A stretch of 64,000 nucleotides of DNA from Acidobacteriota bacterium (lineage in GTDB: Bacteria; Acidobacteriota; Terriglobia; Bryobacterales; Bryobacteraceae), in NCBI GenBank assembly GCA_017307505.1, contig JAFKEE010000016.1, positions 124,001 to 188,000 on the forward strand, read 5' to 3'. A program made the translations under genes and the position numbers. Positions 1 through 64,000 of the stretch are shown here, in pieces. The notes under the pieces were generated by a model. It was not told the DNA's origin and searched no databases. It saw only the letters and a list, made by a program, of their open reading frames with translations. The stretch's first letter is position 1. Every line of letters starts with the position of its first letter.

Positions 1-937
1 CCTCGGCGCCGGGGAGTTCCACAACTCCGCTGGACACAAAGGGGGACCGGGCTTTCCGGAGACTCTGCGCGGCATCCTCCGCGCTCATCCCCAGGAATCT
101 GGTTTGCCAGTGGATCAGGTCGTTGGGCCTCTCGTCCGCCGGATAAGGGCGGCCGCCGGCCGGAGCCAGGTACTCGAGGAACTCGATGCCAGGCCCGGCC
201 GGGGCGCGTAGAGCAGTGATCCTCAGCCGCGCGCCAAACACGTTGTTCAGCCGCTCCTGCTCCGGACCATAGTTCTCGCTTTCGCCGGCGACCTTAAGGC
301 CCAGAAGGTCTCGATAGAACCTCAAACTCGCTTCTGTGTCTGAAATCACGATCGCCGTGTGGTCTATTCCCAGAAACAGCTCGCCGGACGCACGATGCCA
401 CTTGGCGGCCCCCTTGTCCGGGGGAAAGGCAAGGATCTCCAGCGGATGCCCGTCGGGATCACGAAAGTAGAAGGCCTGGATACCACCCGCATTCCGGTTC
501 CAGGCAGGCAGCACCTGCGGACCGCTGGAGGCGTGCCGCACCTTATTCTGCCGCAGCCACTGGTAGGCGCGATCCATGTCGCTGACGATCAGGGCCATGT
601 GCTGGAACCAGAGGTCGTTGCTGCGGGCCTCCGCCGGCGCCGGCCGCCCTTGCGGCGCCAGGAACTCCGTCAACTCAATAAACTCGTCACCCAGCCGCAG
701 GCGAGCCGTTCGAACCCGCGCGCCGAAGACACCGCTCGCGTGCTCCAGTTCCGGTCCGGCGGCTTCATACTCACTGACCTTCTGGAAGTGCAGCACCTGC
801 GTGTAGAAGCCGATGGAGCGGTCGAGATCCGAAACCGTGAGTCCTATCGAATCCACCGCCCGGATCAGGGGCGGCCCGCCCTCGGCCACGGCGGCCGCAG
901 CCGTCACAATGAATGCGAGCAACGTTCGGCGCAGCAT
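1..937 (-). CDS. Secreted protein with two VOC (glyoxalase/bleomycin-resistance) domains, 3' end cut by window
   Basis: At least 312 residues are read without a stop to the window edge. The first 20 or so residues (MLRRTLLAFIVTAAAAVA) look like a Sec signal peptide, so the protein is probably exported. Two tandem vicinal-oxygen-chelate repeats follow. The first begins around 'SIGLTVSDLDRSIGFYTQVL', and the second around 'GIDHTAIVISDTEASLRFYR'. Each repeat has the metal-ligand-type residues and the 'FYRDPDGHPLEI' type of strand. VOC proteins are metal-dependent isomerases, dioxygenases or binding proteins; the substrate cannot be told. The start ATG overlaps by one base the stop of the GMC oxidoreductase upstream (TGATG), so the two are translationally coupled and may act on the same compound. 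Confidence 0.88.
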   Translation of the reverse strand, partial: MLRRTLLAFIVTAAAAVAEGGPPLIRAVDSIGLTVSDLDRSIGFYTQVLHFQKVSEYEAAGPELEHASGVFGARVRTARLRLGDEFIELTEFLAPQGRPAPAEARSNDLWFQHMALIVSDMDRAYQWLRQNKVRHASSGPQVLPAWNRNAGGIQAFYFRDPDGHPLEILAFPPDKGAAKWHRASGELFLGIDHTAIVISDTEASLRFYRDLLGLKVAGESENYGPEQERLNNVFGARLRITALRAPAGPGIEFLEYLAPAGGRPYPADERPNDLIHWQTRFLGMSAEDAAQSLRKARSPFVSSGVVELPGAE

Positions 938-2508
938 CACGAGCCCAGCCTTTCGATGAGGTGATCGCCCACGCGCAACGCGTTCGCCATGATGGTGAGA
1001 GCCGGGTTGACCGCTCCGCTGGAGGGGAAGAAGCTGCCGTCCACGACATACAGGTTGTCGAGTTCATGCGCCTTGCAGTTCACATCCAGCGCCGAGGTGG
1101 CAGGATCCTCGCCAAACCGGATGGTTCCGTTCTGGTGCGCCACACCGGCCAGCGGGATCCGCTCCCCCAGAAACAGGTTGCGCGCAAAGAGACCCTGATG
1201 ACACTCGTGTCCATGCATCGGGCACGCCGTCTGCTGCTGCATCAGGCGCTTCAGCTTCGCAATCAACCGCTTGTGACCCTCTTCGTTGTTGGGCCGGTAG
1301 GACAGCACGATGTTGCCCTCGCGATCCAGCGTCACCCGGTTATCAGGATCCGGCAGGTCTTCCGAAGTGAGCCAGAAATCCAGCGAGTGACTGGCCATCA
1401 GATCGAGCGTGAAGCCCGGCGCAATGGCCGGCGCGCCGGCCTTCAGCGTCTGCCCGTCGAGCTTGCCGACAAAGGAGATGTGACCCATCGGGTAGGGGAA
1501 GTCCTCACAGCCGAAGTAGAAATCGTTCACGGAAAGGGTCTTCTGGAAGACCGTCGGATTCGGGCACTTCGACAGCGCCATCAGCACGGAGTTCGTGTGG
1601 CCCATATAGTGCCGGCCCACTACCCCGGACCCGTTCGCCAACCCCTGCGGGTGGCGCTCTGAAGCGGAGCGCAGCAGCAATGCCGCCGAATTGATGGCGC
1701 CGCAGGAGACGACAACCATCGACGCTGAATACTCGGCCCGCTCGCCATCGTGCTCAACGTGAACCCGGGTCACTTCGCGCCCCGAGGCGCTCGTCTCCAG
1801 GCGTTCCACCTTTGCATTCGTCAGCAGTGTGAAGTTCGGATAGCGCAGGCTCGGATCGATGGCCAAAACCTGGGCATCGGCTTTCGCATACACGAGGCAG
1901 GGGAAGCCGTCGCAGGTGGAGCAGCGGATGCACTTGCTGGCCTGCCGGTCCTTCTCATTCAGCATCACGCCCAGAGGAGTGTGGAAAGGATGCAGCCCCA
2001 GACGCTGGAAGTCCTCGTGCAATTGCTGCATGCGCGGTTCGTGGCTGACGGCCGGGTAGGGATACTGGCCGCACGCAGACGGCTCGGTCGGATCTTCGCC
2101 GCGCTCGCCGTGCACGTGGTACATCCGCTCCGCCTGCGTGTAGTAAGGCTGCAGATCGTCATAGGAGATCGGCCAGGCGGGAGACTTGCCGCCATGATGC
2201 CGCAGCTCTCCGAAGTCTCCCTTCCGCAGGCGGAACAGGGCTGCCCCATAGAACTTGGTATTCCCGCCCACGCAGTAATTGGTGTGCGGGTGCAGCGGCT
2301 TGCCGTCGCGGTCGTGCCAGACCTCCTGCGTCTGGTACTTCCCATGCAGATTCACGGCCGCCGGATCCCAGTTGTCCTTTTCACGAGGCACATAGCCGCC
2401 GCGCTCCAGCACGAGCACGCGTTTGCCCGTGGGCGCCAGTTTGTGAGCAAGGGTGCCGCCGCCGGCGCCCGTACCGATGATGATGACGTCGTAATGGTTG
2501 TTGTGCAT
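937..2508 (-). CDS. GMC family FAD-dependent oxidoreductase
   Basis: This is a 523-residue flavoprotein of the glucose-methanol-choline family. The N-terminal FAD-binding Rossmann motif is VIIIGTGAGGGTLAHKL (about residues 9-25). The C-terminal GMC signature region reads DGSFFPSSGAVNPALTIMANA. A cysteine cluster CIRCSTCDGFPC lies mid-protein and is typical of the cholesterol-oxidase/gluconate-dehydrogenase-like branch. No signal peptide is evident, so the protein is probably cytoplasmic unless co-exported with a partner. The substrate (an alcohol or sugar) is unknown. It is coupled to the downstream double-VOC gene by a 1-bp overlap and preceded by the aquaporin gene 69 bp upstream, so a three-gene operon is likely. 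Confidence 0.93.
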   Translation of the reverse strand: MHNNHYDVIIIGTGAGGGTLAHKLAPTGKRVLVLERGGYVPREKDNWDPAAVNLHGKYQTQEVWHDRDGKPLHPHTNYCVGGNTKFYGAALFRLRKGDFGELRHHGGKSPAWPISYDDLQPYYTQAERMYHVHGERGEDPTEPSACGQYPYPAVSHEPRMQQLHEDFQRLGLHPFHTPLGVMLNEKDRQASKCIRCSTCDGFPCLVYAKADAQVLAIDPSLRYPNFTLLTNAKVERLETSASGREVTRVHVEHDGERAEYSASMVVVSCGAINSAALLLRSASERHPQGLANGSGVVGRHYMGHTNSVLMALSKCPNPTVFQKTLSVNDFYFGCEDFPYPMGHISFVGKLDGQTLKAGAPAIAPGFTLDLMASHSLDFWLTSEDLPDPDNRVTLDREGNIVLSYRPNNEEGHKRLIAKLKRLMQQQTACPMHGHECHQGLFARNLFLGERIPLAGVAHQNGTIRFGEDPATSALDVNCKAHELDNLYVVDGSFFPSSGAVNPALTIMANALRVGDHLIERLGS

Positions 2509-2577
2509 AAGGCGTCCTTCCCGCGCGTGGGCGCAGTGGTGGTGAGGGAATCCCAGGCAAAGCGCGCAGGCCGGAGA

Positions 2578-3432
2578 TCAGTCGCTCTGCTGTTCTTCGA
2601 GTTCGTGGAACCGGCAGCGGAAGATGCAGCGCTGCCCGTTGTGGTGATGAAACTTCGCACACAGAACCTGGCCCTGGCTGCGGTAGAGCGCCGCCGCCAG
2701 CAGCATGCCCAAGGGGGGCGCCGTAAAGTAAACCCACAGCGCCGTAAAGTCGCTGGCAAAGACCGAGGAGCCGAACGTGCGGGCCGGGTTCATACTCATG
2801 CCGGAAACCGGAGCCTCGACGCTGATGAACAGCGCCACCATGGCGCCGGCGAAAAACGGTGCCAGGCGAGCCCAGCGCGGGCGGTTCGAGGCGTTCAGCA
2901 CCACATAGAGCAGCAGGAAGGAAATGAGCAGCTCCGCTACGAAAGCGGCGAAGATGCCCTTCTCACCCGGCACGGTGGCCACGTAGTTGACCGAAGTGTG
3001 ACGCAGCGGGAATCCAATGAAAAGGTCGGCGAGACCCACACCCAGCAGCCCGCCCAGGAACTGCGCCGCCGCATAGAACAGGGCATCCCAGCGCTCGATC
3101 TTGCCCAGTACATAAAAGGACAGTGTGACCGCCGGGTTCATATGCGCGCCGGACCGCTGCCCCCAGGGGGAATGAATGATCGCGATCGCCGTGAGCCCCA
3201 TCGCCAGTCCGCCCACGATCCGGCGGCTGCCGGGGCTCTCAATGGCCTGTTGCAGCGGAGACATCGGGTGATCCAGCAGCACTCCGAAGATGCAGGCTGA
3301 GATCATGAACAGCCCCAGGTTCGCCGCCTCCATCAGGTATTCAGGCCAGTGCGCCGCGAGCGCTTCCAGCATGGGGCGGTCGTGGGCTTGGATGGTTTCG
3401 CTTGACTTGGCGGCTTGCATCGGGAATCTCAT
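2578..3432 (-). CDS. MIP family aquaporin/glycerol-type channel with Cys/His-rich C-terminus
   Basis: 284 residues with six predicted membrane spans and both NPA boxes: SGAHMNPAVT (NPA at 99-101) and SGMSMNPART (NPA at 215-217). The pore arginine follows the second NPA. The family conducts water or small neutral solutes across the inner membrane. The last 25 or so residues are unusual, carrying CAKFHHHNGQRCIFRCRF, a Cys/His cluster that could bind a metal. An inverted repeat GAGGT-AATC-ACCTC (3442-3455) sits just upstream of the start. It is too far from the ATG to be a good ribosome site and may be an operator. The start at 3432 is the longest option; ATG at 3420 is an alternative. Confidence 0.93.
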   Translation of the reverse strand: MRFPMQAAKSSETIQAHDRPMLEALAAHWPEYLMEAANLGLFMISACIFGVLLDHPMSPLQQAIESPGSRRIVGGLAMGLTAIAIIHSPWGQRSGAHMNPAVTLSFYVLGKIERWDALFYAAAQFLGGLLGVGLADLFIGFPLRHTSVNYVATVPGEKGIFAAFVAELLISFLLLYVVLNASNRPRWARLAPFFAGAMVALFISVEAPVSGMSMNPARTFGSSVFASDFTALWVYFTAPPLGMLLAAALYRSQGQVLCAKFHHHNGQRCIFRCRFHELEEQQSD

Positions 3433-3564
3433 TCGGCCACTGAGGTAATCACCTCCGGCCGCGAGCGTATTCCGCGCCCGCCCATCTCTTTTTCTGGATC
3501 AGCGGAATACGATGCCGATGGAATAAAGGCGTCCGCGGCCCGGATAGTGGCTGGTGTGAATCCC

Positions 3565-4137
3565 ATGGCAACACCCACACGAAATTGCGAGCCGCGCGTG
3601 CGCGAACGGCAGGATGCCCTGATTGCCACCAACCTCCGCTGGCTGCGCCAGGCCCTGGCCCTGCTGGGCCGGTTGAGCGACGCAGACTATTCGACCATAC
3701 CCGTGGGCTTGGCCCCGCATAGGGCCGGCAGCCATCTGCGCCACATCCTCGAGTTCTATGAGTGCTTCCTGGAAGGCGTGGAATCCGCGCACATTGATTA
3801 TGATGCGCGGCGGCGGGATGAGGCGGTCGAACGCAGCCGCTCCACCGCGGCCGCCCGGATTCACTCCATCATCCACCGGCTGGAGACGATGCCCGCCCTG
3901 CGCTGCGACGGCGCGGTTTGGGTGCGGATGGAAGACACCGACCCCTCCGAAGTGCTCGATAGCTTTCTCATGTCTTCGGTCAGCCGCGAGCTGCAAACCC
4001 TCAGCAGCCATACCATCCATCACTTCGCTCTGATCTCTGTCACCCTGCTGGCTCACGGAGTCGCGGTGGAACCGGACTTCGGCATGGCACCGTCCACGCT
4101 CCGGCATCTGGCCACCAGGAAGGCGGCCGCCGCCTGA
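3565..4137 (+). CDS. DinB-like four-helix protein
   Basis: 190 residues from the ATG at 3565. A longer frame reaches 3415 but would run into the divergent aquaporin gene. The helical protein has histidines spaced as in the DinB/YfiT metal-binding fold: HLRHILEFYE in the first half and SHTIHHFALI near the end. DinB-like proteins include metal-dependent thiol transferases and many uncharacterised members. The stop and the next start overlap (TGATG at 4135-4139), which places it first in a tightly packed operon with an NRDE protein, a VTT-ATP-grasp fusion and a methyltransferase. Its specific role is unknown. Confidence 0.82.
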   Translation: MATPTRNCEPRVRERQDALIATNLRWLRQALALLGRLSDADYSTIPVGLAPHRAGSHLRHILEFYECFLEGVESAHIDYDARRRDEAVERSRSTAAARIHSIIHRLETMPALRCDGAVWVRMEDTDPSEVLDSFLMSSVSRELQTLSSHTIHHFALISVTLLAHGVAVEPDFGMAPSTLRHLATRKAAAA

Positions 4138-4868
4138 TGTGCACCGTAAGCTGGCTCCATCATGACAGCGGCTATGAACTGCTGTGCAATCGCGATGAGA
4201 AGCTCACCCGCCGGCCGGCGAGGGCTCCGCAAGTGCAGCAGCGGGATGGGATCCGGTTTGCCGCCCCCATAGACGGCGACCACGGCGGCTCCTGGATCAG
4301 TGTGAACGAACACGGCGTCGCCCTCTGCCTGTTGAACGGCGCGAATCTGGGCGTCTCTCGCCCAACACCCGGCTCCACCGGCCTCAGAAGCCGCGGCCTG
4401 ATCCTGCTGGCGCTGGCCGGTGCCCCCTCCGCGATGGCCGCTCTCGAACAGTTGGACAGCACCGGTCTCGGCCTGACGGCCCCCTTCACCCTTCTGGCCT
4501 TGGAGCCCGGTCTGCCCGCCTCCGTAGCGGAATGGAACGGCGAGGAACTGGCGATCCTCCTGAACGCCGATCCGTTCATGCCGCTGGTCTCCTCCTCGTT
4601 CGATCCACAGGCAGTGCGCAGCCGCAGGCGCGATGAATTCGCGCTTCGCACGCGTGCCTGTGTCGATGGGCCAGCCCTCTATCGCTTCCATGAGAGCCAT
4701 GGCGGCGGACCCAGCGCGTACACGCCCTGCATGCACCGTCCGGATGCGCAGACCGTCAGCTTCAGCTGGATCAAGGTGGATGACCGCTCGGTCGAATTCT
4801 TCTACTCTCCCGCCGCCCCGTGCCGCTGGCAGCCGGGCCAGACTCTGCAGTTGGAGCGGCGGCCATGA
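4137..4868 (+). CDS. NRDE (TANGO2-like) family protein
   Basis: 243 residues starting MCTVSW and carrying the family-defining CNRDE motif at about residue 20. A glycine-rich GGSWISVNEHGVALCLLN strand follows. The N-terminal Cys-2 after methionine removal is characteristic of Ntn-hydrolase-like NRDE proteins, which are related to eukaryotic TANGO2 (lipid and heme homeostasis). The enzymatic reaction is not established. It overlaps its neighbours on both sides by 1 and 4 bp, so it is made together with the DinB-like and VTT-ATP-grasp proteins. Confidence 0.88.
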   Translation: MCTVSWLHHDSGYELLCNRDEKLTRRPARAPQVQQRDGIRFAAPIDGDHGGSWISVNEHGVALCLLNGANLGVSRPTPGSTGLRSRGLILLALAGAPSAMAALEQLDSTGLGLTAPFTLLALEPGLPASVAEWNGEELAILLNADPFMPLVSSSFDPQAVRSRRRDEFALRTRACVDGPALYRFHESHGGGPSAYTPCMHRPDAQTVSFSWIKVDDRSVEFFYSPAAPCRWQPGQTLQLERRP

Positions 4869-6505
4869 GCTCGCAGTTACTCGCCATCGCCCTGGCCACT
4901 TTCGCCAGCGAAGACCTCGCCTGCATCGGCACGGGCGTGCTCATCGCTCAGGGAAAGCTGGACTTCGTCCCAGGCGTCCTGGCCTGCACCGCCGGCATCT
5001 TCGCCGGAGACATCCTGCTCTTCCTGCTCGGCCGGCTCGCCGGAGCAACCGTCATGCGGTGGCCGCCCATGGCGCGGTTTCTGCCGCCGGCCCGCGTCCA
5101 CCAGGCATCGCAATGGCTCAGCCGGCGCGGCCTGGTTGTCGTGTTTCTCAGCCGCTTCACCCCTGGCTTGCGGCTCCCCACCTACTTCGCGGCAGGCTTG
5201 CTGCGGACCAGCCTCTGGCGCTTCACGTCGCTGTTCGCCTTGGCCGCTGCCGTGTGGACGCCGCTGCTGGTGGGCTCCGCCGTGCTCTTGGGAGAAGCAG
5301 CCCTGCGTACCGTCTTCGAGCATCAGGGCGGCGGCATCCTGGCTACCCTGGCACTCTCGGCCTCCGCCCTGCTCCTCCTGCGCAGAGCGCGAAGCCTGCT
5401 CACCTTCCAGCACCGCCGCCGTTGGTCCGGCCGGATACAACGTCTGTGGCGCTGGGAGTTCTGGCCTGCCTGGGCTGCTTACCTGCCCGTCGTGCCTTAC
5501 CTGCTGTGGCTCGCGGCGCGGCACCGGTCGCTCACGGTCTTCACCGCTGCGAATCCCGGCATCGTGACCGGTGGTCTGTTCGGCGAATCCAAGTCGGAGA
5601 TCCTCTCGCAATTGGGCAGCGCCGCCGCCAGGTTCCAGCTCATCCCGCGGGGCCTCACCCCCGGCGCGCGCATCGCTTTGGCGCAGCAGTTCCTGGTCCG
5701 CCACGCTCTCGACTACCCCGTCGTCCTGAAGCCCGATGTGGGCGAGCGTGGACAGGGTGTCGTCATCGCCCGTGCCCGCACTGAGTTGGAGTCTTATCTG
5801 CACGCCGCGCAGGGCGACGTGATCCTCCAGCGTTATGTCAGCGGCCTCGAGTTCGGCGTATTCTATCATCGCCGGCCAGGGGCATCTGCCGGCGTGGTCA
5901 CCTCCATCACCGGCAAAACCTTCCCGGTTGTTGTGGGCGATGGAGTCACTCCGCTGCAGGCGCTGATCCTCCGCGACGACCGCGCCGTCTGCCTCGCCCC
6001 CGTCTACGAGAGGCTTTGCCGCCGTAGCTTGGACGAAGTGCCCCAACCGGGCGAGCCTGTCCAACTGGTGGAGATCGGCTCCCATTGCCGTGGAGCGGTC
6101 TTCACCAACGGAGCTCACCTTTGGAGCCCTGCCCTGGAAGCTGAGATCGATCGCATCAGTAAGCAGCACGCCGGTTTTGCCTTTGGCCGCTTCGATGTTC
6201 GGGTGCCGTCCGCGGAGGATTTCCGCTCCGGACGCAACATCAGCGTGATCGAACTAAACGGAGTCGGCGCGGAGGCGACCCACGTCTACGACCCGTCCGT
6301 TAGCCTGCTGTCCGCCTACGCGGCCATGTTCCAGCACTGGAAACTGGCCTTCGAGATCGGCTCCCTTCAGCGCCGGCGCGGCGCGCAGCCCACATCTCTC
6401 ACGGTCCTGCTGCGGCTTTGGCTCCAGCGGCGGGCAGCGCACCAGGCAACGAAACCGGGCGGCCTGTCAGGCGGGGTGAAGTGTGAAGCGCATCAACCGG
6501 CCTGA
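4865..6505 (+). CDS. Fusion of VTT/DedA membrane domain and ATP-grasp-like ligase domain
   Basis: 546 residues from ATG 4865, which overlaps the NRDE stop (ATGA). Residues about 5-190 form a VTT/DedA (SNARE-associated) membrane module with the conserved FLSRFTPGLRLPTYFAAG segment; such modules scramble or flip lipids and undecaprenyl carriers. A further transmembrane stretch (about 200-225) leads to a C-terminal soluble part. That part has ATP-grasp features: PVVLKPDVGERGQGVVI (ATP-binding strand and lysine), VILQRYVSGLEFGVF, and FDVRVP...VIELNGVGAEATHVYDP (metal-ligand E/N). ATP-grasp enzymes join carboxylates to amines or thiols. The fusion suggests ATP-dependent ligation of a lipid-linked or membrane substrate. 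That is inference; no substrate can be named. Confidence 0.87.
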   Translation: MSSQLLAIALATFASEDLACIGTGVLIAQGKLDFVPGVLACTAGIFAGDILLFLLGRLAGATVMRWPPMARFLPPARVHQASQWLSRRGLVVVFLSRFTPGLRLPTYFAAGLLRTSLWRFTSLFALAAAVWTPLLVGSAVLLGEAALRTVFEHQGGGILATLALSASALLLLRRARSLLTFQHRRRWSGRIQRLWRWEFWPAWAAYLPVVPYLLWLAARHRSLTVFTAANPGIVTGGLFGESKSEILSQLGSAAARFQLIPRGLTPGARIALAQQFLVRHALDYPVVLKPDVGERGQGVVIARARTELESYLHAAQGDVILQRYVSGLEFGVFYHRRPGASAGVVTSITGKTFPVVVGDGVTPLQALILRDDRAVCLAPVYERLCRRSLDEVPQPGEPVQLVEIGSHCRGAVFTNGAHLWSPALEAEIDRISKQHAGFAFGRFDVRVPSAEDFRSGRNISVIELNGVGAEATHVYDPSVSLLSAYAAMFQHWKLAFEIGSLQRRRGAQPTSLTVLLRLWLQRRAAHQATKPGGLSGGVKCEAHQPA

Positions 6506-7250
6506 ACTGCTCGACGAATCACACATCGACCCCGCTGCCTTGCGGGGCAACCTGCAGGATCTGGCACGTCTGAACCGCCTTTTCGGCGGCCGTGCATTGA
6601 TCCTCAAAACCCTCAGAGCCCTGGTCGCGAACCACCCCGCCGGTCAACCGCTGACCATCGTCGATGCCGGCACCGGCAGCGCCGACGTGCCCCGGGCGAT
6701 TGTGCATTGGGCACGCGCCAGCGGTCTGACCGCGCGAATCATCGCCTGCGATATGCATCCTCAAGTCGCGCGGATCGCCCGCGCCAAATGCGCCGCTTAC
6801 CCCGAGATTGAGATTGTCCGGGCCGATGTCACCTGTCTGCCCTTCGCGGCTGGCAGCTTGCACATCGCTCTCTGCTCGCTCCTTCTGCATCACCTGACCG
6901 AGGCCCAGGTGCGCCTGGCGCTGAGCGAACTCCGGCGCGTGGCCCGCCAGGCCGTCATCGTCAGTGACCTCATTCGCGGTCGCCTGCCTTATTGGGGCGT
7001 CAAGCTGGCAACCAGCTTGCTCAGCCGCAATCCCCTGACGCGAAACGACGGGCCGTTGAGTGTTCGCAGGGCCTTCACGTTGGAAGAGATGCGACGGTTA
7101 GGAGTAGAGGCGGGCTGCCCGGACCTGCAACTGCGTTCAGTGCCGGGCTTCCGAATGCTAGGCATCGCACCGGGCACCGCGGCTCACGCCGCTACGCCGA
7201 CAGGAGCCCGCCGCGAACGCGATTTCGCGATCCACGCGGCCGCCCGGTAA
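6483..7250 (+). CDS. Class I SAM-dependent methyltransferase
   Basis: 255 residues from a GTG start at 6483, preceded by AGGCGGGG and overlapping the ATP-grasp gene by 23 bp. Motif I is TIVDAGTGSADVP (about residues 57-69), followed by IACDMHPQVARIARAK, and a post-motif region IVRADVTCLPFAAGSLHIALCSLLLHHL typical of class I Rossmann methyltransferases acting on small molecules or lipids/polyketides. It is the last gene of the DinB/NRDE/VTT-ATP-grasp operon. Its 3' end overlaps the convergent msrQ gene by 67 bp. Confidence 0.92.
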   Translation: MKRINRPELLDESHIDPAALRGNLQDLARLNRLFGGRALILKTLRALVANHPAGQPLTIVDAGTGSADVPRAIVHWARASGLTARIIACDMHPQVARIARAKCAAYPEIEIVRADVTCLPFAAGSLHIALCSLLLHHLTEAQVRLALSELRRVARQAVIVSDLIRGRLPYWGVKLATSLLSRNPLTRNDGPLSVRRAFTLEEMRRLGVEAGCPDLQLRSVPGFRMLGIAPGTAAHAATPTGARRERDFAIHAAAR

Positions 7251-7810
7251 AGCAGCAGAATGGCCGCCAGGGTCCCGTAGAACACCGGCCTGGTCACGTC
7301 CAGCTTCACCAGCCAGTAGTAGTGGATCACCCCGGCCACGATGCTGACATAGGTCAACCTGTGCAGCATCTGCCAGCGCTTGCCGCCCATCCGCCGGATC
7401 CACCCCGCGGTGGAAGTGATGGCCAGTGGGACCATCAGCACCAGCCCCAGCGTCCCAATCGTGATGTAAGGTCGCTTCGCGATGTCCTTCACTATCTCCG
7501 GCCAGTCGAAGAACTTGTCAAACCACAGATAGGTCATCAGGTGCAGGCAGCCGTAGAAGAACGCATACAGCCCCAGCATGCGCCGGAACCGGATAAGGTC
7601 CGGCATGTTCAGCAGCTTGCGCAGAGGGGTGACGGCGAGAGTGAAGACAAGAAAGCGCAGTGTCCAGTCGCCGGTCGCGTAGGTAATGAATTGCAGGGGA
7701 TTGGCGCCCAGATCGTCATGGAAGAACCGCCAGACGAGCAGCAGCACAGGCGCCAGAGCCGCGGTAAACACCACGGGCTTCGCCCATCGGCTGGTGAGGA
7801 TGCGCTTCAT
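7184..7810 (-). CDS. msrQ: MsrQ, heme-binding membrane subunit of methionine sulfoxide reductase
   Basis: 208 residues from ATG 7810. It has the six-helix ferric-reductase-like (YedZ) fold, with the family histidines visible in GLYAFFYGCLHLMTY, WQMLHRLTY and GVIHYYWL. MsrQ takes electrons from the quinone pool or flavin and passes them to periplasmic MsrP for repair of oxidised methionines. The gene lies 5 bp after msrP, the standard msrPQ arrangement. The stop codon lies inside the end of the convergent methyltransferase gene (67-bp overlap). Confidence 0.95.
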   Translation of the reverse strand: MKRILTSRWAKPVVFTAALAPVLLLVWRFFHDDLGANPLQFITYATGDWTLRFLVFTLAVTPLRKLLNMPDLIRFRRMLGLYAFFYGCLHLMTYLWFDKFFDWPEIVKDIAKRPYITIGTLGLVLMVPLAITSTAGWIRRMGGKRWQMLHRLTYVSIVAGVIHYYWLVKLDVTRPVFYGTLAAILLLYRAAAWIAKSRSRRAPVGVAA

Positions 7811-7815
7811 GGCGG

Positions 7816-8751
7816 TTAGTAGTTCTTCTTGAGATCCATGCCGGAATAGAGCCCGGCCACCTGATCGCCATAACCGTTGAACATCAGCGTGTCGCGCTTG
7901 AAGAACTCTCCGATGCGCCGCTCCTTGGCCTGCGACCAGCGGGGGTGATCCACGTTCGGATTCACGTTCGAGTAAAAGCCATACTCCCGTGCGGCCATGG
8001 TGTTCCAGCTCGTCGAGGGCTGGCCGCCGACCAGACGGATGCGGTTGATCGACTTGATGCCCTTGAAGCCATACTTCCACGGCACGGTCAGACGCAGTGG
8101 GGCGCCATTCTGATTCGGCAGCACCTCTCCATAGAGACCCACCGTGAGCATGGTCAGCGGATGCATGGCCTCGTCCAGCCGCAGCCCTTCCATATAGGGG
8201 AAGTCCAGCGCACCGGCACGCGGCATCTGCCGGGGATCATAAAGACTCTGGAAGGCCACATACTTCGCCTTGGCGGTAGGCTCCACCAGCTTCAGCAGGG
8301 CACTCAGCGGGATGCCGATCCACGGCACGATCATCGACCAGGCCTCGACACAGCGGTGGCGGTAGATGCGCTCCTCCAGCGGAGCCGCCTTGAGAATCTC
8401 ACTGATATCGAACTTCTTCGGCTTGGCCACATCGCCTTCCACCGAGACGATCCAGGGCGAGGTGCGGAAGTTTCTGGCGTTCACTGCCGGAGAGTCCTTG
8501 TCCGTCCCGAACTCGTAGAAGTTGTTGTATGTGGTCACGTCCTTATAGGGCGTCAGCTTGTCGTCCACCGTGTAGCGGCTTTTCACCACGCCTTCCAGCT
8601 TCGTACCCGCCTGGGCCCGCTGCTCTGTCAGCGCCAAGGCACCGAGCGCGAGCGAGCCCGCCGACAGGAAGCGGCGGCGGTTCAGATACTGCTCCTTCGG
8701 TGTCACCTGCGAATAGCGAAGATCGCTGGACTGTCTGGACTTGATGATCAT
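7816..8751 (-). CDS. msrP: MsrP, periplasmic molybdopterin methionine sulfoxide reductase catalytic subunit
   Basis: 311 residues from ATG 8751, preceded by GAGGGG. A twin-arginine signal [18 protein letters not shown] begins near residue 25, so the folded molybdenum enzyme is Tat-exported. The oxidoreductase molybdopterin domain follows, with the Mo-ligating cysteine in [15 protein letters not shown]. The C-terminal [20 protein letters not shown] is diagnostic of MsrP/YedY. It reduces methionine sulfoxide residues in envelope proteins with electrons from MsrQ. An 11-bp palindrome ACGGTAACCGT (8785-8795) lies 34 bp upstream of the start and could be an operator. Confidence 0.96.
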
Positions 8752-8815
8752 TCTCGGCCCCTCTTCCATGTTTCTGATGCAGTTACGGTAACCGTGGTTC
8801 CAGCGCGCACGGGGA

Positions 8816-9235
8816 TTAATGAAGCAAACTGCCGGCGGCGGCACGCAATTGCGGGATCTGGTGGCGGTGCAGCACCAGTAGCCCCGCCGAACAAAAGAAG
8901 ACTACCACGGCCAGGACGAACAGTTCGCCGTGGTCGTCCACGGCGGGCAACGCCACGCCCAACTTCGTCAGATGAAAGAAGATGGCGCCGCTGATGACGC
9001 CCAGCGACAGGGCCGCGCCCGGCAGCACGGTCCGCGGTAGCAACAGGAGAACCGAGGCCACGAGCTCGGCCACCCCGGATCCGATGCGGCCCCACGGCTC
9101 CATCCCCAGGGTCGAGAAGATATAAACGGATTCCCGCGCGCCGGTGAATTTGAAGAACAGCGTCTGCAGCAGGATGACGGCAGCGATGCCCCGCATCACC
9201 CAGCTCGCAATTGCGAATGCTCTAGTGTGTTCCAT
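8816..9235 (-). CDS. DoxX-like integral membrane protein
   Basis: 139 residues from ATG 9235, with four predicted membrane helices. Family features include the [18 protein letters not shown] segment after helix 1 and [19 protein letters not shown]. DoxX-like proteins are associated with quinone-linked oxidation and oxidative stress, but the individual function is usually unknown. Its start lies 14 bp inside the end of the acyltransferase gene upstream, so it is the last gene of the operon that begins near 13200. Confidence 0.83.
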
Positions 9236-11006
9236 ATTGTCCTTTCTGGAATTGCAGAAACTCTGCTGCTTCGGCGGCGCCCAGGTAGCGCTGCAGCAGC
9301 TTGCGGTCCGTGCGCAGCAGATCAACGAGGATCAATCCATCCAGGGCGTTGGAGAACTCCGGATCCACGTTGAACCCCAGCAGCTTGCCGCCCAGCTTCA
9401 GGTACTGCCGCAGCAGCACGGGAATGCCCGCACGGTTCGGCTCGATATCCGAGACGACTTCCGATAGGTCCTCCACATCGAACCCGGCATCCGGCAGCGG
9501 CAGCTCCGGTTGCTGCCGCCGGAAGGCGTGCCGGTGCCGCACCAGGCCCACCCAATCACGCAGCGAGGCGTGCTTCTCCAGGAACGAAACCATCAGCTCC
9601 CGCGAGAGCGCCTGGTAGTCGTTGCTGATGCTCACCGGCCCGAACAGCGTCCGGTAACGCGGGTTCTTCGCTATGTATTTGCCGATGCCCTTCCACAGCA
9701 GCAGCAAGGGCGCAAACCCTTTCTGGTACTCCTCGCGGACGAAGCTGCGGCCCAACTCCAGCGCCGGCCCCAGCCGGTCGAGGAACGCTTCGCCGTACTG
9801 GAACAACGACGCAGTGTAGAGCCCGCCCTCCGCATGGTCGGTGGACGCCAACCGGTAAGCGCCGGCCAACTCCCGGCGGTCACTGTTCCACAGGAAGAGA
9901 TGGAGGTAGTGGTTGTCGAAACGATCGAGGTCCCTGGCTTGGCCGGTCCCCTCGCCTGCCGCCCGAAATGTCTTCTCCCGCAGCCGTCCCAGCTCACGCA
10001 GCACGTTGGGGATCGCACCGGCAGGGGCGATGCAGGCCGAAAGAGCGCCGGAAGAGACCAGCCGCGCCTCCGGTGGCAGGGCCTCGACTTCGGCCGCGAG
10101 CAGAGAAGGCTCCACGGCGCCGGCCAGCGGGACCATGCTTCGCTGTCCCAATCGCGCGGGAAACGGCTTGCGAGTCTGCGGCTTGTACGCCCGCCGGTGC
10201 GCCAGGAGATAGGTGCGCCACCGCAGGTACGCGATCTTCGCTCCATCGCCTTCGATAGCCAGAAGCTTCACAGCCTCTATGGGTGAGCCGATGCGGAGGT
10301 CCAGGCCGTGGCGCTGTTTGTTAAACAGTTCGCGCGCCAGCAGGGCCGCCCGCAACCGGGGATGCAGCACCCCCGCGGCCTGGAACAACAGACTGTTGCG
10401 CCCCTCGACGTACGCGGGTACGACGGGCACGTTCACACCACGCCGGGCGCAGATCTCGATGATGCGGGCAATGGCCGGGTTCCATTCCGGATCGGTGACC
10501 GCGCGCTGCCTCCATTGAAAATGCGACACCTCGCCCGCCGGAAACACGACCAGCAGCCCGCCGCCCTGCAGAAACTCGATCGCCTGCCGCAAAGGACTCG
10601 CGTTGCGCCGCACGGCGCTGCCCATGGGATCCACGGATAGCAGCATTTCGCGAACCTCCGGGAACACGCCCAGAATCCCGTTCGCCAGAAACCGCACATC
10701 CGGCCGGAGGTTCCGCAGCACCGTAGCCAGCACGGCGCCTTCCAGGATGCCGAAAGGGTGATTGGCCACGAGCACAGCCGGACCTGATCTTGGCACCTGA
10801 GCCAGATCCCGGTCGGCCACCCTGCAATCGACCTCCAGCCGGTCCAGCAGACGCTGGAGAAACGGCCGGCCATCGCCGCCGGAGCGAAGCTCGGCGTACG
10901 TCTGTTCGACACGATCGAACGCCAACGCCTTCGCGGCCAGCCGCCGGAGCGGAGGCGGCAGCGGAAGCAGAGTCGAGATGGCAGGTTGCAGAGTTGATGT
11001 CGCCAC
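9222..11006 (-). CDS. OlsF-like bifunctional acyltransferase (PlsC-type plus GNAT/OlsB-type)
   Basis: 594 residues. The N-terminal half (about 60-290) is a lysophospholipid-acyltransferase domain with the motif NHPFGILEG (82-90), the HPxGxxE variant of the usual HX4D, and a later VFPAGEVSHFQ block. The C-terminal half (about 300-590) is a GNAT/hemolysin-like OlsB domain, with RELAGAYRLASTDHAEG and SFVREEYQKGFAPLLLLWKG. Fusion in this order and size matches OlsF, which makes ornithine lipid by N- then O-acylation of ornithine. Ornithine as the substrate is inferred from family; other amino-acid lipids are possible. The gene lies 29 bp after the upstream 240-residue gene, in the same operon as the Rieske fusion. 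Confidence 0.87.
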   Translation of the reverse strand: MATSTLQPAISTLLPLPPPLRRLAAKALAFDRVEQTYAELRSGGDGRPFLQRLLDRLEVDCRVADRDLAQVPRSGPAVLVANHPFGILEGAVLATVLRNLRPDVRFLANGILGVFPEVREMLLSVDPMGSAVRRNASPLRQAIEFLQGGGLLVVFPAGEVSHFQWRQRAVTDPEWNPAIARIIEICARRGVNVPVVPAYVEGRNSLLFQAAGVLHPRLRAALLARELFNKQRHGLDLRIGSPIEAVKLLAIEGDGAKIAYLRWRTYLLAHRRAYKPQTRKPFPARLGQRSMVPLAGAVEPSLLAAEVEALPPEARLVSSGALSACIAPAGAIPNVLRELGRLREKTFRAAGEGTGQARDLDRFDNHYLHLFLWNSDRRELAGAYRLASTDHAEGGLYTASLFQYGEAFLDRLGPALELGRSFVREEYQKGFAPLLLLWKGIGKYIAKNPRYRTLFGPVSISNDYQALSRELMVSFLEKHASLRDWVGLVRHRHAFRRQQPELPLPDAGFDVEDLSEVVSDIEPNRAGIPVLLRQYLKLGGKLLGFNVDPEFSNALDGLILVDLLRTDRKLLQRYLGAAEAAEFLQFQKGQYGTH

Positions 11007-11035
11007 TGCCAGGGAGATCGCGATGCGCGCTCCGT

Positions 11036-11758
11036 TTATTCCCGGCGGAAATCAGAAGGGTCGGCTTGAAGCAGCAGCGTGGCTCCCTGCTTCTTCAGCC
11101 GGCCGGAGATGGTGATTGGCTCCGCAACGAAGTCGAGGATCTCCCGGCCCAAGCGGCGGCCATCCCGTCCCGAAAGCAGCAGGACACGGGCCGTACCACC
11201 CGCATCTCGAACCAGGAAAGCGGGCGGCACTCCGCCGCTGATGCAGCGTACGGCACAATCCCGATGGACCTTGCCCTGGCCCGGATTCATCACACCCAGG
11301 AAGCACTTGCTGTCCACGATCTCGCCGCTGAGCACGGCGTCGCCCAGATCCACCATGGCAGGCTCCTCGCCTGGTGTCGCACGGCCAAGACCACGAACGG
11401 ACGCGGGCTCAGCCTCCAGCATCTGGTCCTCACCCCTGCGGATGAGCGTTCCTTTCACATGAATCCTGCGCCCGTCCAAACCCTCTGCGGAGAAGCCATG
11501 TTTGCCCGGCGCCACCAGCAGATACCGGCCGGATGGTGTGATCAACATTGGGTAGGGCCAAGCCAACAGCTGCCCCTCATACTCTCGAGGCTGTCCGTAC
11601 TCAAAGCGGGCTTCGGCGAAGGGCGCCTGGCCGGCGACCAGGATCACGGCCGCAGCCAGGCCGGCCACGGCAAGAGCCGCGACCACACCGCGCACGAACA
11701 GGGAAAGCCTGGGCGGAGCCTGCGCCACATAGCCCACGTAGAATTCAGAGTCCCTCAT
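11036..11758 (-). CDS. Membrane-anchored protein of unknown function with Cys motif
   Basis: 240 residues. One membrane helix at about 23-45 is preceded by an aromatic N-terminus, and the rest is probably extracytoplasmic. The C-terminal half contains the striking segment SGEIVDSKCFLGVMNPGQGK followed by VHRDCAVRCISGGVPPAFLV, with three conserved-looking cysteines in a spacing suited to metal binding or disulfides. I do not recognise a named family. The gene overlaps the Rieske fusion by 4 bp (ATGA), so the two are almost certainly functional partners. A role as an electron-transfer partner or assembly factor is inference only. Confidence 0.8.
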   Translation of the reverse strand: MRDSEFYVGYVAQAPPRLSLFVRGVVAALAVAGLAAAVILVAGQAPFAEARFEYGQPREYEGQLLAWPYPMLITPSGRYLLVAPGKHGFSAEGLDGRRIHVKGTLIRRGEDQMLEAEPASVRGLGRATPGEEPAMVDLGDAVLSGEIVDSKCFLGVMNPGQGKVHRDCAVRCISGGVPPAFLVRDAGGTARVLLLSGRDGRRLGREILDFVAEPITISGRLKKQGATLLLQADPSDFRRE

Positions 11759-12813
11759 GACCGCTCCTTCGACCCACAGGCTGTGATGCAGGCCGGAGCC
11801 ACCCTTTGTCCTGCCGGCAGGGGCTGGGGATGGACCAGTACCCGCTGCCCGATCACCTGCGTGCGGAACACCGGCACCTTCTCAGTGAAGGGAGGCGGCG
11901 ACGCGCCGGTATCGGGCAGGTATTGGTACCCATGCCAGGGACAGGTGATGCAGCCGTCAATCACCCGGCCTTCCCCCAGCGGACCGTTCTGGTGCTGGCA
12001 CACATTGGAGACCGCGGAGACGCGGTCGTCATACCGGAAGATGGCCACGCGCTCGCCCGAGAGTGATACGATGCGTGCCCGGTTCTCGGGGACCGCCTGC
12101 ACGTCACAGACATCCACGAAACCGTCCGCCTGGGCGAGGGTCCGGGCCGTATCGAGTTTGTGTTCCTTCCAGCCCGCCGCAAGATGAAGCCCAATCACCA
12201 GCGTCATTCCAACAGCCAGGAAGCCTGCCAGTAAGAGGCTCGGCTCGGACTGCAGCGCACCCAGTGCCACGTGTCCAATCAGCAGCGCATAAGCCAGGTA
12301 GACGGCCATGTGCAGCCGCTTCCACACCGGCGCGGAGAGGTTTCGCAGCCAGAAGTCATGGCTGGTGGCAGCCATCAGGAACAGGACCAGCAGCGCCGCG
12401 GCGCCCAGCGGCTGAAACGGGAACTGGGCCAGGCTGCCATACCTCGTGTTGGAAAGCAGCAGGCTGACCGGCGGCGAAACATCGCCCAAGGCGTGGAACT
12501 GCACCAGCGAGAACGCGCCATGCGCGAGCGCTACCAGGAACATGCTCACGCCCAGATGACGGCGGTTGTAGAGCAGCGGCAGGAATCGCGGATCCAGCCG
12601 GCACAGGGGCCCGATGCATAGGATGACGTGCAGCATCAAGAGTGCCAGTGTGCCTAGGCCGCGGATCAGCAGGGTCTCGGCGGTGGCAATGGGATGGAAC
12701 AGCGCGCCCAGCGCGGTGAACAGCGCCAGGTACCCGCCCGCGAGGCAGCCAAGCACAGAGTCATAGACCCGCTTCTGGCGGTTCCAGCCCACGGCTGTGT
12801 ACTGCAGGCTCAC
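11755..12813 (-). CDS. Ferric-reductase-like membrane domain fused to Rieske [2Fe-2S] domain
   Basis: 352 residues. The first 215 or so form a multi-helix membrane domain with histidines at heme-ligand-like positions inside helices (H62, H98, H168, H181), as in ferric-reductase-like/MsrQ-type proteins. A short linker leads to a Rieske domain (about 230-335) with a complete cluster site: C272-x-H274 in CQHQNGPLGEG and C291-x2-H294 in CITCPWHGYQY. The architecture suggests transfer between membrane hemes and a 2Fe-2S centre. It overlaps its neighbours by 4 bp on both sides (11755-11758, 12810-12813). The electron donor and acceptor are unknown. Confidence 0.9.
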   Translation of the reverse strand: MSLQYTAVGWNRQKRVYDSVLGCLAGGYLALFTALGALFHPIATAETLLIRGLGTLALLMLHVILCIGPLCRLDPRFLPLLYNRRHLGVSMFLVALAHGAFSLVQFHALGDVSPPVSLLLSNTRYGSLAQFPFQPLGAAALLVLFLMAATSHDFWLRNLSAPVWKRLHMAVYLAYALLIGHVALGALQSEPSLLLAGFLAVGMTLVIGLHLAAGWKEHKLDTARTLAQADGFVDVCDVQAVPENRARIVSLSGERVAIFRYDDRVSAVSNVCQHQNGPLGEGRVIDGCITCPWHGYQYLPDTGASPPPFTEKVPVFRTQVIGQRVLVHPQPLPAGQRVAPACITACGSKERS

Positions 12814-12953
12814 CGGTATTCCTCCCAGTGGAAATCGGCATTGCGTGGCGTAGTGGCGCGCCGGGCCACCAGAGCGGCCGTGAAGAGCAACGGCAGCAGA
12901 ACGGCCAGGGCCAACCAGATCCAGCGATGGGCCCGGCGGAGTGGCTGGATCAT
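12810..12953 (-). CDS. Small single-span membrane protein
   Basis: 47 residues from ATG 12953. One strongly hydrophobic helix (WIWLALAVLLPLLFTAALVA) is followed by a short charged tail ending DFHWEEYR. It has no recognisable family. Its reality is supported by position: it follows the 81-residue gene after 1 bp and overlaps the Rieske fusion start by 4 bp (ATGA). It is probably a small accessory subunit of the membrane redox complex. Confidence 0.72.
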   Translation of the reverse strand: MIQPLRRAHRWIWLALAVLLPLLFTAALVARRATTPRNADFHWEEYR

Positions 12954-12954
12954 C

Positions 12955-13200
12955 TCATGCCCTCGCCCGGTGCGGATTGCGCTCCACCGGCGGCTCAGCG
13001 GCACCGCCCAACCAGCGCCTCAGCAGCAGGGGCCAGAACGCCACAACCCCGGGGAATACGGCCAGCCGGAATCCGATACTGGAGCCGCGCGCAATAGGGT
13101 CGATGCGGTGGATGCCCGCCGCCACGAAGGCCAGCCCGAAGATCACGCCTGCCGCCAGGTAAGCGGCAAAGGCGGTGAGAATCCGTTCGATGATGAGCAT
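12955..13200 (-). CDS. Small two-helix membrane protein
   Basis: 81 residues starting MLIIERILTAFAAYLAAGVIF. Two predicted membrane helices are separated by a polar loop, HRIDPIARGSS, with a second helix LAVFPGVVAFWPLLL. It is the first gene of the Rieske operon, with a GGAGGGTTCC ribosome site just before the ATG (13203-13207 on the minus strand). No function can be assigned. A role as a subunit of the Rieske/ferric-reductase complex is inferred from gene order. Confidence 0.75.
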   Translation of the reverse strand: MLIIERILTAFAAYLAAGVIFGLAFVAAGIHRIDPIARGSSIGFRLAVFPGVVAFWPLLLRRWLGGAAEPPVERNPHRARA

Positions 13201-13221
13201 GGAACCCTCCTGTCCTGGAGC

Positions 13222-13917
13222 CTAAAGAGCCGCGCCGTAGAAGGGAATCACGGCGCCGCTGAGCTGGGATGATTCGTCGCCGGCCAGATGGACCAGCAGG
13301 TGTGCGATCTGCTCGGGCCGTACCCACTTTGCCGGATCCGCCTCGGGCATGGCCGCTCGATTGGCCGGTGTATCGATAGCGCCCGGCAGGATAACGTTGG
13401 CGGAGATGCCGGCATCCTGATTCTCCAAAGCAATCGAACGGACCAGAGAGACCAGCGCCGCCTTGGAAGCGGAATAGGCGGCCGCATGGGCCACCGGATC
13501 CACGGCAGCGCGGCTACCGATTGCCAGCACACGGCCCGACCCCTGCGCCCTCATTCGCGGCAGCACGGCTCGGGACAGATAGAAGAAGGAACGCAGATTG
13601 AGATCGAGCATCTGGTCAAAGACGTCGTCGCCGGTCTCGGCCACGCTCAACCCGCCCGCGTATCCGCCCAGAAGGTGGACCACCGCATCCACGCGGCCAC
13701 ACCGGGCAAACACTGCATCTACCAGTTCGCCGGTCTTCGCGGCGGTCGATAGTTCCGCGGGGAAGGCATGAAACGACGGGCTGTCGAAGTCGGCGTCCTT
13801 GATCGAACGGGAGACGCCAGCCACTTGAGCGCCCGCTTCCAGAAAAGCCCCGGTCACGTACGTTCCGAGCCCGCCCTTGGCGCCGGTAATCAGAACAACC
13901 TTGCCTGTCAGTTGCAT
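13222..13917 (-). CDS. Short-chain dehydrogenase/reductase
   Basis: 231 residues with the SDR cofactor motif LITGAKGGLG (TGxxxGxG, about residues 9-18), the catalytic YSASK near residue 145 and a preceding serine in IGSRAAVDPVAH. The NNAG motif is degenerate (HLLGGYAGG). It lies 8 bp after the second SDR gene and 21 bp before the small membrane-protein gene, so it could share a transcript with either. Substrate unknown. Confidence 0.92.
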   Translation of the reverse strand: MQLTGKVVLITGAKGGLGTYVTGAFLEAGAQVAGVSRSIKDADFDSPSFHAFPAELSTAAKTGELVDAVFARCGRVDAVVHLLGGYAGGLSVAETGDDVFDQMLDLNLRSFFYLSRAVLPRMRAQGSGRVLAIGSRAAVDPVAHAAAYSASKAALVSLVRSIALENQDAGISANVILPGAIDTPANRAAMPEADPAKWVRPEQIAHLLVHLAGDESSQLSGAVIPFYGAAL

Positions 13918-13925
13918 GGCTTCTC

Positions 13926-14738
13926 CTACTCGCCGGACGACCAGGCCACGCGGAACTCGGGATAAAGGGTCAACCCTCCGCAGGCGAAGATCGTCTGTCC
14001 CGTGATGTACGAGGCATCGTCCGAAGCAAGGAACGCGAAGACCGAGGCGATCTCCTCGGCCCTGGCCGCGCGGCCCATGGGAATGTGACTCTCCACGTCC
14101 TTACGCGCCTGGGGGTTGTCGATCCAGGCGCTATTGATGGGGGTGACGACCGCCCCGGGCCCCACCGCGTTCACCCGGATCCCCTGGCTCGCATACTCCA
14201 GCGCCATGGTCCTGGTGAGGTTTTCCATGCCGCCCTTGCTGATCGAGTAAGGCAGATACTTCGGTTTCGGGATGATCTCGTGAACGCTCGAGTTGTTCAG
14301 GATCACGCCTCCACCGCCGCGCGACAGGAAGTGCCGGATGGCTTCCCGCGAACAGAGGAACGCGCCGCGCAGATTCACGCCCAGCACGCGGTCAAAGTCG
14401 GAGAGCTCGATCTCGTGGGTCGAACACGGCTTCTGGATTCCGGCGTTGTTCACGAGGATGTCGATCGATCCGAACGCTTCCACCACCTTGGCGAACATGG
14501 TCCGCACCTGGTCCTCTTTGGAGATGTCGGCCTGGATCACCAGATCCTTACAACCGGTTTCGCGCACGGCCATGCAGGCCTCACTCACCAGCACCTCGGT
14601 GGCTTCCGCCTGCTCCGGGCCTGATCTGTAGTTGATGGCGACATTCGCACCTTCCTGCGCGAAGCGGATGGCAATGGCCTGGCCGATGCCGGAGGAGGCG
14701 CCGGTAATGAGTACGTTCTTCCCGATCAATCGAGGCAT
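13926..14738 (-). CDS. Short-chain dehydrogenase/reductase, glucose-1-dehydrogenase-like
   Basis: 270 residues from ATG 14738, which has a good GAAAGG site upstream. A longer frame to 14765 is less likely. The classical SDR signature is complete: ITGASSGIGQAIA, LVNNAGIQ, the serine in LNNSSVHEI, and YSISKGG. The C-terminus GQTIFACGGLTLYP matches the glucose-1-dehydrogenase/3-oxoacyl reductase-like group. It is likely an NAD(P)-dependent sugar or polyol oxidoreductase in the cytoplasm, and heads a two-gene operon with the next SDR. Confidence 0.93.
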   Translation of the reverse strand: MPRLIGKNVLITGASSGIGQAIAIRFAQEGANVAINYRSGPEQAEATEVLVSEACMAVRETGCKDLVIQADISKEDQVRTMFAKVVEAFGSIDILVNNAGIQKPCSTHEIELSDFDRVLGVNLRGAFLCSREAIRHFLSRGGGGVILNNSSVHEIIPKPKYLPYSISKGGMENLTRTMALEYASQGIRVNAVGPGAVVTPINSAWIDNPQARKDVESHIPMGRAARAEEIASVFAFLASDDASYITGQTIFACGGLTLYPEFRVAWSSGE

Positions 14739-14800
14739 GAGGGGTCCTTTCAAAAGGTGGTTCAACAGGCGCCAGTGACATCCGCAACGTTCAGCTTGTT

Positions 14801-14824
14801 ATTCCCGCGGCGGAGGCCGGGAAT
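14801..14824. promoter_or_regulatory. Inverted repeat in divergent intergenic region, possible operator
   Basis: ATTCCCG (14801-14807) and CGGGAAT (14818-14824) are perfect 7-base arms around a 10-base spacer. They lie in the 115-bp gap between the divergent SDR (start 14738) and YHS (start 14854) genes. Placement upstream of both genes suits an operator better than a terminator. No regulator is known. Confidence 0.3.
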
Positions 14825-14853
14825 TTTCGATGCCGCAATCGCCATAAACGGGC

Positions 14854-15321
14854 ATGAAACAGAAAACATCTTCCACGCGGCCCCGCTGCATGGCCTTCGC
14901 CGGCGTCTTATTCCTCTCTGCGCTCCAGGCGTGGGCAGGGCTCGTCGAACCAGTCAGCAAGACCCGCCAGGGTGTGGCCGTTAAGGGTTACGACGTCGTT
15001 GCGTACTTCAAACAGGCCCAGCCGGTGATGGGCTCGGCGCAATACTCCACGTCCTGGATGGGCGCCACATGGTGGTTCTCCAATGCCGGAAACCGCGATG
15101 CCTTCCAGGCTCACCCCGAGCAGTACGCGCCGCAGTTCGGCGGCTATTGCGCCTGGGCCGTGAGCAACGGATACACCGCCGAGATCGACCCCGAAGCCTG
15201 GAAGATTATCGACGGGAAGCTCTATCTCAACTACAGCAAGGATGTCCAGAAGAAGTGGGCGCAGGACGTCCAGAAGCGCATCGCCGACGCCAACAGGAAC
15301 TGGCCCGGACTCCATAAGTAA
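14854..15321 (+). CDS. Exported YHS-domain protein
   Basis: 155 residues. An N-terminal signal peptide (hydrophobic CMAFAGVLFLSALQAWAG) is followed by a YHS-type domain. KGYDVVAYF and the later WFSNAGNRDAFQAHPEQYAPQFGGYCAW are the hallmark of this small metal-associated fold. In proteobacteria such exported YHS proteins occur beside outer-membrane or respiratory genes, but a function is not established. The gene is 15 bp upstream of a small beta-barrel gene, so they probably form an operon. Confidence 0.9.
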   Translation: MKQKTSSTRPRCMAFAGVLFLSALQAWAGLVEPVSKTRQGVAVKGYDVVAYFKQAQPVMGSAQYSTSWMGATWWFSNAGNRDAFQAHPEQYAPQFGGYCAWAVSNGYTAEIDPEAWKIIDGKLYLNYSKDVQKKWAQDVQKRIADANRNWPGLHK

Positions 15322-15336
15322 AGGAACACAATCTCC

Positions 15337-15960
15337 ATGCGGACGAATCACTTTGCACGCATTGTGGCGGTCTGCCTTCTGTCGGTCTGCGGCCTCACGG
15401 CCCAGGAGCAGGCGCCGCGTCACGAGATCGGACTCACCCTCGGCGGGCTCTTTGGCCCTTCCCGGGAGTCAGGAAACACGAAGCTCAACCCGAACGCGGG
15501 TGTGGCGTTTCAGGCGAACTACGGATACCGGCTGTGGGGCGGACAGGCGCTGGCCGTGTATGGCGAGGCCCACTTCCTGGCGAGCCCCAACCGTACGGTA
15601 GACACGGCCAACCTCAGCGCCACGCGCGACTTCGCCAGCCTATTCGTCACGCCCGGCATCCGGGTGAAACTGCGGCCCGCGGCGCGGATCTCACCCTACG
15701 CTGTCGTAGGTGGCGGCTACGGCCAGTTCGAGCAGAGCACTTACCTGGTGAATGGAGACCTGAATCCGGCGGCGCGGCGGGTTCACCGCGGCGTCTTCGA
15801 CTTTGGCGGCGGCGTCGATTCCAAGCTCTGGCGGTTCGTGGGGCTTCGCGCGGAGGTCCGGGATTTCTATTCCGGCAGCCCGCTCTACAATCTCGCCGGA
15901 CTGTCGGGCGGACAACACAACGTCGTGGCCAGTGGCGGGATCGTGCTGCGATTTCAGTAG
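15337..15960 (+). CDS. Small outer-membrane beta-barrel protein
   Basis: 207 residues with a signal peptide ending near LTAQEQ, then alternating amphipathic strands. It ends in a phenylalanine-containing strand (SGGIVLRFQ), typical of eight-stranded OmpA/OmpW-like barrels. Segments such as FVTPGIRVKLRPAARISPYAVVGGGYG are characteristic of this group. The ligand and role are unknown. It is the second gene of the YHS operon and ends 16 bp before a strong terminator hairpin. Confidence 0.85.
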   Translation: MRTNHFARIVAVCLLSVCGLTAQEQAPRHEIGLTLGGLFGPSRESGNTKLNPNAGVAFQANYGYRLWGGQALAVYGEAHFLASPNRTVDTANLSATRDFASLFVTPGIRVKLRPAARISPYAVVGGGYGQFEQSTYLVNGDLNPAARRVHRGVFDFGGGVDSKLWRFVGLRAEVRDFYSGSPLYNLAGLSGGQHNVVASGGIVLRFQ

Positions 15961-15975
15961 GACTGGAAAATTGGC

Positions 15976-16000
15976 GGCGTGCCGGTGGTTCCGGCACGCC
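15976..16000. terminator. Bidirectional terminator hairpin
   Basis: GGCGTGCCGG (15976-15985) and CCGGCACGCC (15991-16000) form a perfect 10-bp stem with a 5-base loop, sited between the convergent barrel gene (stop 15960) and araB (stop 16018). AAAATT flanks on the left give U-rich tails for minus-strand transcription. Confidence 0.85.
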
Positions 16001-16017
16001 AATGGGAGTATCTCAGT

Positions 16018-17598
16018 CTAAACGGCAGTGGCCTGGCCGCGCAACTTCCGCAACGCCGGCAACACTTCGCCCAGCGAGACTGCACCGGAGCCCGGCTGGC
16101 CCAAAGCGAAGTAGAGCTTCTGGTAGTGCTGGAACAGTTGCTCGTAGACAGCCGCTTCCGCGGGATCCGGCTCAATGACGTGATAAGAGGGGCAGAGAGT
16201 TGCCTGCGCTTCCTCGATGGTCTTAAACGCCCCGGCCGCCATGAAGGCGAAGATGGCCGACCCCAGGCTGGTCACCTCCTGCGCCGGCACAAGCACGGGC
16301 TTATTGAAGACGTTCGCGTAGACCCGGTTCAACGCCGCGTTCTTCTGGGGGATGCCGCCGCCGTTGATCACTCGGTGGATGGTGACGCCGTGGCCCGTCA
16401 TGCGCTCGAGGATGATGCGCGTGTGGAAGGCCGTGCCCTCGATCGCGGCGAATAGTTCGTCAGCCGGCGTAGTGCCCAGAGTCCAGCCCAGGGTGACGCC
16501 GCCTAGCTCGGGATTCACCAGAACTGTCCGGTCGCCGTTATCCCAGGTCAGGCGCAGGAGCCCGGTGGACCCGGCCTTATAGGAGTCCAGCCCCTGGGAG
16601 AGTTCCGCCACCGTGGATCCGGCGCGCCGCGCGATCGCCTCGAAGATGTCGCCCACCGCTGAAAGCCCTGCCTCGATGCCGTAGTAGTCGGGATGGATGG
16701 ATCCCTTCACCACGCCGCACACCCCCGGGATCAGGCCCACTTCCCTGGCGATGGCCATCATGCAGGTGGAGGTGCCCACTACGTTCACCACGTCACCTTC
16801 GCGGATGCCCGCGCCGATCGCGTCCCAATGGGCGTCGAAGGCGCCCACCGGTACCGGGATGCCGACCTTCAGGCCCAGGCGCTCCGCCCATTGAGCCGAC
16901 AGATGCCCGGCCAGGACATCGGAGGTCTCGTAGCGGCCGTCGAGTTTGGCGCGCACGCCAGCCAGCAGGGGATCCACACCCACCAGGAATTCTTCCGGCG
17001 GCAGGCCGCCGAGCGACGCATTCCACATCCACTTGTGGCCCATGGCGCAGATGCTGCGGGGCGCCTGTGCCGGATCTGTGATTCCGCACAGATCGGCGGC
17101 GACGAGGTCGCAGTGTTCCATCGCCGTGACCATCGCGCCGCGCTTGCCGGGATTGTGCCGCAGCCAGTGCGTCAGTTTCGAGAAGCCCCACTCCGACGAG
17201 TACACACCGCCGCACCAGTTCAAGGCCTCGAGGCTCGACTCCCGGGCGTGCCGCGTGATCTCAGCCGCCTCGCTCTTGGCGCGGTGATCGCACCACAGAT
17301 AGTAGTCGTCGAGGGGCTGCAGACCTTCGCCCAGCGGGATGACAGTGGAGCCCGTCGTATCCAGCGCGATGGCCTCCACGGCGTCGCCGGAGATCCCTGC
17401 AGCGGTGAGCGCTTGGCGAGTGGCTTCTGCAAGCGCATTCATGTGGTCCGCGTGACGCTGGGTTGCATGATCCGGATCCTCGCGCTTTCTCAGAACGGGA
17501 TACTCCGCCGCGGCTGCGCCCAGCCGGCCGCGCGCGCTGTCGAACAAGGACACGCGAACGCTTTGGGTTCCGAAATCGACCCCAGCTACGATGGCCAT
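16018..17598 (-). CDS. araB: Ribulokinase (AraB)
   Basis: 526 residues of the FGGY carbohydrate-kinase family. The N-terminal phosphate motif is GVDFGTQSVRVSLFD. A ribulokinase-type sequence GAFDAHWDAIGAGI and the C-terminal FGGY-like blocks INGGGIPQKN and SLGSAIFAFMAAGAF follow. It phosphorylates L-ribulose to L-ribulose-5-phosphate in the cytoplasm. It is divergent from araD with only 60 bp between starts, each with its own purine-rich ribosome site, so a shared control region is likely. No araA isomerase gene lies in the window. Confidence 0.94.
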   Translation of the reverse strand: MAIVAGVDFGTQSVRVSLFDSARGRLGAAAAEYPVLRKREDPDHATQRHADHMNALAEATRQALTAAGISGDAVEAIALDTTGSTVIPLGEGLQPLDDYYLWCDHRAKSEAAEITRHARESSLEALNWCGGVYSSEWGFSKLTHWLRHNPGKRGAMVTAMEHCDLVAADLCGITDPAQAPRSICAMGHKWMWNASLGGLPPEEFLVGVDPLLAGVRAKLDGRYETSDVLAGHLSAQWAERLGLKVGIPVPVGAFDAHWDAIGAGIREGDVVNVVGTSTCMMAIAREVGLIPGVCGVVKGSIHPDYYGIEAGLSAVGDIFEAIARRAGSTVAELSQGLDSYKAGSTGLLRLTWDNGDRTVLVNPELGGVTLGWTLGTTPADELFAAIEGTAFHTRIILERMTGHGVTIHRVINGGGIPQKNAALNRVYANVFNKPVLVPAQEVTSLGSAIFAFMAAGAFKTIEEAQATLCPSYHVIEPDPAEAAVYEQLFQHYQKLYFALGQPGSGAVSLGEVLPALRKLRGQATAV

Positions 17599-17658
17599 GA
17601 AATGAATGCTCCTTCCGTCTAGAGGATCTTATCGCATACGCTGGAAGGAGGAGAATTC

Positions 17659-18351
17659 ATGCTGCTCGAGTCACTCAGAGTTGAAGTCCTGGAAGCGAAC
17701 CTGGAGATCGTCCGGCGCGGACTGGTGATGTATACCTTTGGAAATGCAAGCGGTTTCTCACCCGCCGAAGGTCTCATGGCGATCAAACCGAGCGGCGTGC
17801 CCTTCGAAAAACTGCGGCCCGAGGACATGGTCGTCACCGACCTGGACGGCAAGATTGTTGAAGGCTCCCTCCGCCCCTCTTCCGATGTCGACACGCACCT
17901 GGAGATCTACCGTCACTTCCCGGGCGTGAAGGGCGTCGTCCATACCCACTCCACCTACGCTGTTGCCTGGGCGCAGGCCAAACGGGAGATCCCATGCTTC
18001 GGCACCACGCATGCCGACTACTTCTACGGTTCGGTCCCGGTGACCGCCCCGCTCTCCGACGAGGAGATCAAGACGAAGTACGAACTAAACACCGGCAAGG
18101 CAATCATCCGCCGCTTCGAGGGCATCGATCCACTCCAGCGGCCTGGAGTGCTCGTGTCCAGCCACGGGCCGTTCGCATGGGGTGCCTCGCCGGCCAAGGC
18201 CGCCATGAACGCGGTGCTGCTGGAAGAGATTGCCCGCATGGCCTCCATCACCGTCGGCCTGAATCCCGCGCTGACCGCGATCGGCCAGGCCCTGCACGAC
18301 GAGCATTTCCTCCGGAAACACGGGCCCGGCGCCACTTACGGCCAGAGCTAA
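17659..18351 (+). CDS. araD: L-ribulose-5-phosphate 4-epimerase (AraD), class II aldolase family
   Basis: 230 residues. Zinc-ligand histidines are seen in HTHSTYAVAWAQ and THADYFYG, and a later histidine in VSSHGPFAWG, as in AraD. It converts L-ribulose-5-phosphate to D-xylulose-5-phosphate, completing entry of arabinose/ribulose into the pentose phosphate pathway. GGAAGGAGGAG ends 7 bases before the ATG. Pairing with the divergent araB supports the assignment over other class II aldolases. Confidence 0.92.
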   Translation: MLLESLRVEVLEANLEIVRRGLVMYTFGNASGFSPAEGLMAIKPSGVPFEKLRPEDMVVTDLDGKIVEGSLRPSSDVDTHLEIYRHFPGVKGVVHTHSTYAVAWAQAKREIPCFGTTHADYFYGSVPVTAPLSDEEIKTKYELNTGKAIIRRFEGIDPLQRPGVLVSSHGPFAWGASPAKAAMNAVLLEEIARMASITVGLNPALTAIGQALHDEHFLRKHGPGATYGQS

Positions 18352-18382
18352 ATGCGGCGGGGCATAGACTGGATGTAGGCCC

Positions 18383-19072
18383 ATGCTCATCCAGTTCTCC
18401 GCACCAGAGGTCGCAAAGGCGGCAGTCTTCATCGCCGCGACCCTGTTTCCGATCGTCAACCCCCTGGGCGGAGCACCGATCTTTCTTACCCTGACGGGAG
18501 CGCACTCGCAGGAGGTGCAGCACCGCCTGGCGCGCAAGATCGCCATGAACAGCTTCGCCCTGCTGATGGCCTCGCTGTTCATTGGCGCGCAGGTGCTGGC
18601 CTTCTTCGGCATCTCCCTGCCCGCCGTCCAACTGGGCGGCGGAATCGTAGTGGCCGCGGCCGGGTGGGCGTTGCTGAACCAGCCCGACCGTCCCAACAAG
18701 GACCAGCAGAGTGTGACGGACGTCGATCTGCTGACGCGCTCGTTCTACCCGTTCACGTTGCCACTCACGGTGGGCCCGGGCTCCATTTCGGTGGCCATAA
18801 CGCTGGGCGCCAACCTGCCCAAGCGGCTGGACACCTCGTCGCTGCTGTCGCTGGAGGCGCTGGTGGCGTCGATCTTCGGCGCCGGATCCATCTGCGTCCT
18901 CATCTGGATCTGTTATGCCTCGGCCGAGCGGATGAGCCGCGCACTCGGCCCGACGGGGATGAGCGTCGTGATGCGATTGTCGAGCTTCATCCTCTTTTGT
19001 ATCGGCGTCCAAATCGCCTGGAACGGGCTGCAGGGCCTGGCCGGACCGCTGATCCACGGCACGGTCCGCTAG
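18383..19072 (+). CDS. MarC family integral membrane protein
   Basis: 229 residues with six predicted helices. The family's conserved starts are present: FIAATLFPIVNPLGGAPIFLTLTG and the helix-4 region PFTLPLTVGPGSISVAITLGA. MarC proteins are inner-membrane proteins of unknown transport function. The stop overlaps the convergent alpha/beta hydrolase gene by 4 bp. A TAGACT hexamer (18365-18370) upstream could be a -10 box, which would separate it from araD. Confidence 0.92.
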   Translation: MLIQFSAPEVAKAAVFIAATLFPIVNPLGGAPIFLTLTGAHSQEVQHRLARKIAMNSFALLMASLFIGAQVLAFFGISLPAVQLGGGIVVAAAGWALLNQPDRPNKDQQSVTDVDLLTRSFYPFTLPLTVGPGSISVAITLGANLPKRLDTSSLLSLEALVASIFGAGSICVLIWICYASAERMSRALGPTGMSVVMRLSSFILFCIGVQIAWNGLQGLAGPLIHGTVR

Positions 19073-20064
19073 GGCCGGCTGAGAAACTCCGCGACCGCGG
19101 CGTTCATCTTCGCCGCTTCACAGCCCGGGGCGCCGTGCCCGCACTCACCCGTCAAGCGCAGTACTTCAAAGCCCGCCAACTCCGCCAGCCGCAGAGCCGA
19201 TGCCGGGTTCACCATGTGATCCTGCAGCGCCACCACATCCAACACTTTGGCCTGCACCGCCGCGCCGGCCTGCTCCATGGACCCGCCGAACTTCCGCGAC
19301 ACGTCGTGGGCCATCATCGCCCGCAACTGGGCGGCCCAGTCGCGGGGATCCATGCCGGTCCGGGCGTTCTCTTCCAGACGGCTCTTCAGGGCCGGAAACT
19401 CGGCCGCGGCGGTTTTGGCGACCACATGCTCCGGCGTACTCAGGGCGAACTCGTGCATCGCCAGGACTGCCGGCATCGCGGTGCGCGGATCTCCACCTGC
19501 CTTCTGGACCGCTTCGATGGCTGAGAGTTCGGCCTGCCACAGGAGGAGGTCCGCCGAAGTCAGTTTGGCTGAGCCGACGATCGGCACCGCCCGCCGGAGG
19601 AAGGACGGATAAGCCACCAGCCACTCGAAGGTCTGCATGCCGCCCATGGAGATGCCCATGACGGCGTGCAGGCTCTTCACCCCCAGATGCTCGGTCAGCA
19701 ACCGGTATTCCGAGTTCACCATGTCGCCGATGGTGATGGCGGGAAACGGGCCCTGGGTGTTCGACGGCGAGCAGCTCACTCCGTTCCCGAGCGCATCCAC
19801 GGTGATGACGTAGAACCTGCCCGGGTCCACCATGCGGCCGGCGCCGATGAAGCCCGCCAGATCGGAGGACTTGCCGGAGAACCAGGTGGGCCAGAGGATC
19901 GCATTGGTGCCGCCCGCGTTGAGCTGGCCGTACGTTCGATACCCGATGCGGCACGAGGCCAGGGTCTGCCCGCTCTCCAGCTTCAGGTTCTTCAATTCGG
20001 CGAACTTCTGATTCGACTGCGCGAGCAATACCGGAGCCGCGAGCAACAGAAACAGTGACCTCAT
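19069..20064 (-). CDS. Exported alpha/beta hydrolase related to homoserine O-acetyltransferase
   Basis: 331 residues with a signal peptide (MRSLFLLLAAPVLLAQ). The alpha/beta hydrolase core follows: nucleophile elbow GISMGGMQ, acid in VVALQDHMVNP and histidine in GECGHGAPGCE. The region YRTYGQLNAGGTNAILWPTWFSG and DALGNGVSCSPSNTQGP resemble MetX-family acyltransferases. Export makes a biosynthetic MetX role unlikely; hydrolysis of an ester or polysaccharide acetyl group is possible. TATAAG (minus strand, 20074-20079) lies 10 bp before the ATG. Confidence 0.88.
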   Translation of the reverse strand: MRSLFLLLAAPVLLAQSNQKFAELKNLKLESGQTLASCRIGYRTYGQLNAGGTNAILWPTWFSGKSSDLAGFIGAGRMVDPGRFYVITVDALGNGVSCSPSNTQGPFPAITIGDMVNSEYRLLTEHLGVKSLHAVMGISMGGMQTFEWLVAYPSFLRRAVPIVGSAKLTSADLLLWQAELSAIEAVQKAGGDPRTAMPAVLAMHEFALSTPEHVVAKTAAAEFPALKSRLEENARTGMDPRDWAAQLRAMMAHDVSRKFGGSMEQAGAAVQAKVLDVVALQDHMVNPASALRLAELAGFEVLRLTGECGHGAPGCEAAKMNAAVAEFLSRP

Positions 20065-20140
20065 GGGCTTGAGCTTATACCATGGCTGGAGTCTTCGGGC
20101 ACTTCGTCTACACTAGGTTTGAGTCGAAAGGAAGGGTGTT

Positions 20141-21880
20141 GTGCCAGGGGGCAAGTGGCGGCTGATCACAGCGGTTCTGTTCATCGCGATGGCCGCGACC
20201 GTCTTCACTTTCGCTCTGGGCGAAACGCGCATCATCCGGCTGCTGCACCTGAAATCGGGCGACCTTTACTTTGTGGCCGCCCAGCCCGAGCAGCCCCGGG
20301 ACATCGTTCTCATCGTCGTCGACCAGAAGTCACTGGACCGCTTTCCGGAGCCGCTGCTGCTCTGGCACGGCTATTATGCCGAGGCGATCGAGGCCGCTGC
20401 CGCTGCCGGCGCCAAGGTTCTGGGCCTTGACGTCGCCTTCCCCATTCCCGTGAACCAGTGGGCCGCCGGGTTTGACGAGCGGATGGCGCAGGCTGTCATT
20501 TCCACCTCCGCGCAGATGCCGGTGATGTGCGGATATGCCGCCAGTACGCTGTCGCAGCAGCGGAAGTGGCCGGTGCCGATGAATATGGCCGCCGCGGCCC
20601 TGGGCCAGACCGCGTATGTGAACCTGCGAGCCGACGAGGATGACTTCATCCGGTCGATTGAGCTGGTGGAAGCCGAAGGGTCGCGGAGCATGTCGCTGGC
20701 GGTGTCGGAGCGGTTCCTGGGGCACCCGGTTTCCTATCCGCAGCACAACATGTTGATCCACTATGTCGGGCCGGCGGGAACGTTCCCGCGCGTATCGCTT
20801 TGTGACTTCATCGACGCGGCGCGCGCGGGCCGCCGGCAGCAGTTGCGGGACTGGGTGGGCGGCAAGGCGGTGTTGCTGGGTCCGGACCTGATTACCGACC
20901 GCCACGCCACTCCGTTCTATGCATTTCGCGCCGGCACGCCCGCCAATACGGCAGGCGTCGAGATCCACGCTAACGCGGTGTGGACTCTGTTGAGCGGCCG
21001 CCACATCACACCTCTGAGCCTGGCTTCCAAGTTTGCGATCACCATCGGTGTGAGTCTGGCCGCCGCGCTGATCACCTTGCTGGTGGCCGGCTGGCCGCTG
21101 TTCGGCTATCTGGTTCTGCTGGCCGCCTTCAGCACCAGCATCGGGTTTGTGCTCTTTGGGCGCGGATGGCTGCTCGCCCCTTCGGAGATCCTGCTGCCAC
21201 TGCTCATTTCAGGTCTGCTCTCCCTGGTTTTCGGCTACTTCTTCGCGGCCCGCGGCCGCGACACCTACCGCAATGCGGTGCGGGTGTTTGTCGGCAAGCA
21301 GGTGGCCGAGGCGCTGGACGCTTCGGGCACGATTGCCCTCACGGGCCGGCGCGAGGCGGTCACTATTCTGTTCACTGACATCCGGGGCTTCACTGCCTGG
21401 TGCGATGCCCAGGAACCGGAGACGGTGGTGGCGCGATTGAACGAGTACTTCGCCGTGATGACGGCGTGCATTGTCCGTCACGGGGGCCAGGTGAACAAAT
21501 TCATCGGCGACGGGATCATGGCCATTTTCAGCGATGCCGAAGGAGCCGCGCTGGGCGACCACGCGCTGCGGGCCGTCCGCTGTGCCGTCGAGATGGTGGG
21601 CCAGCCGCTGGAGTTCCGCACGGGCGCCGGCATCCACACCGGCGACGCCATCGTCGGCAACGTCGGCTCAGGCGATAAGATGGATTACACGGCTCTGGGT
21701 GACACGGTCAATCTGGCTGCCCGGCTTGAGGGCTTGAACAAAGAGTTCCAAACGCGCATTCTCATGAGTGCGGCTACCTGGGACCGAGTGAAAGGCTCCA
21801 TCGAGGCGCGGCGTCTGGGCCAGGTTTCCGTCAGGGGCAAGAGCGTGGAACAGTCGATCTACACCGTTGCGGAGGTTTGA
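20141..21880 (+). CDS. CHASE2-domain membrane adenylate cyclase (class III)
   Basis: 579 residues from a GTG start with AAGGAAGGG upstream. It has one N-terminal membrane helix and an extracytoplasmic CHASE2 sensor (about 30-310, starting DIVLIVVDQKSLDRFP). Two or three helices (about 310-380) then lead to a class III cyclase domain. Both metal aspartates are present (FTDIRGF, IGDGIMAIF), as is DYTALGDTVNLAARLEG with the transition-state Asn/Arg pair. NKFIGD lysine and DYTALGD aspartate favour ATP over GTP. The signal sensed is unknown. The next gene starts 1 bp after its stop. Confidence 0.94.
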   Translation: MPGGKWRLITAVLFIAMAATVFTFALGETRIIRLLHLKSGDLYFVAAQPEQPRDIVLIVVDQKSLDRFPEPLLLWHGYYAEAIEAAAAAGAKVLGLDVAFPIPVNQWAAGFDERMAQAVISTSAQMPVMCGYAASTLSQQRKWPVPMNMAAAALGQTAYVNLRADEDDFIRSIELVEAEGSRSMSLAVSERFLGHPVSYPQHNMLIHYVGPAGTFPRVSLCDFIDAARAGRRQQLRDWVGGKAVLLGPDLITDRHATPFYAFRAGTPANTAGVEIHANAVWTLLSGRHITPLSLASKFAITIGVSLAAALITLLVAGWPLFGYLVLLAAFSTSIGFVLFGRGWLLAPSEILLPLLISGLLSLVFGYFFAARGRDTYRNAVRVFVGKQVAEALDASGTIALTGRREAVTILFTDIRGFTAWCDAQEPETVVARLNEYFAVMTACIVRHGGQVNKFIGDGIMAIFSDAEGAALGDHALRAVRCAVEMVGQPLEFRTGAGIHTGDAIVGNVGSGDKMDYTALGDTVNLAARLEGLNKEFQTRILMSAATWDRVKGSIEARRLGQVSVRGKSVEQSIYTVAEV

Positions 21881-21881
21881 G

Positions 21882-22553
21882 ATGCAAGGCAGTTGTTTGG
21901 CATGGGCATCCCTGGTATTGCTGTTGCCGGTGTTGCCGGCCCAGGTCAGAAAGACGCAACCCGTGGGCCTGGTGATGGGCGCCGGAGCGACGGTGGCGCG
22001 CGGCAAGGCGCCCGCGGCGGCTGTGAAGCCGGGTGAGATCCTGTTTGCCGGCGACGTGTTGAAGGCCGGCGCTGCTTCGTCGGCGGCGTTCCTGTTCTGT
22101 CCGGAGAAGTACTCGGCGGCACTTTCGGCCAACGGGGAGGCCGCGTTGACGGAGTCGCAGGTGCAGGTGAAGGCCGGGGAACTGGTGGGCCGGAAGAGCG
22201 TGGCGGCGTGCTATCTGCCGGAGGTCCAGAAGCTCTCGGTGGCGAGCCAGCAGCACTATGGAGTGATGTTGACGCGCGGCAGCGGAGCAGCCGCACCCAA
22301 GGGTACGCTGGCGGACCGCATCAAGGCACTGTCCGAGGAGAAGCGGAAGGAACTGGAAGCGGTGCTGGCCTCGGCAGCGGGCTCGGACACGGCGGCGGTG
22401 GTTTCGCGCGCCACGGCGCTGGAGAAAGCGGGTCTTTCCTACGACGCCGGTGAGCTCTACCGGGAAGTGGCGAAGCAGTGGCCCGAAGCGGCCTGGGTGA
22501 AGAAGAAGATCGTGGAGATCGAGGATGTGCTGCTGAAGCAGCAGGCCCACTAG
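21882..22553 (+). CDS. Exported FecR-like protein paired with the adenylate cyclase
   Basis: 223 residues from ATG 21882, with GGAGG overlapping the end of the cyclase gene. A signal peptide is followed by a FecR-like beta segment (residues about 30-95, GATVARGK...LFAGDVLKAGAASSAAFLF...AALTESQVQVKAGEL). The C-terminal half is alpha-helical with TPR-like character (RATALEKAGLSYDAGELYREVAKQWPEA). CHASE2 cyclases and FecR-domain proteins are often neighbours, so a role in delivering the envelope signal to the cyclase is plausible inference. The 3' end overlaps the convergent reading frame by 233 bp. Confidence 0.85.
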   Translation: MQGSCLAWASLVLLLPVLPAQVRKTQPVGLVMGAGATVARGKAPAAAVKPGEILFAGDVLKAGAASSAAFLFCPEKYSAALSANGEAALTESQVQVKAGELVGRKSVAACYLPEVQKLSVASQQHYGVMLTRGSGAAAPKGTLADRIKALSEEKRKELEAVLASAAGSDTAAVVSRATALEKAGLSYDAGELYREVAKQWPEAAWVKKKIVEIEDVLLKQQAH

Positions 22554-23502
22554 GAGCGGGGCCCGCGCCGGGTCTCGCGGGTTCGTTCTGTTTATTTTCC
22601 ACCGACATTTGGTGCGCCGGCCTGGTGGCTTCGGGGCTGGACTCGCGTGACGTCTCCGTCGAATGAGCGGCTGCCCGGGGCCGGGTTGCGGCCTTGGCTT
22701 CGTTTTGTCCGTGCGTTGGATTCCCGGGAGGAGGGCCCGATGAGGGGCCGGAGTCCTGGTGGAGCCGCGGACCGGCCGGGCCTTGCAGCGGGCCGGAGGG
22801 GCAATGGGGGTAGAGCCGGTAGCGGCCTCGGATTGGGCCCACGGGCGGCACGGGTCCGACAGCGGAGACCGCCGGTACCGGCGGCACCGGGCGCACGGCG
22901 CCACCCGATTGATTGAGCAGTTCGCCCAGGTGGGTTCGATTCCAGGAGATCACGAAGGAGCCATCGGGCTGCAGGGCGGTCGCGTCGAAGGATGCGCCGG
23001 CGGCCATGACCTTCACGACTTCCGTAGCGGGGGCACAGGCGGCCCCGGCGATGGCGGCCAGTTGCCGTTCCACCTGCAAGATGCGGCGCGCGATCCAGTG
23101 GTAGTAGGTCTTGAGCGCCTTGACGAAAGACAGTTGATGGGCGACGAAGCGGGCGGCTTCCTCGCGATCGCCGCCGGTTTCGGCGCAGGCGGTGTCGAAC
23201 AGGGTGCGCTCGAGGGCGCGCCAGCGGATCTCGTGCGCCTGGAGCATGCAGCGGTTGATGAGCAGGATGCGGGCTTGTTCGGTGGGGCAGGAGGCGGTGC
23301 GGTGGAGCGCTTCCTGGAACCATTCGACGGCGAACTGCCTGGGGAGGTCGTGGTGGATAGGGCAGGGTGGCGCCTTGCGGGCGTTCTGGGAGGATACGCG
23401 TTTGCCGGATTCGGTGCGGGGTCCGGTGGAGCGGCGGGCGTTGGCGCGGTTGGCGGCCAGGCGGCGCGGGGAGACGGCGGGTTGTGGGGTGGCGGCTGAC
23501 AT
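22321..23502 (-). CDS. Hypothetical protein with ANAR-STGPRT motif, 3' end uncertain
   Basis: The reading frame gives 393 residues. Near the N-terminus is RRLAANRANARRSTGPRTES followed by GKRVSSQNARK, a motif seen in many multi-copy hypothetical proteins of acidobacteria and other bacteria. A helical region follows (about 60-165). From about residue 230 the sequence becomes Pro/Arg/Ser-rich low complexity. The last 78 or so codons are antisense to the FecR-like gene. The true gene may end earlier, with a lost stop, or the tail may be degenerate. It follows the 168-residue gene by 2 bp. Function unknown. Confidence 0.6.
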   Translation of the reverse strand: MSAATPQPAVSPRRLAANRANARRSTGPRTESGKRVSSQNARKAPPCPIHHDLPRQFAVEWFQEALHRTASCPTEQARILLINRCMLQAHEIRWRALERTLFDTACAETGGDREEAARFVAHQLSFVKALKTYYHWIARRILQVERQLAAIAGAACAPATEVVKVMAAGASFDATALQPDGSFVISWNRTHLGELLNQSGGAVRPVPPVPAVSAVGPVPPVGPIRGRYRLYPHCPSGPLQGPAGPRLHQDSGPSSGPPPGNPTHGQNEAKAATRPRAAAHSTETSRESSPEATRPAHQMSVENKQNEPARPGAGPAPSGPAASAAHPRSPRSSSSPRPLRATASPLPGRAHRRRRKDPLSPAPWRAKPPPPCPSPLPRPAPLPVPSASPRTVP

Positions 23503-23504
23503 GG

Positions 23505-24011
23505 CTAGCGTCCCTGGTTGGCTTCCTTTTTTGCGGCGATGACGCGGCGGCGGCGGGCCTTGGTGAGACGGTCGGCATTGGCGCGGGTGGAGCGGTGGAT
23601 GTGGTCGTGGAGCTGGTCCAAGGTGGCCAGGGTGGTGAGTTCGGTGGGGGCGAGGGGATAGAACGCCTGAAGGAGCCTCCGGGCTGGGGTGGCGGCGGGA
23701 TCGCCGGGGACGAAGTGGTGCCACGTTTCGCGGAGGCCCGCGTCGAGGAGGCCGCTTTCGACGGCGTGATAGCGTTTCCGGCTCCAGAGGTTGGCGGCGA
23801 GGGCATTGGCGACGATCTGTTCGTGGAGGGAGTGGGGCTGGAACTCCTGGAGTATGTCGTCGTAGTAGCCGTGGAAGCGGGCGGGGTCTTCGTAGGAACA
23901 CACTCCGGCCTCGGCGGCGGAGAGGAGGCTGAGCTGGTCATCCGTGATCCGGATGTTGCGAGCGAGGGCGGCAGCGGCGCTCGCGTCGCATCGGGCAGTC
24001 GCGTTCTTCAT
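23505..24011 (-). CDS. Hypothetical helical protein, partner of the ANAR-STGPRT protein
   Basis: 168 residues from ATG 24011; a start at 24038 is also possible. It is helical, with IRITDDQLSLLSAAEAGVCS, YEDPARFHGYYDDILQEFQP and HSLHEQIVANALAANLWSRK. The last stretch is similar in layout to a stretch of the next gene (both describe a helix pair around WxR/K-R), suggesting the two genes are diverged relatives. I do not recognise a family. Gene spacing of 2 bp to the next gene argues for a two-gene unit, possibly of mobile origin given the repeats just upstream. Confidence 0.72.
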   Translation of the reverse strand: MKNATARCDASAAAALARNIRITDDQLSLLSAAEAGVCSYEDPARFHGYYDDILQEFQPHSLHEQIVANALAANLWSRKRYHAVESGLLDAGLRETWHHFVPGDPAATPARRLLQAFYPLAPTELTTLATLDQLHDHIHRSTRANADRLTKARRRRVIAAKKEANQGR

Positions 24012-24225
24012 AGTTCGTGCTTCGGGGCGATGATACATACGGGGTGGGCGGTGGAGCTGTTGAGGCGTCGATCAAGTTATTGAAAGGATGGGAGAAGAAA
24101 AATTTGCTCGGGGTCATACCGCTTTTTGTTCGCCCTGTGGTTTTGGGGAGAAGTGGGGTGTGGGTGGTGGGATATCGCGAGCAGGAGAGGGGACCGATGA
24201 ATCAAAGCGCCAAGGTAGACACGCT

Positions 24226-24320
24226 AGGGACAGGGGCCCGCTTACTGACGTGCGCGGTTCGCAGGCCTTGGCGGGCCGTGGCCCGCTCCTTACCAGTCGC
24301 GGTTCGCAGCGGGGTGGGGG
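24226..24320. repeat. Direct repeat copy 1 (about 95 bp)
   Basis: This copy aligns without gaps to 24406-24500 at an exact 180-bp offset. Inside it are two related 28-base sub-units, 24237-24264 and 24282-24309, both starting CCCGCT and ending CGCGGTTCGCAG. The enclosing stretch 24012-24506 (495 bp) has no convincing gene. Confidence 0.85.
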
Positions 24321-24405
24321 TTGCTCACTGGCGGTCGTGGTTGGTTGTGGATACTTTCGCTTTTGCCACTCGGAGGGCGCTGGGGGACTCCGTGGTTGAC
24401 GCGCA

Positions 24406-24500
24406 GGGAACAGGCGCCCGCTTACTAACGTGCGCGGTTCGCAGTCCTTGGCGAGGTGGGGGCCGCTGCTTACCAGTCGCGGCTCGCAGCGGGGGGTGGG
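24406..24500. repeat. Direct repeat copy 2 (about 95 bp)
   Basis: Second copy, 180 bp after the first. Differences are scattered substitutions only (for example CTTACTGACG versus CTTACTAACG). It ends 6 bp before the stop codon of the DUF1080 gene, so it could contribute to a 3' RNA structure. Short interspersed repeats of this kind are common in acidobacterial genomes, but I cannot name the family. Confidence 0.85.
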
Positions 24501-24506
24501 CGGGGG

Positions 24507-25223
24507 CTACTTGATCTCGCGGATGCGGATGTTGCGGAACATGACGAAGGTGAACTGGTCGTGGAGCTGGAGGCCGATGGGGCCGGTTTTCGAACGGGCC
24601 GGGTCTCCGGCATATTCGGCTACCACTTCCCCATTCACTTTGACGCGGATCAGGTTGGTTCGCGACTCGATGTCCATGGAGTTCCACTCGTCCCGTTTGT
24701 GCACCCCCTTCTTCGCCGGCACGAAGGTGTAAATGCTGCCGGTGGGGTACTTGTCAGAATCGCCATCCATGAGCTGGATCTCGTAGCCGATGTGTGCCGG
24801 CGTGCCCTTGAGTTGGGTCTGCAGGGGCGGATCCGCAGCGCCGGCGTCCCCGATGGCGTAATGGGCCCGGGAGACGTCCCGGATCGAGATGCCGCTGTTT
24901 GTGCGCGCCGGCAGGAAGTACTCGACATGCAGGTCGAACTGGCCGTATGTCGCGGAGGTGTAGAGCCACGCCTGGCGGTAGAGCCACGACTCATACTGCT
25001 TGCTGTCGATGGGCCACGGCTTGCCAAACGGAGATTCGGGTTTGTCATGCCGCCGCTGGCCCAGCAGCGAGCCGTCCGGCATCACCGTCCAGACACCTTC
25101 CCCGCGGGCCTGCCAGCCGTCCAGATTCTTTCCATTCAACAGCGGACGCCAGTCCTGGGCCGGCACGGCGGGAATCAGCCCGAGGGCGGAGACCAGGAGG
25201 GAGAAAAGAGCAACATTGCGCAC
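24507..25223 (-). CDS. Exported DUF1080 (3-keto-disaccharide hydrolase-like) protein
   Basis: 238 residues with a signal peptide. The DUF1080 jelly-roll fold is recognised by WRPLLNGKNLDGWQARGEGVW near residue 25, SGISIRDVS mid-protein and a C-terminal FVMFRNIRIREI strand. Members hydrolyse 3-keto-glycosides formed by Gfo/Idh-type dehydrogenases, or bind sugars. It is separated from the seven-gene cluster upstream by 66 bp on the same strand and could be co-transcribed. A Gfo/Idh protein, a possible generator of keto-sugars, is encoded at 35298. Confidence 0.92.
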   Translation of the reverse strand: MRNVALFSLLVSALGLIPAVPAQDWRPLLNGKNLDGWQARGEGVWTVMPDGSLLGQRRHDKPESPFGKPWPIDSKQYESWLYRQAWLYTSATYGQFDLHVEYFLPARTNSGISIRDVSRAHYAIGDAGAADPPLQTQLKGTPAHIGYEIQLMDGDSDKYPTGSIYTFVPAKKGVHKRDEWNSMDIESRTNLIRVKVNGEVVAEYAGDPARSKTGPIGLQLHDQFTFVMFRNIRIREIK

Positions 25224-25289
25224 CTCTCCATTGTCGCGCCTCGGCGACCACGCCGGACACGGTTGATCTACTAAAGATGGAAGCCTGGG

Positions 25290-25778
25290 CTACTCGGCCG
25301 AAGGCTTGCGAAAGACCGCGAGGGCTTCGATCTCGATGAGCAGGTCCGGCCGGCACAGGATGGCCTGGATGCCCGTGGATGCAGGCAGAGGGTCGAGCCC
25401 CTGCTCGGCGAAGAAGGCGGTGCGCTCTTCGTTGAAGGCCTCGTAGTCGCGCTCGATGTCGCGCAGGTAGCACGTGGTGCGGACGATGTCCTTCCAGGTG
25501 GCGCCTTCGCTCTCAAGCAGGCCGGTGATGTTCTGGTAGGTCCGCCGCTGCTGCGCGCGGAAGTCGCCCACATGGACCGTTTTGCCGTGCTCGTCGATGC
25601 TGGCCGTGCCCGAAATCAACAGCACCGCGATGTTGCCGAAGTCCAGGCGGAGGCCCCGCGAGAATGAGCTGGGCTTGGCGTATGCATACGCCTCGTTCAG
25701 CACATTGTGGTTCGTGATCTTCTTCTTTTCGATGCTTGTGGCGCTGGCGATCTCGGCCAGGGCGTCGTCGAGTGTCAT
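25290..25778 (-). CDS. Rid (YjgF/UK114) superfamily protein lacking the usual catalytic arginine
   Basis: 162 residues from ATG 25778, which overlaps the stop of the binding-protein gene by 4 bp; GGAGG lies upstream. The Rid fold is shown by AVLLISGTASIDEHGKTVHVGDFRAQ and VRTTCYLRDIERDYEAFNEE. The C-terminal strand reads LLIEIEALAVF. In RidA enzymes the imine/enamine-deaminating arginine sits in a PAR motif. Here the equivalent block is PASTGIQA, so deaminase activity is doubtful and a binding or other lyase role is possible. It is the last gene of the redox/binding-protein operon. Confidence 0.87.
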   Translation of the reverse strand: MTLDDALAEIASATSIEKKKITNHNVLNEAYAYAKPSSFSRGLRLDFGNIAVLLISGTASIDEHGKTVHVGDFRAQQRRTYQNITGLLESEGATWKDIVRTTCYLRDIERDYEAFNEERTAFFAEQGLDPLPASTGIQAILCRPDLLIEIEALAVFRKPSAE

Positions 25779-26821
25779 GAGGAAACCTCCTGAATTCTCC
25801 GGCCGCGTGGGCCGAAGTGGGGCGCAAGCCGGTCGCGAATCAAGGCGCGGTTGAGTCCGGCTTCGCGGATGGCCTCGACGACGAACTGGGCCGCGTCGTA
25901 GGCGAGTAGTGAAAAATCGTCGGCAGGGCGCCCGAAGCGGCTGACGAGCCGCTGGATCCGGGAGTTGTCCGCCGAATGCAGCCTCGGAGTGACCACAGGG
26001 CGCTCCGAGGAAAAGCCCCGGCTGCGCGCCGCCGGCCCGGCCAGCAACCGCATGGCCGCCGGAGCTGCAGCCATCACCGCCGCCGTTTCCGCCGGCGGAG
26101 CGAGAATCACACAAGCCGCGCCTTCCAGCGCCGGCAGATTCAGCGGGCCAGGACCGATATCGTGCCGCTGGAACGGCAAGCGGTGTTTGAGCGCTGCCGC
26201 TTTCAGGAACTCCCGGGCCAGGTTCCTTGAATCGTGATCGGTGCCCGCTACCACGGTGAAGCCGCCCTCCGGCAGTTGGGCGGCGAGGTAGGCCGCGATC
26301 GCGGGATCTCCGGGCGCGCAGGAGAACATCCAAGGGACATTGGCGTGATTCACCGTCTGGTCCGTGCTGACCGGATCGACCAGCGGCAGCAGCGCCTTGG
26401 TCACCACCTGCTCGGCCAGGTGAGTCGTGGCCCCATCGATCCCGCCGAGGATCGCCCAGACTTCATCGGTATAGGCCAACCGGACGACGGCCGAAGCTCC
26501 GCTGCGCCACACGTCGTCGGACCAGCGCTCCACCAACTCGAAGGGCTTCCCGTGGAATCCGCCCGCCCGGTTGGCATCCTCGAGCGCCAGCATCGCGCCC
26601 ATCCAGATGGACCCGGCACGCGCATGGGCGGCATCGCCGGGACCGAAGAAGCCGATGCGGACCACGTCGACACCGCGCTTTCCGCCCTGCTCCCGGCCCG
26701 GCCCGGCATACTCCAGCGGCGTCGAGCGCTTGTCGAGGTACGGCTCCTGACCGAGAAGACACGTGGAGCCGCCCAACGCCAGGATGGCGCGGCGGCTCCA
26801 GGTGTCTCCTCGTCGGGTCAT
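25775..26821 (-). CDS. LivK/AmiC-type periplasmic ligand-binding protein (first of two)
   Basis: 348 residues. The N-terminus contains SRRAILALGG, a twin-arginine-like export signal. The mature part is a type I periplasmic binding fold: VRIGFFGPGDAAHARAG at the start, AMLALEDANRAGG, VWAILGGIDGATTHLAEQV and a C-terminal LAYDAAQFVVEAIREAGLNRALIRD. It is shorter and more diverged than the upstream paralogue. It lies 2 bp after that gene and overlaps the Rid gene by 4 bp. No ABC permease or ATPase is nearby, so it may act as a sensor or ligand carrier. Confidence 0.88.
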   Translation of the reverse strand: MTRRGDTWSRRAILALGGSTCLLGQEPYLDKRSTPLEYAGPGREQGGKRGVDVVRIGFFGPGDAAHARAGSIWMGAMLALEDANRAGGFHGKPFELVERWSDDVWRSGASAVVRLAYTDEVWAILGGIDGATTHLAEQVVTKALLPLVDPVSTDQTVNHANVPWMFSCAPGDPAIAAYLAAQLPEGGFTVVAGTDHDSRNLAREFLKAAALKHRLPFQRHDIGPGPLNLPALEGAACVILAPPAETAAVMAAAPAAMRLLAGPAARSRGFSSERPVVTPRLHSADNSRIQRLVSRFGRPADDFSLLAYDAAQFVVEAIREAGLNRALIRDRLAPHFGPRGRRIQEVSS

Positions 26822-26823
26822 AG

Positions 26824-28272
26824 CTACCGGCTCGCTGTCTCCAGACCCCGGCTCGTCCGGTCGCGCACCGGCACGAACCCGCGGGGAATCTGCAGCGTCT
26901 CCCGCGACTCATACTTCCAACGACCCTGGCCGAAGCGAGCCAGGAAGACTTCGCCCGCGTCGTCCATCACCGCGCTCAACGGGATGGCGCCGGTCACGCC
27001 CGGCCACGGCTTGGCCCGTGTGGCGATGAGGTCGCGGATTTTCGCCCGGTTCAGGCCGCCCTGCTGAATGGCCCAGATGAGCATATTCATGCCGTCGTAG
27101 GCGTGCGAGGCGTAGGTCTCGGGCTCTTCCTGGAAACGCGCTTTGAATGCCCGGCGGAACTCGTCGAGCTTGGGATCCTTGCGATCGGGATCCCAGGGAT
27201 AGCCGCAGATCACGCCTTCCGCATTGGCGCCGGCCGCCTGTACGAACTCCGGCGACACGCTGCGATCGGAGCAGAAGTAAGGCTGCTTCATGCCGCGCGC
27301 GCGCATCTGGTTCAGGATGAGGGCGCTCTCGCGCGCGTCGCCCCAATGGACAATCGCATCGACGTTCATTTCCTGAATGCGGTCCAGTTGGAGCGAGAAG
27401 TCGTCTCCGCCGACCTTGTAGGCCATCTCGATCGCCACCGGATGGCCCAACCGACGAGAGCTGTCCTTGATCTCACGCACGCCGAAACGTCCGTAACGGT
27501 TGCTGGCGCGGATGATCCCGATGCGCTTGTAGCCCATCTTGCGGATCATGTAATCCACGAGCAGGTAGCCCTGCTGCCGGTCGTCGCCGATGTTGCGCGC
27601 GACCCAGGGGATGTTGGTCTCGATGAAGGTGGGATCCGTATCGCCGGTGTTGATCATCACCACTTCCGCCTTCAGCGCCACGCGGATTGCGATGTGCGAA
27701 TTGGCGCTATCGATGGTGCCGAGAATCGCCCAGACCGGGTTCTCATACGCCATCTTCACGACTTCATTGCCGGTGGAGCCCCACAGACCGTTGTCATTCG
27801 CGACCGCCATCTCGAACGGGATCCGGCCCTTCAGGTAGCCGCCCTTGGCATTGGCCTGTTCCACGGCCAACTGGGCGCCTTTCAGCATCATCTTGCCGAG
27901 CACTTCTTCGTGGCTCTTGCCGCCCGTGGCGATCGACACCGTGGACTCGATGGGCCCGATGAAGCCGATGCGTACGCTCTTCAAGCCCACGGGTTCCGGC
28001 ACCGCGCGGCCGGGTCCGGTGTATTCCATCTGAACGAGGAAGTGTTCCTTGTAAGGCTTCACGGCGCCGAACGGCTCGACGTCGGTGGAGGTATGGGCGT
28101 AATTCTGTTCCGTCCGCAGTTTGAGGTCGGGCACTTCATAGGGAGAGAGCCCGTTGATGCGCCGCAGCACTTCCTGCGTCTCGGGATCCGCGGCCGGGGC
28201 CGGCGCAGGCTTCTTCGCCTCCTGGCCGATGGCCGCAGCCAGGCACAACATTGCCAGCACCAGGCGTTTCAT
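26824..28272 (-). CDS. LivK/UrtA-type periplasmic ligand-binding protein (second of two)
   Basis: 482 residues from ATG 28272, with a Sec signal peptide MKRLVLAMLCLAAAIGQ. About 80 extra residues precede the type I periplasmic binding fold (VRIGFIGPIESTVSIATGGK, QLAVEQANAKGGYLKGRIPF, WAILGTIDSANSHIAIRV, YDGMNMLIWAIQQGGLNRAKIRDLI). The preamble ends MEYTGPGRAVPEP, matched in the next gene by LEYAGPGREQ, so the two proteins share a novel pre-domain. It overlaps the sensor-propeller gene by 4 bp. The ligand is unknown; amino acids, amides or urea are typical of the family. Confidence 0.9.
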   Translation of the reverse strand: MKRLVLAMLCLAAAIGQEAKKPAPAPAADPETQEVLRRINGLSPYEVPDLKLRTEQNYAHTSTDVEPFGAVKPYKEHFLVQMEYTGPGRAVPEPVGLKSVRIGFIGPIESTVSIATGGKSHEEVLGKMMLKGAQLAVEQANAKGGYLKGRIPFEMAVANDNGLWGSTGNEVVKMAYENPVWAILGTIDSANSHIAIRVALKAEVVMINTGDTDPTFIETNIPWVARNIGDDRQQGYLLVDYMIRKMGYKRIGIIRASNRYGRFGVREIKDSSRRLGHPVAIEMAYKVGGDDFSLQLDRIQEMNVDAIVHWGDARESALILNQMRARGMKQPYFCSDRSVSPEFVQAAGANAEGVICGYPWDPDRKDPKLDEFRRAFKARFQEEPETYASHAYDGMNMLIWAIQQGGLNRAKIRDLIATRAKPWPGVTGAIPLSAVMDDAGEVFLARFGQGRWKYESRETLQIPRGFVPVRDRTSRGLETASR

Positions 28273-29420
28273 TTCGACGCCCTCCCGTTGGAAGCCAGAG
28301 CCCTGGGCCGTTCGCGCAAGCCGCCATAGTATCCCTCTCCGACGCCCCATGCCAGACCCTTGGATGTGGCGATGAAGATATCGTTGTCTTCCACATCCAC
28401 GGCCAGGATGTAGTTGTGCGTGAGGTTCAGACCCATCTCGACGGTTTCCAGAACGGTTTTGTCGCGGGTCACGACGGCCTTGCCGGTCTTCGATTTCGGA
28501 TCGCGCGTATAGGTGACCCAGGTGTTCGTCGCGACATCCATGATCGCGCCGAGGCCCTTGTCGGTGGCGAACCAGGCTTCATTGCCGCTGCGCGCCCGCA
28601 GGTTGTTGTTGAAGTCGCTGGGGTTGCCGGAGTCTTTGTTATAGAACGCGCGCCAGTTGCGCCCGTCGTAGCGGCAGACGCCGAAGTAGGTGGAGACCCA
28701 CAGGACCTTGTCGATGTAGTTGGCCTGGGTGGTAATGACGTGGACGATGCCGTCATCGCGATAGAGGTCGATTTCCATCTCACCGTCGGGATCGAGGTAG
28801 TCTTTCCAGCGGTTGGTGGCGACATCGTACTCGAGGACGCCGCTGCCCCAGACCGCGAGGTGGACTTTGCCGTCTCGGTAGTTCACGCCGTAGTTCCAGA
28901 TCTCTTCCATCGGCGCGTTCTTCTCAGTGAAGACGGACCACTCGCGCGACACCGTGTTGTATCGCGAGGCTCCGGCCGTGGTGGCGACCCACACGTTGTC
29001 GTTCTCCACCGCCACGCCGTAGGCCACATCGTTCACCAGGCCGCTGTTCATCTGGTGCCAGTGTTCAAAACGGCCGCCGCTGAACCGCGCCAGCCCGCCG
29101 CCAAACAGAGCCAGCCACACATCGCCCGTCTTTTTGTCGACATCGATGCCCGTCACAACGCGCCAGGGCAGACCATCCTTCTCGGTCCAGCTCTTCACCT
29201 TGCCCGAGGCTTTGTCGATCATGGCCAGACCGTTCTCGGTGCCCAGCCAGATGCGCGGACCGTCCGACTTCACCGCAAAGATGTGGTCGTTCGGCAAGCC
29301 GTTCTCGGTGGTGAACTGTTTCCACTTCGTGTACACGAAGGGCAATTTGCTTCCGCTGCCCGCCGGCTGCGCCGAAGCGGCGCACGTCGCCAACAATGCT
29401 GCTGCGAGTAGGTACTTCAT
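28269..29420 (-). CDS. Exported sensor-type beta-propeller (two-component regulator propeller repeats)
   Basis: 383 residues with a signal peptide (MKYLLAAALLATCAASAQ). Repeats follow the pattern of the reg_prop family: QFTTENGLPNDHIFAVKSDG, IWLGTENGLAMIDKASG and VWVATTAGASRYNTVS. Such repeats form the periplasmic sensor half of hybrid histidine kinases, but here no kinase domain follows, so it is a free propeller. It overlaps the multiheme gene and the binding-protein gene by 4 bp each. It may bind a ligand or the cytochrome. Confidence 0.9.
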   Translation of the reverse strand: MKYLLAAALLATCAASAQPAGSGSKLPFVYTKWKQFTTENGLPNDHIFAVKSDGPRIWLGTENGLAMIDKASGKVKSWTEKDGLPWRVVTGIDVDKKTGDVWLALFGGGLARFSGGRFEHWHQMNSGLVNDVAYGVAVENDNVWVATTAGASRYNTVSREWSVFTEKNAPMEEIWNYGVNYRDGKVHLAVWGSGVLEYDVATNRWKDYLDPDGEMEIDLYRDDGIVHVITTQANYIDKVLWVSTYFGVCRYDGRNWRAFYNKDSGNPSDFNNNLRARSGNEAWFATDKGLGAIMDVATNTWVTYTRDPKSKTGKAVVTRDKTVLETVEMGLNLTHNYILAVDVEDNDIFIATSKGLAWGVGEGYYGGLRERPRALASNGRASK

Positions 29421-32215
29421 AGTGTCTTCACAAACTCAATCAGGTCGTTCAACTGATCCTTCGTCATGTCGTTGGTCACACCGTGCTTGTCGTAGGGGTT
29501 GAACACGGTCCAGATCTCTTCCAACGTGTTGGCCATGCCGTTGTGCAGGTACGGGGCCGAATCGTAGATGTTGTTGAGGTGCGGCACGTCGAAGGTGCCC
29601 TGCCGGTCCAGCGCCTGTTGTGTGCCGACATCGAACTTCTTGCGGCTGGTGTAGTAGGGCGGCATGTGGCACGTGACGCAGCGATTATCCAGAGGGATGA
29701 CCCGGCCGTCGTTGGTTGTCCCGCGCTCGAAGATCGCCTTGCCGCGCTTCTGTGCAGGCGTGTAGGCCTCACCCGGCGTGTGGTGGCGGTTCGGTGGCCG
29801 CTGGATGGTGGTGATGTAGTAGTCCAACGCGTCCAGCTCCTCATTGGTGAAGGGCAGGTTACGCGTGAAGAAGACCGAAAGACGCGGGCCGCACTGCCGG
29901 CGCAGTGTCGCATTGGTCCCTTCCCATTTGAACGGGGCCGTATCGTAGATTCCGCGCAGCGTCCGGTTGTCCACCGGGCTCACGCCGATGCCATCGGCTT
30001 CGATGTCATAGGCCAGCCCATCCACGTGGCCGTCCGGGTGGCAACTGTGGCAGGCGAACTGGCGCCGGAAGGAGATCTTCGCGTTGTGGAACAGCCGCTC
30101 GCCCTTGCGCTGCAGCGTGATTTCCCTGGGTCCCTCCAGGCTGATGCGGCCAGCGGGTTGGAGTGTTTTGAGATCGATGACCGTCAGATCATCGTCCAGG
30201 GAGCCTGCTACATAGGCATACCGTCCGTCCGGGGCCATCGTCACGCCGCGAGGGCTGGTGGACGTGGGCACGAATCCGGCCAGAAAGTCGGCTGATTTGC
30301 CCAGGTGGTTCGGGATTACGGTCTCGCGATCCTGCTTGCTGGCGGACTTCAGCAGCCGCTCGAGTTTCGCGCAGTCGACAACCGCCACGCGATCTGTGCC
30401 CGAGCTCGTCACGAGCGCATAGCGTCCATCAATGGAGATGGCCACATCCGTGGCATCCGAGAAGCCGGCGCCCGGCTGGTCCAGCAGCACCTGGTCCACG
30501 GTTCCGTCTGCCCAGAGCACGGCGAGTCCGTTGGTGATCGTCCAGCCCTGCATCAACCGCGTCATGGGCACGAGGTTCTTGGTGCGGTTCATGGTGGCCA
30601 GCGCAAACCGGCCGCTGGGATGCCAGGCAATGCCGGCCATGAGATTCGTACCCGGCACCATGGGGCGATCGAGCACCGCCGACCGCTCCGTATCGATAAG
30701 AGTGATTTCGGACTTCAGCGGTTTGCGGAAACCTGTCAGGTTGGAGAACGTGCTGGTCACCGCGATGGTCCTGCCGTCGGGCGACAGTGCCAGCGACCAA
30801 GGCCCGATTCCGCCTGACAAGGTCTTCACGAACTTCAAGGTGGCCAGGTCAAACACCCAGATATCGTTGGACGAGGTGTTCAGGACGTAGAGCCGGCGGC
30901 CCTGGGCATCGGTCAACACTCCGTGCGGCTCATCGCCCACCTTCAGAGTCGATGTCACCAGGCGCGTACCGGTGTCGATCACGCTCACGGTGTCGCTTTC
31001 GCGGTTGGAGACGAAGGCCCGCTTGCCGTCGGGCGTGAACGCCACGTCGGTGGGCGCATTGCCGACCGCGATTTCAGCCGTCTTGCGGCGTGACTGGGTG
31101 TCGATGACGGCTACGACATTGCCCGCTTCGCAGGTGACCCAGAGTTCGGCCGTATGGGGGCGGAAGGTGAGATTCAGGGGGGTTTTGTAGCGAGTCTCCG
31201 CGGGCGGAGGAGGAAGCTTCGTGGGATGGGCGATTTTCGTCCAGGCCTTGGCCGCATCGAAGGGCTTGCCGTGCGTCTCGCGGTGGCAGTGGTTGCAACC
31301 GGTTGTCGAAGGAATGCGGAGGCCTGCCGCTTTGGCGGCCGCTGGGTCCTTCATCACGGCCTCGGTTGCATACTTTTTGCCCGCACCGTGGCAGGCCTCG
31401 CAGCCCACGCCTTCGTTTGCTTCGGCGCCCACGGCGTGGCAGCCCAGGCACTGCGTGCTGAGCTGGGGATCACCCGTCACCTTCATTTCACTGGCGATGC
31501 GGCGTCCGTCCGCCGTCGACAGCACTGCCCATGCCCGGGCATGATCGCTGCGCCGCCACACATCCCACTGATGGCCGTGATCGGGACCTTTGTGACAGGC
31601 TCCGCAGGCCGAGGAGCCGATGAAATCGCCGCCCCGCGGCGCCGGAGGGGCCCGCAGCTGCGACGGCTTCGTGAGCGGATGAGCGATGCGTGGAATCGCC
31701 TGTTTGATGTCCACGGTGGAGTTCGGGTTCACCGCGGTGTGCGAACCCTTCTCGAGATGGCAGCCGAGGCAAGTATCCTCGGTGGGGAGCCGCAGCCCGG
31801 CCTTCATCGCCTCTGCCTTGTTGCGCATGACCTCTTCGCTCATGTACTCGCTACCAGGACCGTGGCAGGATTCGCACTGGAGGCCGTCTTCGGGGCGGAA
31901 CGCGTCGTCCTTCTCCCAATCCTCCGCCGTCGAAGCCGTCGAGTGGCAGCCCAGGCAGATGGGTTCTTTCCACGGCTGTCCGCGCAGACCGCTGCGCTTC
32001 GTGATCTCCACCGACTCCGGCAGCGACAGCACCGCGTAGGCTTTCGAGTGCTTTGTCGTGAGCCACTTGCTGTACTGGTTGCCCATGCCGGCGCCGTCGT
32101 GGCACTGGCCGCACGCCCGCGCGCCCATGTACACCGGCTTCTTCGGAGCCGCTCCGCCCATCCCGAGCAGCGCCACAAGGCCGGCCGCCAAGACAGCAAT
32201 GGTCCGCACTCTCAT
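29417..32215 (-). CDS. Decaheme fusion: eight-heme cytochrome, YncE-like propeller, diheme peroxidase-like domain
   Basis: 932 residues with a signal peptide. CXXCH heme sites occur at residues 35, 87, 114, 149, 204, 256, 272, 307, 722 and 846. The first eight form two tandem tetraheme modules of cytochrome c554 type, each ending in an IAHP-(L)TK sequence. Residues about 340-700 are a YncE-like seven-bladed propeller (VGNAPTDVAFTPDGKRAFVS and similar blades). Residues about 700-932 resemble MauG/cytochrome c peroxidases (GERLFHNAK, CHSCHPDGH, RTLRGIYDTAPFKWEG, CVTCH). The protein is periplasmic or extracellular. It overlaps the propeller gene by 4 bp and follows CRTAC1 by 2 bp. Confidence 0.93.
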   Translation of the reverse strand: MRVRTIAVLAAGLVALLGMGGAAPKKPVYMGARACGQCHDGAGMGNQYSKWLTTKHSKAYAVLSLPESVEITKRSGLRGQPWKEPICLGCHSTASTAEDWEKDDAFRPEDGLQCESCHGPGSEYMSEEVMRNKAEAMKAGLRLPTEDTCLGCHLEKGSHTAVNPNSTVDIKQAIPRIAHPLTKPSQLRAPPAPRGGDFIGSSACGACHKGPDHGHQWDVWRRSDHARAWAVLSTADGRRIASEMKVTGDPQLSTQCLGCHAVGAEANEGVGCEACHGAGKKYATEAVMKDPAAAKAAGLRIPSTTGCNHCHRETHGKPFDAAKAWTKIAHPTKLPPPPAETRYKTPLNLTFRPHTAELWVTCEAGNVVAVIDTQSRRKTAEIAVGNAPTDVAFTPDGKRAFVSNRESDTVSVIDTGTRLVTSTLKVGDEPHGVLTDAQGRRLYVLNTSSNDIWVFDLATLKFVKTLSGGIGPWSLALSPDGRTIAVTSTFSNLTGFRKPLKSEITLIDTERSAVLDRPMVPGTNLMAGIAWHPSGRFALATMNRTKNLVPMTRLMQGWTITNGLAVLWADGTVDQVLLDQPGAGFSDATDVAISIDGRYALVTSSGTDRVAVVDCAKLERLLKSASKQDRETVIPNHLGKSADFLAGFVPTSTSPRGVTMAPDGRYAYVAGSLDDDLTVIDLKTLQPAGRISLEGPREITLQRKGERLFHNAKISFRRQFACHSCHPDGHVDGLAYDIEADGIGVSPVDNRTLRGIYDTAPFKWEGTNATLRRQCGPRLSVFFTRNLPFTNEELDALDYYITTIQRPPNRHHTPGEAYTPAQKRGKAIFERGTTNDGRVIPLDNRCVTCHMPPYYTSRKKFDVGTQQALDRQGTFDVPHLNNIYDSAPYLHNGMANTLEEIWTVFNPYDKHGVTNDMTKDQLNDLIEFVKTL

Positions 32216-32217
32216 AC

Positions 32218-33861
32218 TCAGCGCACCGCCTTTGCCGTGGCCGCGTGCTCCAGCTTCAGAACCTGGTTGGCCTTGACGTGTTCCAGCCGCTCCACCTGTC
32301 CGTCCGGCCAGCGGATCTCCACTGTGTCCGCCTCCTTCGCGCCCGCCAGCCCGAAGTGCAGCCGTGAATCGCCCTGCGACAGGTAGCCCCGCACGGGATT
32401 CACATCGTCGATCATTTTCAGACCCGCCGCCGTCACCGTCACGCGCGCGCCAATCGCGGTGCGCGAGCCGGTGGGAAAATTCAGCCGCGCATCCACCATG
32501 ATCCAGGGTTTCGCATTGCCGCCGTCGTTTCGCAGAAGCTTAGCGGCGTCGTTGAGATTCACCACCAGCAGGTCGATGTCGCCGTCGTTGTCGATGTCGG
32601 CCCACGACGCTCCGCGGCCCACGTACTTCTCGTTGAAGTAGCTGCCGGAGCGGCGGGAGACATCCTCGAACGTACCGTCGTGCTTATTCCGCACCAGTGT
32701 GTCTTCCTGGACGTACTCGTGGTGTGCGTTACCGTGCACGGTGAAAAGATCGAGCCAGCCGTCGTGGTCGTAGTCGAAGACCACCGAACCCCAGCCCGCA
32801 TACTGACCCAGCATGGCCGACAGGCCCGCCTGGTTGGCCATGTTGTCATAGTGCTTGTCCTTAGGGTTGTAGACGAACAGGCTGACATAGTTCAGGTTCG
32901 GGACGAAGATGTCCAGCCAACCGTCGCGGTTCACATCGCCAAAGAACGGGCCCATCGAGGAAACGCCCTGCCCGTGCTCGCTGTAGGCGATGTCCAGGTC
33001 CAGCGCCTTTTCCACGAACGTGCCCTTGCCGGTGTTCTCGAAGAAGTAGTTCTCCATGGCGTCATTCGCCACGAAGATGTCCATGTATCCGTCGTTGTTG
33101 AAATCGGCTGCGCTGACGCTCATCGCCCGGCCGTTGGACTTGTAGACGCCAGCTTCCTTCGTCACGTCGGTGAAGGTGCCGTCGCCATTGTTGCGGTAGA
33201 GGGCGTTGGGCTGGCCGCTGTAGCTGAGAGGGCCCGGATAGCCCTGGGCCGGGTAGAAGTCGCGGAACTTGCCGTCGTCGTACTTCAGGTAGTTGCCGAC
33301 AAAGACATCGAGCCAGCCGTCGTTGTTGTAGTCGAACCACACGGCCGAGACGCTCCAGCGGGCATCGGCCAGGCCGGACTTCTCCGAGACGTCGGTGAAC
33401 GTTCCGTCCCCGTTGTTGTGATAGAGCGTGTTGGCGCCGTAGTTGAGCAGGTAGAGATCGACGCGCCCGTCGTTGTCGTAATCGGCGGCCGAGCAGCCTG
33501 AGCCAAAGGTCATGCTGGCCACGCCCGCCTGCGCCGTCACGTCGGTGAAGGTGCCGTTGCCGTTGTTCCTGTACAGCTTGCCGGAGAGTTTGCCGCGCAG
33601 TTCGCGGCCCTCGTTGTCGCTAACGCTTTTCGTCCAGACGCCGGTGACGAAGTAGATGTCCTGGAAGCCGTCGTTGTTGTAGTCGAAGAAGCAGGCACCG
33701 CCGCCGGTGCCTTCCACGATGTTGTCCAGGTGATGATCGCCGTAGCTGTGCCGGAAGGTGATGCCCGCCGGTTTCGTGATGTCCGTGAACACCGGCAGGG
33801 TGCTTTCGTCGCCCGCCCACACGGTTGCCGCCATCAGAATCACCAGCCGGCCGAGCTTCAT
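32218..33861 (-). CDS. CRTAC1 family protein (FG-GAP/VCBS propeller with ASPIC/UnbV tail)
   Basis: 547 residues with a signal peptide. Many FG-GAP/VCBS repeats are visible as FFDYNNDGFQDIYFVTG, AADYDNDGRVDLYLLNYG, DVNRDGWLDIFVPNLN and DIDNDGDIDLLVVNLND, with calcium-binding DxDxDG loops. The C-terminus is an ASPIC/UnbV domain (ARVTVTAAGLKMIDDVNPVRG, ending VEIRWPDGQVERLEHV). These secreted proteins are abundant in acidobacteria and have no defined reaction; they are thought to bind polymers or partners. The gene overlaps the HzsA-like gene by 4 bp (33858-33861). Confidence 0.95.
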   Translation of the reverse strand: MKLGRLVILMAATVWAGDESTLPVFTDITKPAGITFRHSYGDHHLDNIVEGTGGGACFFDYNNDGFQDIYFVTGVWTKSVSDNEGRELRGKLSGKLYRNNGNGTFTDVTAQAGVASMTFGSGCSAADYDNDGRVDLYLLNYGANTLYHNNGDGTFTDVSEKSGLADARWSVSAVWFDYNNDGWLDVFVGNYLKYDDGKFRDFYPAQGYPGPLSYSGQPNALYRNNGDGTFTDVTKEAGVYKSNGRAMSVSAADFNNDGYMDIFVANDAMENYFFENTGKGTFVEKALDLDIAYSEHGQGVSSMGPFFGDVNRDGWLDIFVPNLNYVSLFVYNPKDKHYDNMANQAGLSAMLGQYAGWGSVVFDYDHDGWLDLFTVHGNAHHEYVQEDTLVRNKHDGTFEDVSRRSGSYFNEKYVGRGASWADIDNDGDIDLLVVNLNDAAKLLRNDGGNAKPWIMVDARLNFPTGSRTAIGARVTVTAAGLKMIDDVNPVRGYLSQGDSRLHFGLAGAKEADTVEIRWPDGQVERLEHVKANQVLKLEHAATAKAVR

Positions 33862-35144
33862 TTCTTATCTCCCAATCCCAATCGCACAGGCTTTTTGATC
33901 ACGGCCTGTGCTTCCACGTTCTCGGGCGCCAGTTCCGGATCCTCGTGGCACCCGATGCAGCCCCGGTTCTCCTTGTTTCTTACCCACACCCAGGAACTGC
34001 TGCGCATGACGCGGCCCGCCGGATCGAGAGTCTGCAGCTTCACACGCGTATTGGCCGGAAGCTCCAGGTGGAACGACCCATCCGCCTCGACGGCCAGTTC
34101 ACCCAGGCGCACGGGCGCAGCGTCGGAGCCGGTGAGGACCCTCACCTTTTTGATGGAGCCGGCGGCCACCGGCCGGTCTGTCGTGTAGACACTGAGGCAG
34201 TACAGGTGACCGCTGGGGGACGCGGCATCCACGACCGTTCCGCGCCCATCCGGTTCTGGGTGCGGGCCGACCACTTTGGCCTGGATCTCGTCGAACTCCG
34301 GGGTGTCAAACAGGAGCGTCCGCTGCCGGGTGGCGAGATCCAGCCGCCAGAGCCCCCAGCCAGCCGGGCCTTTCTTCGCAACCACTACCGCCGCTTCGCC
34401 GAAGGCCGCCGGAGCCGCAAAGACTCCGTCCACGGCAGCCGTGAGTAGAGCGTGGGAGTGGAGCGGCCGCTCCTGCGTGACCATGGACAACTGTCCGGCC
34501 GCTTCCACGAACACAACTTTGCGGCCCACGGCCGACGGCGAGCGAGCATTGGTACCCGCCGCGAATAAAGCGTAGTCCGTCCCGTCCAGGTTGATTCCAA
34601 ACAGACGGCCGCCCGATGAGTAGATCATGCGGCCTTCGGGGAGCATGGCCGGACCGGCGTCGCCCTGCCCGGCATAGGTGAGCCGCTGGACCTCCGAGCC
34701 GTCCAGCTTCGAAGAATAGAGCGCCCCGCCACAGACGAAGGCCACCTGGGGCCAGGGGTCGGGAATATCGAGCGAAAAGATGCGTGACTGGTAGACCGGC
34801 TGGCGGCAGCCACCCTTTTCGTGGCTGATCTGCCGGGCGCCGCTGCCATCCGAGGACATCTCGAAGACCTGCCAGGGGTCGGCGGCCGAGCGGCGTCCGG
34901 CAAAAAGAATGCGCTTGCCGTCGAAAGATACGTCCGGATCCGCCGCAGCCGCAAAGTTCTCGCTGAGGACCCGTCCCTGACCTGTCCAATCAAGGAGATA
35001 CAGGCGTTCGGCGTGTCCGGCGCGGGCCTGGGTGACCACGAGACCAGTGGACCCCGGAACCTGCGCGCCCCCCGCTTTGAGTGCGCCATCGGCGCCCCAG
35101 ACAGCGGTCAGAGCGGCGGTGAGCAGTATTCCGTGCGCCAGCAT
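33858..35144 (-). CDS. HzsA-like exported WD40/TolB-type propeller with one C-terminal heme motif
   Basis: 428 residues from ATG 35144, with signal MLAHGILLTAALTAVWG. A TolB/WD40-like propeller follows: DPDVSFDGKRILFAGRR, WQVFEMSSDGSGARQI and KLDGSEVQRLTYAGQGD. A beta domain comes next, and near the C-terminus a single CXXCH (NRGCIGCHEDPELAPENVEA) is followed by VIKKPVRLG. This tail resembles proteins annotated as related to the hydrazine synthase alpha subunit; hydrazine synthesis itself is not implied. It is the first gene of the seven-gene operon. TATACT (minus strand, 35161-35166) is a possible -10 box. Confidence 0.85.
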   Translation of the reverse strand: MLAHGILLTAALTAVWGADGALKAGGAQVPGSTGLVVTQARAGHAERLYLLDWTGQGRVLSENFAAAADPDVSFDGKRILFAGRRSAADPWQVFEMSSDGSGARQISHEKGGCRQPVYQSRIFSLDIPDPWPQVAFVCGGALYSSKLDGSEVQRLTYAGQGDAGPAMLPEGRMIYSSGGRLFGINLDGTDYALFAAGTNARSPSAVGRKVVFVEAAGQLSMVTQERPLHSHALLTAAVDGVFAAPAAFGEAAVVVAKKGPAGWGLWRLDLATRQRTLLFDTPEFDEIQAKVVGPHPEPDGRGTVVDAASPSGHLYCLSVYTTDRPVAAGSIKKVRVLTGSDAAPVRLGELAVEADGSFHLELPANTRVKLQTLDPAGRVMRSSSWVWVRNKENRGCIGCHEDPELAPENVEAQAVIKKPVRLGLGDKK

Positions 35145-35199
35145 ATTTACCGTATTTAAGAGTATAGAACCTGAAGCTAGCAAACTTTAGCCAGTCTAG

Positions 35200-35219
35200 G
35201 GTAAACAGGTCTGTTTGCC
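35200..35219. promoter_or_regulatory. Palindrome between divergent operons, candidate operator
   Basis: GGTAAACAG (35200-35208), GT, CTGTTTGCC (35211-35219). The arms match at 8 of 9 positions, with a perfect core AAACAG-GT-CTGTTT. It lies in the 153-bp AT-richer gap between the HzsA-like operon and the Gfo/Idh operon, a place where one regulator could control both. Confidence 0.5.
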
Positions 35220-35297
35220 AATATCTAAATCACACTACTCGGTTCTTATTAGATTTTCTTCTCCTTCGCCACAGGGCTACGGCTGTAAAATAGCCAC

Positions 35298-36572
35298 ATG
35301 AACCAATCAGCTGAGGGGCTGCCCGGCCGCCGCGGCTTCCTAAAAGCCGGCGCCGTGGGTTTCCCCGCCATACTTTCCGCCGCGCAGAGCGCGAATGCAA
35401 TCAAGGTTGGACTCGTCGGTGCAGGCGGTCGTGGCAGCGGTGCAGCCGCCCAGGCCCTCAAGGCTGACGACTACGCCGAACTGACGGCTGTCGCCGACAT
35501 CGACATGGACACGATCGACAAGAGCCTGGCCCGCCTCCAACGCGCTGCCGGTCCGAAGATCAAAGTCGCGAGCGACAAGAAATTCGTCGGCCTGGACGCG
35601 TTCCAGAAGGTGATCGACAGCGGTGTGGACGTGGTCCTGCTGGCCACGCCTCCTGGTTTCCGGCCGCAGCACCTGCGGTACGCGATCGAGGCGGGCAAGC
35701 ACGTCTTCTGCGAGAAGCCGGTGGCCACCGATGCGCCTGGCGTACGCCACGTGCTGGAGACCGTCGACATTGCCACCAAGAAGAACGTCTCGCTGGTCGC
35801 CGGGTTCTGCTGGCGGTACTCCAACTACATTAAAGAGACGTTCGACAAGATCGGTAGCGGAGCCATTGGCGACATCGTCGCCTACTACGCGACCTACTAC
35901 ACCAGCCCGGTGAAGCCGATGCCCCCGGAGAGCAGCCGCCCGGCCGGCATGAGCGACACGGAGTGGCAGATCCGTAACTGGTACAACTTCCAGTGGCTTT
36001 GCGGCGACAGCCTGGTGGAACAGGCCGTGCACAGCGTGGACAAGGTGGCCTGGGCCATGAAGGATCAGCCCCCGGTGAGCTGCGTGGCCGTGGGTGGCCG
36101 CCAGATTCCCGCCAATGGCGGCAACATCTTCGACCACTTTGAGGTTAACTATATCTATCCCAATGGGGTACGGGCGTTTGTAGCGAACCGCCAGATTGAG
36201 AACTGCTACAACGAGAACTCGGACTACATCCTGGGCACGAAGGGCACCTGCACCATCGGCCGCGGCCCGAATCCGCGCATCGAAGGCCAGAATCCCTGGA
36301 CCTTCGAGGGCCAGAAGAACGACATGTACCAGCACGAGCATGACGTGCTGTTCGCCTCGATCCGCAAGAGCCAGCCGATCAACGACGGAAAGCGAATGGC
36401 GACCTCCACGCTGCTGGCCATGATGGGCCGCATGGCCGCCTATACCGGCCAGCAGATCACCTGGGAGCAGGCACTCAACTCCCAGGAACGTCTCGTGCCC
36501 GACACCATCGACTGGAAGGGCAGCCTGGCTGTCCCGCCCATGCCGCTGCCGGGCAAGACCAAGTTCATCTAG
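35298..36572 (+). CDS. Tat-exported Gfo/Idh/MocA family oxidoreductase
   Basis: 424 residues. A twin-arginine signal (GRRGFLKAGAVGFPAILSAA) precedes an NAD(P)-binding Rossmann fold (IKVGLVGAGGRGSGAA). The catalytic-type motif is GKHVFCEKPVATD. A second domain carries WLCGDSLVEQAVHSVDKVAW, typical of exported acidobacterial and planctomycete members. These proteins carry a tightly bound nicotinamide cofactor and oxidise or isomerise sugars. It heads a plus-strand operon with SUMF1-like and ApbE genes, 8 and 19 bp apart. TAAAAT at 35286-35291 is a possible -10 very close to the ATG. Confidence 0.95.
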   Translation: MNQSAEGLPGRRGFLKAGAVGFPAILSAAQSANAIKVGLVGAGGRGSGAAAQALKADDYAELTAVADIDMDTIDKSLARLQRAAGPKIKVASDKKFVGLDAFQKVIDSGVDVVLLATPPGFRPQHLRYAIEAGKHVFCEKPVATDAPGVRHVLETVDIATKKNVSLVAGFCWRYSNYIKETFDKIGSGAIGDIVAYYATYYTSPVKPMPPESSRPAGMSDTEWQIRNWYNFQWLCGDSLVEQAVHSVDKVAWAMKDQPPVSCVAVGGRQIPANGGNIFDHFEVNYIYPNGVRAFVANRQIENCYNENSDYILGTKGTCTIGRGPNPRIEGQNPWTFEGQKNDMYQHEHDVLFASIRKSQPINDGKRMATSTLLAMMGRMAAYTGQQITWEQALNSQERLVPDTIDWKGSLAVPPMPLPGKTKFI

Positions 36573-36580
36573 CCCGACCC

Positions 36581-37585
36581 ATGCAGAAATTGCGTAAGTT
36601 CCTCTTTCTACTGGCTCTGCCGGCGGCCGCCCAAACAGCGGCCCCGGCCAAGCCGGCCGCGGACGATCTCAAACTCGTCCAGGGCCTGCAGCGCCGCATC
36701 GCCTCCGGAACCAAGGAAAAGAAGGCTTCGGACATGAAGCCCTACAAGTCCACCATTCCGGGCACCGATGTCAGCTTTGAGATGGTCCCGATTCCGGGCG
36801 GCGAGTTCACCATGGGCACCCCCACCGGGGAAGCCGGCCGCCAAAAGGACGAAGGCCCCCAACATAAGGTCAAGCTGGATCCGTTCTGGATGGCGGCCCA
36901 CGAGGTGACCTGGGACGAATACCGGCTTTTTCAGTTTGCGCAGGCTGACGGGAAGATGCCGGACGTCGACGCCGTGTCGCATCCGACGCGGCCGTATGTC
37001 GAAATGAGCTTCGGGATGGGGCTGAACGGCTTTCCGGCCATCAGCATGACCCAGCACGCGGCGAACAAGTATGCGCAGTGGCTGAGCGCCAAGACGGGCC
37101 AGTTCTACCGGCTGCCGACCGAGGCCGAATGGGAGTATGCCTGCCGGGCGGATAACGCTCCGGTGGATCTCGCCGCCTCGGCCTGGTATGACGCCAACGC
37201 CAACGGCAAGTATCAGCTCGTGGGCAAGAAGAAGCCTAACGCCTGGGGTCTCTATGACATGCTGGGCAACGTCATGGAGTGGACCCTGGACGCCTACGCC
37301 CCGTATTCGGCCGCCGAGGCCGTCAATCCGTGGGTGAAGTCGAAGACGAGCTACCCGCAGGTGGCCCGGGGCGGTTCCTGGAACGATCCCGCGTCCAGCC
37401 TGCGCTGTGGAGCGCGCGTCGCCTCCGACGCGAGTTGGAAACAGCAGGATCCTCAACTGCCGAAGAGCATCTGGTACCTCACGGATGCCCAGTGGCTGGG
37501 CTTCCGCCTGGTGCGCCCCCTGAAGGTGCCGTCGGTGGTGGAGATGAACTCCTACTGGAACAACGGAGTGGAAGTCGATCCGTAA
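36581..37585 (+). CDS. Exported SUMF1/formylglycine-enzyme-like protein without catalytic cysteines
   Basis: 334 residues with a signal peptide (KFLFLLALPAAAQTA). The FGE-sulfatase fold follows: MVPIPGGEFTMGTPTGEAG, FWMAAHEVTWDEYRLF, YRLPTEAEWEYACRAD, NAWGLYDMLGNVMEWTLDAY and ARGGSWNDPASSLRCGARV. In true formylglycine-generating enzymes two cysteines lie after the GGSF motif. Here that block reads NDPASSL and only one nearby Cys occurs, shifted. It is therefore probably a structural or binding member rather than a sulfatase activator. Confidence 0.93.
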   Translation: MQKLRKFLFLLALPAAAQTAAPAKPAADDLKLVQGLQRRIASGTKEKKASDMKPYKSTIPGTDVSFEMVPIPGGEFTMGTPTGEAGRQKDEGPQHKVKLDPFWMAAHEVTWDEYRLFQFAQADGKMPDVDAVSHPTRPYVEMSFGMGLNGFPAISMTQHAANKYAQWLSAKTGQFYRLPTEAEWEYACRADNAPVDLAASAWYDANANGKYQLVGKKKPNAWGLYDMLGNVMEWTLDAYAPYSAAEAVNPWVKSKTSYPQVARGGSWNDPASSLRCGARVASDASWKQQDPQLPKSIWYLTDAQWLGFRLVRPLKVPSVVEMNSYWNNGVEVDP

Positions 37586-37604
37586 AGCCGAACGATTCGA
37601 GCTC

Positions 37605-38333
37605 GTGGAGCCCGCCATGGGTACGCTGGTTCGCGTGGTGATCGAAACACGCGAACGGGACCGGGCCGACCATGCCCTGCGCGCCGCCTTTGGCCGGCTC
37701 CGCGAACTCGACGCCACCCTTTCCGACTACAAGCCCGACAGTGAGTTGAACCGGCTGTGCCGGGCGGGCCAAGCCCAGGTTTCCGCCGATCTGTTCCGCA
37801 ATATCGAAGCGGCGCAGAGCCTGGCCGCCGCTACCAACGGGGCCTTTGACATCACCATTGGGGACAGGACCCGCTCGTCCACCTTCCGCGACATCACGCT
37901 GGACGCTAAAACGCGCTCAGTGACCCTTGGCAAGCCGAACATGAAGCTGGATTTAGGGGCGATCGGCAAAGGCTATGCAGGGGATGAGATGCTGCGGGTA
38001 TTGCGTGCTCACGGCTGTCCTCATTCCATGATCGCGCTGAGCGGCGACATCGTCGTGGGCGAGGGCGCGTGGAAGGTGATGATTGAAGCCGCGCAGCAGA
38101 CTTTCCAGCTGAAGAACTCGGCTGTCTCGACGGCGGGCGATACCGGCCGCCGGCACATCCGCGATGCCCGGACCGGGGCGCTGGTGGAGCAGGTCTGGCT
38201 GGTCTCGGTCCTGGCCAGGACGGGTCTGGAGGCCGACGGGCTGGATACAGCGCTGCGCATTATCGGTGAGGAAGAGGGGCAGAAACTGGCCGCCGCCCGC
38301 CATGTGAAGGCCTGGTTCCGGCGCGTCGCCTGA
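37605..38333 (+). CDS. apbE: FAD:protein FMN transferase (ApbE)
   Basis: 242 residues from a GTG start at 37605; no better start lies upstream. ApbE features are EPAMGTLVRVVIE at the start, SDYKPDSELNRL, the LDLGAIGKGYAGDEM core and SGDIVV. The C-terminal HIRDARTGALVEQVWLVSVLA is where the metal-binding aspartate/threonine lie. ApbE attaches FMN to a Thr/Ser of target flavoproteins. It is shorter than typical ApbE (about 330) and has no signal peptide or lipobox, which is odd because most act outside the membrane. It is third in the Gfo/Idh operon. Confidence 0.9.
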   Translation: MEPAMGTLVRVVIETRERDRADHALRAAFGRLRELDATLSDYKPDSELNRLCRAGQAQVSADLFRNIEAAQSLAAATNGAFDITIGDRTRSSTFRDITLDAKTRSVTLGKPNMKLDLGAIGKGYAGDEMLRVLRAHGCPHSMIALSGDIVVGEGAWKVMIEAAQQTFQLKNSAVSTAGDTGRRHIRDARTGALVEQVWLVSVLARTGLEADGLDTALRIIGEEEGQKLAAARHVKAWFRRVA

Positions 38334-38341
38334 ATCGCCGT

Positions 38342-38728
38342 CTAGTGCAGGAGGATGCTGCCGGTGAGCGCGACAAGAACCGCCGCCGTGATCAGCACGT
38401 AGGTCCGGTCGCGCTCCATCGCGAAACCAACGATCGAAAACGCCACCCGCAGGATGGGCGTCAGCAGCAGGGACAGGATGCCGAGCTGAGCGATGGCGAG
38501 GCCACGCGCCTCCAGTCCTTCTCCATGCGCGGCAAACGCCAACCGCAACACCTCTGAGGGAGAAGCGTAAGGCGTACCGGAGCCGGTGAAGGTCGCAAAC
38601 ATCGGCACGGGCGGCCGGGAGAACAGGTAAAGGAGTCCGCCGATCAAGCCGGCCGAGGCCGCCACGATCACTCCGCCTCGCAAGGTGGCCGAAATGATCT
38701 GCTGGAGTTTGAGGTCTGAGGGAGCCAT
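38342..38728 (-). CDS. DUF1634 membrane protein
   Basis: 128 residues with three predicted helices, matching DUF1634: LQQIISATLRGGVIVAASAG, a short periplasmic loop containing YASPSEVLRLA, and GILSLLLTPILRVAFSIVGFAMERDRTYVLI. DUF1634 genes typically sit beside TauE/SafE transporters, as here (4-bp gap), and may form an auxiliary subunit. It converges on apbE with an 8-bp gap. Confidence 0.92.
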   Translation of the reverse strand: MAPSDLKLQQIISATLRGGVIVAASAGLIGGLLYLFSRPPVPMFATFTGSGTPYASPSEVLRLAFAAHGEGLEARGLAIAQLGILSLLLTPILRVAFSIVGFAMERDRTYVLITAAVLVALTGSILLH

Positions 38729-38732
38729 GGTT

Positions 38733-39569
38733 TCAAATCCTTCCCGACAGGGCGCTGCGGATCATCTCCAGAGCGATTACCGCAACAACCACCGCGAAGA
38801 TGCGACGGAGGGTCATTACGGGCAAGCGGGGCAGCAAGCGGGCACCCAGTAAGGATCCGCTGAGCACACCGAGCATTACCGGCAGTGCGATGACCGGCTG
38901 GATATACCCGCGCTTGAGGTAGATAGCCGCACTGGCCACCCCCGTGACGCCGATCATGAAGCTGCTGGTTGCGGTGGAAACCTTGAAGGGGATACCCATG
39001 ATGCGGTCCATGGCGATAACCTTCAAGGCTCCCGAACCGATGCCGAGCAAGCCGGAGAGCGCTCCGGCGACATACATCATGCCGAAGCCGAGCTTTGCCC
39101 TGCCCACTTCGTACGGAATCTCCCCTTCCTTGGCGTGGTAGACGCCGCCTAGGCGGAGACGGGCGGAGAAGGAGTCGGGTGCGGCGGTGGAAGCGTGATC
39201 GCCCTGGATCCGGGTCACCTGCCAGGCGGAGTGCAGGAGGACGGCCCCGAAAAGCAAGGCCAAGGCCTGGGTGGGAGTTTGTCCCGCCAGGAGGGCACCG
39301 CAGATGGCGCCAACGGTCGTGGCGATCTCGAGGAACATGGCGATGCGGATGTTGGAGAGGCCGTCCCGAACGTAGGCCGCGGCGGCTCCGGAGGAGGTGG
39401 CGATGACCGAGACGAGGCTGGCGCCGATGGCGTAGCGGAGGTCGACGCCGAGCAGCAGAGTGAGCGCCGGAGTGACGACAATGCCGCCTCCGAGACCGGT
39501 GAGGGCGCCGACGAGACCGGCTGAAATCGAAATCAGGAAGACCGTCAAAGTGAACTCAGGGGCTGGCAT
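38733..39569 (-). CDS. TauE/SafE (TSUP) family anion exporter
   Basis: 278 residues from ATG 39569, with eight or so predicted helices and two repeated glycine-rich motifs: GLVGALTGLGGGIVVTPAL near the start and GALSGLLGIGSGALKVIAM in the second half. The family exports sulfite, sulfonates or organosulfur anions. It lies downstream of a LysR gene on the same strand, with a palindromic site in the gap, and 4 bp before DUF1634. The substrate is inferred only from family. Confidence 0.94.
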   Translation of the reverse strand: MPAPEFTLTVFLISISAGLVGALTGLGGGIVVTPALTLLLGVDLRYAIGASLVSVIATSSGAAAAYVRDGLSNIRIAMFLEIATTVGAICGALLAGQTPTQALALLFGAVLLHSAWQVTRIQGDHASTAAPDSFSARLRLGGVYHAKEGEIPYEVGRAKLGFGMMYVAGALSGLLGIGSGALKVIAMDRIMGIPFKVSTATSSFMIGVTGVASAAIYLKRGYIQPVIALPVMLGVLSGSLLGARLLPRLPVMTLRRIFAVVVAVIALEMIRSALSGRI

Positions 39570-39625
39570 GCGAAGGAGAGCCTTTCGCTCTCCATTTCCA
39601 GTAAAAGGCCGCGGCTGTATTTTGT

Positions 39626-39641
39626 CCAATCGTATGATTGG
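39626..39641. promoter_or_regulatory. Candidate LysR operator
   Basis: CCAATC-GTAT-GATTGG is a perfect 6-base inverted repeat with a 4-base spacer, lying in the gap between the LysR stop (39665) and the TauE/SafE start (39569). It contains an AT-rich dyad of the T-N11-A kind used by LysR proteins. Confidence 0.5.
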
Positions 39642-39664
39642 CACTCTGTGATCGATAATTTGGA

Positions 39665-40564
39665 TTACAGACCGGAGGCGGGAATGCCGCCGTGGGTTCG
39701 CGCCAGCTCCACAAACGAATGGACCAGGCTGGAGGGTTCAGAAGCGCGGGTGGCTACGCCAATTTCCGAGACCCCGAGGGATTCCGGCAGGGGCCGGACC
39801 TCGACGTTATGGGAGTGGGCGGAGAGAACGGAGCGGGGGACGATGGCGACGCCGACTCCGACGGCGGTGAGGGCGATGGCGGTGTACATCTCACTGGTTT
39901 CCTGGACGACGTGGGGGCTGAACCCGGCCTCGGCGCACATGCGCATGGTGCCGTCGAAGAACCCGGGCGCCCACTCGCGGCCGTAGGAGACGAAGGGCTC
40001 GTCGCGGAGCATCTCCAGGGAGAAGTGGGGCTGAGCGGCCAGAGGATGGCCGGGCGGGAGGATCGCGGCGAAGGGTTCGCGGTGAATGATGGTGATTTTG
40101 AGCTGCGGGTGCGAGGTGGGCAGGCGCAGAAAGCCGATGTCCAGCGATTCATCCAGCAGGCCCTGCACCTGGTTGACGGTGCGCAGGTTGACGAGATCGA
40201 GGCGGACGCCGGGGTGTTTCCCACGGAAATCGGCAACGATCTGCGGGACCACTTCGAGCGCCGCGGAGAAGACGAAGGCGATGCGGAGGCGGCCGATTTC
40301 ACCGTGAGCGGCCTTGCGGGCGCGGTCGCCCGCGGCCTTGGCCCGAGCGAGCAGGTCGCGAGCCTCGAGCAGAAAGACGGCTCCGGCGTCTGTGAGCCTG
40401 ACCACCCGTCGGTTGCGTTCGAGGAGGCGGACGCCGATGTGCTGTTCCAATTGGTGGATCTGGGCGGAGAGGGCCGGTTGCGAGAGGTTGAGGGCCTCGG
40501 CGGCACGCACAAAGCTCAGCCGCTCAGCGACAGCTACAAAGGAGGCGATCTGTTTGAGTTCCAT
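39665..40564 (-). CDS. LysR-type transcriptional regulator
   Basis: 299 residues from ATG 40564. The N-terminal winged helix-turn-helix reads MELKQIASFVAVAERLSFVR then AAEALNLSQPALSAQIHQLE. The C-terminal effector domain begins near residue 90 (GRLRIAFVFSAALEVVPQIV). It most likely controls the TauE/SafE-DUF1634 pair downstream, using the palindrome at 39626-39641. It is divergent from gatB, with 117 bp between starts. Confidence 0.94.
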   Translation of the reverse strand: MELKQIASFVAVAERLSFVRAAEALNLSQPALSAQIHQLEQHIGVRLLERNRRVVRLTDAGAVFLLEARDLLARAKAAGDRARKAAHGEIGRLRIAFVFSAALEVVPQIVADFRGKHPGVRLDLVNLRTVNQVQGLLDESLDIGFLRLPTSHPQLKITIIHREPFAAILPPGHPLAAQPHFSLEMLRDEPFVSYGREWAPGFFDGTMRMCAEAGFSPHVVQETSEMYTAIALTAVGVGVAIVPRSVLSAHSHNVEVRPLPESLGVSEIGVATRASEPSSLVHSFVELARTHGGIPASGL

Positions 40565-40681
40565 GCGCGAGGGGTCACGCCCAGCATGCAACAGATGGGG
40601 GCAGCAGGCAATGCGGCTCAGTGCGGCGCCGGGCGACCGCACGGGAACGAATCGAAGTTCGAGTTTGTCGGCTTACAATGA

Positions 40682-42169
40682 ATGTTTATGGCTGCTGTCG
40701 CTACCCCCCTGGGCACTCCTGAACAGATCGCAAAGTACGAGCCGGTGATCGGACTGGAAGTCCACGTTCAGCTTGGCACGAATACCAAGATCTTCTGCTC
40801 GTGCCCGAACGAGTTTGGCTCGGCGCCGAATACAAATGTCTGCCCGGTGTGCCTGGGCATGCCGGGGGCGCTGCCGGTGCTGAATCACCATGCGGTGGAA
40901 CTGGCGATCCAGGCTTCGTACGCGCTGCATTGCGAGGTTCGCAACAAGTCCATCTTTGCGCGCAAGAATTACTTCTACCCGGATCTGCCGAAGGGGTACC
41001 AGATCTCGCAGTTCGACAAGCCGCTGTCCGAGTTCGGGTGGGTGGATGTTCTGCTGGAGGATGGCTCCACGAAGCGGATCGGGATCACGCGCATCCACAT
41101 GGAAGACGATGCGGGGAAGAACACGCACGACGGGTATAAGGACAGCGACACGTATTCGTATGTGGACCTGAACCGCTGCGGTTCGCCTTTGACGGAGATT
41201 GTGAGTGAACCGGACATGCGGAGCTCGGAAGAGGCGTTCCAGTACCTGACCGAGCTGAAACTGGCGCTGCAGTTTGTCGGCGTCTCCAGTTGCGACATGG
41301 AGAAGGGCCACCTGCGCTGCGACGCCAACGTGAGCGTGCGGTTGAAGGGGACTGAGCCGTTCGGGACGAAGGTGGAGATCAAGAACCTGAACTCGTTCCG
41401 GTTCCTGCGGCAGGCGATCGACTTTGAGATTGCTCGGCAGGTGGGGGTGTTGGAGTCGGGTGGACGGATCATCCAGGAGACGCGGCTCTACAACGCCGAC
41501 CTAGGTGAGACGTTCGGGATGCGGAGCAAGGAACAGGCGCACGACTACCGCTATTTCCCGGAGCCGGACCTGGTGCCGCTGCAGATCAGCGAAGAGTGGA
41601 AGGCCCGGGTGAAGGCCGCCATGCCGGAACTGCCGGCCGATATGCGGAAGCGGTTCGTCCAGGATTACGGGCTGAAGAAGTATGACGCCGATGTGTTGAC
41701 GGCGACGCGGGCGGTGGCGGAGTTCTACGAGACAGTGGCGCGGGTATCCGGTGATCCGAAGCTGGCGGCGAACTGGGTGACCAGCGACCTGTTCGGGCTG
41801 CTGAAGGCGGATGGCAAGGAGATTGAAGAGTCGCCGGTGACGGGTGAGCGGCTGGGTGAACTGGTCGCGCTGGTGGCCAAGGGCGAGCTCACGGGCAAGC
41901 TGGCGAAAGAAGTGCTGCCGAAGATGTTCACGACAGGCGATTCGGCGCGGGCCATCATGGAGCGCGAAGGCCTGAAGGCGATGAACGATACGGGTGAGAT
42001 CGAGCGGATCATCGACCAGATCGTCGCGGCCAATCCGAAGCAGGTGGAGCAGTACAAGGGTGGAAAGACGACAGTGATCGGATTCTTCGTGGGCCAGGTG
42101 ATGAAGGCGTCACGCGGCCAGGCGAATCCGGCCACGGTGACGGAGATCCTGACGAAGAAACTGAGCTAG
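40682..42169 (+). CDS. gatB: Aspartyl/glutamyl-tRNA(Asn/Gln) amidotransferase subunit B
   Basis: 495 residues with full-length GatB architecture. It opens with YEPVIGLEVHVQLGTNTKIF and the zinc cysteines (CSCPNEF, CPVCLGMPG). HMEDDAGKNTH, YVDLNRCGSPLTEIVSEPD and the C-terminal YqeY-like tail (GGKTTVIGFFVGQVMKAS) follow. GatCAB converts Glu-tRNA(Gln) or Asp-tRNA(Asn) to the amide form in the cytoplasm. gatA and gatC are not in this window, so the operon is split. ATG 40688 is an alternative start. TACAAT at 40674-40679 lies unusually close to the start. Confidence 0.97.
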   Translation: MFMAAVATPLGTPEQIAKYEPVIGLEVHVQLGTNTKIFCSCPNEFGSAPNTNVCPVCLGMPGALPVLNHHAVELAIQASYALHCEVRNKSIFARKNYFYPDLPKGYQISQFDKPLSEFGWVDVLLEDGSTKRIGITRIHMEDDAGKNTHDGYKDSDTYSYVDLNRCGSPLTEIVSEPDMRSSEEAFQYLTELKLALQFVGVSSCDMEKGHLRCDANVSVRLKGTEPFGTKVEIKNLNSFRFLRQAIDFEIARQVGVLESGGRIIQETRLYNADLGETFGMRSKEQAHDYRYFPEPDLVPLQISEEWKARVKAAMPELPADMRKRFVQDYGLKKYDADVLTATRAVAEFYETVARVSGDPKLAANWVTSDLFGLLKADGKEIEESPVTGERLGELVALVAKGELTGKLAKEVLPKMFTTGDSARAIMEREGLKAMNDTGEIERIIDQIVAANPKQVEQYKGGKTTVIGFFVGQVMKASRGQANPATVTEILTKKLS

Positions 42170-43032
42170 CGAGCCTTGCTGGTGAAGTGATTCCAGGCAA
42201 GCCGGGCGAACGCGGCGATGGCGCGTTCGCGCGTGTCCTGGGAGAGCGGCGAGTCCATCACGAAGACGGCGATGGCCAGGTGATGGCCGTTCGGCAGGGT
42301 GACGAGGCCGACATCGTTGGTGGCGGCTGTGATTCCGTTGACGGTGTTCGAGGTTCCGGTCTTGTGGGCGACGACGGTGCCGGGGGGCAGGTTGCCCTTG
42401 AGGCGCTTCAGTCCGGTTTCTGTTTCAGTCATCCACTGGAGGAGCAGCGCGCGGCTGGATTTCGTGAGTCCCTGGCCCTGCTGAAAGAGCTTCAGGAGGC
42501 GAACCATCTGTTCGGGCTGGGCCCAGTTGCGGTATTGCACCTGATTGTCGCCGCCGATGGATTTTTCGGTATCCACCACTTTGATGCCCTGGACGCCCAG
42601 CCGTTTGAGCATGGCCTGAACGGTTGAAGGTCCACCGATGACGCGCAACAGCACGTCAGAGGCAGAGCCGTCGCTCTCGGAAACCGCATAGCGCAACAGA
42701 TCCCTGAGCGACATGTTGAAGCCGCCGTCGGGGTGCATGTCGCGGATGGGGCTGCGCTGCCGGCCTCCGATGAGGTCGGACTTCTCTACGCGGATCTGCT
42801 GGTCGAGCCGGAGCTTCCCCTGATCCACCTGTTGCAGCGCGGCCATGGCGATGGGGAACTTGTAGACACTTTGCATGGGGAAGCGGTCAGAAGGATGGAA
42901 CTCGAGATGTGCTCCGGTTTCAACGACTTCAGCCGCCATCCCAATCTTTCCCTCTGTTTGCCTGGTGATGTGCTCAAAGTCCGAGGGACTTTGCATCAAC
43001 AGGAAGAACAAGAGCAAACCCATGTGCATCAT
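42166..43032 (-). CDS. Class A beta-lactamase-like serine hydrolase
   Basis: 288 residues from ATG 43032; alternatives are 43047, 43029 and 43023. A signal helix GLLLFFLLMQS is followed by catalytic motifs: SVYK (SxxK) in FPMQSVYKFPIAMAAL, ESDGSASD where class A enzymes usually have SDN, and KTGTSNTVNG (KTG). The block QYRNWAQPEQMVRLL resembles the omega-loop region of the divergent A2 subgroup. It probably hydrolyses beta-lactams in the periplasm; spectrum cannot be predicted. It overlaps gatB by 4 bp and diverges from the DUF2167 gene. Confidence 0.9.
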   Translation of the reverse strand: MMHMGLLLFFLLMQSPSDFEHITRQTEGKIGMAAEVVETGAHLEFHPSDRFPMQSVYKFPIAMAALQQVDQGKLRLDQQIRVEKSDLIGGRQRSPIRDMHPDGGFNMSLRDLLRYAVSESDGSASDVLLRVIGGPSTVQAMLKRLGVQGIKVVDTEKSIGGDNQVQYRNWAQPEQMVRLLKLFQQGQGLTKSSRALLLQWMTETETGLKRLKGNLPPGTVVAHKTGTSNTVNGITAATNDVGLVTLPNGHHLAIAVFVMDSPLSQDTRERAIAAFARLAWNHFTSKAR

Positions 43033-43045
43033 CCGCGAGAGTAGC

Positions 43046-43738
43046 ATGGGGCAGATGGCTAGTCGAATCCTGCTATGCCTTTTGGTACTGGTTCTTCGTG
43101 CGCAGCCAGTACCAGAGATCCACTGGTCCTTTGGTCCGGGAGTGGTGGGGCTAGGTGGAGTAGCGAGCATTGCGGCAGGACGCGGGCAAATCTACGTGCA
43201 GGGCCGGGAGATGCGGCGGTTCCTGGAGGCCAGCGGGAACCCGCCGACAGGGCATGAACTGGCGGTGGTGGGCCCCGCGGACCTGCACTGGTTTGCGGTG
43301 CTTGCGAGGGAAGACAGGATTGGCGCGGAGGAGCTGCGGAAGGCGATTGTGGATGGGACCGAGGCGGCGAACCTGATCCGGGCGAGGCAGGGGCGGGAGA
43401 CTCTGGATGTGCTGGGATACCGGGAGCCGCCGCGATTCGATGGGGCGAAGCAGGTGCTGAGCTGGAGCCTGGATACGGCGGAGAGCGGGGGCCGGGGTGT
43501 GGTCAACCGGTTCGTGTGTTTTCTGGGGCGCGATGTGGTGATCCAGGCGGAGATGGTGACGGAACGGGCGGGGGCGGAGGCGGCGCAGCGGGAGTTCGAG
43601 TCGTGGGTGAAGGGGTTCCGCTTTGAGGCGGGCCATGAGGCGCCTCGCCGCGATTGGGCGTTGTGGGCGGTGCTGGGGGTGTCGGCGGCATCGGCGGCGA
43701 TTCTGCTTTGGCGGGAATGGCGGCGGCGGGTGAGCTGA
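43046..43738 (+). CDS. DUF2167 membrane-anchored protein
   Basis: 230 residues from ATG 43046; ATG 43055 is possible. A signal peptide is followed by a DUF2167-type domain: REMRRFLEASGNPPTGHELAV, HWFAVLAREDR, GTEAANLIRARQG and YREPPRFDGAKQVLSWSLD. The C-terminal membrane helix (WALWAVLGVSAASAAILLW) ends in a basic tail. The family is exported and of unknown function; this member is somewhat short. It is divergent from the beta-lactamase, starts 13 bp apart. Confidence 0.85.
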   Translation: MGQMASRILLCLLVLVLRAQPVPEIHWSFGPGVVGLGGVASIAAGRGQIYVQGREMRRFLEASGNPPTGHELAVVGPADLHWFAVLAREDRIGAEELRKAIVDGTEAANLIRARQGRETLDVLGYREPPRFDGAKQVLSWSLDTAESGGRGVVNRFVCFLGRDVVIQAEMVTERAGAEAAQREFESWVKGFRFEAGHEAPRRDWALWAVLGVSAASAAILLWREWRRRVS

Positions 43739-43866
43739 GCCTTTCCTTGGATGGGTGGGCCGTCAAATCGCCAGCATTTGTAACCCGTTCGGGCTTTAAC
43801 GGCGTCAACTTCTGTACCGCCGCTGCGTGCGTCTTCGCCGCAGAGGGGCTAAGGAGGGTTTCCACG

Positions 43867-44376
43867 ATGTCAGTTATTTCCGCCCACAAGGCCTTCGGAC
43901 GCCTGGCCATGCTGGTGCTGGCCGGTGCGCTGGCCGCTCCGCTCACGTTTGCCGATACGGTTTGCGACGCATCCTCGCTCAAGGGCGCCTTCTCGTTCCG
44001 CCTGAGCGGCTCGAGCTGGGATAGCCAGGGTTATCTGTACTTCCATGGGGTAGCGGGCCGGCTGGTCAGCGATGGCGCGGGCGCCCTGACCGGCAGCAAC
44101 ACCTACAACTACGACGGCACGGTTTACAGACAGACGCTCACCGGATCGTACACAATCAGCGACGACTGCACGGGCACCGTCACGCTGACGGGAACCGCCT
44201 CAGGTACGACTCATTACGACATCGTGTTGACGAACAACGGGCAGGAAGCGGAGGTCGTGCAGACGGACTCCGGGTTGACGTTGAGTGGAAGCATGAAGAT
44301 GCAGAATCCCGCGGCAACGACGACCACGCCGCCGGCCACCACCCCGGCCAATCCCGCGGCGCAGGGCAAGAAGTAG
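43867..44376 (+). CDS. Small secreted beta-rich protein with Pro/Thr tail
   Basis: 169 residues from ATG 43867, preceded by a strong AAGGAGGG. The signal peptide ends near LTFADTVC. The mature part is predicted beta-sheet, with LKGAFSFRLSG, GRLVSDGAGALTGSNTYNYDG and TLTGSYTISDDCTGTVTLTG. This TYTI-DCTGT pattern recurs in secreted acidobacterial proteins of unknown role. It ends in a low-complexity tail (NPAATTTTPPATTPANPAAQ) likely to be unstructured. The 128 bp before it hold no other gene that I can see. Confidence 0.83.
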   Translation: MSVISAHKAFGRLAMLVLAGALAAPLTFADTVCDASSLKGAFSFRLSGSSWDSQGYLYFHGVAGRLVSDGAGALTGSNTYNYDGTVYRQTLTGSYTISDDCTGTVTLTGTASGTTHYDIVLTNNGQEAEVVQTDSGLTLSGSMKMQNPAATTTTPPATTPANPAAQGKK

Positions 44377-44403
44377 GCCGACGGGCGCTCGCGCAGCGGT
44401 GAT

Positions 44404-44420
44404 CGGGGGGATCTGCCCCG
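44404..44420 (+). terminator. Weak hairpin after the small secreted protein
   Basis: CGGGG (44404-44408) pairs with CCCCG (44416-44420) around a 7-base loop, extendable by one U-G and one A-T pair. There is no clear U-run, so it may be a Rho-independent terminator remnant or chance. Confidence 0.3.
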
Positions 44421-44459
44421 GTATGGCCCGGGATCATGCGCCATACTGGAAAATCACCC

Positions 44460-45413
44460 ATGCGAGTTCTAGTCACCGGCGGAGCTGGTTTTATCGGCTC
44501 TCACCTCTGTTCCCGGCTGTTGCGGAGCGGTCACGAGACCGCCGTGCTCGATGACCTCAACGACTACTATGATCCTGCGCTGAAGCAGAGCAATCTGGAG
44601 GTGGTGCGGGCCTGCGGTCCGGTCGTGTTCCAGGCTGGAGATGTCTGCGATCAGGCGGCGGTAGAACGGCTGATGGGGGTGTTCCGACCCGAGGCGGTGA
44701 TCCACCTGGCGGCCCGGGTGGGTGTGCGGCCTTCGCTGACAGAGCCGCTGCTGTACCAGCGGGTGAATGTGGAAGGTACGGCGGTGGTGCTGGAGTGCGC
44801 GCGGCGGTACGGCGTTGGGCGTTTTGTCTTCGCGTCGTCGAGCTCAGTGTATGGCACTGCGAACCAGGTGCCGTTTCTGGAAGACGACACGCTGCTGAGG
44901 CCGATGTCGCCGTATGCGGCGACGAAAATCGCGGGCGAGGCTCTGTGCCACTCTTACGCGCACCTTTACGGCATAAGCACTACCTGTCTGCGGTTCTTCA
45001 CTGTCTACGGACCCCGGCAGCGGCCGGACCTGGCCATCCGGCGGTTTGTAGAGAACATCTCGGCGGGCCGGCCGATCCCCGTATTTGGCGATGGGGCCAC
45101 CGGGCGCGACTACACGTATGTCGAGGATATCGTCGACGGGATTGTGCGGGCGCTGGGTCAGGATCACGGCTTTGAGATCTACAACCTGGGCAACTCCCAG
45201 CCGGTGCTGCTGCGGGAGATGATCGCCACGATAGAGCGTGTTCTGGGCCGCGAGGCGGTGATCGACCGGCAGCCGATGCAGCCGGGCGACATGCTGGTGA
45301 CATGCGCGTCGATCGAGAAGGCGCGGCGGGCACTGGGGTACCAGCCGGCGACCTCGTTTGAAGCGGGGATCCGGGCTACGGCCGATTGGCTGTGCGGCGC
45401 TTCGGCATCGTGA
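44460..45413 (+). CDS. NAD-dependent epimerase, UDP-glucuronate 4-epimerase-like
   Basis: 317 residues from ATG 44460. It is an extended SDR: VLVTGGAGFIGSHLCSRLL binds NAD, LDDLNDYYDPALKQSNLEVV is the signature of the GalE/UDP-glucuronate epimerase group, and the catalytic pair is in FASSSSVYG and SPYAATKIAGEAL. CLRFFTVYGPRQRPDLAI matches UDP-glucuronate 4-epimerases. It supplies a nucleotide sugar, probably UDP-galacturonate, for the glycoconjugate genes on the opposite strand. It overlaps the convergent ICMT-like gene by 38 bp. Confidence 0.9.
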   Translation: MRVLVTGGAGFIGSHLCSRLLRSGHETAVLDDLNDYYDPALKQSNLEVVRACGPVVFQAGDVCDQAAVERLMGVFRPEAVIHLAARVGVRPSLTEPLLYQRVNVEGTAVVLECARRYGVGRFVFASSSSVYGTANQVPFLEDDTLLRPMSPYAATKIAGEALCHSYAHLYGISTTCLRFFTVYGPRQRPDLAIRRFVENISAGRPIPVFGDGATGRDYTYVEDIVDGIVRALGQDHGFEIYNLGNSQPVLLREMIATIERVLGREAVIDRQPMQPGDMLVTCASIEKARRALGYQPATSFEAGIRATADWLCGASAS

Positions 45414-45960
45414 ACAGAGGCGGCAGGAAGCGTCCGGAGGATTGCAGGTAGGCCTGGTAGCCGGGCAGGCTGGTGCTAAGCAGGGCTTCTTCCTGGGCGG
45501 CTTTGCGCCAGACGAAGGCGATGAGCGGCAGGACGAGGAGCACCCCCCAGGAGTTGAGGGCGAGCTCATAGCCCGCGACGAGCAGGATGTCGCCGAGGTA
45601 GATGGGGTGGCGGACGTAGCGGTATAGACCGCGGGCAACGAGTTCCTGCTGGGGCAGGACCGTGGCGGATTCCACGTCCGACCAGTTGTGGCCGAGCTGG
45701 ATGCGGGCGGCCACGGCGACCGCGAGTCCCAGAGTGAAGAGGCAGACACCGGCCACCTGGAGCGGAAACGGATCCGGGGCAATGGGCAGGATTTCCGGCA
45801 GGAACGACTGAAGCAGGAGTGCGGCGAGAACCGCGACTTTGACGGCTTTGATCAGACGGAAGGGCTGGCGGGGGCCGCGTTCCGCATGGCGTTTGAGGAC
45901 TTCCCACACCACCTTGTGGGCCACCATGCCGGTGAGGAGGTAGGCGCGGAGGAGCGTCAT
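45376..45960 (-). CDS. Isoprenylcysteine-carboxyl-methyltransferase-like membrane protein
   Basis: 194 residues from ATG 45960, which overlaps the GT2 gene by 4 bp. Several hydrophobic helices are followed by the ICMT/PEMT signature: RGLYRYVRHPIYLGDILLVAGYELALNSW, and LPGYQAYLQSSGRFLPPLF at the end. The family uses SAM to methylate lipid or isoprenyl substrates in the membrane. Here, in a glycoconjugate operon, a polyprenol or lipid-sugar carrier is a plausible substrate, by inference. Confidence 0.88.
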   Translation of the reverse strand: MTLLRAYLLTGMVAHKVVWEVLKRHAERGPRQPFRLIKAVKVAVLAALLLQSFLPEILPIAPDPFPLQVAGVCLFTLGLAVAVAARIQLGHNWSDVESATVLPQQELVARGLYRYVRHPIYLGDILLVAGYELALNSWGVLLVLPLIAFVWRKAAQEEALLSTSLPGYQAYLQSSGRFLPPLFTMPKRRTANRP

Positions 45961-46871
45961 TTTTCGTCGCCGCCGAGTTCCTCCACCGTAACGCTGCTGG
46001 GCGCGGCCTGGCTCATGCGGCCGAGGCGCGTGGCGATGGCGTCGCCTACCATGCCGATGAGGAGGATCTGGAGGGCCGAGACGAAGGCGAGGAGAGCCGA
46101 GGCGGAGATGTTCGGCTGATGGGTGAGATCGATGGACATCTTCACGACGCCGTAGATGAGGCACAGCAGCACGATGGGCAGGAAGACGCGCAGGGGCCGG
46201 AAGAGCATGGCGGTGCGGAGGATGAGCACGAGAAAGCTGGCCGCGTCCCAGGGCACGATCTTGGACTTGCCCTTGCGGGGCAGGTAGTCGATGGGCAGGT
46301 AGACGACGGAGTACTTGTCGCAGTGCATCGCCAGCGTGATGGTGGTGGTGAAGCTGAACTGGTTGGGGAGGATGCCGAAGTACTGGGCGGCGATTTCGCG
46401 GCGAAAGGCGCGGAGGCCGCTGTTGAGGTCGGGGATCTTTGAAGTGGAGAGATAGTTGGCGAGCCGGTTGAGGACCCACTTGGCGGGGCGGCGGACGAGG
46501 GGGATGTTGACGTTGGCTCCGGTGCGGGCGCCAACGGCCATGTCGGAGCGATCGAGCATGTGGAGCAGCTCGGGGATGTAGACGGCGGGGTAGGTTCCGT
46601 CGGCATCGATGATGACGATGAACGAGTGTTTGGCGGCGACGATGCCGGTTTTGAGGGCGGCGCCGTAACCGCGGTTGCTGCGATGGCGGAGGACGCGGGC
46701 TCCGGTTTTGGCTGCCGCTTCGGCGGAACCGTCGGTGGAGCCGTCGTCGACGACCAGGATTTCGGCTTCGATCCCGTTGTGGGCCAGCACTCCGCGGATC
46801 TCTTCCACTACAGCGCGGATCCCATTGACCTCGTTGTAGCAGGGAATGATGACTGTTGCCGGATTCGCCAT
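45957..46871 (-). CDS. Family 2 glycosyltransferase, dolichol-phosphate-mannose-synthase-like, with membrane tail
   Basis: 304 residues. GT-A fold motifs are VIIPCYNEVNGIRAVVEEI, ILVVDDGSTDGS and IIDADGTYP (DxD-like). Two C-terminal helices (VFLPIVLLCLIYGVV and ALQILLIGMVGDAIA) anchor it in the inner membrane. Such enzymes transfer a sugar from a nucleotide donor to a polyprenyl phosphate. It lies 3 bp after the radical SAM gene and overlaps the methyltransferase gene. Confidence 0.93.
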   Translation of the reverse strand: MANPATVIIPCYNEVNGIRAVVEEIRGVLAHNGIEAEILVVDDGSTDGSAEAAAKTGARVLRHRSNRGYGAALKTGIVAAKHSFIVIIDADGTYPAVYIPELLHMLDRSDMAVGARTGANVNIPLVRRPAKWVLNRLANYLSTSKIPDLNSGLRAFRREIAAQYFGILPNQFSFTTTITLAMHCDKYSVVYLPIDYLPRKGKSKIVPWDAASFLVLILRTAMLFRPLRVFLPIVLLCLIYGVVKMSIDLTHQPNISASALLAFVSALQILLIGMVGDAIATRLGRMSQAAPSSVTVEELGGDEK

Positions 46872-46874
46872 GGC

Positions 46875-48239
46875 TCAGGTTCGGACAAACTGCAAGAACA
46901 GCCAGAACTGGCTGGCCAGCGGCCGGAGTTCCCCCTTCATGAGGCGTGCCCAGACGTAAGAGGGCCTCAGATAGTAAGACAGGTAAGCTTTGCGCGTCAT
47001 GGCCTTGAGTTCCGGCAGGGTGAAGCGGCCTTCGATGGCTTCGGGGAAGAGGGATCCGTCGCTGAAGCGGATGTTGGGATCGTTCTTCACCTGTTCATAG
47101 AGGCGGGTGCCGGGATATGGGGCGGCGACGTGGAAGAGAGCGTAGGTGGGGCTGAGCCGCTTGGCGAGGCGGACGATATTGCCCATCTCGTCCTTGCCGG
47201 ATTCAGGGAAGCCCATGATGAAGAAACAGGCGGTCTCGATGCCGGCCTGGTGGATGAGGCGCATGCCCTTCTCGATCTGGGGCATGGTGATGCCCTTGTC
47301 GACGACGCGCAGCACCTCTTCGCTGCCGGCCTCGACGCCGGTGTGAATGAGGCGGCAGCCGGCCTTCTTCATGAGGGCAAGCAGTTCTTCGTCGACGAGG
47401 TCGAGGCGGGTCTGGCAGCACCAGGTGAAGTCGAGCTTCTTCTCAATGAGGATTTTGCAGAACTCGACCACCTGCTTGCGAAGCACGGTGAACTCGAGAT
47501 CCATGAAGTAAGCCGTCTTGATGCCGAAGTTCCTGACGCCGTATTCGACCTCGGCCACGAGGCGTTCGACGCTCTTCTTGCGGACGCCGACGCCATAGGT
47601 CTTCAGGAGGCAGAAGGTGCACTTGGACGCGCAGCCGCGGGACATCTCGAAGAGAGTGAAATTGCGGCCCAGCATCTCGTAGTGATAGTGGTGCATCGGC
47701 AGCAGGTGGAAGGCCGGCAAAGGCAAGTCTTCCATCCTGACGGGCTTCTGGTCCTGGTTGTGGACGACCTGCGCGCCGTCGCGCCAGGTGATGCCGCGGA
47801 CCTCGCGGAAGGGCAGGCCGCTGCAAATCTCGCGCACCGTGGTTTCCGGCTCGCCGCGCAGGACGGCGCGGGCGCGGGTCTCTTCCAACATCTCTTCGGG
47901 CTTGACGGTGCCGTGGCTGCCCATGACGTAGACTTCAGGCACGACGGCGTTGAGGGCGTGGACCGTCTTGAGGAACGGGTGGATGTCGAGGTGAGGGCAC
48001 TGCCAGCGGTCGAGGCTGGTGGAGGTGATGAACACCTTGTCGTAGCCGCTGGCGCGGGCGGCCACTTCCTGCGGGCCAAGCTGTTCGGCGTTGGCGTCGA
48101 GGATGGCGACTTCGATGCCGTCCTGTTCGAGGATGGCACCGCAGTAAGCCAGGTCGAGGGGCGTCCAGGTGCGATTGTAGATGCGACCCTTCTTCTGGAC
48201 CAGATCGACTTGGAACGGGTTCACCAGCAGGACTTTCAC
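46875..48239 (-). CDS. Cobalamin-dependent-type radical SAM enzyme
   Basis: 454 residues. The N-terminal B12-binding-like domain begins MKVLLVNPFQ and contains VEVYVMGSHGTVKPEEML-like strands. The radical SAM core has the 4Fe-4S motif CASKCTFC at about residue 205, then the TIM-barrel strands TAYFMDLEFT, TWCCQTRLDLV and GVEAGSEEVLRVVDKG. It belongs to the BchE/HpnJ-like group, which methylates or rearranges unactivated carbons of lipids and natural products. A glycolipid or polyprenol substrate is suggested by the neighbouring GT2 and ICMT genes. Confidence 0.92.
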   Translation of the reverse strand: MKVLLVNPFQVDLVQKKGRIYNRTWTPLDLAYCGAILEQDGIEVAILDANAEQLGPQEVAARASGYDKVFITSTSLDRWQCPHLDIHPFLKTVHALNAVVPEVYVMGSHGTVKPEEMLEETRARAVLRGEPETTVREICSGLPFREVRGITWRDGAQVVHNQDQKPVRMEDLPLPAFHLLPMHHYHYEMLGRNFTLFEMSRGCASKCTFCLLKTYGVGVRKKSVERLVAEVEYGVRNFGIKTAYFMDLEFTVLRKQVVEFCKILIEKKLDFTWCCQTRLDLVDEELLALMKKAGCRLIHTGVEAGSEEVLRVVDKGITMPQIEKGMRLIHQAGIETACFFIMGFPESGKDEMGNIVRLAKRLSPTYALFHVAAPYPGTRLYEQVKNDPNIRFSDGSLFPEAIEGRFTLPELKAMTRKAYLSYYLRPSYVWARLMKGELRPLASQFWLFLQFVRT

Positions 48240-48991
48240 GGACGCCTCCCCGCACTGAGCGCCGATACTTCCGGCCTTACTTCCTTGATCGTTTTTCGTA
48301 CGCGCCAGATCCCTTTGAGGTCCTCCCAGGCGGTGCGCAGAATCTTGACACGGCTATCGTCGTCCTCATTCCACTCCACCGGGATGTCGGCGATGCGCAG
48401 ACCCTGCTTTTCGGCGAGCGTGAGCATTTCGGTGTCGAAGAACCAGGATTCATCGCGCACCTGGGGCACGATGGCCTGGACGGCGGCGCGGCTCATGGCT
48501 TTAAAGCCGCACTGGGCATCGCTGAAATTCGTGCCCAGCGCGGCACGCACGATGAGGTTGTAGACGCGGGAAACGGCCTCGCGGAGCAGGGAACGGCGCG
48601 TCTTCGAGGCCGGCAGCAGGCGGGATCCGGTTGCGACATCGTAGCCGTCCTTCAGGATCGCGTCGAGGAGCAGATTCAGGTACGGCAGTTCCGTGCTGAG
48701 GTCGACATCCATGTAGCAGACGGCGTCGGCATCACTTTGAAGCCAGGCCTGGCGCAGAGCGCGGCCGCGGCCTTTCTGGCGCAGTGTCATGAGGCGGACG
48801 TCGGAGTATTCGTCGCAAAGTTCGCGCGCGACAACTGCGGTTCCGTCGATGGAGCCGTTGTCGACGATGACGATGCGCCAATCGTATAGAAAGCGGGCCC
48901 GCAGATAGCCACGAACTTTGGCCACGCTGCCTGCCAGAACGTGCGCCTCGTTCAGGACGGGAATCACGATGTCGACGCGAGGCCTGTTCAT
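48236..48991 (-). CDS. Family 2 glycosyltransferase (ALG5/AglJ-like)
   Basis: 251 residues. Motifs are VDIVIPVLNEAHVLAGSVAK, IVIVDNGSIDGTAVVA, CYMDVDLSTELPYL (DxD) and SDAQCGFKAMSRAAV. These match the polyprenyl-phosphate glucose/mannose synthase group. No large membrane tail is present. It overlaps the epimerase and radical SAM genes by 4 bp each, confirming operon membership. Confidence 0.92.
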   Translation of the reverse strand: MNRPRVDIVIPVLNEAHVLAGSVAKVRGYLRARFLYDWRIVIVDNGSIDGTAVVARELCDEYSDVRLMTLRQKGRGRALRQAWLQSDADAVCYMDVDLSTELPYLNLLLDAILKDGYDVATGSRLLPASKTRRSLLREAVSRVYNLIVRAALGTNFSDAQCGFKAMSRAAVQAIVPQVRDESWFFDTEMLTLAEKQGLRIADIPVEWNEDDDSRVKILRTAWEDLKGIWRVRKTIKEVRPEVSALSAGRRP

Positions 48992-49965
48992 CCTGCGACC
49001 TGACTGGCCAGTTGAGATTGGCGGATGCGTTCCAGGGTCCTGTCCAGACCGACCTGGGGCCGGTAGCCGGTGAGAGCAACGACCCTGCTGATGTCGGGGA
49101 CGCGCCGGGCGATATCCTCGAAGCCGTACTCATAGGCCTGCGAGTAGGGCACATACTCGATCTGCGAGGCGGAGCGGGTCACGGCGATGACCCGTTTGGC
49201 CAGTTCGGCAATGGAGATCTCGATCGTATTGCCAAGGTTGAGCACCTGGCCGACGGCTGCCTCGACGGAGATGAGGCGGGTGAGCCATTCGACGACGTCG
49301 GTGACATCGGTGAATGAACGGGATTGCCGGCCATCCCCAAAAACCTTGAGGCTTTCGCCGCGCAGCGCCTGGCTGATGAAACGGGGCACCACCATTCCGT
49401 ACTCGCCGGTCTGACGGGGGCCGATTGTATTGAAGAGACGGGTGACGACGGTGGGCACGCCGAACTCGCGCCAGAAGGCAAGGGCAAGGAACTCGTCGAT
49501 GATCTTGCTGGCGGCGTAGCTCCAGCGGCCTTTGGTCGTGGGGCCGAGAAGCAGGTCGTCGTGCTCAGCAAACGGAGCGCGATCGCTCTTGCCGTATACC
49601 TCGGAGGTGGAGGTGAGGAGAACTTTTGTTTTCCGGACGGCCGCGGCGCGCAGGACGGCCTGGGTGCCGTCAATATTGTTGCCGATGGTCTCGACGGGGC
49701 TTTTGATGATGTTGAAGACGCCGACGGTGGCCGCCAGGTGAAAGACGGCGTCGGCAGAGGCGACCAATTCGCCGAGGGTGGCACATCCCAGCACCGGCGA
49801 TTCCGCGAGGCGGAACCGGCTCTCGCCGAGCAGATGAGCGATGTTCTGCCGCGATCCGCTGGAGAAGTCGTCCAGCACCGTTACAGAGTGTCCACCGGCC
49901 AGTAGTTTCTCAGAGAGGTGCGAGCCTATAAAGCCCGCACCGCCGGTGATGAGATAGTTTGCCAT
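48988..49965 (-). CDS. NAD-dependent epimerase/dehydratase
   Basis: 325 residues from ATG 49965. It is an extended SDR with ANYLITGGAGFIGSHLSEKL (NAD), LTSTSEVYGKS and YAASKIIDEFLALAF (catalytic Tyr-Lys), and IGPRQTGEYGMVVPRFI. Similar to UDP-glucuronate decarboxylases or dTDP-glucose dehydratase-like enzymes. It makes an activated sugar for the adjacent glycosyltransferases. Its 5' end overlaps the GT4 gene by 40 bp. Confidence 0.92.
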   Translation of the reverse strand: MANYLITGGAGFIGSHLSEKLLAGGHSVTVLDDFSSGSRQNIAHLLGESRFRLAESPVLGCATLGELVASADAVFHLAATVGVFNIIKSPVETIGNNIDGTQAVLRAAAVRKTKVLLTSTSEVYGKSDRAPFAEHDDLLLGPTTKGRWSYAASKIIDEFLALAFWREFGVPTVVTRLFNTIGPRQTGEYGMVVPRFISQALRGESLKVFGDGRQSRSFTDVTDVVEWLTRLISVEAAVGQVLNLGNTIEISIAELAKRVIAVTRSASQIEYVPYSQAYEYGFEDIARRVPDISRVVALTGYRPQVGLDRTLERIRQSQLASQVAG

Positions 49966-51197
49966 TCTTCCCTGGTTCCGTATCTTCTGCGGCGGGCTTC
50001 CTCGATGAAGCCGAAATAACGTTTGAAATGCGCCGGACGCGTCCAAAGCCGCAAGAACGCTTCGTACCCGCGAGCTCCGAGGTCGGCGCTGAGCCCGGGG
50101 CTGGAGCCCAGGCGGCGCACCGCCGCCAGAAGGTCATTATTGTCGCGGTAGACCATACCGCCACCGGAATCCGCCACGACTTCGGGCAGGGCTCCCAGAT
50201 CCCTGACGATCACCGGCCGCCTACGGGCAAAGGATTCAATGATGATCATGCCGAAGGTCTCGTAAGTGACGGAGGGCACGATGGTGGCGACGGCGTGGGC
50301 GTAGAGTCCGGCCAATTGCTGCTGGGACTGGCTACCGACAAAACGGATGCGTGGATTGGACGCGGCCTGTGCCTTCAATTGGGCCTCTTCGGCTCCGGTG
50401 CCCGCCACGATCAGATCCCAGTCGCGCACATGGGCCCAGGTCTCGATGAGCGTATGCAGGCCCTTAATGCGTTCCAGCCGCCCGACGAAGAGGAAGTAGG
50501 GGCGCTGCTGCGGCCGGGGGCCGGGATGCTGCCAGTCAGCGTCCTGTCGCTCCATGAAGTAAGGGAGGTGCTCGACGGGGTAAGGGAAGCCGCGCTCGGC
50601 GTGCATCTGCCCGCAGAACCGGCTGGGGCTGAGGAACTGGTCGACGTGTTGAGCCGCTTTTTCGAGGTAACCGGTGTAGCGCCACAGTTGAGGAGGGCGG
50701 CGTCCGCGGACGGTGCACTTCAGGCAGTCGGCCGCATCGCAGGCGTGCGAATTGTACTTCCACAACACATGCATGGGGCAGACGAGCCAGTGCTCGTGAG
50801 CGGTGTAGAGCTTCACGAAGTCCGGAGTGGAGGGCTCCAGTTCGAGGACCCCGGGGCCGAGCAGGGAAATGTTGTGATAGTGGACGACATCGAACGGTTT
50901 GGATTGGACGATGTCGTTCAACCGCTTCATGGTGAGCAACGGGCGGCCGGTCTGGTGCGTCACTAAGGGGGACAGCCAGCCGAACGGACTGCGAAGTTCG
51001 TGGCGGGTGACGTTGGGATGCTCCGCCCAGCGCACTTCGGGCTCACCGGGGTGCTGCAAGTGATAGGAGTCGACGCAGTGGACCACGTCGACCGTATGTC
51101 CAGCGTCACCAAGGGCATGCGACACGCGGTGAAGGTATACCGCATCGCCCCCAAAACTATAGGGCGGGTAAAAGGTCGTGAAATAGAGGAACTTCAA
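49926..51197 (-). CDS. Family 4 glycosyltransferase
   Basis: 423 residues if it starts at TTG 51197, just after GGGGGA. This gives the usual start LKFLYFTTFYPPYSFGGDAV. A longer frame to 51254 exists but adds an unlikely peptide. GT-B motifs include FGGDAVYLHRV, FLFVGRLERIKGLHTLIE and TYETFGMIIIESFARRRPVI (the EX7E glutamate pair). A Cys-rich insertion (CDAADCLKC) lies mid-protein and may bind a metal. It retains a nucleotide-sugar donor site and acts on a glycan or lipid acceptor. Confidence 0.9.
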   Translation of the reverse strand: MKFLYFTTFYPPYSFGGDAVYLHRVSHALGDAGHTVDVVHCVDSYHLQHPGEPEVRWAEHPNVTRHELRSPFGWLSPLVTHQTGRPLLTMKRLNDIVQSKPFDVVHYHNISLLGPGVLELEPSTPDFVKLYTAHEHWLVCPMHVLWKYNSHACDAADCLKCTVRGRRPPQLWRYTGYLEKAAQHVDQFLSPSRFCGQMHAERGFPYPVEHLPYFMERQDADWQHPGPRPQQRPYFLFVGRLERIKGLHTLIETWAHVRDWDLIVAGTGAEEAQLKAQAASNPRIRFVGSQSQQQLAGLYAHAVATIVPSVTYETFGMIIIESFARRRPVIVRDLGALPEVVADSGGGMVYRDNNDLLAAVRRLGSSPGLSADLGARGYEAFLRLWTRPAHFKRYFGFIEEARRRRYGTREEWQTISSPAVRAL

Positions 51198-51351
51198 GGC
51201 GCAAGTTCCCCCACGGACAACGATTCCTGACCCGCCGACTGAGCCGCCAGCCACCGAAGCAATGGCTGGAGAACAGGCACCAGCACGGCCTCCTCCAATA
51301 CGAACCTGTTACGGTTGAATCCAGTATTCTAGCATGCGTTTCACCCGTTTC

Positions 51352-52743
51352 TCAGGCTTTCTGGCGTTGGGGCAGCCATACTGCGATCAGAATTACTACT
51401 ACTGTAATGAAACAGGTCCATGGAATCCACGATGACTCCGTGATCCAACCTAGGAAGCGCAGGCGATCGAGCCAGGCCAGGCGGGGTCCATTTGACAGGA
51501 CGGCCAGGGGAGCTCGCAAGGCGTGGAGATCGTAGGAAGCACCGATGGACCAGCTTTGGGCCACAGTGGCGGCAATGACCGTCCAGGCCAGCCAACGCGG
51601 CCAAGTCTGCAGAACCTGCAGGCTGAGGAGGAGTAATCCGGGTACGACGGGAACGAGGTAGCGCATGCCGGTGTTCCACTGGAGCCAGGAGTACTGATTG
51701 GCGGCGCAGAAGAGGACGAAGACTGCGAAATAGCCGTAAATCCACCTGGCGAGACTGGGTGGAACGCGCCATTTTCCGGTGCGCACGAAGGGTGCGGCGA
51801 AGGCAAGCAACAGCAGGGGACAGTAAGCGAAGAGGCCAAAGGACGGGTGGAAGAAGTTGGCCCAGGCGAGGTCGGGTGAGGGCCAACTGAAACCGCGGTA
51901 GCCCTGGGAAGTAGGCGCCGTGGGTGGCATGTAGTGCTGCGAAGGCAGGATAGGATTGCCGAAGGAGAGGGCCTGGTAGGCGGCGAGACCAATGACTCCG
52001 GGCAGGGTTCCGAGGGTGAAGGGGATGGCCGATTGCCAGCGGGTAAGGAGCAGGTAAAGCCCGACGATGCCGGCCAGCAGGAGTCCTGTAAAGTCGCAGA
52101 GGACGGCGTAGCCGCAGAGGAAGCCGGCGAACAGCAGGCGGTTGCGTGTCCAGCCTCGATTCCAGAGCAGGAGCGCTGTGAAGAGGCCCAGGTGTCCGAC
52201 CAGCAGGTTGTGGTTGAGATAGAGGGTGCGGAAGAAGACCGGAGTGCCGAAGGCGAACGTCAGGGCGGCGATTGCGGCGTATTTCATTTCAACGCCTGAT
52301 TCGGCCAGGCGCTTCGCCAGCAATGCGGCCACGAGGGCGGAGACCGGAGCCATGAGTCCCGCCACGGTGAGGAAGGCGGTGACGAGGAAGTACGCCAGCA
52401 GACCGGCGCGGGCCGCGATGACCTCGGCGTGTTCCGTAGTGCGGATGTGTGGAGCGGGCGCCTGCTTTTCCCAATTGATGGCCTGATGGAGGAGAGGCCG
52501 GCCCAGCAGCAGAGGGACGGCGCCAGCAATTGAAGCGCCAGGATTGTTGTTGATGTAAGCACCGCCGTGGGGTCCGCGGAAGATGTCCTCAATAAAACCG
52601 TCGAAGCGGGCGACGTTCAGCGTGCCCTGTTCGGCGAGCGTGAGGGCAGGAAACTGCTCGCGGATGATCCAGGGCGCCCAGTACACGGTGTAGACGGTCC
52701 AACAGGTGAAGAAGAGGCGCCAGGCGAGGGCCTTCGGGGTCAT
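51352..52743 (-). CDS. Polytopic membrane protein, probable polyprenyl-phosphate-dependent glycosyltransferase-like
   Basis: 463 residues from ATG 52743, with about 10-11 predicted helices and the aromatic-rich loops typical of GT-C mannosyltransferase-like proteins. A soluble-facing acidic/histidine region (NNNPGASIAGAVP, AEVIAARAG) follows helix 1. No decisive catalytic motif is visible. Its position between a flavoprotein and GT4 supports a role in extracytoplasmic glycan assembly. The 154 bp between it and the GT4 start hold no clear gene. Confidence 0.8.
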   Translation of the reverse strand: MTPKALAWRLFFTCWTVYTVYWAPWIIREQFPALTLAEQGTLNVARFDGFIEDIFRGPHGGAYINNNPGASIAGAVPLLLGRPLLHQAINWEKQAPAPHIRTTEHAEVIAARAGLLAYFLVTAFLTVAGLMAPVSALVAALLAKRLAESGVEMKYAAIAALTFAFGTPVFFRTLYLNHNLLVGHLGLFTALLLWNRGWTRNRLLFAGFLCGYAVLCDFTGLLLAGIVGLYLLLTRWQSAIPFTLGTLPGVIGLAAYQALSFGNPILPSQHYMPPTAPTSQGYRGFSWPSPDLAWANFFHPSFGLFAYCPLLLLAFAAPFVRTGKWRVPPSLARWIYGYFAVFVLFCAANQYSWLQWNTGMRYLVPVVPGLLLLSLQVLQTWPRWLAWTVIAATVAQSWSIGASYDLHALRAPLAVLSNGPRLAWLDRLRFLGWITESSWIPWTCFITVVVILIAVWLPQRQKA

Positions 52744-52748
52744 GCCGG

Positions 52749-54155
52749 CTAATCCTCCACCACAAACTCTTCGAAGGCGCGGCGATGCTGCTGCCACCGG
52801 GCGCGGTCAATCCGGCCGGACTCGTCGATACACTCAGCCGCGGCGTAGGCCATGGCGAGGGTGTGGTGGGTGTTGTCGTGGGCGAACAGCCCTTGCCGGC
52901 CCAGGGTCAGCACACCGTCGAGTTGGGCCACCCATTCATCCAACGGCTGGAAGTGACGGCGGAAGCCGCTTTCGTAAACAGGGTACGCCTGGCCGAGGCG
53001 GCGCGCGGTGGCGCCAAGCACCCGTCCGGTGTAGGGGATGCCAGCATGGCGCAGCGAATCGAGCACCAGTTTCTGTAGCTCTGCGTCAGTGGCCTTCCAG
53101 ACGGCATCGGCGGGATCGCAGGGAAGCTCGGCGCAGAGGACGGTGCGTGAGGCCGGCCCGTGCAGGCCATAGTTCTTGGGTTCGGAGAGCCGGGTGATGG
53201 CGATGCCGGCAGCGGGGAAGTAGTGGGCGTCGTACTCAGTGAACTGCGGGGTGTCGAGGGTGAGATAGATGAGGATCATGGCCCGGTAGCGCAGGGCACC
53301 GCCGGCCTCGAGGATCGACGACGGGGCCGCCGGCTGGAGCATTCGGGCAAGTTGGGGAATGGGGATGGTGGAGAGGACGATTCCAGGCGGCAAGGCGCGT
53401 TCGCCGGCGGCGTCACGGACTTCCACCAGAGCCTGGCCATCGCCCTGAAGGCGGATCCGGGTCACTGAGGTATTGAGGAGGAGCCCGGCTCCTGCCTGTT
53501 GGGCGGCGAAGGCGTAGGCTTCGCTGATCTGCCCGAAGCCCTGGCGAGGGTAGTAGAAGCGGCCCTTCGTGGAAGGGGCGAGCACCTTGCGGACCAGCTT
53601 GGTGAGCGACCCGGCCGAGACGCGGCGGCGCGCCTGCTCGGCATCGAGATGCCGGGGGTCCAGACCCCAGATCTTGACGGCGTAAGGGAAGTAGAAGTCC
53701 TGGCAGATGGTGGGTCCGAGGCCGGCGGCGAGAACGGTGGCAAACGACTCATCGCCACCGTTGGAGCGAGGCTTCCAGACGGCGTCCCGGAGGACCCCGG
53801 CGGCAAAGCCGGGTGGTGCGTGGAGAACGAGGTCGGTGGGCTTGAGCGGGAAGTGGAGCCAGCGTCCGCCAAGGTGGATGCGCCCGTGACGAGGGCGGTC
53901 GAGCAGGTCACCGCCCAGGAAGGAGCGGATATCGGCCAGAATCTGCGGAGCACAGGACGGGTGCAGGCGGTGGCTGCCGAAGTCGACGCGTTGTCCGTCG
54001 ATGGTGAGGCTGCCGGCGTTTCCACCTACGCCGGGGCCGCGCTCGACCACGGTGACGGCGAAACCGCGGCGGGCGAGTTGCCAGGCGGCACCCAGGCCGG
54101 CGGGTCCGCCGCCGAGGACGATGACGGCCGCGCGGCGGGTAGACAGATCAGACAT
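52749..54155 (-). CDS. FAD-dependent oxidoreductase of the amine-oxidase/UDP-galactopyranose-mutase-like group
   Basis: 468 residues from ATG 54155. The FAD motif AVIVLGGGPAGLGAAWQLAR is followed by VVERGPGVGGNAGSLTIDG and then a substrate-type region GSHRLHPSCAP and RIHLGGRWLHFPLKP. The C-terminal block LGRQGLFAHDNTHHTLAMAY closes the FAD fold. Related proteins in glycan clusters resemble UDP-galactopyranose mutase or protoporphyrinogen oxidase. It is the first gene of the eight-gene operon, 5 bp upstream of the membrane protein. Confidence 0.9.
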   Translation of the reverse strand: MSDLSTRRAAVIVLGGGPAGLGAAWQLARRGFAVTVVERGPGVGGNAGSLTIDGQRVDFGSHRLHPSCAPQILADIRSFLGGDLLDRPRHGRIHLGGRWLHFPLKPTDLVLHAPPGFAAGVLRDAVWKPRSNGGDESFATVLAAGLGPTICQDFYFPYAVKIWGLDPRHLDAEQARRRVSAGSLTKLVRKVLAPSTKGRFYYPRQGFGQISEAYAFAAQQAGAGLLLNTSVTRIRLQGDGQALVEVRDAAGERALPPGIVLSTIPIPQLARMLQPAAPSSILEAGGALRYRAMILIYLTLDTPQFTEYDAHYFPAAGIAITRLSEPKNYGLHGPASRTVLCAELPCDPADAVWKATDAELQKLVLDSLRHAGIPYTGRVLGATARRLGQAYPVYESGFRRHFQPLDEWVAQLDGVLTLGRQGLFAHDNTHHTLAMAYAAAECIDESGRIDRARWQQHRRAFEEFVVED

Positions 54156-54261
54156 CCCGTCTATTGTCGCGCGTGGATCCAGGGTGCAGCACGCCGCGGG
54201 AAAGCCGGGATTCTGCGCGGCTTCCCAATTCCCGTAGAATTGGACCAAGGAGATCCTATCG

Positions 54262-54789
54262 ATGACAACTCGTTCCATCCTGGCCGCTACGACGGCCCTG
54301 GCGCTCTCCGCTCTCACCCTGGCCGGGGCTCAGGGCGACCGGAAGGCCGCCACCGCGGAAGTCAAAGACGCGCAGGGCAAGGTAGTTGCCACCGCGAAGT
54401 TCAAAGAGGTGAAGGGCGGCGTTCAGCTGTCGGTGAAGGCGACGGGCCTTCCGGCCGGCGTCCATGCGATCCACGTTCATACGGTTGGCAAGTGTGAAGA
54501 GCCGGCCTTTACGACGGCGGGCGGCCACTTCAATCCCGCCAAGAAGCAGCACGGCATGATGAACCCGGCAGGGCACCATGCCGGCGACATGCCCAATTTC
54601 ACGATCAACGCCAAGGGGACCGGAACCTACAAGACCGTCATCCAGGGCGTAACGCTGGCCGGGGATGGTGAGACGTCGCTGTTCCATTCGGGCGGCACCT
54701 CGCTGGTGATCCACGAGAAAGAAGACGATATGAAGAGCGACCCGGCTGGCAATGCCGGCGCGCGGCTGGCCTGCGGTCTGGTTCAGTAA
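54262..54789 (+). CDS. sodC: Cu/Zn superoxide dismutase
   Basis: 175 residues with a signal peptide ending near residue 23 and AAGGAG upstream. The metal site appears complete: H71 and H73 (HVH) and H151 for copper, H89 (GGHFNP) as the bridging ligand, H97, H106 and D109 (HHAGDMPN) for zinc, the active-site arginine in GARLACG, and a probable C78-C171 disulfide. It removes superoxide in the periplasm. TAGAAT at 54235-54240 is a candidate -10 box, and a terminator hairpin follows the stop. Confidence 0.95.
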   Translation: MTTRSILAATTALALSALTLAGAQGDRKAATAEVKDAQGKVVATAKFKEVKGGVQLSVKATGLPAGVHAIHVHTVGKCEEPAFTTAGGHFNPAKKQHGMMNPAGHHAGDMPNFTINAKGTGTYKTVIQGVTLAGDGETSLFHSGGTSLVIHEKEDDMKSDPAGNAGARLACGLVQ

Positions 54790-54801
54790 GAGTTTCTCTC
54801 G

Positions 54802-54825
54802 GGGCCGTACTTACGGGTGCGGCCC
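54802..54825 (+). terminator. Hairpin terminator after sodC
   Basis: GGGCCGTAC (54802-54810) pairs with GTGCGGCCC (54817-54825) with one U-G wobble and a 6-base loop TTACGG. It lies 13 bp after the sodC stop. The tail is moderately U-rich (ATCTTCCCTAATT). Confidence 0.65.
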
Positions 54826-54911
54826 ATCTTCCCTAATTCCGCCGGGCGCCCCTCGCGGCGCATCGCTCGCCCCTTGTTTTTCCTCCCCAGATTACCCAGA
54901 CTTACTTCAAT

Positions 54912-56615
54912 ATGCGGCTCATTTTGGCGCTCTTTTTCTGTACTGCCCTCCACAGTCAGGATTTCGCTGAAATATCCGGGCTGGTCGTCGATTCGGGCAC
55001 CAGGCAACCGCTCGCGGGAGCGCGCGTCGTGCTGGTGCGCATGGGGCCGGGTGCGAGCTACAGCATGCGGACCTTCGAGATGGAGCTGTCGCCGGAGATG
55101 CCCGATCCGGCCGCGCCCGGCTTTGCCATCCTCACAGGCGACCAGGGGCTTTTCCGGTGTAAGGTCACAGCTCCGGCAGAATTCATGGTCTTCGTCAGCC
55201 GGCCGGGCTATGTGAAATGGGGCATGAGTTTCGAGACCCAACGGCGATTTGGAGTGAAGCCTGGAGAGAATCCGGAGTCACTGCGGATTCCCCTGGACGC
55301 GGAAGCGACCATCACGGGCAAGGTTGTCGATGCGGACATTGGCGCGGCACTGCCCGGGCTGTCGGTGACCGCACTCAAGTGGCGAGTATTTAAAGGGACA
55401 CAGGTGCTGATGCCGGCTGCGGAAGGCTCAACCACGACGGCCGAGGGCGTTTACGAGATCAAGGGCCTCCCGCCTGGCGAGTACCACCTGCGGATCGAGC
55501 TACCGGTGCGCAAGAAGTTCAGCCCGGGCGGAGACGCTGACGAGTTCCGCGACCATCGCGAAATCGCGTACGGCCGCGCGTACTATCCGGGAGTGGATGC
55601 ACGGGAGCAGGCGACCCCCGTTACGCTTCTGCCGGGCGCCACGCTGGCGTCCACTAACTTTAAATTGACGAAGAAGCGGCTGGCCTGCATCCGTGGGCGG
55701 GTCTATTCCCTGGAAGGGGAGGAGTTTCCGGGGGAGGTGCCGGTTATGCTGGGCCGGGTGGAGTACCAAGGTGACTCGGTAAGTTACCAGGCGGTCGCCC
55801 AAGCGCCGATTGCTCTGGGCTCCTCGTTCCGCCTGGATGGACTCCCGCCGGGCCGGTATTGGCTGCAGGCGGTACTGGCCAAGGGCTCGCCGCCAGGCCG
55901 GCGCGCTGCCTACCACTTCTTCGAACTCGACGACGCTAATGTCGACAATTTGGAACTTGCGGTCACCAAAGGGGTGGCGATACGCGGCAAGGCCACGCTG
56001 CACGAGTCGGTTACGGGTACGTATCAGGAGGTGATCAAGCCGGAATCGCCGCCGCAGGTTTCGCTGGCCTATCGGGACCGGATGAGCAACGGCGATGAGG
56101 TTGCGCCGGTGCGCTGGCAGCCGGACGGGTCATTTGAGATCCAGGGCGTGATGGATGGTACCTACAAGGCCTATGCCACACGGCTGCCGGCCGGACTCGC
56201 CTTAGGCGAGGTGCGGTACAACGGGAGCCGGCAGCCTCGCGGGCTGATTACTTTGAATCGCGGGGCTTTGGAACAGAAGCTGGAACTGGTGCTGTACCCC
56301 GCGACAGCTTCCATCCAGGTTTCCGTGATGGATGGAACGCGTCCGGCGAAGGATGCGCAGGTGGCACTGCTGGCCGAGGATTACGACCAGGAGGACCCTC
56401 AGCGAGAAGTAAAGACCGCGCAGACCGACGCCAATGGGCTGGCTACATTTCCGAAACTGATTGCGGGTAAATACCGGGTGCTGGCATTTGGTCCCGATGC
56501 CACCTGGCGTACCACACCTTCCTTGCGCAATCTGGTGAGGACGGCCGCCAAAGTGGTGGACGTCGCGACGGGAGCTTCAGCGGCGGCGGACGTGAAGCTG
56601 ACAGCCGTCGAGTAA
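54912..56615 (+). CDS. Secreted protein with carboxypeptidase-regulatory-like/Cna-B-type repeats
   Basis: 567 residues with a signal peptide (MRLILALFFCTALHS). The first repeat is ISGLVVDSGTRQPLAGARVV. Other beta domains start near ITGKVVDADIGAALPGLSVTAL, VYEIKGLPPGEYHLRIELPV and IRGRVYSLEGEEF, each ending in a GLPPGRYWL-type turn. These small domains build stalks or bind partners on the cell surface. No enzymatic domain is visible. It converges on the sialidase-like gene with a 7-bp gap. Confidence 0.88.
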   Translation: MRLILALFFCTALHSQDFAEISGLVVDSGTRQPLAGARVVLVRMGPGASYSMRTFEMELSPEMPDPAAPGFAILTGDQGLFRCKVTAPAEFMVFVSRPGYVKWGMSFETQRRFGVKPGENPESLRIPLDAEATITGKVVDADIGAALPGLSVTALKWRVFKGTQVLMPAAEGSTTTAEGVYEIKGLPPGEYHLRIELPVRKKFSPGGDADEFRDHREIAYGRAYYPGVDAREQATPVTLLPGATLASTNFKLTKKRLACIRGRVYSLEGEEFPGEVPVMLGRVEYQGDSVSYQAVAQAPIALGSSFRLDGLPPGRYWLQAVLAKGSPPGRRAAYHFFELDDANVDNLELAVTKGVAIRGKATLHESVTGTYQEVIKPESPPQVSLAYRDRMSNGDEVAPVRWQPDGSFEIQGVMDGTYKAYATRLPAGLALGEVRYNGSRQPRGLITLNRGALEQKLELVLYPATASIQVSVMDGTRPAKDAQVALLAEDYDQEDPQREVKTAQTDANGLATFPKLIAGKYRVLAFGPDATWRTTPSLRNLVRTAAKVVDVATGASAAADVKLTAVE

Positions 56616-56622
56616 CCGGCGG

Positions 56623-57795
56623 CTACTTCCTGAGCCACTCCTTGTCGAATGAAACGTGTCTGATCGTTTGCATCTCTTTCTCTCCTTTTGCCTGCGGCCC
56701 GGTGAAGCTGTAGGTGGCGTGGATCTGCCCGTCGCGTGTCTGAATCACTGAGGGGTACGAGTACCCGCCCGTCTCCGTGTTCTCCAGGCTCTTCTTCCAC
56801 GGCCAGGTTTTGCCTTCGTCCGGTGACATCCAGACCGAGAGGCGGTTGCGGCCTTTCTCCGTGTCGTTCAGAACCATGACCCATTCGCCGGTCTTCAAGG
56901 CGATGACTTCCACGCTGGAGCCAGGGTTCGGGATATCGGAGTCGGTGACCGCGCTCCAGCTCACACCGTCGTCTTTGGACTCGCTGACCAGCACGCGCTG
57001 CGGCGGCGGCCCGTTGTCGCGCATGTACGCTACGACCGTGCCATCCTTCTTCCGGATGAGCGAAGGCTGGACGCCGCCCAGGCTGACCAGCGGTTCACTG
57101 GGGCGCCACGTCCTGCCGCCATCGTCGGTGATTGCCACCAAAGACAGGTTGTAAGTGTCCGAGTAGAGCGGCAGCAGAACACGGCCCGAGGGCAGTTCCA
57201 GAGGGTGAATGCGAGGCATCCAACCCAGGCGGTTCAGGAGCTTGTCGGTGGAGCGGACGATGGCCGTGAAGGCTTCGTTGCGGTCGCGCTGGACGGTGAC
57301 GGGCTCCACCAGTTCGCGGATTCTAGGGCTGACCATGCCGGCGAAGCCTTCGGGGATGAGCAGGATGTTGTCAGAGAGCGACCACTTGGGCATGGGCGCA
57401 CGAAAGGCGGGCTCCGAGATGCGGAGTTTGAGCAGCGCGGTCTCCCAGCGGTTGTCGAGAATTGCGGTCCAGAGGAACCAGAGGCGCTGCTTGCTGTCGG
57501 CGAAGAGGATGGGGTTGGTATCGGGGAAGCCGGGCGTGTCGTCGAGCGTGAACGGAGCATCCCACTCCTTCGCACCCTTTTTGAGGAACGCGGCCTGCAC
57601 CTTCACGTCGTCGGCCGTGCGTTCGCCGGAGCCGATGTACCAGCAGGTCATCAGGCGCCCGTCGGCCAGTTCCACGATGGAAGACGAATGGGCGTGCAGC
57701 TTCTGGGGCGCGAAGATGAACTGCTGCTGGAAGGCGGGCTCCGCCGCAAAGGCCGCGCCGGCCAGCAGCGCGAAGACGGTCAGTTTTGTGGTCAT
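56623..57795 (-). CDS. Exported sialidase-like (BNR/Asp-box) propeller
   Basis: 390 residues with signal MTTKLTVFALLAGAAFA. A sialidase-type propeller with Asp boxes is seen: AITDDGGRTWRPSEPL, SKDDGVSWSAVTDSD and SPDEGKTWPWKK, plus an N-terminal HAHSSSIVELADGRLMTCW. True sialidases or related exo-glycosidases share this fold; catalytic residues cannot be certified. It is the last gene of the glycan operon, 3 bp after the propeller/helical gene. Confidence 0.9.
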   Translation of the reverse strand: MTTKLTVFALLAGAAFAAEPAFQQQFIFAPQKLHAHSSSIVELADGRLMTCWYIGSGERTADDVKVQAAFLKKGAKEWDAPFTLDDTPGFPDTNPILFADSKQRLWFLWTAILDNRWETALLKLRISEPAFRAPMPKWSLSDNILLIPEGFAGMVSPRIRELVEPVTVQRDRNEAFTAIVRSTDKLLNRLGWMPRIHPLELPSGRVLLPLYSDTYNLSLVAITDDGGRTWRPSEPLVSLGGVQPSLIRKKDGTVVAYMRDNGPPPQRVLVSESKDDGVSWSAVTDSDIPNPGSSVEVIALKTGEWVMVLNDTEKGRNRLSVWMSPDEGKTWPWKKSLENTETGGYSYPSVIQTRDGQIHATYSFTGPQAKGEKEMQTIRHVSFDKEWLRK

Positions 57796-57798
57796 CGA

Positions 57799-59862
57799 TT
57801 ACTCCCGGATGAAGCCGTGATAGAGGCCCATGTAGTAGGGCAGCAGGTAGACGCCACCGTCGCCGAGGTTGCGGCCGTTGCCGCCCTGGTCCAGGGTCCA
57901 CGGATCGTGGTTCCAGTGGCCGACGTAGCGTTCGTCGATGGGCAGGACTTTGCCGTTGACGCGATAGCCGGTGGCGCGTTTGCCTTCGTCGCGAACCGGC
58001 TCCGCCAGGTGGATGAGGTCCTTGCGGTGGCTGTTGGAAAGCCGCCAGTCGATGCGGTCGAGGGGCAGCCGCTTCAGCGTGTCGACGCTCTCGGCCTGCC
58101 AGTCGCCGGTGGGGGAGAGGTCCTTCTCGCCATAGGCGTCGGAGTACTTCTGACCCGTCGCAATCGCTGCGAAGAGGAAATTGAAGACCGGATTCAGCTC
58201 GGGCACCTCGTTCTCCCAATGGTTGCGGAACGACAGCAGCAGTTTCTGGCGGAGGTCCGGATCCGTCTCGTACTTCAGCAGGCTGTAGAAGTTCATGAAG
58301 ATCATCTCGTCGTCGCTCTGGTTGCCGGCGCCCATGCCCAGATGCGTCTTTGTGATGAGGATGTTCATGTCGTAGGCGTGCTTCTCGATGAGGTAGCGGG
58401 ACGCCTTCTCATACTTCGCATCACCTGTGATGTGTGAGGCGACCTTCAGATAAGCCAGGATGCTGAGCGAGTTCATGCCGCGCTCCTGCCACCAGTCGCG
58501 GCTTTTGTTGATCTCTTCGGGATTGAAGATGGACCAGCGGGTGGGTTTGCCGTCGTGGTCCACGAGCTGGAAGTTGTGCTCCACCAGATGATCGGTCAGA
58601 GCGGCGACATGGTCGCGCACGCGCTGCTTTTCGTCATCCGTTTTGGCGACCAAGTCGTAGTAGAGGGCATAGAAGAAGTAGTGGCCGTCGAGCTCGTCGG
58701 AGCTGGTGTCGGTCTTCCAGTACCACTGGCCATCGGCGCTTTTGGGCCAGCGCGGAGTGATCACCTTCCAGCGCTTGTCGCGGGTCTGCTGGTTCTGCAG
58801 ATCGCGCTCGGGTGTCGCGTGGAGATTGGGATCCGGGCCACTGACGGGCAGGATCGAGCGGGCGACGAAGCCTCTGGGGGCCGGATGGTCCCCACCCTGG
58901 GTGACGGTGCCCAGGAAGCGAAGGGCTTCGAAAGCGGCCTTGGCCCGGCGTGCCGCGTCGGGACTGCCGGTGGCTCCGAAGGCGAAGCATTCGCCGGCGC
59001 CGTACATGGAAGTCCACAGGCCGTCGTTGTCGCTGTCGGTCTGGGTCCATTCGCTGAGGTCGCCGGGCTGCTTCAGCACGACAGGATGGACATAGCCGTA
59101 GGGGGTGCGGCGGTGGCGCTTATCGATCTCCGACTCGAAGATGCGCGCCTTTTCGGCGAGCGTCATCGGCTTGCGCTCGATCAGGGCGAGCCCCTTGGCG
59201 GTAGCGATCCAGGCGTCGCCGTTGGCGTTCACGGCGATGGCGCGGACGTCGTCATTGGGCAGCCAGCGCAGGCCCTGGCGGTACTCCCAGACCTGGCCGT
59301 CAAAGCGAATGGCACCCTTGTGAGTGCCGAACCAGACGACGCCATTCTCGCCGGCCGCAACGGTGGTGAAGTCGTCGTAAGGCAGGCCTTCATGGCCGGC
59401 AAAGAGGGTCCAGGTGGCACCGTCCAGGACCCCAGCGCCTTGCGGGCTGGCGAACCACAGGCGGTCCTTCGAGTCGAAGGCAACGCCGCGGACGTCGACC
59501 GGCGCCCAGCTCTGGGTGGCGGTTTTCGGGAAGAGACGCTGCCAGGGTCCGGCTCCGGTTTTGAGATAGAGGCCATCGGCACGGGCTTCGGCGAGGCGTC
59601 CATCCCTGGCGCGGACGGTATTCGGAGACGCGGGCGCCTTCTGCTGAGAGGCGGTCCATTTGCCGTTGTTGAAGGCCACCGCGCCGGCACTGGTGAACGC
59701 CGTGACGGCTCCAGCGGCATCGACGCGCACCGAAAGGACGTCATCGGCGGGCAGACCCTGCGCCTTCCCGTAGAAGGTCCGGGTCTCGGCCGCAAACTGG
59801 CCGACCGTCAACGGCTCCGCCGCCGCGCTCAGCGCGAAGATGCACAGGAACAGTGATCTCAT
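57799..59862 (-). CDS. Exported sensor-propeller fused to an alpha-helical carbohydrate-type domain
   Basis: 687 residues from ATG 59862 (GTG 59880 is a possible earlier start). A signal peptide MRSLFLCIFALSAAA is followed by regulator-propeller-type repeats (DDVLSVRVDAAGAVTAFTSA, GVVWFGTHKGAIRFDGQVWE, DDVRAIAVNANGDAWIATAK). An alpha-helical domain (about 370-680) is homologous over most of its length to the partial gene at 63083, for example SSDELDGHYFFYALYYDLV versus SSDEIVGHMYAYAIAYDLL. Alpha-helical barrels like this occur in glycoside hydrolases and lyases. Function unassigned. Confidence 0.85.
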   Translation of the reverse strand: MRSLFLCIFALSAAAEPLTVGQFAAETRTFYGKAQGLPADDVLSVRVDAAGAVTAFTSAGAVAFNNGKWTASQQKAPASPNTVRARDGRLAEARADGLYLKTGAGPWQRLFPKTATQSWAPVDVRGVAFDSKDRLWFASPQGAGVLDGATWTLFAGHEGLPYDDFTTVAAGENGVVWFGTHKGAIRFDGQVWEYRQGLRWLPNDDVRAIAVNANGDAWIATAKGLALIERKPMTLAEKARIFESEIDKRHRRTPYGYVHPVVLKQPGDLSEWTQTDSDNDGLWTSMYGAGECFAFGATGSPDAARRAKAAFEALRFLGTVTQGGDHPAPRGFVARSILPVSGPDPNLHATPERDLQNQQTRDKRWKVITPRWPKSADGQWYWKTDTSSDELDGHYFFYALYYDLVAKTDDEKQRVRDHVAALTDHLVEHNFQLVDHDGKPTRWSIFNPEEINKSRDWWQERGMNSLSILAYLKVASHITGDAKYEKASRYLIEKHAYDMNILITKTHLGMGAGNQSDDEMIFMNFYSLLKYETDPDLRQKLLLSFRNHWENEVPELNPVFNFLFAAIATGQKYSDAYGEKDLSPTGDWQAESVDTLKRLPLDRIDWRLSNSHRKDLIHLAEPVRDEGKRATGYRVNGKVLPIDERYVGHWNHDPWTLDQGGNGRNLGDGGVYLLPYYMGLYHGFIRE

Positions 59863-59876
59863 TCCATCCCTTTCGT

Positions 59877-62800
59877 TCACGGCGCTACCGCGAACTCAAA
59901 CACGTTTTCGGAGAGGACTTTGCCGGCGGAGTCGAGGATCTCCGCCTTCAATTCGTAGGGGCCGGGTTTGGCGGGCGCGGCGAATTCCGCTGCACCGAGG
60001 CGAACGACCGAATCGGCAGCAAGGGACACCGGATACTCGCCGGTCTTCCCCTCAAAATGCCAGCGGAGCTTTGCGCCGGGCACGGCGGTCCAGCGGTCGT
60101 TCACGGCCCACAGGCCGCAGCGGACCGTTTCGCCGGGCTTCCATTTGTCGCGATCGTATTCGAAGAGCGCCGCGACGGGCTCGAAGCTACGGCGCACCGT
60201 GTCGTAGACCTTGGTAGGGACGCGGTTGAAGTCAATGGCGGCCATGGTGACGGAGGGCCAGATGTCGATGGCGTGGAAGTGGAGGATGCCGCCGGCGCCC
60301 TCATTCTTGCGGCGGCGCATGCGCTCCAGAGCGATCTGAAAGAGGCGCGCGACATAGGCCTGCGTCTGGGGGATGTACTCTTTCAGCGAGAGCGCGCCCG
60401 GATCGCCCCAGGCTTTCATAGCCTGCGGAATCTGCAGCCGGCGCCAGATCCACTCCTCCTCGTGATCCTTGATGGGCCACTGGTTGGGCATGAACTGGAT
60501 GAGCGTCTCGTAGTTCGGGAGGCTGGTGGCGCCGAGCTCGGAAACAAACTGTTCCTGCATCTGCGTGTACTCCCAGAGCGTGCCGTTGTACCAGCCGTGG
60601 TAGACATGCGAGTCGCCAAAGCGGCCGGTGGAGCGGATGACGGCGCGGCGCTGGGGGTCGAGCGCAGAGGGGCGAGGAAAGAGGTGCTTGGTGATTTCGC
60701 GGTAGTTCTCAAAGTCCTCTTCATCGCTGGTGGCCCAGAGGGCGATGCTGGGATGGTTGCGCGCGTAGCGGACGTGGTTGTCGTAGAGCATGGCGGCACG
60801 CTGGGCGAAGCCGCGGTCGTGCGGGTACCAGGCTTCCAGGAAGTCCTGCCAGATGAGCAGGCCGTACTCGTCCGCCAGGTCGTAGAACTCGCGATTGCTG
60901 AAGTGGCAGTGCAGCCGGATCATGTTGATGTTCATGCCGGCCATCAGCTTGATGTCGCGCTCATACTTCGAGCGGTCCATCTCGGACATGTAGAGGTGGT
61001 AGTAGTAGTTGGTTCCGCGGATGAACATCCGCTTGCCGTTCAGGTAGAAGTCCCAGCCGATCTTCTCGATTTCGCGGATGCCGACCGCCAGGCTCTGGCC
61101 GTCGACAGCACGGCCGCTGGCGTCGAGCAGGCGCACGTCGAGGGTGTAGAGATTCGGCTTGCCGTGGTCGCGGGTCCACCAGAGTTGCGGCTGCGCCACG
61201 GGGATCGTCAAGGTCTGCTTCGTACGGGCGGCGGCTTTCACCTGAATGCGTCCCGAGCCGGGGAAGTTGCGCGGCGACAAGGTCAATTCCCAGGTGAAGC
61301 CGCGATCGACCGCCGCGGCTTCCAACTGGACGCTCACCTCGGCCGCCGCGCCTTTCAGCCGCGTATCCACGGCAACGTCGCGAATCTGCGCTTCCGTGGA
61401 AGCAGCCAGACGGACGCTGCGGGTGATGCCCAGGGCAGTGATGTCGTCAGGCTTCTGGTCGACTGCCCCATAGGCGCCTTTGATGGTGTAGGGACGGTGT
61501 TTCCAGTAGTAATCCACTGGGGTCCACACCCGCACGAGGATCTCGTTCTGCCCGGGGCGCGCCTGGTCCGTGACATCGAACTCATACGGGTCGATGTAGC
61601 CTTCGTGTCGGCCGACGTAGGCGCCATTGAGGTAGGTGTCAGCGTAATAGTCGGTGGCCTCGAACTGGAGACGCAGGCGTTTGCCCTGGAAGCGCTCAGG
61701 AACAGTAAAGGTGCGTTTGTACCACCATTCCTTGTAGCTGACCCATTCGGCGTCGCGGCTGTAGATCTTTGACGGATCGAGCCACTGAACGTGGACGGAG
61801 CCGGGCACCTGCACGGTCTTCCAGCCGGAGGTGGGCGGACCTTCGCCCTTTTCGACAAAAGCGAGTTGCCAGGGGCCATCCAGCGGGAGGGCGTCCTGCT
61901 GGAAAGGGGTTGCCGGGCCGGCGCCGACGGTGGCCGCGACGAGGCGTTCAGCCGGTTCCTGGATGGCCACAGCGGTGGCGGTGACGGCGCTCACCTGCAC
62001 GAGCAGGGGCTGCCGCAACATGCGGTTCTCCTGGCGGGCGGCGACGGCGGTCATGGAGCCTTGCCACTCCGGAAAGGTCACCGCGATCTCCGTGGCGCCT
62101 TCCGGCTTACGGGCCTCAAAGCGGCGGGTACCGGCCCCGGTCCAGCGGAGGGCGGAGTCGAGGGCAACGATGCCCAGGGCTCCATAGTTCTCGGCGCCCT
62201 GGTAGTAGACCATGTGGCCGCCCGGCAGAGTGGGCCAGTTGCGCGGACCGACGTCGCGCGGCAGGGGTTCCTCTTCGCCGGGTCCGCCAGGAAACTCGTA
62301 TTCCGAACCGTCTTTGCAGCGATCGAAGGGCACGTAGGGGCTGGCCGAGATGGCGGCGAACCGGAAGCCGCGCGAGGCTTTCCAGCGGAACCAGGCATTG
62401 CCGGAGGTCCAGGTGATCTCCCAGCTTTCGTTGGCGCGGGTCAGCTTGAGGCGGCCGCGGAGCGGGCCGGTTTCCAAAAGCTCCACGGCGGTGAAGCCGC
62501 CTTGCCCGCCGAGGGTAGTCCAGCCGGTGTTCTGGCCGCTCACCCCGGTGACGGGCGCGGGCGAGAAGCGTTCGGCCTCGGGCGTGGTTTCGTGAACGTC
62601 GCCTTTCAGCGCCTCGCCTCCTTCCGGCGTGGTCTCGACGAGATTCAGGGACTTCTGCGGACCGGTCCGCAGGGTGTAGGCCTCGACGATGGCTGCTGCC
62701 TTGAGGTCGATGACGGCGCGGAAGAAGGCATTGCCGAACTCGACGCGGTTCAGGCCCAGCCGGCGCAGGAGGATCGGATTCACGAACGGGGTGGAGGCTT

Positions 62801-63077
62801 TCGTGTCGCAGCAGGACACGTTGTAGACCGGCAATTCACCCGGAATTAGCGAAGCGGGAAAGAGCAACTGTCCGGCGCTGACCTGCCAGGGGAGTTCCTT
62901 GCCGTCTGGATTGGTAATGGTGAAGCCTGTGGCGTGTCCGCCCAGTTTGGCGAGCGGCACCGCCACTGCTTCGTTGGTCCGGCGGTAGAGCCCGGTGGGC
63001 TCCTCCACCCGCACAGTCCAGACTTGCGCGGCCTGCGAAACACCGGCCAGCAGCAGCAAGAGACTACCGAACCGCAT
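59877..63077 (-). CDS. Large exported glycoside hydrolase family 2 enzyme with extra N-terminal domain
   Basis: 1066 residues with a signal peptide. About 390 residues of unrecognised beta-rich sequence precede a GH2 core: sugar-binding domain (LPLDGPWQLAFVEKGEGPPT, DYYADTYLNGAYVGRHEGYI), immunoglobulin-like domain, and TIM barrel (GKRMFIRGTNYYYHLYMSEM). The putative acid/base E786 lies in WATSDEEDF, where GH2 usually has NE. The nucleophile E847 is in SELGATSLPNYETL. GH2 covers beta-galactosidases, mannosidases and glucuronidases; specificity cannot be told. It ends 14 bp before the next gene. Confidence 0.93.
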   Translation of the reverse strand: MRFGSLLLLLAGVSQAAQVWTVRVEEPTGLYRRTNEAVAVPLAKLGGHATGFTITNPDGKELPWQVSAGQLLFPASLIPGELPVYNVSCCDTKASTPFVNPILLRRLGLNRVEFGNAFFRAVIDLKAAAIVEAYTLRTGPQKSLNLVETTPEGGEALKGDVHETTPEAERFSPAPVTGVSGQNTGWTTLGGQGGFTAVELLETGPLRGRLKLTRANESWEITWTSGNAWFRWKASRGFRFAAISASPYVPFDRCKDGSEYEFPGGPGEEEPLPRDVGPRNWPTLPGGHMVYYQGAENYGALGIVALDSALRWTGAGTRRFEARKPEGATEIAVTFPEWQGSMTAVAARQENRMLRQPLLVQVSAVTATAVAIQEPAERLVAATVGAGPATPFQQDALPLDGPWQLAFVEKGEGPPTSGWKTVQVPGSVHVQWLDPSKIYSRDAEWVSYKEWWYKRTFTVPERFQGKRLRLQFEATDYYADTYLNGAYVGRHEGYIDPYEFDVTDQARPGQNEILVRVWTPVDYYWKHRPYTIKGAYGAVDQKPDDITALGITRSVRLAASTEAQIRDVAVDTRLKGAAAEVSVQLEAAAVDRGFTWELTLSPRNFPGSGRIQVKAAARTKQTLTIPVAQPQLWWTRDHGKPNLYTLDVRLLDASGRAVDGQSLAVGIREIEKIGWDFYLNGKRMFIRGTNYYYHLYMSEMDRSKYERDIKLMAGMNINMIRLHCHFSNREFYDLADEYGLLIWQDFLEAWYPHDRGFAQRAAMLYDNHVRYARNHPSIALWATSDEEDFENYREITKHLFPRPSALDPQRRAVIRSTGRFGDSHVYHGWYNGTLWEYTQMQEQFVSELGATSLPNYETLIQFMPNQWPIKDHEEEWIWRRLQIPQAMKAWGDPGALSLKEYIPQTQAYVARLFQIALERMRRRKNEGAGGILHFHAIDIWPSVTMAAIDFNRVPTKVYDTVRRSFEPVAALFEYDRDKWKPGETVRCGLWAVNDRWTAVPGAKLRWHFEGKTGEYPVSLAADSVVRLGAAEFAAPAKPGPYELKAEILDSAGKVLSENVFEFAVAP

Positions 63078-63082
63078 GGCGT

Positions 63083-64000
63083 TTACTCCCCGGCGAACAA
63101 CTTCTGATAACGGCCAAACCAGTAAGGCAGCAGGAACGCGGCGCCGTCATCCTCGCCGCGGCCTTCGCCGTTGGAATCGATGACGAAGGGATTCGCATTC
63201 CACTTCATCACGGGGCGCTCGTCCGGCGGCAGCAGGGTCGCGGCCTCCGGCTTCTGGAACCGGTCTTTCGTGCCGCTCATGACGACGTCGGCCCGGTGTG
63301 AGTTCTTCACGGACCAGGTGATGAGGTCGATGGGCTGGCGATACAGCGTGCGCACGGCGCCGTGCAGATCGACAGTCCCCTGGGGGCGGCCCATCAGGTA
63401 GATGAGGGTCCAGAGGGGATTGTCCTCGCGCTGGATGTTGGCCCACCACTGGTCGAGGGCCGGGCGGTAGTACTTGTCGAGCAGGGCCGCGTCCGTCTCA
63501 TAGAGGAACAGGCAATAGAACGGCAGCATCGCCAGCTCCTCGTCGGAGTAGTTGATCTCCTCGTGGAGTTCGCGGTAGCGGGCCGTCTGTTCGGCGTACT
63601 TCAGGTCGATGGCCGCTTTGCGGTATTCGCGCTCATACTTCGCGTCTCCGGTAATGTGGGCCGCGGTTTTGAGGAAGCTGAGCAGTTCCAGGCTGTTGAG
63701 GGCCGAGTCGCCGGGCGCTTCGTCGAAGTATTTGCGGGACCACCGGCCCCAGCGTGTCGGTTTGCCGTCGAGGTCGATGAGATAGTAACCGTTCGCCAGG
63801 ATGTGGTCCATGATGCGGCGGGTGGTGGCCACGATGCGCTTCTTCAGGACAGGGTCTGGCAGGAGGTCGTAGGCGATGGCGTAGGCGTACATGTGGCCGA
63901 CGATCTCGTCCGAACTGGTGTCGCCTTTCCAGTAGTACTTCCCATCGTCCGTCCAGTGCCATTCGCCGTCGGTGGGCATGGGCTCGCCCTTCTCAATATA
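63083..64000 (-). CDS. Alpha-helical carbohydrate-type protein, 5' end beyond window
   Basis: At least 305 residues continue upstream past the window edge. The sequence from the edge reads in frame (YIEKGEPMPTDGEWHWTDDG). It parallels the helical domain of the gene at 57799 block by block: SSDEIVGHMYAYAIAYDLLP, YLIDLDGKPTRWGRWS, HITGDAKYEREYRKAAID and GRGEDDGAAFLLPYWFG. It is 5 bp upstream of the GH2 gene. Probably an exported glycan-binding or hydrolase relative. Confidence 0.85.
   Translation of the reverse strand, partial: YIEKGEPMPTDGEWHWTDDGKYYWKGDTSSDEIVGHMYAYAIAYDLLPDPVLKKRIVATTRRIMDHILANGYYLIDLDGKPTRWGRWSRKYFDEAPGDSALNSLELLSFLKTAAHITGDAKYEREYRKAAIDLKYAEQTARYRELHEEINYSDEELAMLPFYCLFLYETDAALLDKYYRPALDQWWANIQREDNPLWTLIYLMGRPQGTVDLHGAVRTLYRQPIDLITWSVKNSHRADVVMSGTKDRFQKPEAATLLPPDERPVMKWNANPFVIDSNGEGRGEDDGAAFLLPYWFGRYQKLFAGE

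Follow-up and report, generated by a model that had tools for sequence, protein, structure and literature searches.

Layout of the operon

The window, the stretch of 64,000 nucleotides that was analysed, comes from a soil-type bacterium and holds seven genes (g1 to g7) on its minus strand between positions 35144 and 25290, where the sequence and its open reading frames place neighbouring genes with overlaps of 4 bp (g1/g2, g3/g4, g4/g5 and g6/g7) or gaps of 2 bp (g2/g3 and g5/g6) (Table 1). Coordinates, strand, order and spacing are all as described in the sequence-only reading of this DNA, and the gene families it had assigned (HzsA-like, CRTAC1, ten-heme fusion, propeller, two LivK-type proteins, Rid-fold) were matched by profile searches. 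A point absent from that reading is that g1 and g3 together make up a complete set of subunits like those of hydrazine synthase (HZS), with an alpha and a beta-gamma chain.

Table 1. Genes and protein features of the operon (positions in the window)
Feature	Position	Strand	Description	Profile match
g1	33858..35144	-	HzsA-like (HZS alpha): propeller and middle domain	HZS_alpha PF18582 1e-16
g1 heme motif	33945..33959	-	consensus RGCIGCHED.EL.PEN; heme alpha-I equivalent	
g2	32218..33861	-	CRTAC1-like FG-GAP/UnbV_ASPIC propeller protein	PF13517 3.7e-59, PF07593 8.9e-24
g3	29417..32215	-	ten-heme fusion, 932 aa: c554 x2, HzsB-like, HzsC-like	HZS beta-gamma profile NF052342 1e-57, PF13435 7.3e-25
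g3 residues 34-330	31226..32116	-	two tetraheme cytochrome c554 domains	PF13435, 2 stretches
g3 residues 341-682	30170..31195	-	HzsB-like 7-bladed propeller	NF052340 4e-48
g3 residues 696-932	29420..30130	-	HzsC/CCP-like di-heme domain: C722-H726, W764, Q774, C775, R778, C846-H850, H911	
g4	28269..29420	-	free-standing secreted 7-bladed propeller, Reg_prop type, without kinase domain	PF07494 2.8e-5
g5	26824..28272	-	LivK-fold binding protein with conserved N-terminal extension	PF13458 (Peripla_BP_6) 6.9e-40
g5 residues 22-95	27988..28209	-	N-terminal extension (...PYKEHFL.QMEYTGPGR.) outside the binding-protein fold; conserved alignment columns	
g6	25775..26821	-	second LivK-fold binding protein	PF13458 (Peripla_BP_6) 2.5e-17
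g7	25290..25778	-	single-domain Rid-fold protein, 162 aa	Ribonuc_L-PSP PF01042 1.1e-18

Six of the seven gene products have a signal-like start as judged by eye, and no signal peptide was seen in g7. The operon encodes eleven CxxCH motifs in total, one in g1 and ten in g3, and in the translation eight of the latter fall within the c554 part. These features agree with the envelope redox system that had been proposed from the sequence. A scan of the locus for promoters and terminators gave signals at chance level only.

Comparison of g1 and g3 with hydrazine synthase

Profile comparison matched g1 to the HzsA chain 5c2v_A (1.8e-89) and g3 to both 5c2v_B (2.9e-67) and 5c2v_C (1.5e-34). The operon shares with HZS the joint encoding of alpha, beta and gamma homologues. 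It differs, going by the available text of Hagglund et al. 2025 (PMC12758564), in its reversed gene order, and also in the added genes for CRTAC1, propeller and binding proteins and in the eight additional heme motifs of g3. By sequence, g1 is an alpha-like protein with one heme motif and g3 a beta-gamma fusion with two tetraheme c554 modules, and the order of the genes is kept across phyla.

The residues around the gamma hemes are largely invariant. W764 and R778 are found in 84/84 alignment rows of g3, and Q774 and C775 in 81/84, where C775 corresponds as a residue to gamma-Cys165, the third heme-linked cysteine of HZS. The two gamma CxxCH motifs are common to both proteins, and H911, aligned with gamma-His332, the second His ligand of heme gamma-II, is present in 82/82 non-gap rows. 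In g1, the CxxCH motif is kept in 56/58 rows, the other two being gaps. In the alignments used for residue counts, identities and CxxCH counts, the window's own copy (L141) is among the rows, and three contigs, judging from their lengths and coordinates, appear twice (L124=L042, L128=L044 and L129=L054). For HZS, potentials of about −310 mV (gamma-II) and −30 mV (gamma-I) are given in the accessible part of PMC12607021, and it is our own reading that assigns the columns in which these values stand to the two hemes.

Several residues of the HZS active sites have no counterpart. Tyr591, the proximal ligand of heme alpha-I, is not matched by a Tyr after the CxxCH motif of g1, where position +4 is Glu in 53/56 non-gap rows. 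The column of Cys303, part of the His587-Zn-Cys303 pocket of alpha-I, holds no conserved Cys in the g1 family. At gamma-I, His144 is replaced by Trp in 84/84 rows of g3, and the column of Asp168 holds Leu in 78 rows, Thr in 5 and Ala in 1. Moreover, g1 stops 28 residues past its single heme motif, so that the heme alpha-II domain is missing, as it is in the genus members L042, L123 and L125; among 52 relatives, the alpha-II site is CX2CH in 27, CX4CH in 14 and absent in 11. Since key residues of alpha-I and gamma-I are missing, the chemistry of HZS cannot be transferred to this operon. A true hydrazine synthase in a hidden anammox-type organism would fit the homology of all three subunits and the retained equivalent of gamma-Cys165, and anammox-type capacity has been suggested for some Phycisphaerae (PMC10732223). 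The four absent ligand and pocket residues and the missing alpha-II heme make this extremely unlikely, and Hagglund et al., in the part of their text available, likewise concluded that their HZS homologues are not true hydrazine synthases. HZS_alpha matches should not be counted as anammox markers.

The same paper, as far as its accessible text goes, states that HZS was held until recently to be without relatives, and has the core of this operon already in print as a non-anammox relative termed "clade I," with Paludibaculum fermentans named and no function assigned. As described there, clade I has genes for an alpha-like protein, CRTAC1 and a beta-gamma fusion in the same order, with two c554 domains and eight extra heme motifs, which the window matches; gamma-Cys165 is retained and Trp stands at gamma-His144, as in g3. 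Within clade I, only Opitutus terrae is said there to lack alpha-II, whereas the g1 of the window lacks it too and its relatives are mixed. This sits uneasily with the listing of P. fermentans in clade I, as the window genome is probably Paludibaculum or close to it.

The HzsC-like domain also resembles di-heme CCP and MauG proteins. Aligned with 9qdt, 1iqc and 3o5c, g3 has in common with them the two CxxCH motifs, the inter-heme Trp (W764) and the Gln ten residues on (Q774). In contrast, the Met ligand of the electron-transfer heme of CCP is Phe in g3 (aligned with 1iqc), which has H911 instead, as in HZS, and an extra Cys. MauG-like maturation, in which the di-heme domain would modify g4, g5 or g2 and the binding proteins would be product or chaperones, is consistent with the retained Trp and with the alignment of g3 to MauG and MbnH-type proteins. 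It is nevertheless improbable, given the HZS-type His at the place of the CCP Met ligand, and MauG systems are not known to have fused octaheme and HzsB domains or an alpha partner.

The c554 part of g3 is not constant. Ten CxxCH motifs were counted in 66 of the 84 rows, six in 6, two in 11 and nine in a single row, which is an incomplete sequence; two of the six-heme proteins (G001 and G002) come from the window's own genus. A search of the genome for an HAO/HDH-type partner (PF13447) gave 0 matches, as it also did in the control genomes.

Gene order and co-occurrence in other genomes

Conservation of gene order was assessed in 80 loci, of which 39 were left out for flanks that were too short. 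In 38 of the 41 testable loci, g1-g2-g3-g4-g5 are colinear, and by record title these loci span Acidobacteriota, Planctomycetota, Verrucomicrobiota, Omnitrophota and others, some titles denoting doubtful bins, such as "Arcobacter" for L109. The same order in loci of other genomes argues that the operon is not a chance arrangement, and the conserved synteny by which the sequence-only reading proposed to be judged was indeed found. Among the three non-colinear loci, L084 failed the strict order test solely because the g3 frame stays open upstream over g2, whereas L111 and L119 are true deviations. L111, which is clade IV-like, has g1 and g3 and lacks g2 and g5, and L114 is the same up to its contig end, which suggests that the binding proteins are dispensable for some HZS-like pairs. 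When the flanks were clustered, every other gene family was limited to at most 9 of 100 loci, and those 9 count one contig twice as well as the window.

In 396 Acidobacteriota genomes, g5 and g3 were found together in 20, g5 only in 1 (G129, 83% complete), g3 only in 4 and neither in 371 (Fisher p ~1e-28, relatedness uncorrected), and they share a contig in 17 of the 20. Genes were called by a naive longest-ORF script that sometimes gave the wrong strand; presence and absence were taken instead from profile searches on six-frame translations. Presence of g5 means at least 250 bits (19 genomes) or one of two contig-end matches (G213 and G270), and that of g3 includes partial matches in G152, G325 and G349. 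Weaker g5 matches in 24 further genomes, mostly to residues 130-464, were taken as ordinary LivK-type proteins.

The median pairwise identity is 0.58 for g3, 0.62 for g4, 0.62 for g5, 0.59 for g2, 0.40 for g1 and 0.36 for g6. These values put g4 and g5 on a par with the enzyme subunits in conservation, which suggests that they are parts of the machine and not loosely attached sensors. The mirror-tree correlation between g5 and g3 is only 0.62, in an alignment of g5 that holds some g6-like rows.

Beyond the published core, what is new here is the colinearity of g1 to g5, the co-occurrence of g5 with g3, the finding of no leucine-type transporter and the replacement of the Rid protein by chorismatase-like proteins. 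The available text of PMC12758564 places two genes for ABC substrate-binding proteins downstream, in a sentence that may concern clade III or all of clades I to III, and mentions neither the g4 propeller nor a Rid or chorismatase-like gene nor DAHP synthase. Nor does it say that a transporter is missing or that g5 co-occurs with the other genes. In a literature search with preprints and most subscription journals outside its scope, no paper naming both chorismatase and hydrazine synthase was found, and PMC12758564 was the only one naming hydrazine synthase and Paludibaculum. Relatives of HZS come as a recurrent gene set to which a propeller and a binding protein belong, the latter nearly one to one with the beta-gamma fusion in Acidobacteriota.

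Binding proteins, propeller and possible reaction

The AF2 model of g5 (pLDDT 86.7) matches 3td9 with a Z of 41.9, and the structural matches begin near residue 96. g6 is a divergent paralogue of g5 (BLASTP 7e-26) that shares its EY.GPGR motif and carries, by eye, a Tat-like SRRAIL signal. In the g5 loops expected near the cleft, seven charged residues (D160, H193, D213, R232, R259, R262 and R337) are invariant in 44/44 rows, the pattern expected for one conserved ligand. The Ser position that in LivK-type proteins we take to be the amino-acid carboxylate ligand is Gly in 37/44 g5 rows and Ser in the window's own g5.

The full LivK fold of g5 would also suit ordinary transporter subunits with a permease encoded elsewhere. 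Genome-wide, in an assembly that is 99.93% complete, g5 and g6 are the only PF13458 proteins, and there are two PF02653 permeases, both single genes adjoining an RbsA-type double-ABC ATPase, one of them with a Peripla_BP_4 sugar-type binding protein. LIV-type transport, with paired LivH/LivM permeases and their ATPases, was therefore not found in this genome. The absence of permease and ATPase that had been read from the operon thus extends, for the LIV type, to the whole genome, and no unlinked dedicated permease of this type came to light to contradict it. Together with the Gly at the carboxylate-ligand position in most g5 rows, this leaves transport very improbable, and LivK-type proteins should not be taken as proof of a transporter. 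Membership of a PQQ-ABC system (TIGR03866 and those families that we take to make up the rest of the series TIGR03863 to TIGR03868) was rejected, g5 and g6 having no TIGR03863 match at E ≤ 0.1 and g3 reaching 130 bits with TIGR03866 against a cut-off of 287.3.

As described in the accessible parts of PMC12997753 and PMC7391723, XoxJ, MxaJ and PedG have a binding-protein fold, no transporter has been identified for them, and their genes adjoin that of a periplasmic redox enzyme; g5 and g6 are alike in this respect. According to the same sources, XoxJ and MxaJ are required for the activity of their partner PQQ dehydrogenase. The likeness has its limits, in that PedG is annotated as PAAT family (PMC12997753) and not LivK-fold, and in that the partner is a quinoprotein and not a multiheme enzyme. 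Judging from the parts of these papers available, an activation or maturation partner would be the better documented precedent for such proteins than ligand gating.

In ligand-gated signalling, g5 and g6 would detect a small molecule and act together with the Reg_prop-type propeller g4 to turn on the redox complex, in the manner of AmiC or of hybrid two-component sensors. The fold of g5 is close to AmiC (1qo0, Z 34.8; 1pea, Z 34.6), though all listed Peripla_BP_6-type structures are close, and the invariant charges of its loops fit a sensor. The AF2 model of g4 (pLDDT 89.8) is a generic 7-bladed propeller in structure search, with no function indicated; the BT4663 sensor propeller is among its top listed matches at 17-18% identity, alongside many WD40 propellers. 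However, Pfam found neither a kinase nor a response regulator nor a transmembrane part in the seven genes, g4 has no signalling output domain, and a search for an AmiC-type cognate regulator in the seven genes and in the two neighbouring divergent genes found none. Conservation of g4 and g5 equal to that of the enzyme is also more usual for subunits, and we regard gating by signalling as possible and rather unlikely.

We interpret the operon as encoding a periplasmic multiheme oxidoreductase that is related to HZS by ancestry and is not itself HZS. An HZS-related multiheme redox complex is very probable, a role of the binding proteins as its non-transport partners is probable, and both jointly have a probability of roughly 0.75. 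The proteins would assemble into one complex, in which the His/His heme of gamma-II type in g3 may exchange electrons with the c554 modules. From this heme they would reach the gamma-I type heme, with the third cysteine of HZS and the Trp and Gln of CCP, where the chemistry would take place. g1 would add a second heme site, connected via the HzsB-like propeller. What g5 and g6 bind may be a dedicated small ligand or else the apo-enzyme, and in this way they would serve to load, activate or gate the complex, in the role that XoxJ and MxaJ have for methanol dehydrogenases.

The most likely direction would be reduction of a small N-O or O-O substrate (NO, hydroxylamine, an N-oxide or peroxide), and we consider the odds of a reductive direction to be even. 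The oxidation proposed in the sequence-only reading is a guess, and the relationship to HZS gives a weak hint of reduction, as does the His/His second heme. Cytochrome c554 is classically an electron acceptor in hydroxylamine oxidation, a role that would speak for the oxidative direction. The small nitrogen compound proposed from the sequence is suggested by HZS ancestry, and with the key residues of HZS missing, a nitrogenous substrate is possible with the odds against it. NirK (TIGR02376) was above cut-off in 9/61 relatives and in 0/37 Bryobacteraceae, which indicates no NirK-derived supply of NO in the bearers of the operon. NrfA (PF02335) was above cut-off in 21/61 relatives, and 14 Bryobacteraceae at 200 bits or more were counted. 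Its association with the operon is weak: it was present in 7/10 Bryobacteraceae with the c554-bearing form against 7/27 others (p 0.023, confounded by genus and relatedness), and in 8/15 with either form against 6/22 (p 0.17, likewise confounded by relatedness). The c554-bearing form was defined by a g5 at least 66% identical to that of the window, and includes G001 and G002 with their six heme motifs. In one bearer, G006 (2 contigs, 100% complete), NrfA was not above cut-off.

More speculatively, and with the odds clearly against it, the operon may represent a widespread group of periplasmic redox machines that arose from the parent stock of HZS and in which transporter-type binding proteins turned into indispensable subunits with a catalytic or gating role. 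In this group, a dedicated small ligand, perhaps a nitrogen oxide, an amine or a chorismate-derived aromatic, would be passed to a heme site that is connected electrically with an octaheme conduit. What the ancestors of HZS did can be approached through the ligand of g5 and the reaction of g1 and g3, and P. fermentans (PMC8407742) may offer a cultured organism for this.

Hydroxybenzoate binding proteins (4q6w and 4evq) are among the structural matches of g5, and some clusters have chorismatase-like and DAHP synthase genes nearby. An aromatic ligand of hydroxybenzoate type is a lead only, since binders of amino acids come higher in the list and the family matches as a whole. In some loci, chorismatase-like proteins replace the Rid protein at the same place, and g7 is homologous to their C-terminal Rid-fold domain. 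The L095 protein matches the FkbO/Hyg5-type chorismatases (TIGR04444, 1.5e-42; PF21168), whereas g7, a single domain without the N-terminal one, reaches only 1e-7 with TIGR04444 (31.6 bits against a cut-off of 325). The caution about imine chemistry expressed in the sequence-only reading was right, as the PAR motif of RidA, whose arginine is presumably catalytic, aligns with PAS in g7. The genome holds 11 PF01042 genes.

Operon layout and relatives

Genes g1 to g7 run on the minus strand from 35144 to 25290, and neighbours share 4-bp overlaps or 2-bp gaps, which confirms the tight seven-gene arrangement described in the sequence-only reading. The genome that carries it has 9.39 Mb and is 99.93% complete. 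Gene families were assigned with Pfam and NCBIfam profiles. In g3, the propeller matched the NCBIfam hydrazine synthase (HZS) beta profile (4e-48) and the di-heme domain matched the gamma profile (2.3e-21), with the beta-gamma fusion as the best overall profile (1e-57). Signal-like N-termini were seen by eye on g1 to g6, that of g6 being Tat-like, and no such start was seen on g7.

Genes of the operon and other located features (L, locus)
Feature	Position	Strand	Length	Assignment
g1		minus		HZS_alpha middle domain (PF18582, 1e-16)
g2		minus		FG-GAP/UnbV, CRTAC1-like
g3		minus	932 aa	Two Cytochrome_C554 (c554) domains, HZS beta-like propeller, gamma-like di-heme domain
g4		minus		Reg_prop propeller
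g5, g6		minus		Peripla_BP_6 binding proteins
g7		minus		Rid fold
Divergent from operon	window 35298-36572	plus		GFO_IDH_MocA oxidoreductase
Divergent neighbour	window 36581-37585	plus		FGE-sulfatase-domain protein (formylglycine-generating-enzyme type)
About 3.4 kb past g7 end	window 20141-21880	plus		CHASE2 and adenylate/guanylate cyclase, extracytoplasmic-sensor type
Further stand-alone propeller	window 57799-59880	minus	693 aa	Reg_prop; adjoins next entry
Glycosidase	window 59877-63077			GH2
After two-heme cluster	L136:12421-14758			GMC oxidoreductase (scanned in L136) and gluconate 2-dehydrogenase subunit 3
After two-heme cluster	L138:12276-14721			GMC oxidoreductase and gluconate 2-dehydrogenase subunit 3 (the latter scanned in L138)
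Second g7 copy, own genome	L041:10866-11372	minus		81% identical to g7

A scan of genome contigs with g3 gave 93 relatives, from which the best 80 loci were taken (42-71% identity in best segments). Gene order was testable in the 41 of these 80 loci whose flanks reached 3.8 kb or more upstream and 5 kb or more downstream, and g1-g2-g3-g4-g5 was colinear in 38 of them. The g1-g5 set is therefore not scattered in relatives; the observation made from the sequence is real, and the conservation is striking. Individually, g1 was present in 40 testable loci, g2 in 39, g4 in 41, g5 in 40 and g6 in 36, and a same-strand g7 (>150 bits) in 14. Pairwise-distance correlations with g3 were 0.88 for g1, 0.85 for g2, 0.82 for g4, 0.76 for g6, 0.62 for g5 and 0.42 for g7. 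Across 396 evenly sampled Acidobacteriota genomes, g3 was found in 24, and therefore the gene set is sporadic in this group. There, g5 (at least 250 bits, plus two contig-end matches) was found in 21 genomes, 20 of them g3 bearers, and both genes lay on one contig in 17 of those 20.

Some Bryobacteraceae have a two-heme form, g1-g2-g3-g4-(Rid)-g5-(g6), which fits the published clade II of HZS homologues, and locus L121 shows the clade III gene order. The GMC and gluconate 2-dehydrogenase subunit 3 genes that follow this form suggest a linked periplasmic flavoprotein dehydrogenase. Isolates OFTM285 and OFTM5 (L111, L114; as in the accessible text of PMC10732223) hold g1 and g3; on the available stretches g4 is matched only weakly, and both g2 and g5 are missing. 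Several Planctomycetota (L060, L067, L072, L100, L102, L105, L110) have opposite-strand CRTAC1-like genes beyond the cluster, most with an extra gene between two CRTAC1 (TPR where scanned, L110). Members of the GFO_IDH_MocA family were seen at 9 of 100 loci, a count in which one contig appears twice.

Hydrazine synthase ancestry and heme sites

Profiles built from relatives matched all three chains of the HZS structure 5c2v (alpha 1.8e-89, beta 2.9e-67, gamma 1.5e-34), and g1 and g3 therefore make up a complete alpha plus beta-gamma set. This core is already described in print: the accessible text of Hagglund et al. 2025 (PMC12758564) gives for clade I, with P. fermentans among its members, the order alpha-CRTAC1-beta-gamma with two c554 domains and eight extra heme motifs, mentions two ABC binding-protein genes downstream, concludes that HZS homologues miss key residues, and assigns them no function. 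Suarez et al. 2023 (PMC10732223, accessible part) proposed that HZS-like proteins form a broad family acting on other substrates. In our reading, the operon most likely encodes a multiheme redox complex in the periplasm that is related to HZS by descent, and g5 and g6 are its non-transport partners.

Residues of g3 were counted in 84 aligned sequences, the window and three duplicated contigs included. In the gamma domain, W764 (84/84) stands at the position of HZS His144 and C775 (81/84) at that of Cys165, the Asp168 position is taken by Leu, Thr or Ala, R778 is invariant (84/84), and the second His ligand of HZS heme gamma-II has its counterpart in H911. W764 and Q774 (81/84) match the Trp and Gln of cytochrome c peroxidases, whose Met ligand position is, however, Phe in g3. 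The combination of peroxidase-type Trp/Gln with HZS-type H911 makes g3 a mosaic of both families.

The complex would probably work reductively, a direction favoured by the third heme cysteine and by a second heme with His/His ligands as in HZS; the HZS column in the accessible part of PMC12607021, which by our own reading refers to gamma-II, gives about -310 mV. Because g3 carries c554 modules and NirK is lacking in bearers of the operon, an oxidative direction or a non-nitrogen substrate may also apply.

Ten CxxCH motifs occur in 66 of the 84 g3 rows, six in 6, two in 11 and nine in one incomplete row. Two loci of the window's genus (L125 and L126, genomes G001 and G002) have only six motifs, with a single c554 domain, which shows that the octaheme part has been changeable in evolution. 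The g1 heme motif is GCIGCHED.EL.PEN; unlike HZS alpha, g1 has no Tyr591 equivalent, and of the 56 rows without a gap at +4, 53 have Glu there. The heme alpha-II domain was not found in the window's g1 nor in the genus members examined. This does not fit the accessible text of PMC12758564, where alpha-II loss within clade I is named only for Opitutus terrae. Among 52 relatives, alpha-II has CX2CH in 27 and the unusual CX4CH in 14, and is absent in 11. CX4CH, a noncanonical c-type site, is seen for example in L046, L048, L052, L054, L070, L073, L078, L092 and L094.

Binding proteins g5 and g6

The only PF13458 proteins of the whole genome are g5 and g6, and PF02653 permeases are encoded by just two genes that stand singly, each adjoining a double-ABC ATPase and one accompanied by a Peripla_BP_4 sugar-type binding protein. 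Searches with these two families thus found no leucine-type ABC system in the genome, and for this transporter type the lack of a permease or ATPase noted for the stretch holds genome-wide.

The g5 model has a LivK fold (pLDDT 86.7; Z 41.9 over 346 residues at 2.5 A against 3td9), and residues 22-95 form a conserved extension ahead of it. Acidic and basic loop residues near the predicted cleft hardly vary: D160, D213, R232, R259, R262 and R337 are kept in 44/44 sequences and D188 in 43/44. At the Ser position that we take to bind the amino-acid carboxylate, 37/44 sequences have Gly, and the window's own g5 has Ser; judged by this substitution, most family members probably have a ligand other than a plain amino acid. 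Ligand gating of the redox complex, as the sequence-only reading had it, is possible. XoxJ, MxaJ and PedG are the best documented precedent for binding proteins beside periplasmic redox enzymes; in the accessible parts of PMC12997753 and PMC7391723, the dehydrogenase cannot do without XoxJ and MxaJ, which may bind its apo-enzyme in a partially folded state, and disrupting pedG has modest consequences only.

The Rid protein and chorismate-related neighbours

In alignment, Ser replaces the RidA arginine in g7, in agreement with the earlier claim that the catalytic arginine is lacking. Of 39 loci testable for it, 19 contain a Rid-fold match, against a chance expectation of ~3% (from 11 PF01042 genes in the window's genome). 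Loci labelled Planctomycetota are 17 of the 20 without a match and 0 of the 19 with one; L055, outside this count, is labelled Phycisphaerales. The match is a longer chorismatase-like protein in L094, L097, L098, L055, L084, L089 and L095, with TIGR04444 scores, for the six scanned (all but L084), of 1.7e-9 to 1.5e-42, all under the family cut-off. DAHP synthase adjoins the cluster in L137, L138, L092, L084 and L089 (tblastn; profile-confirmed for L138). As far as the literature searched shows, a link of the cluster to chorismate metabolism is not in print. No g1- or g3-like match was found in the 19-kb stretch that carries the second g7 copy, whose neighbours are a TPR gene, a GH97 glycosidase and a further CRTAC1-like gene.
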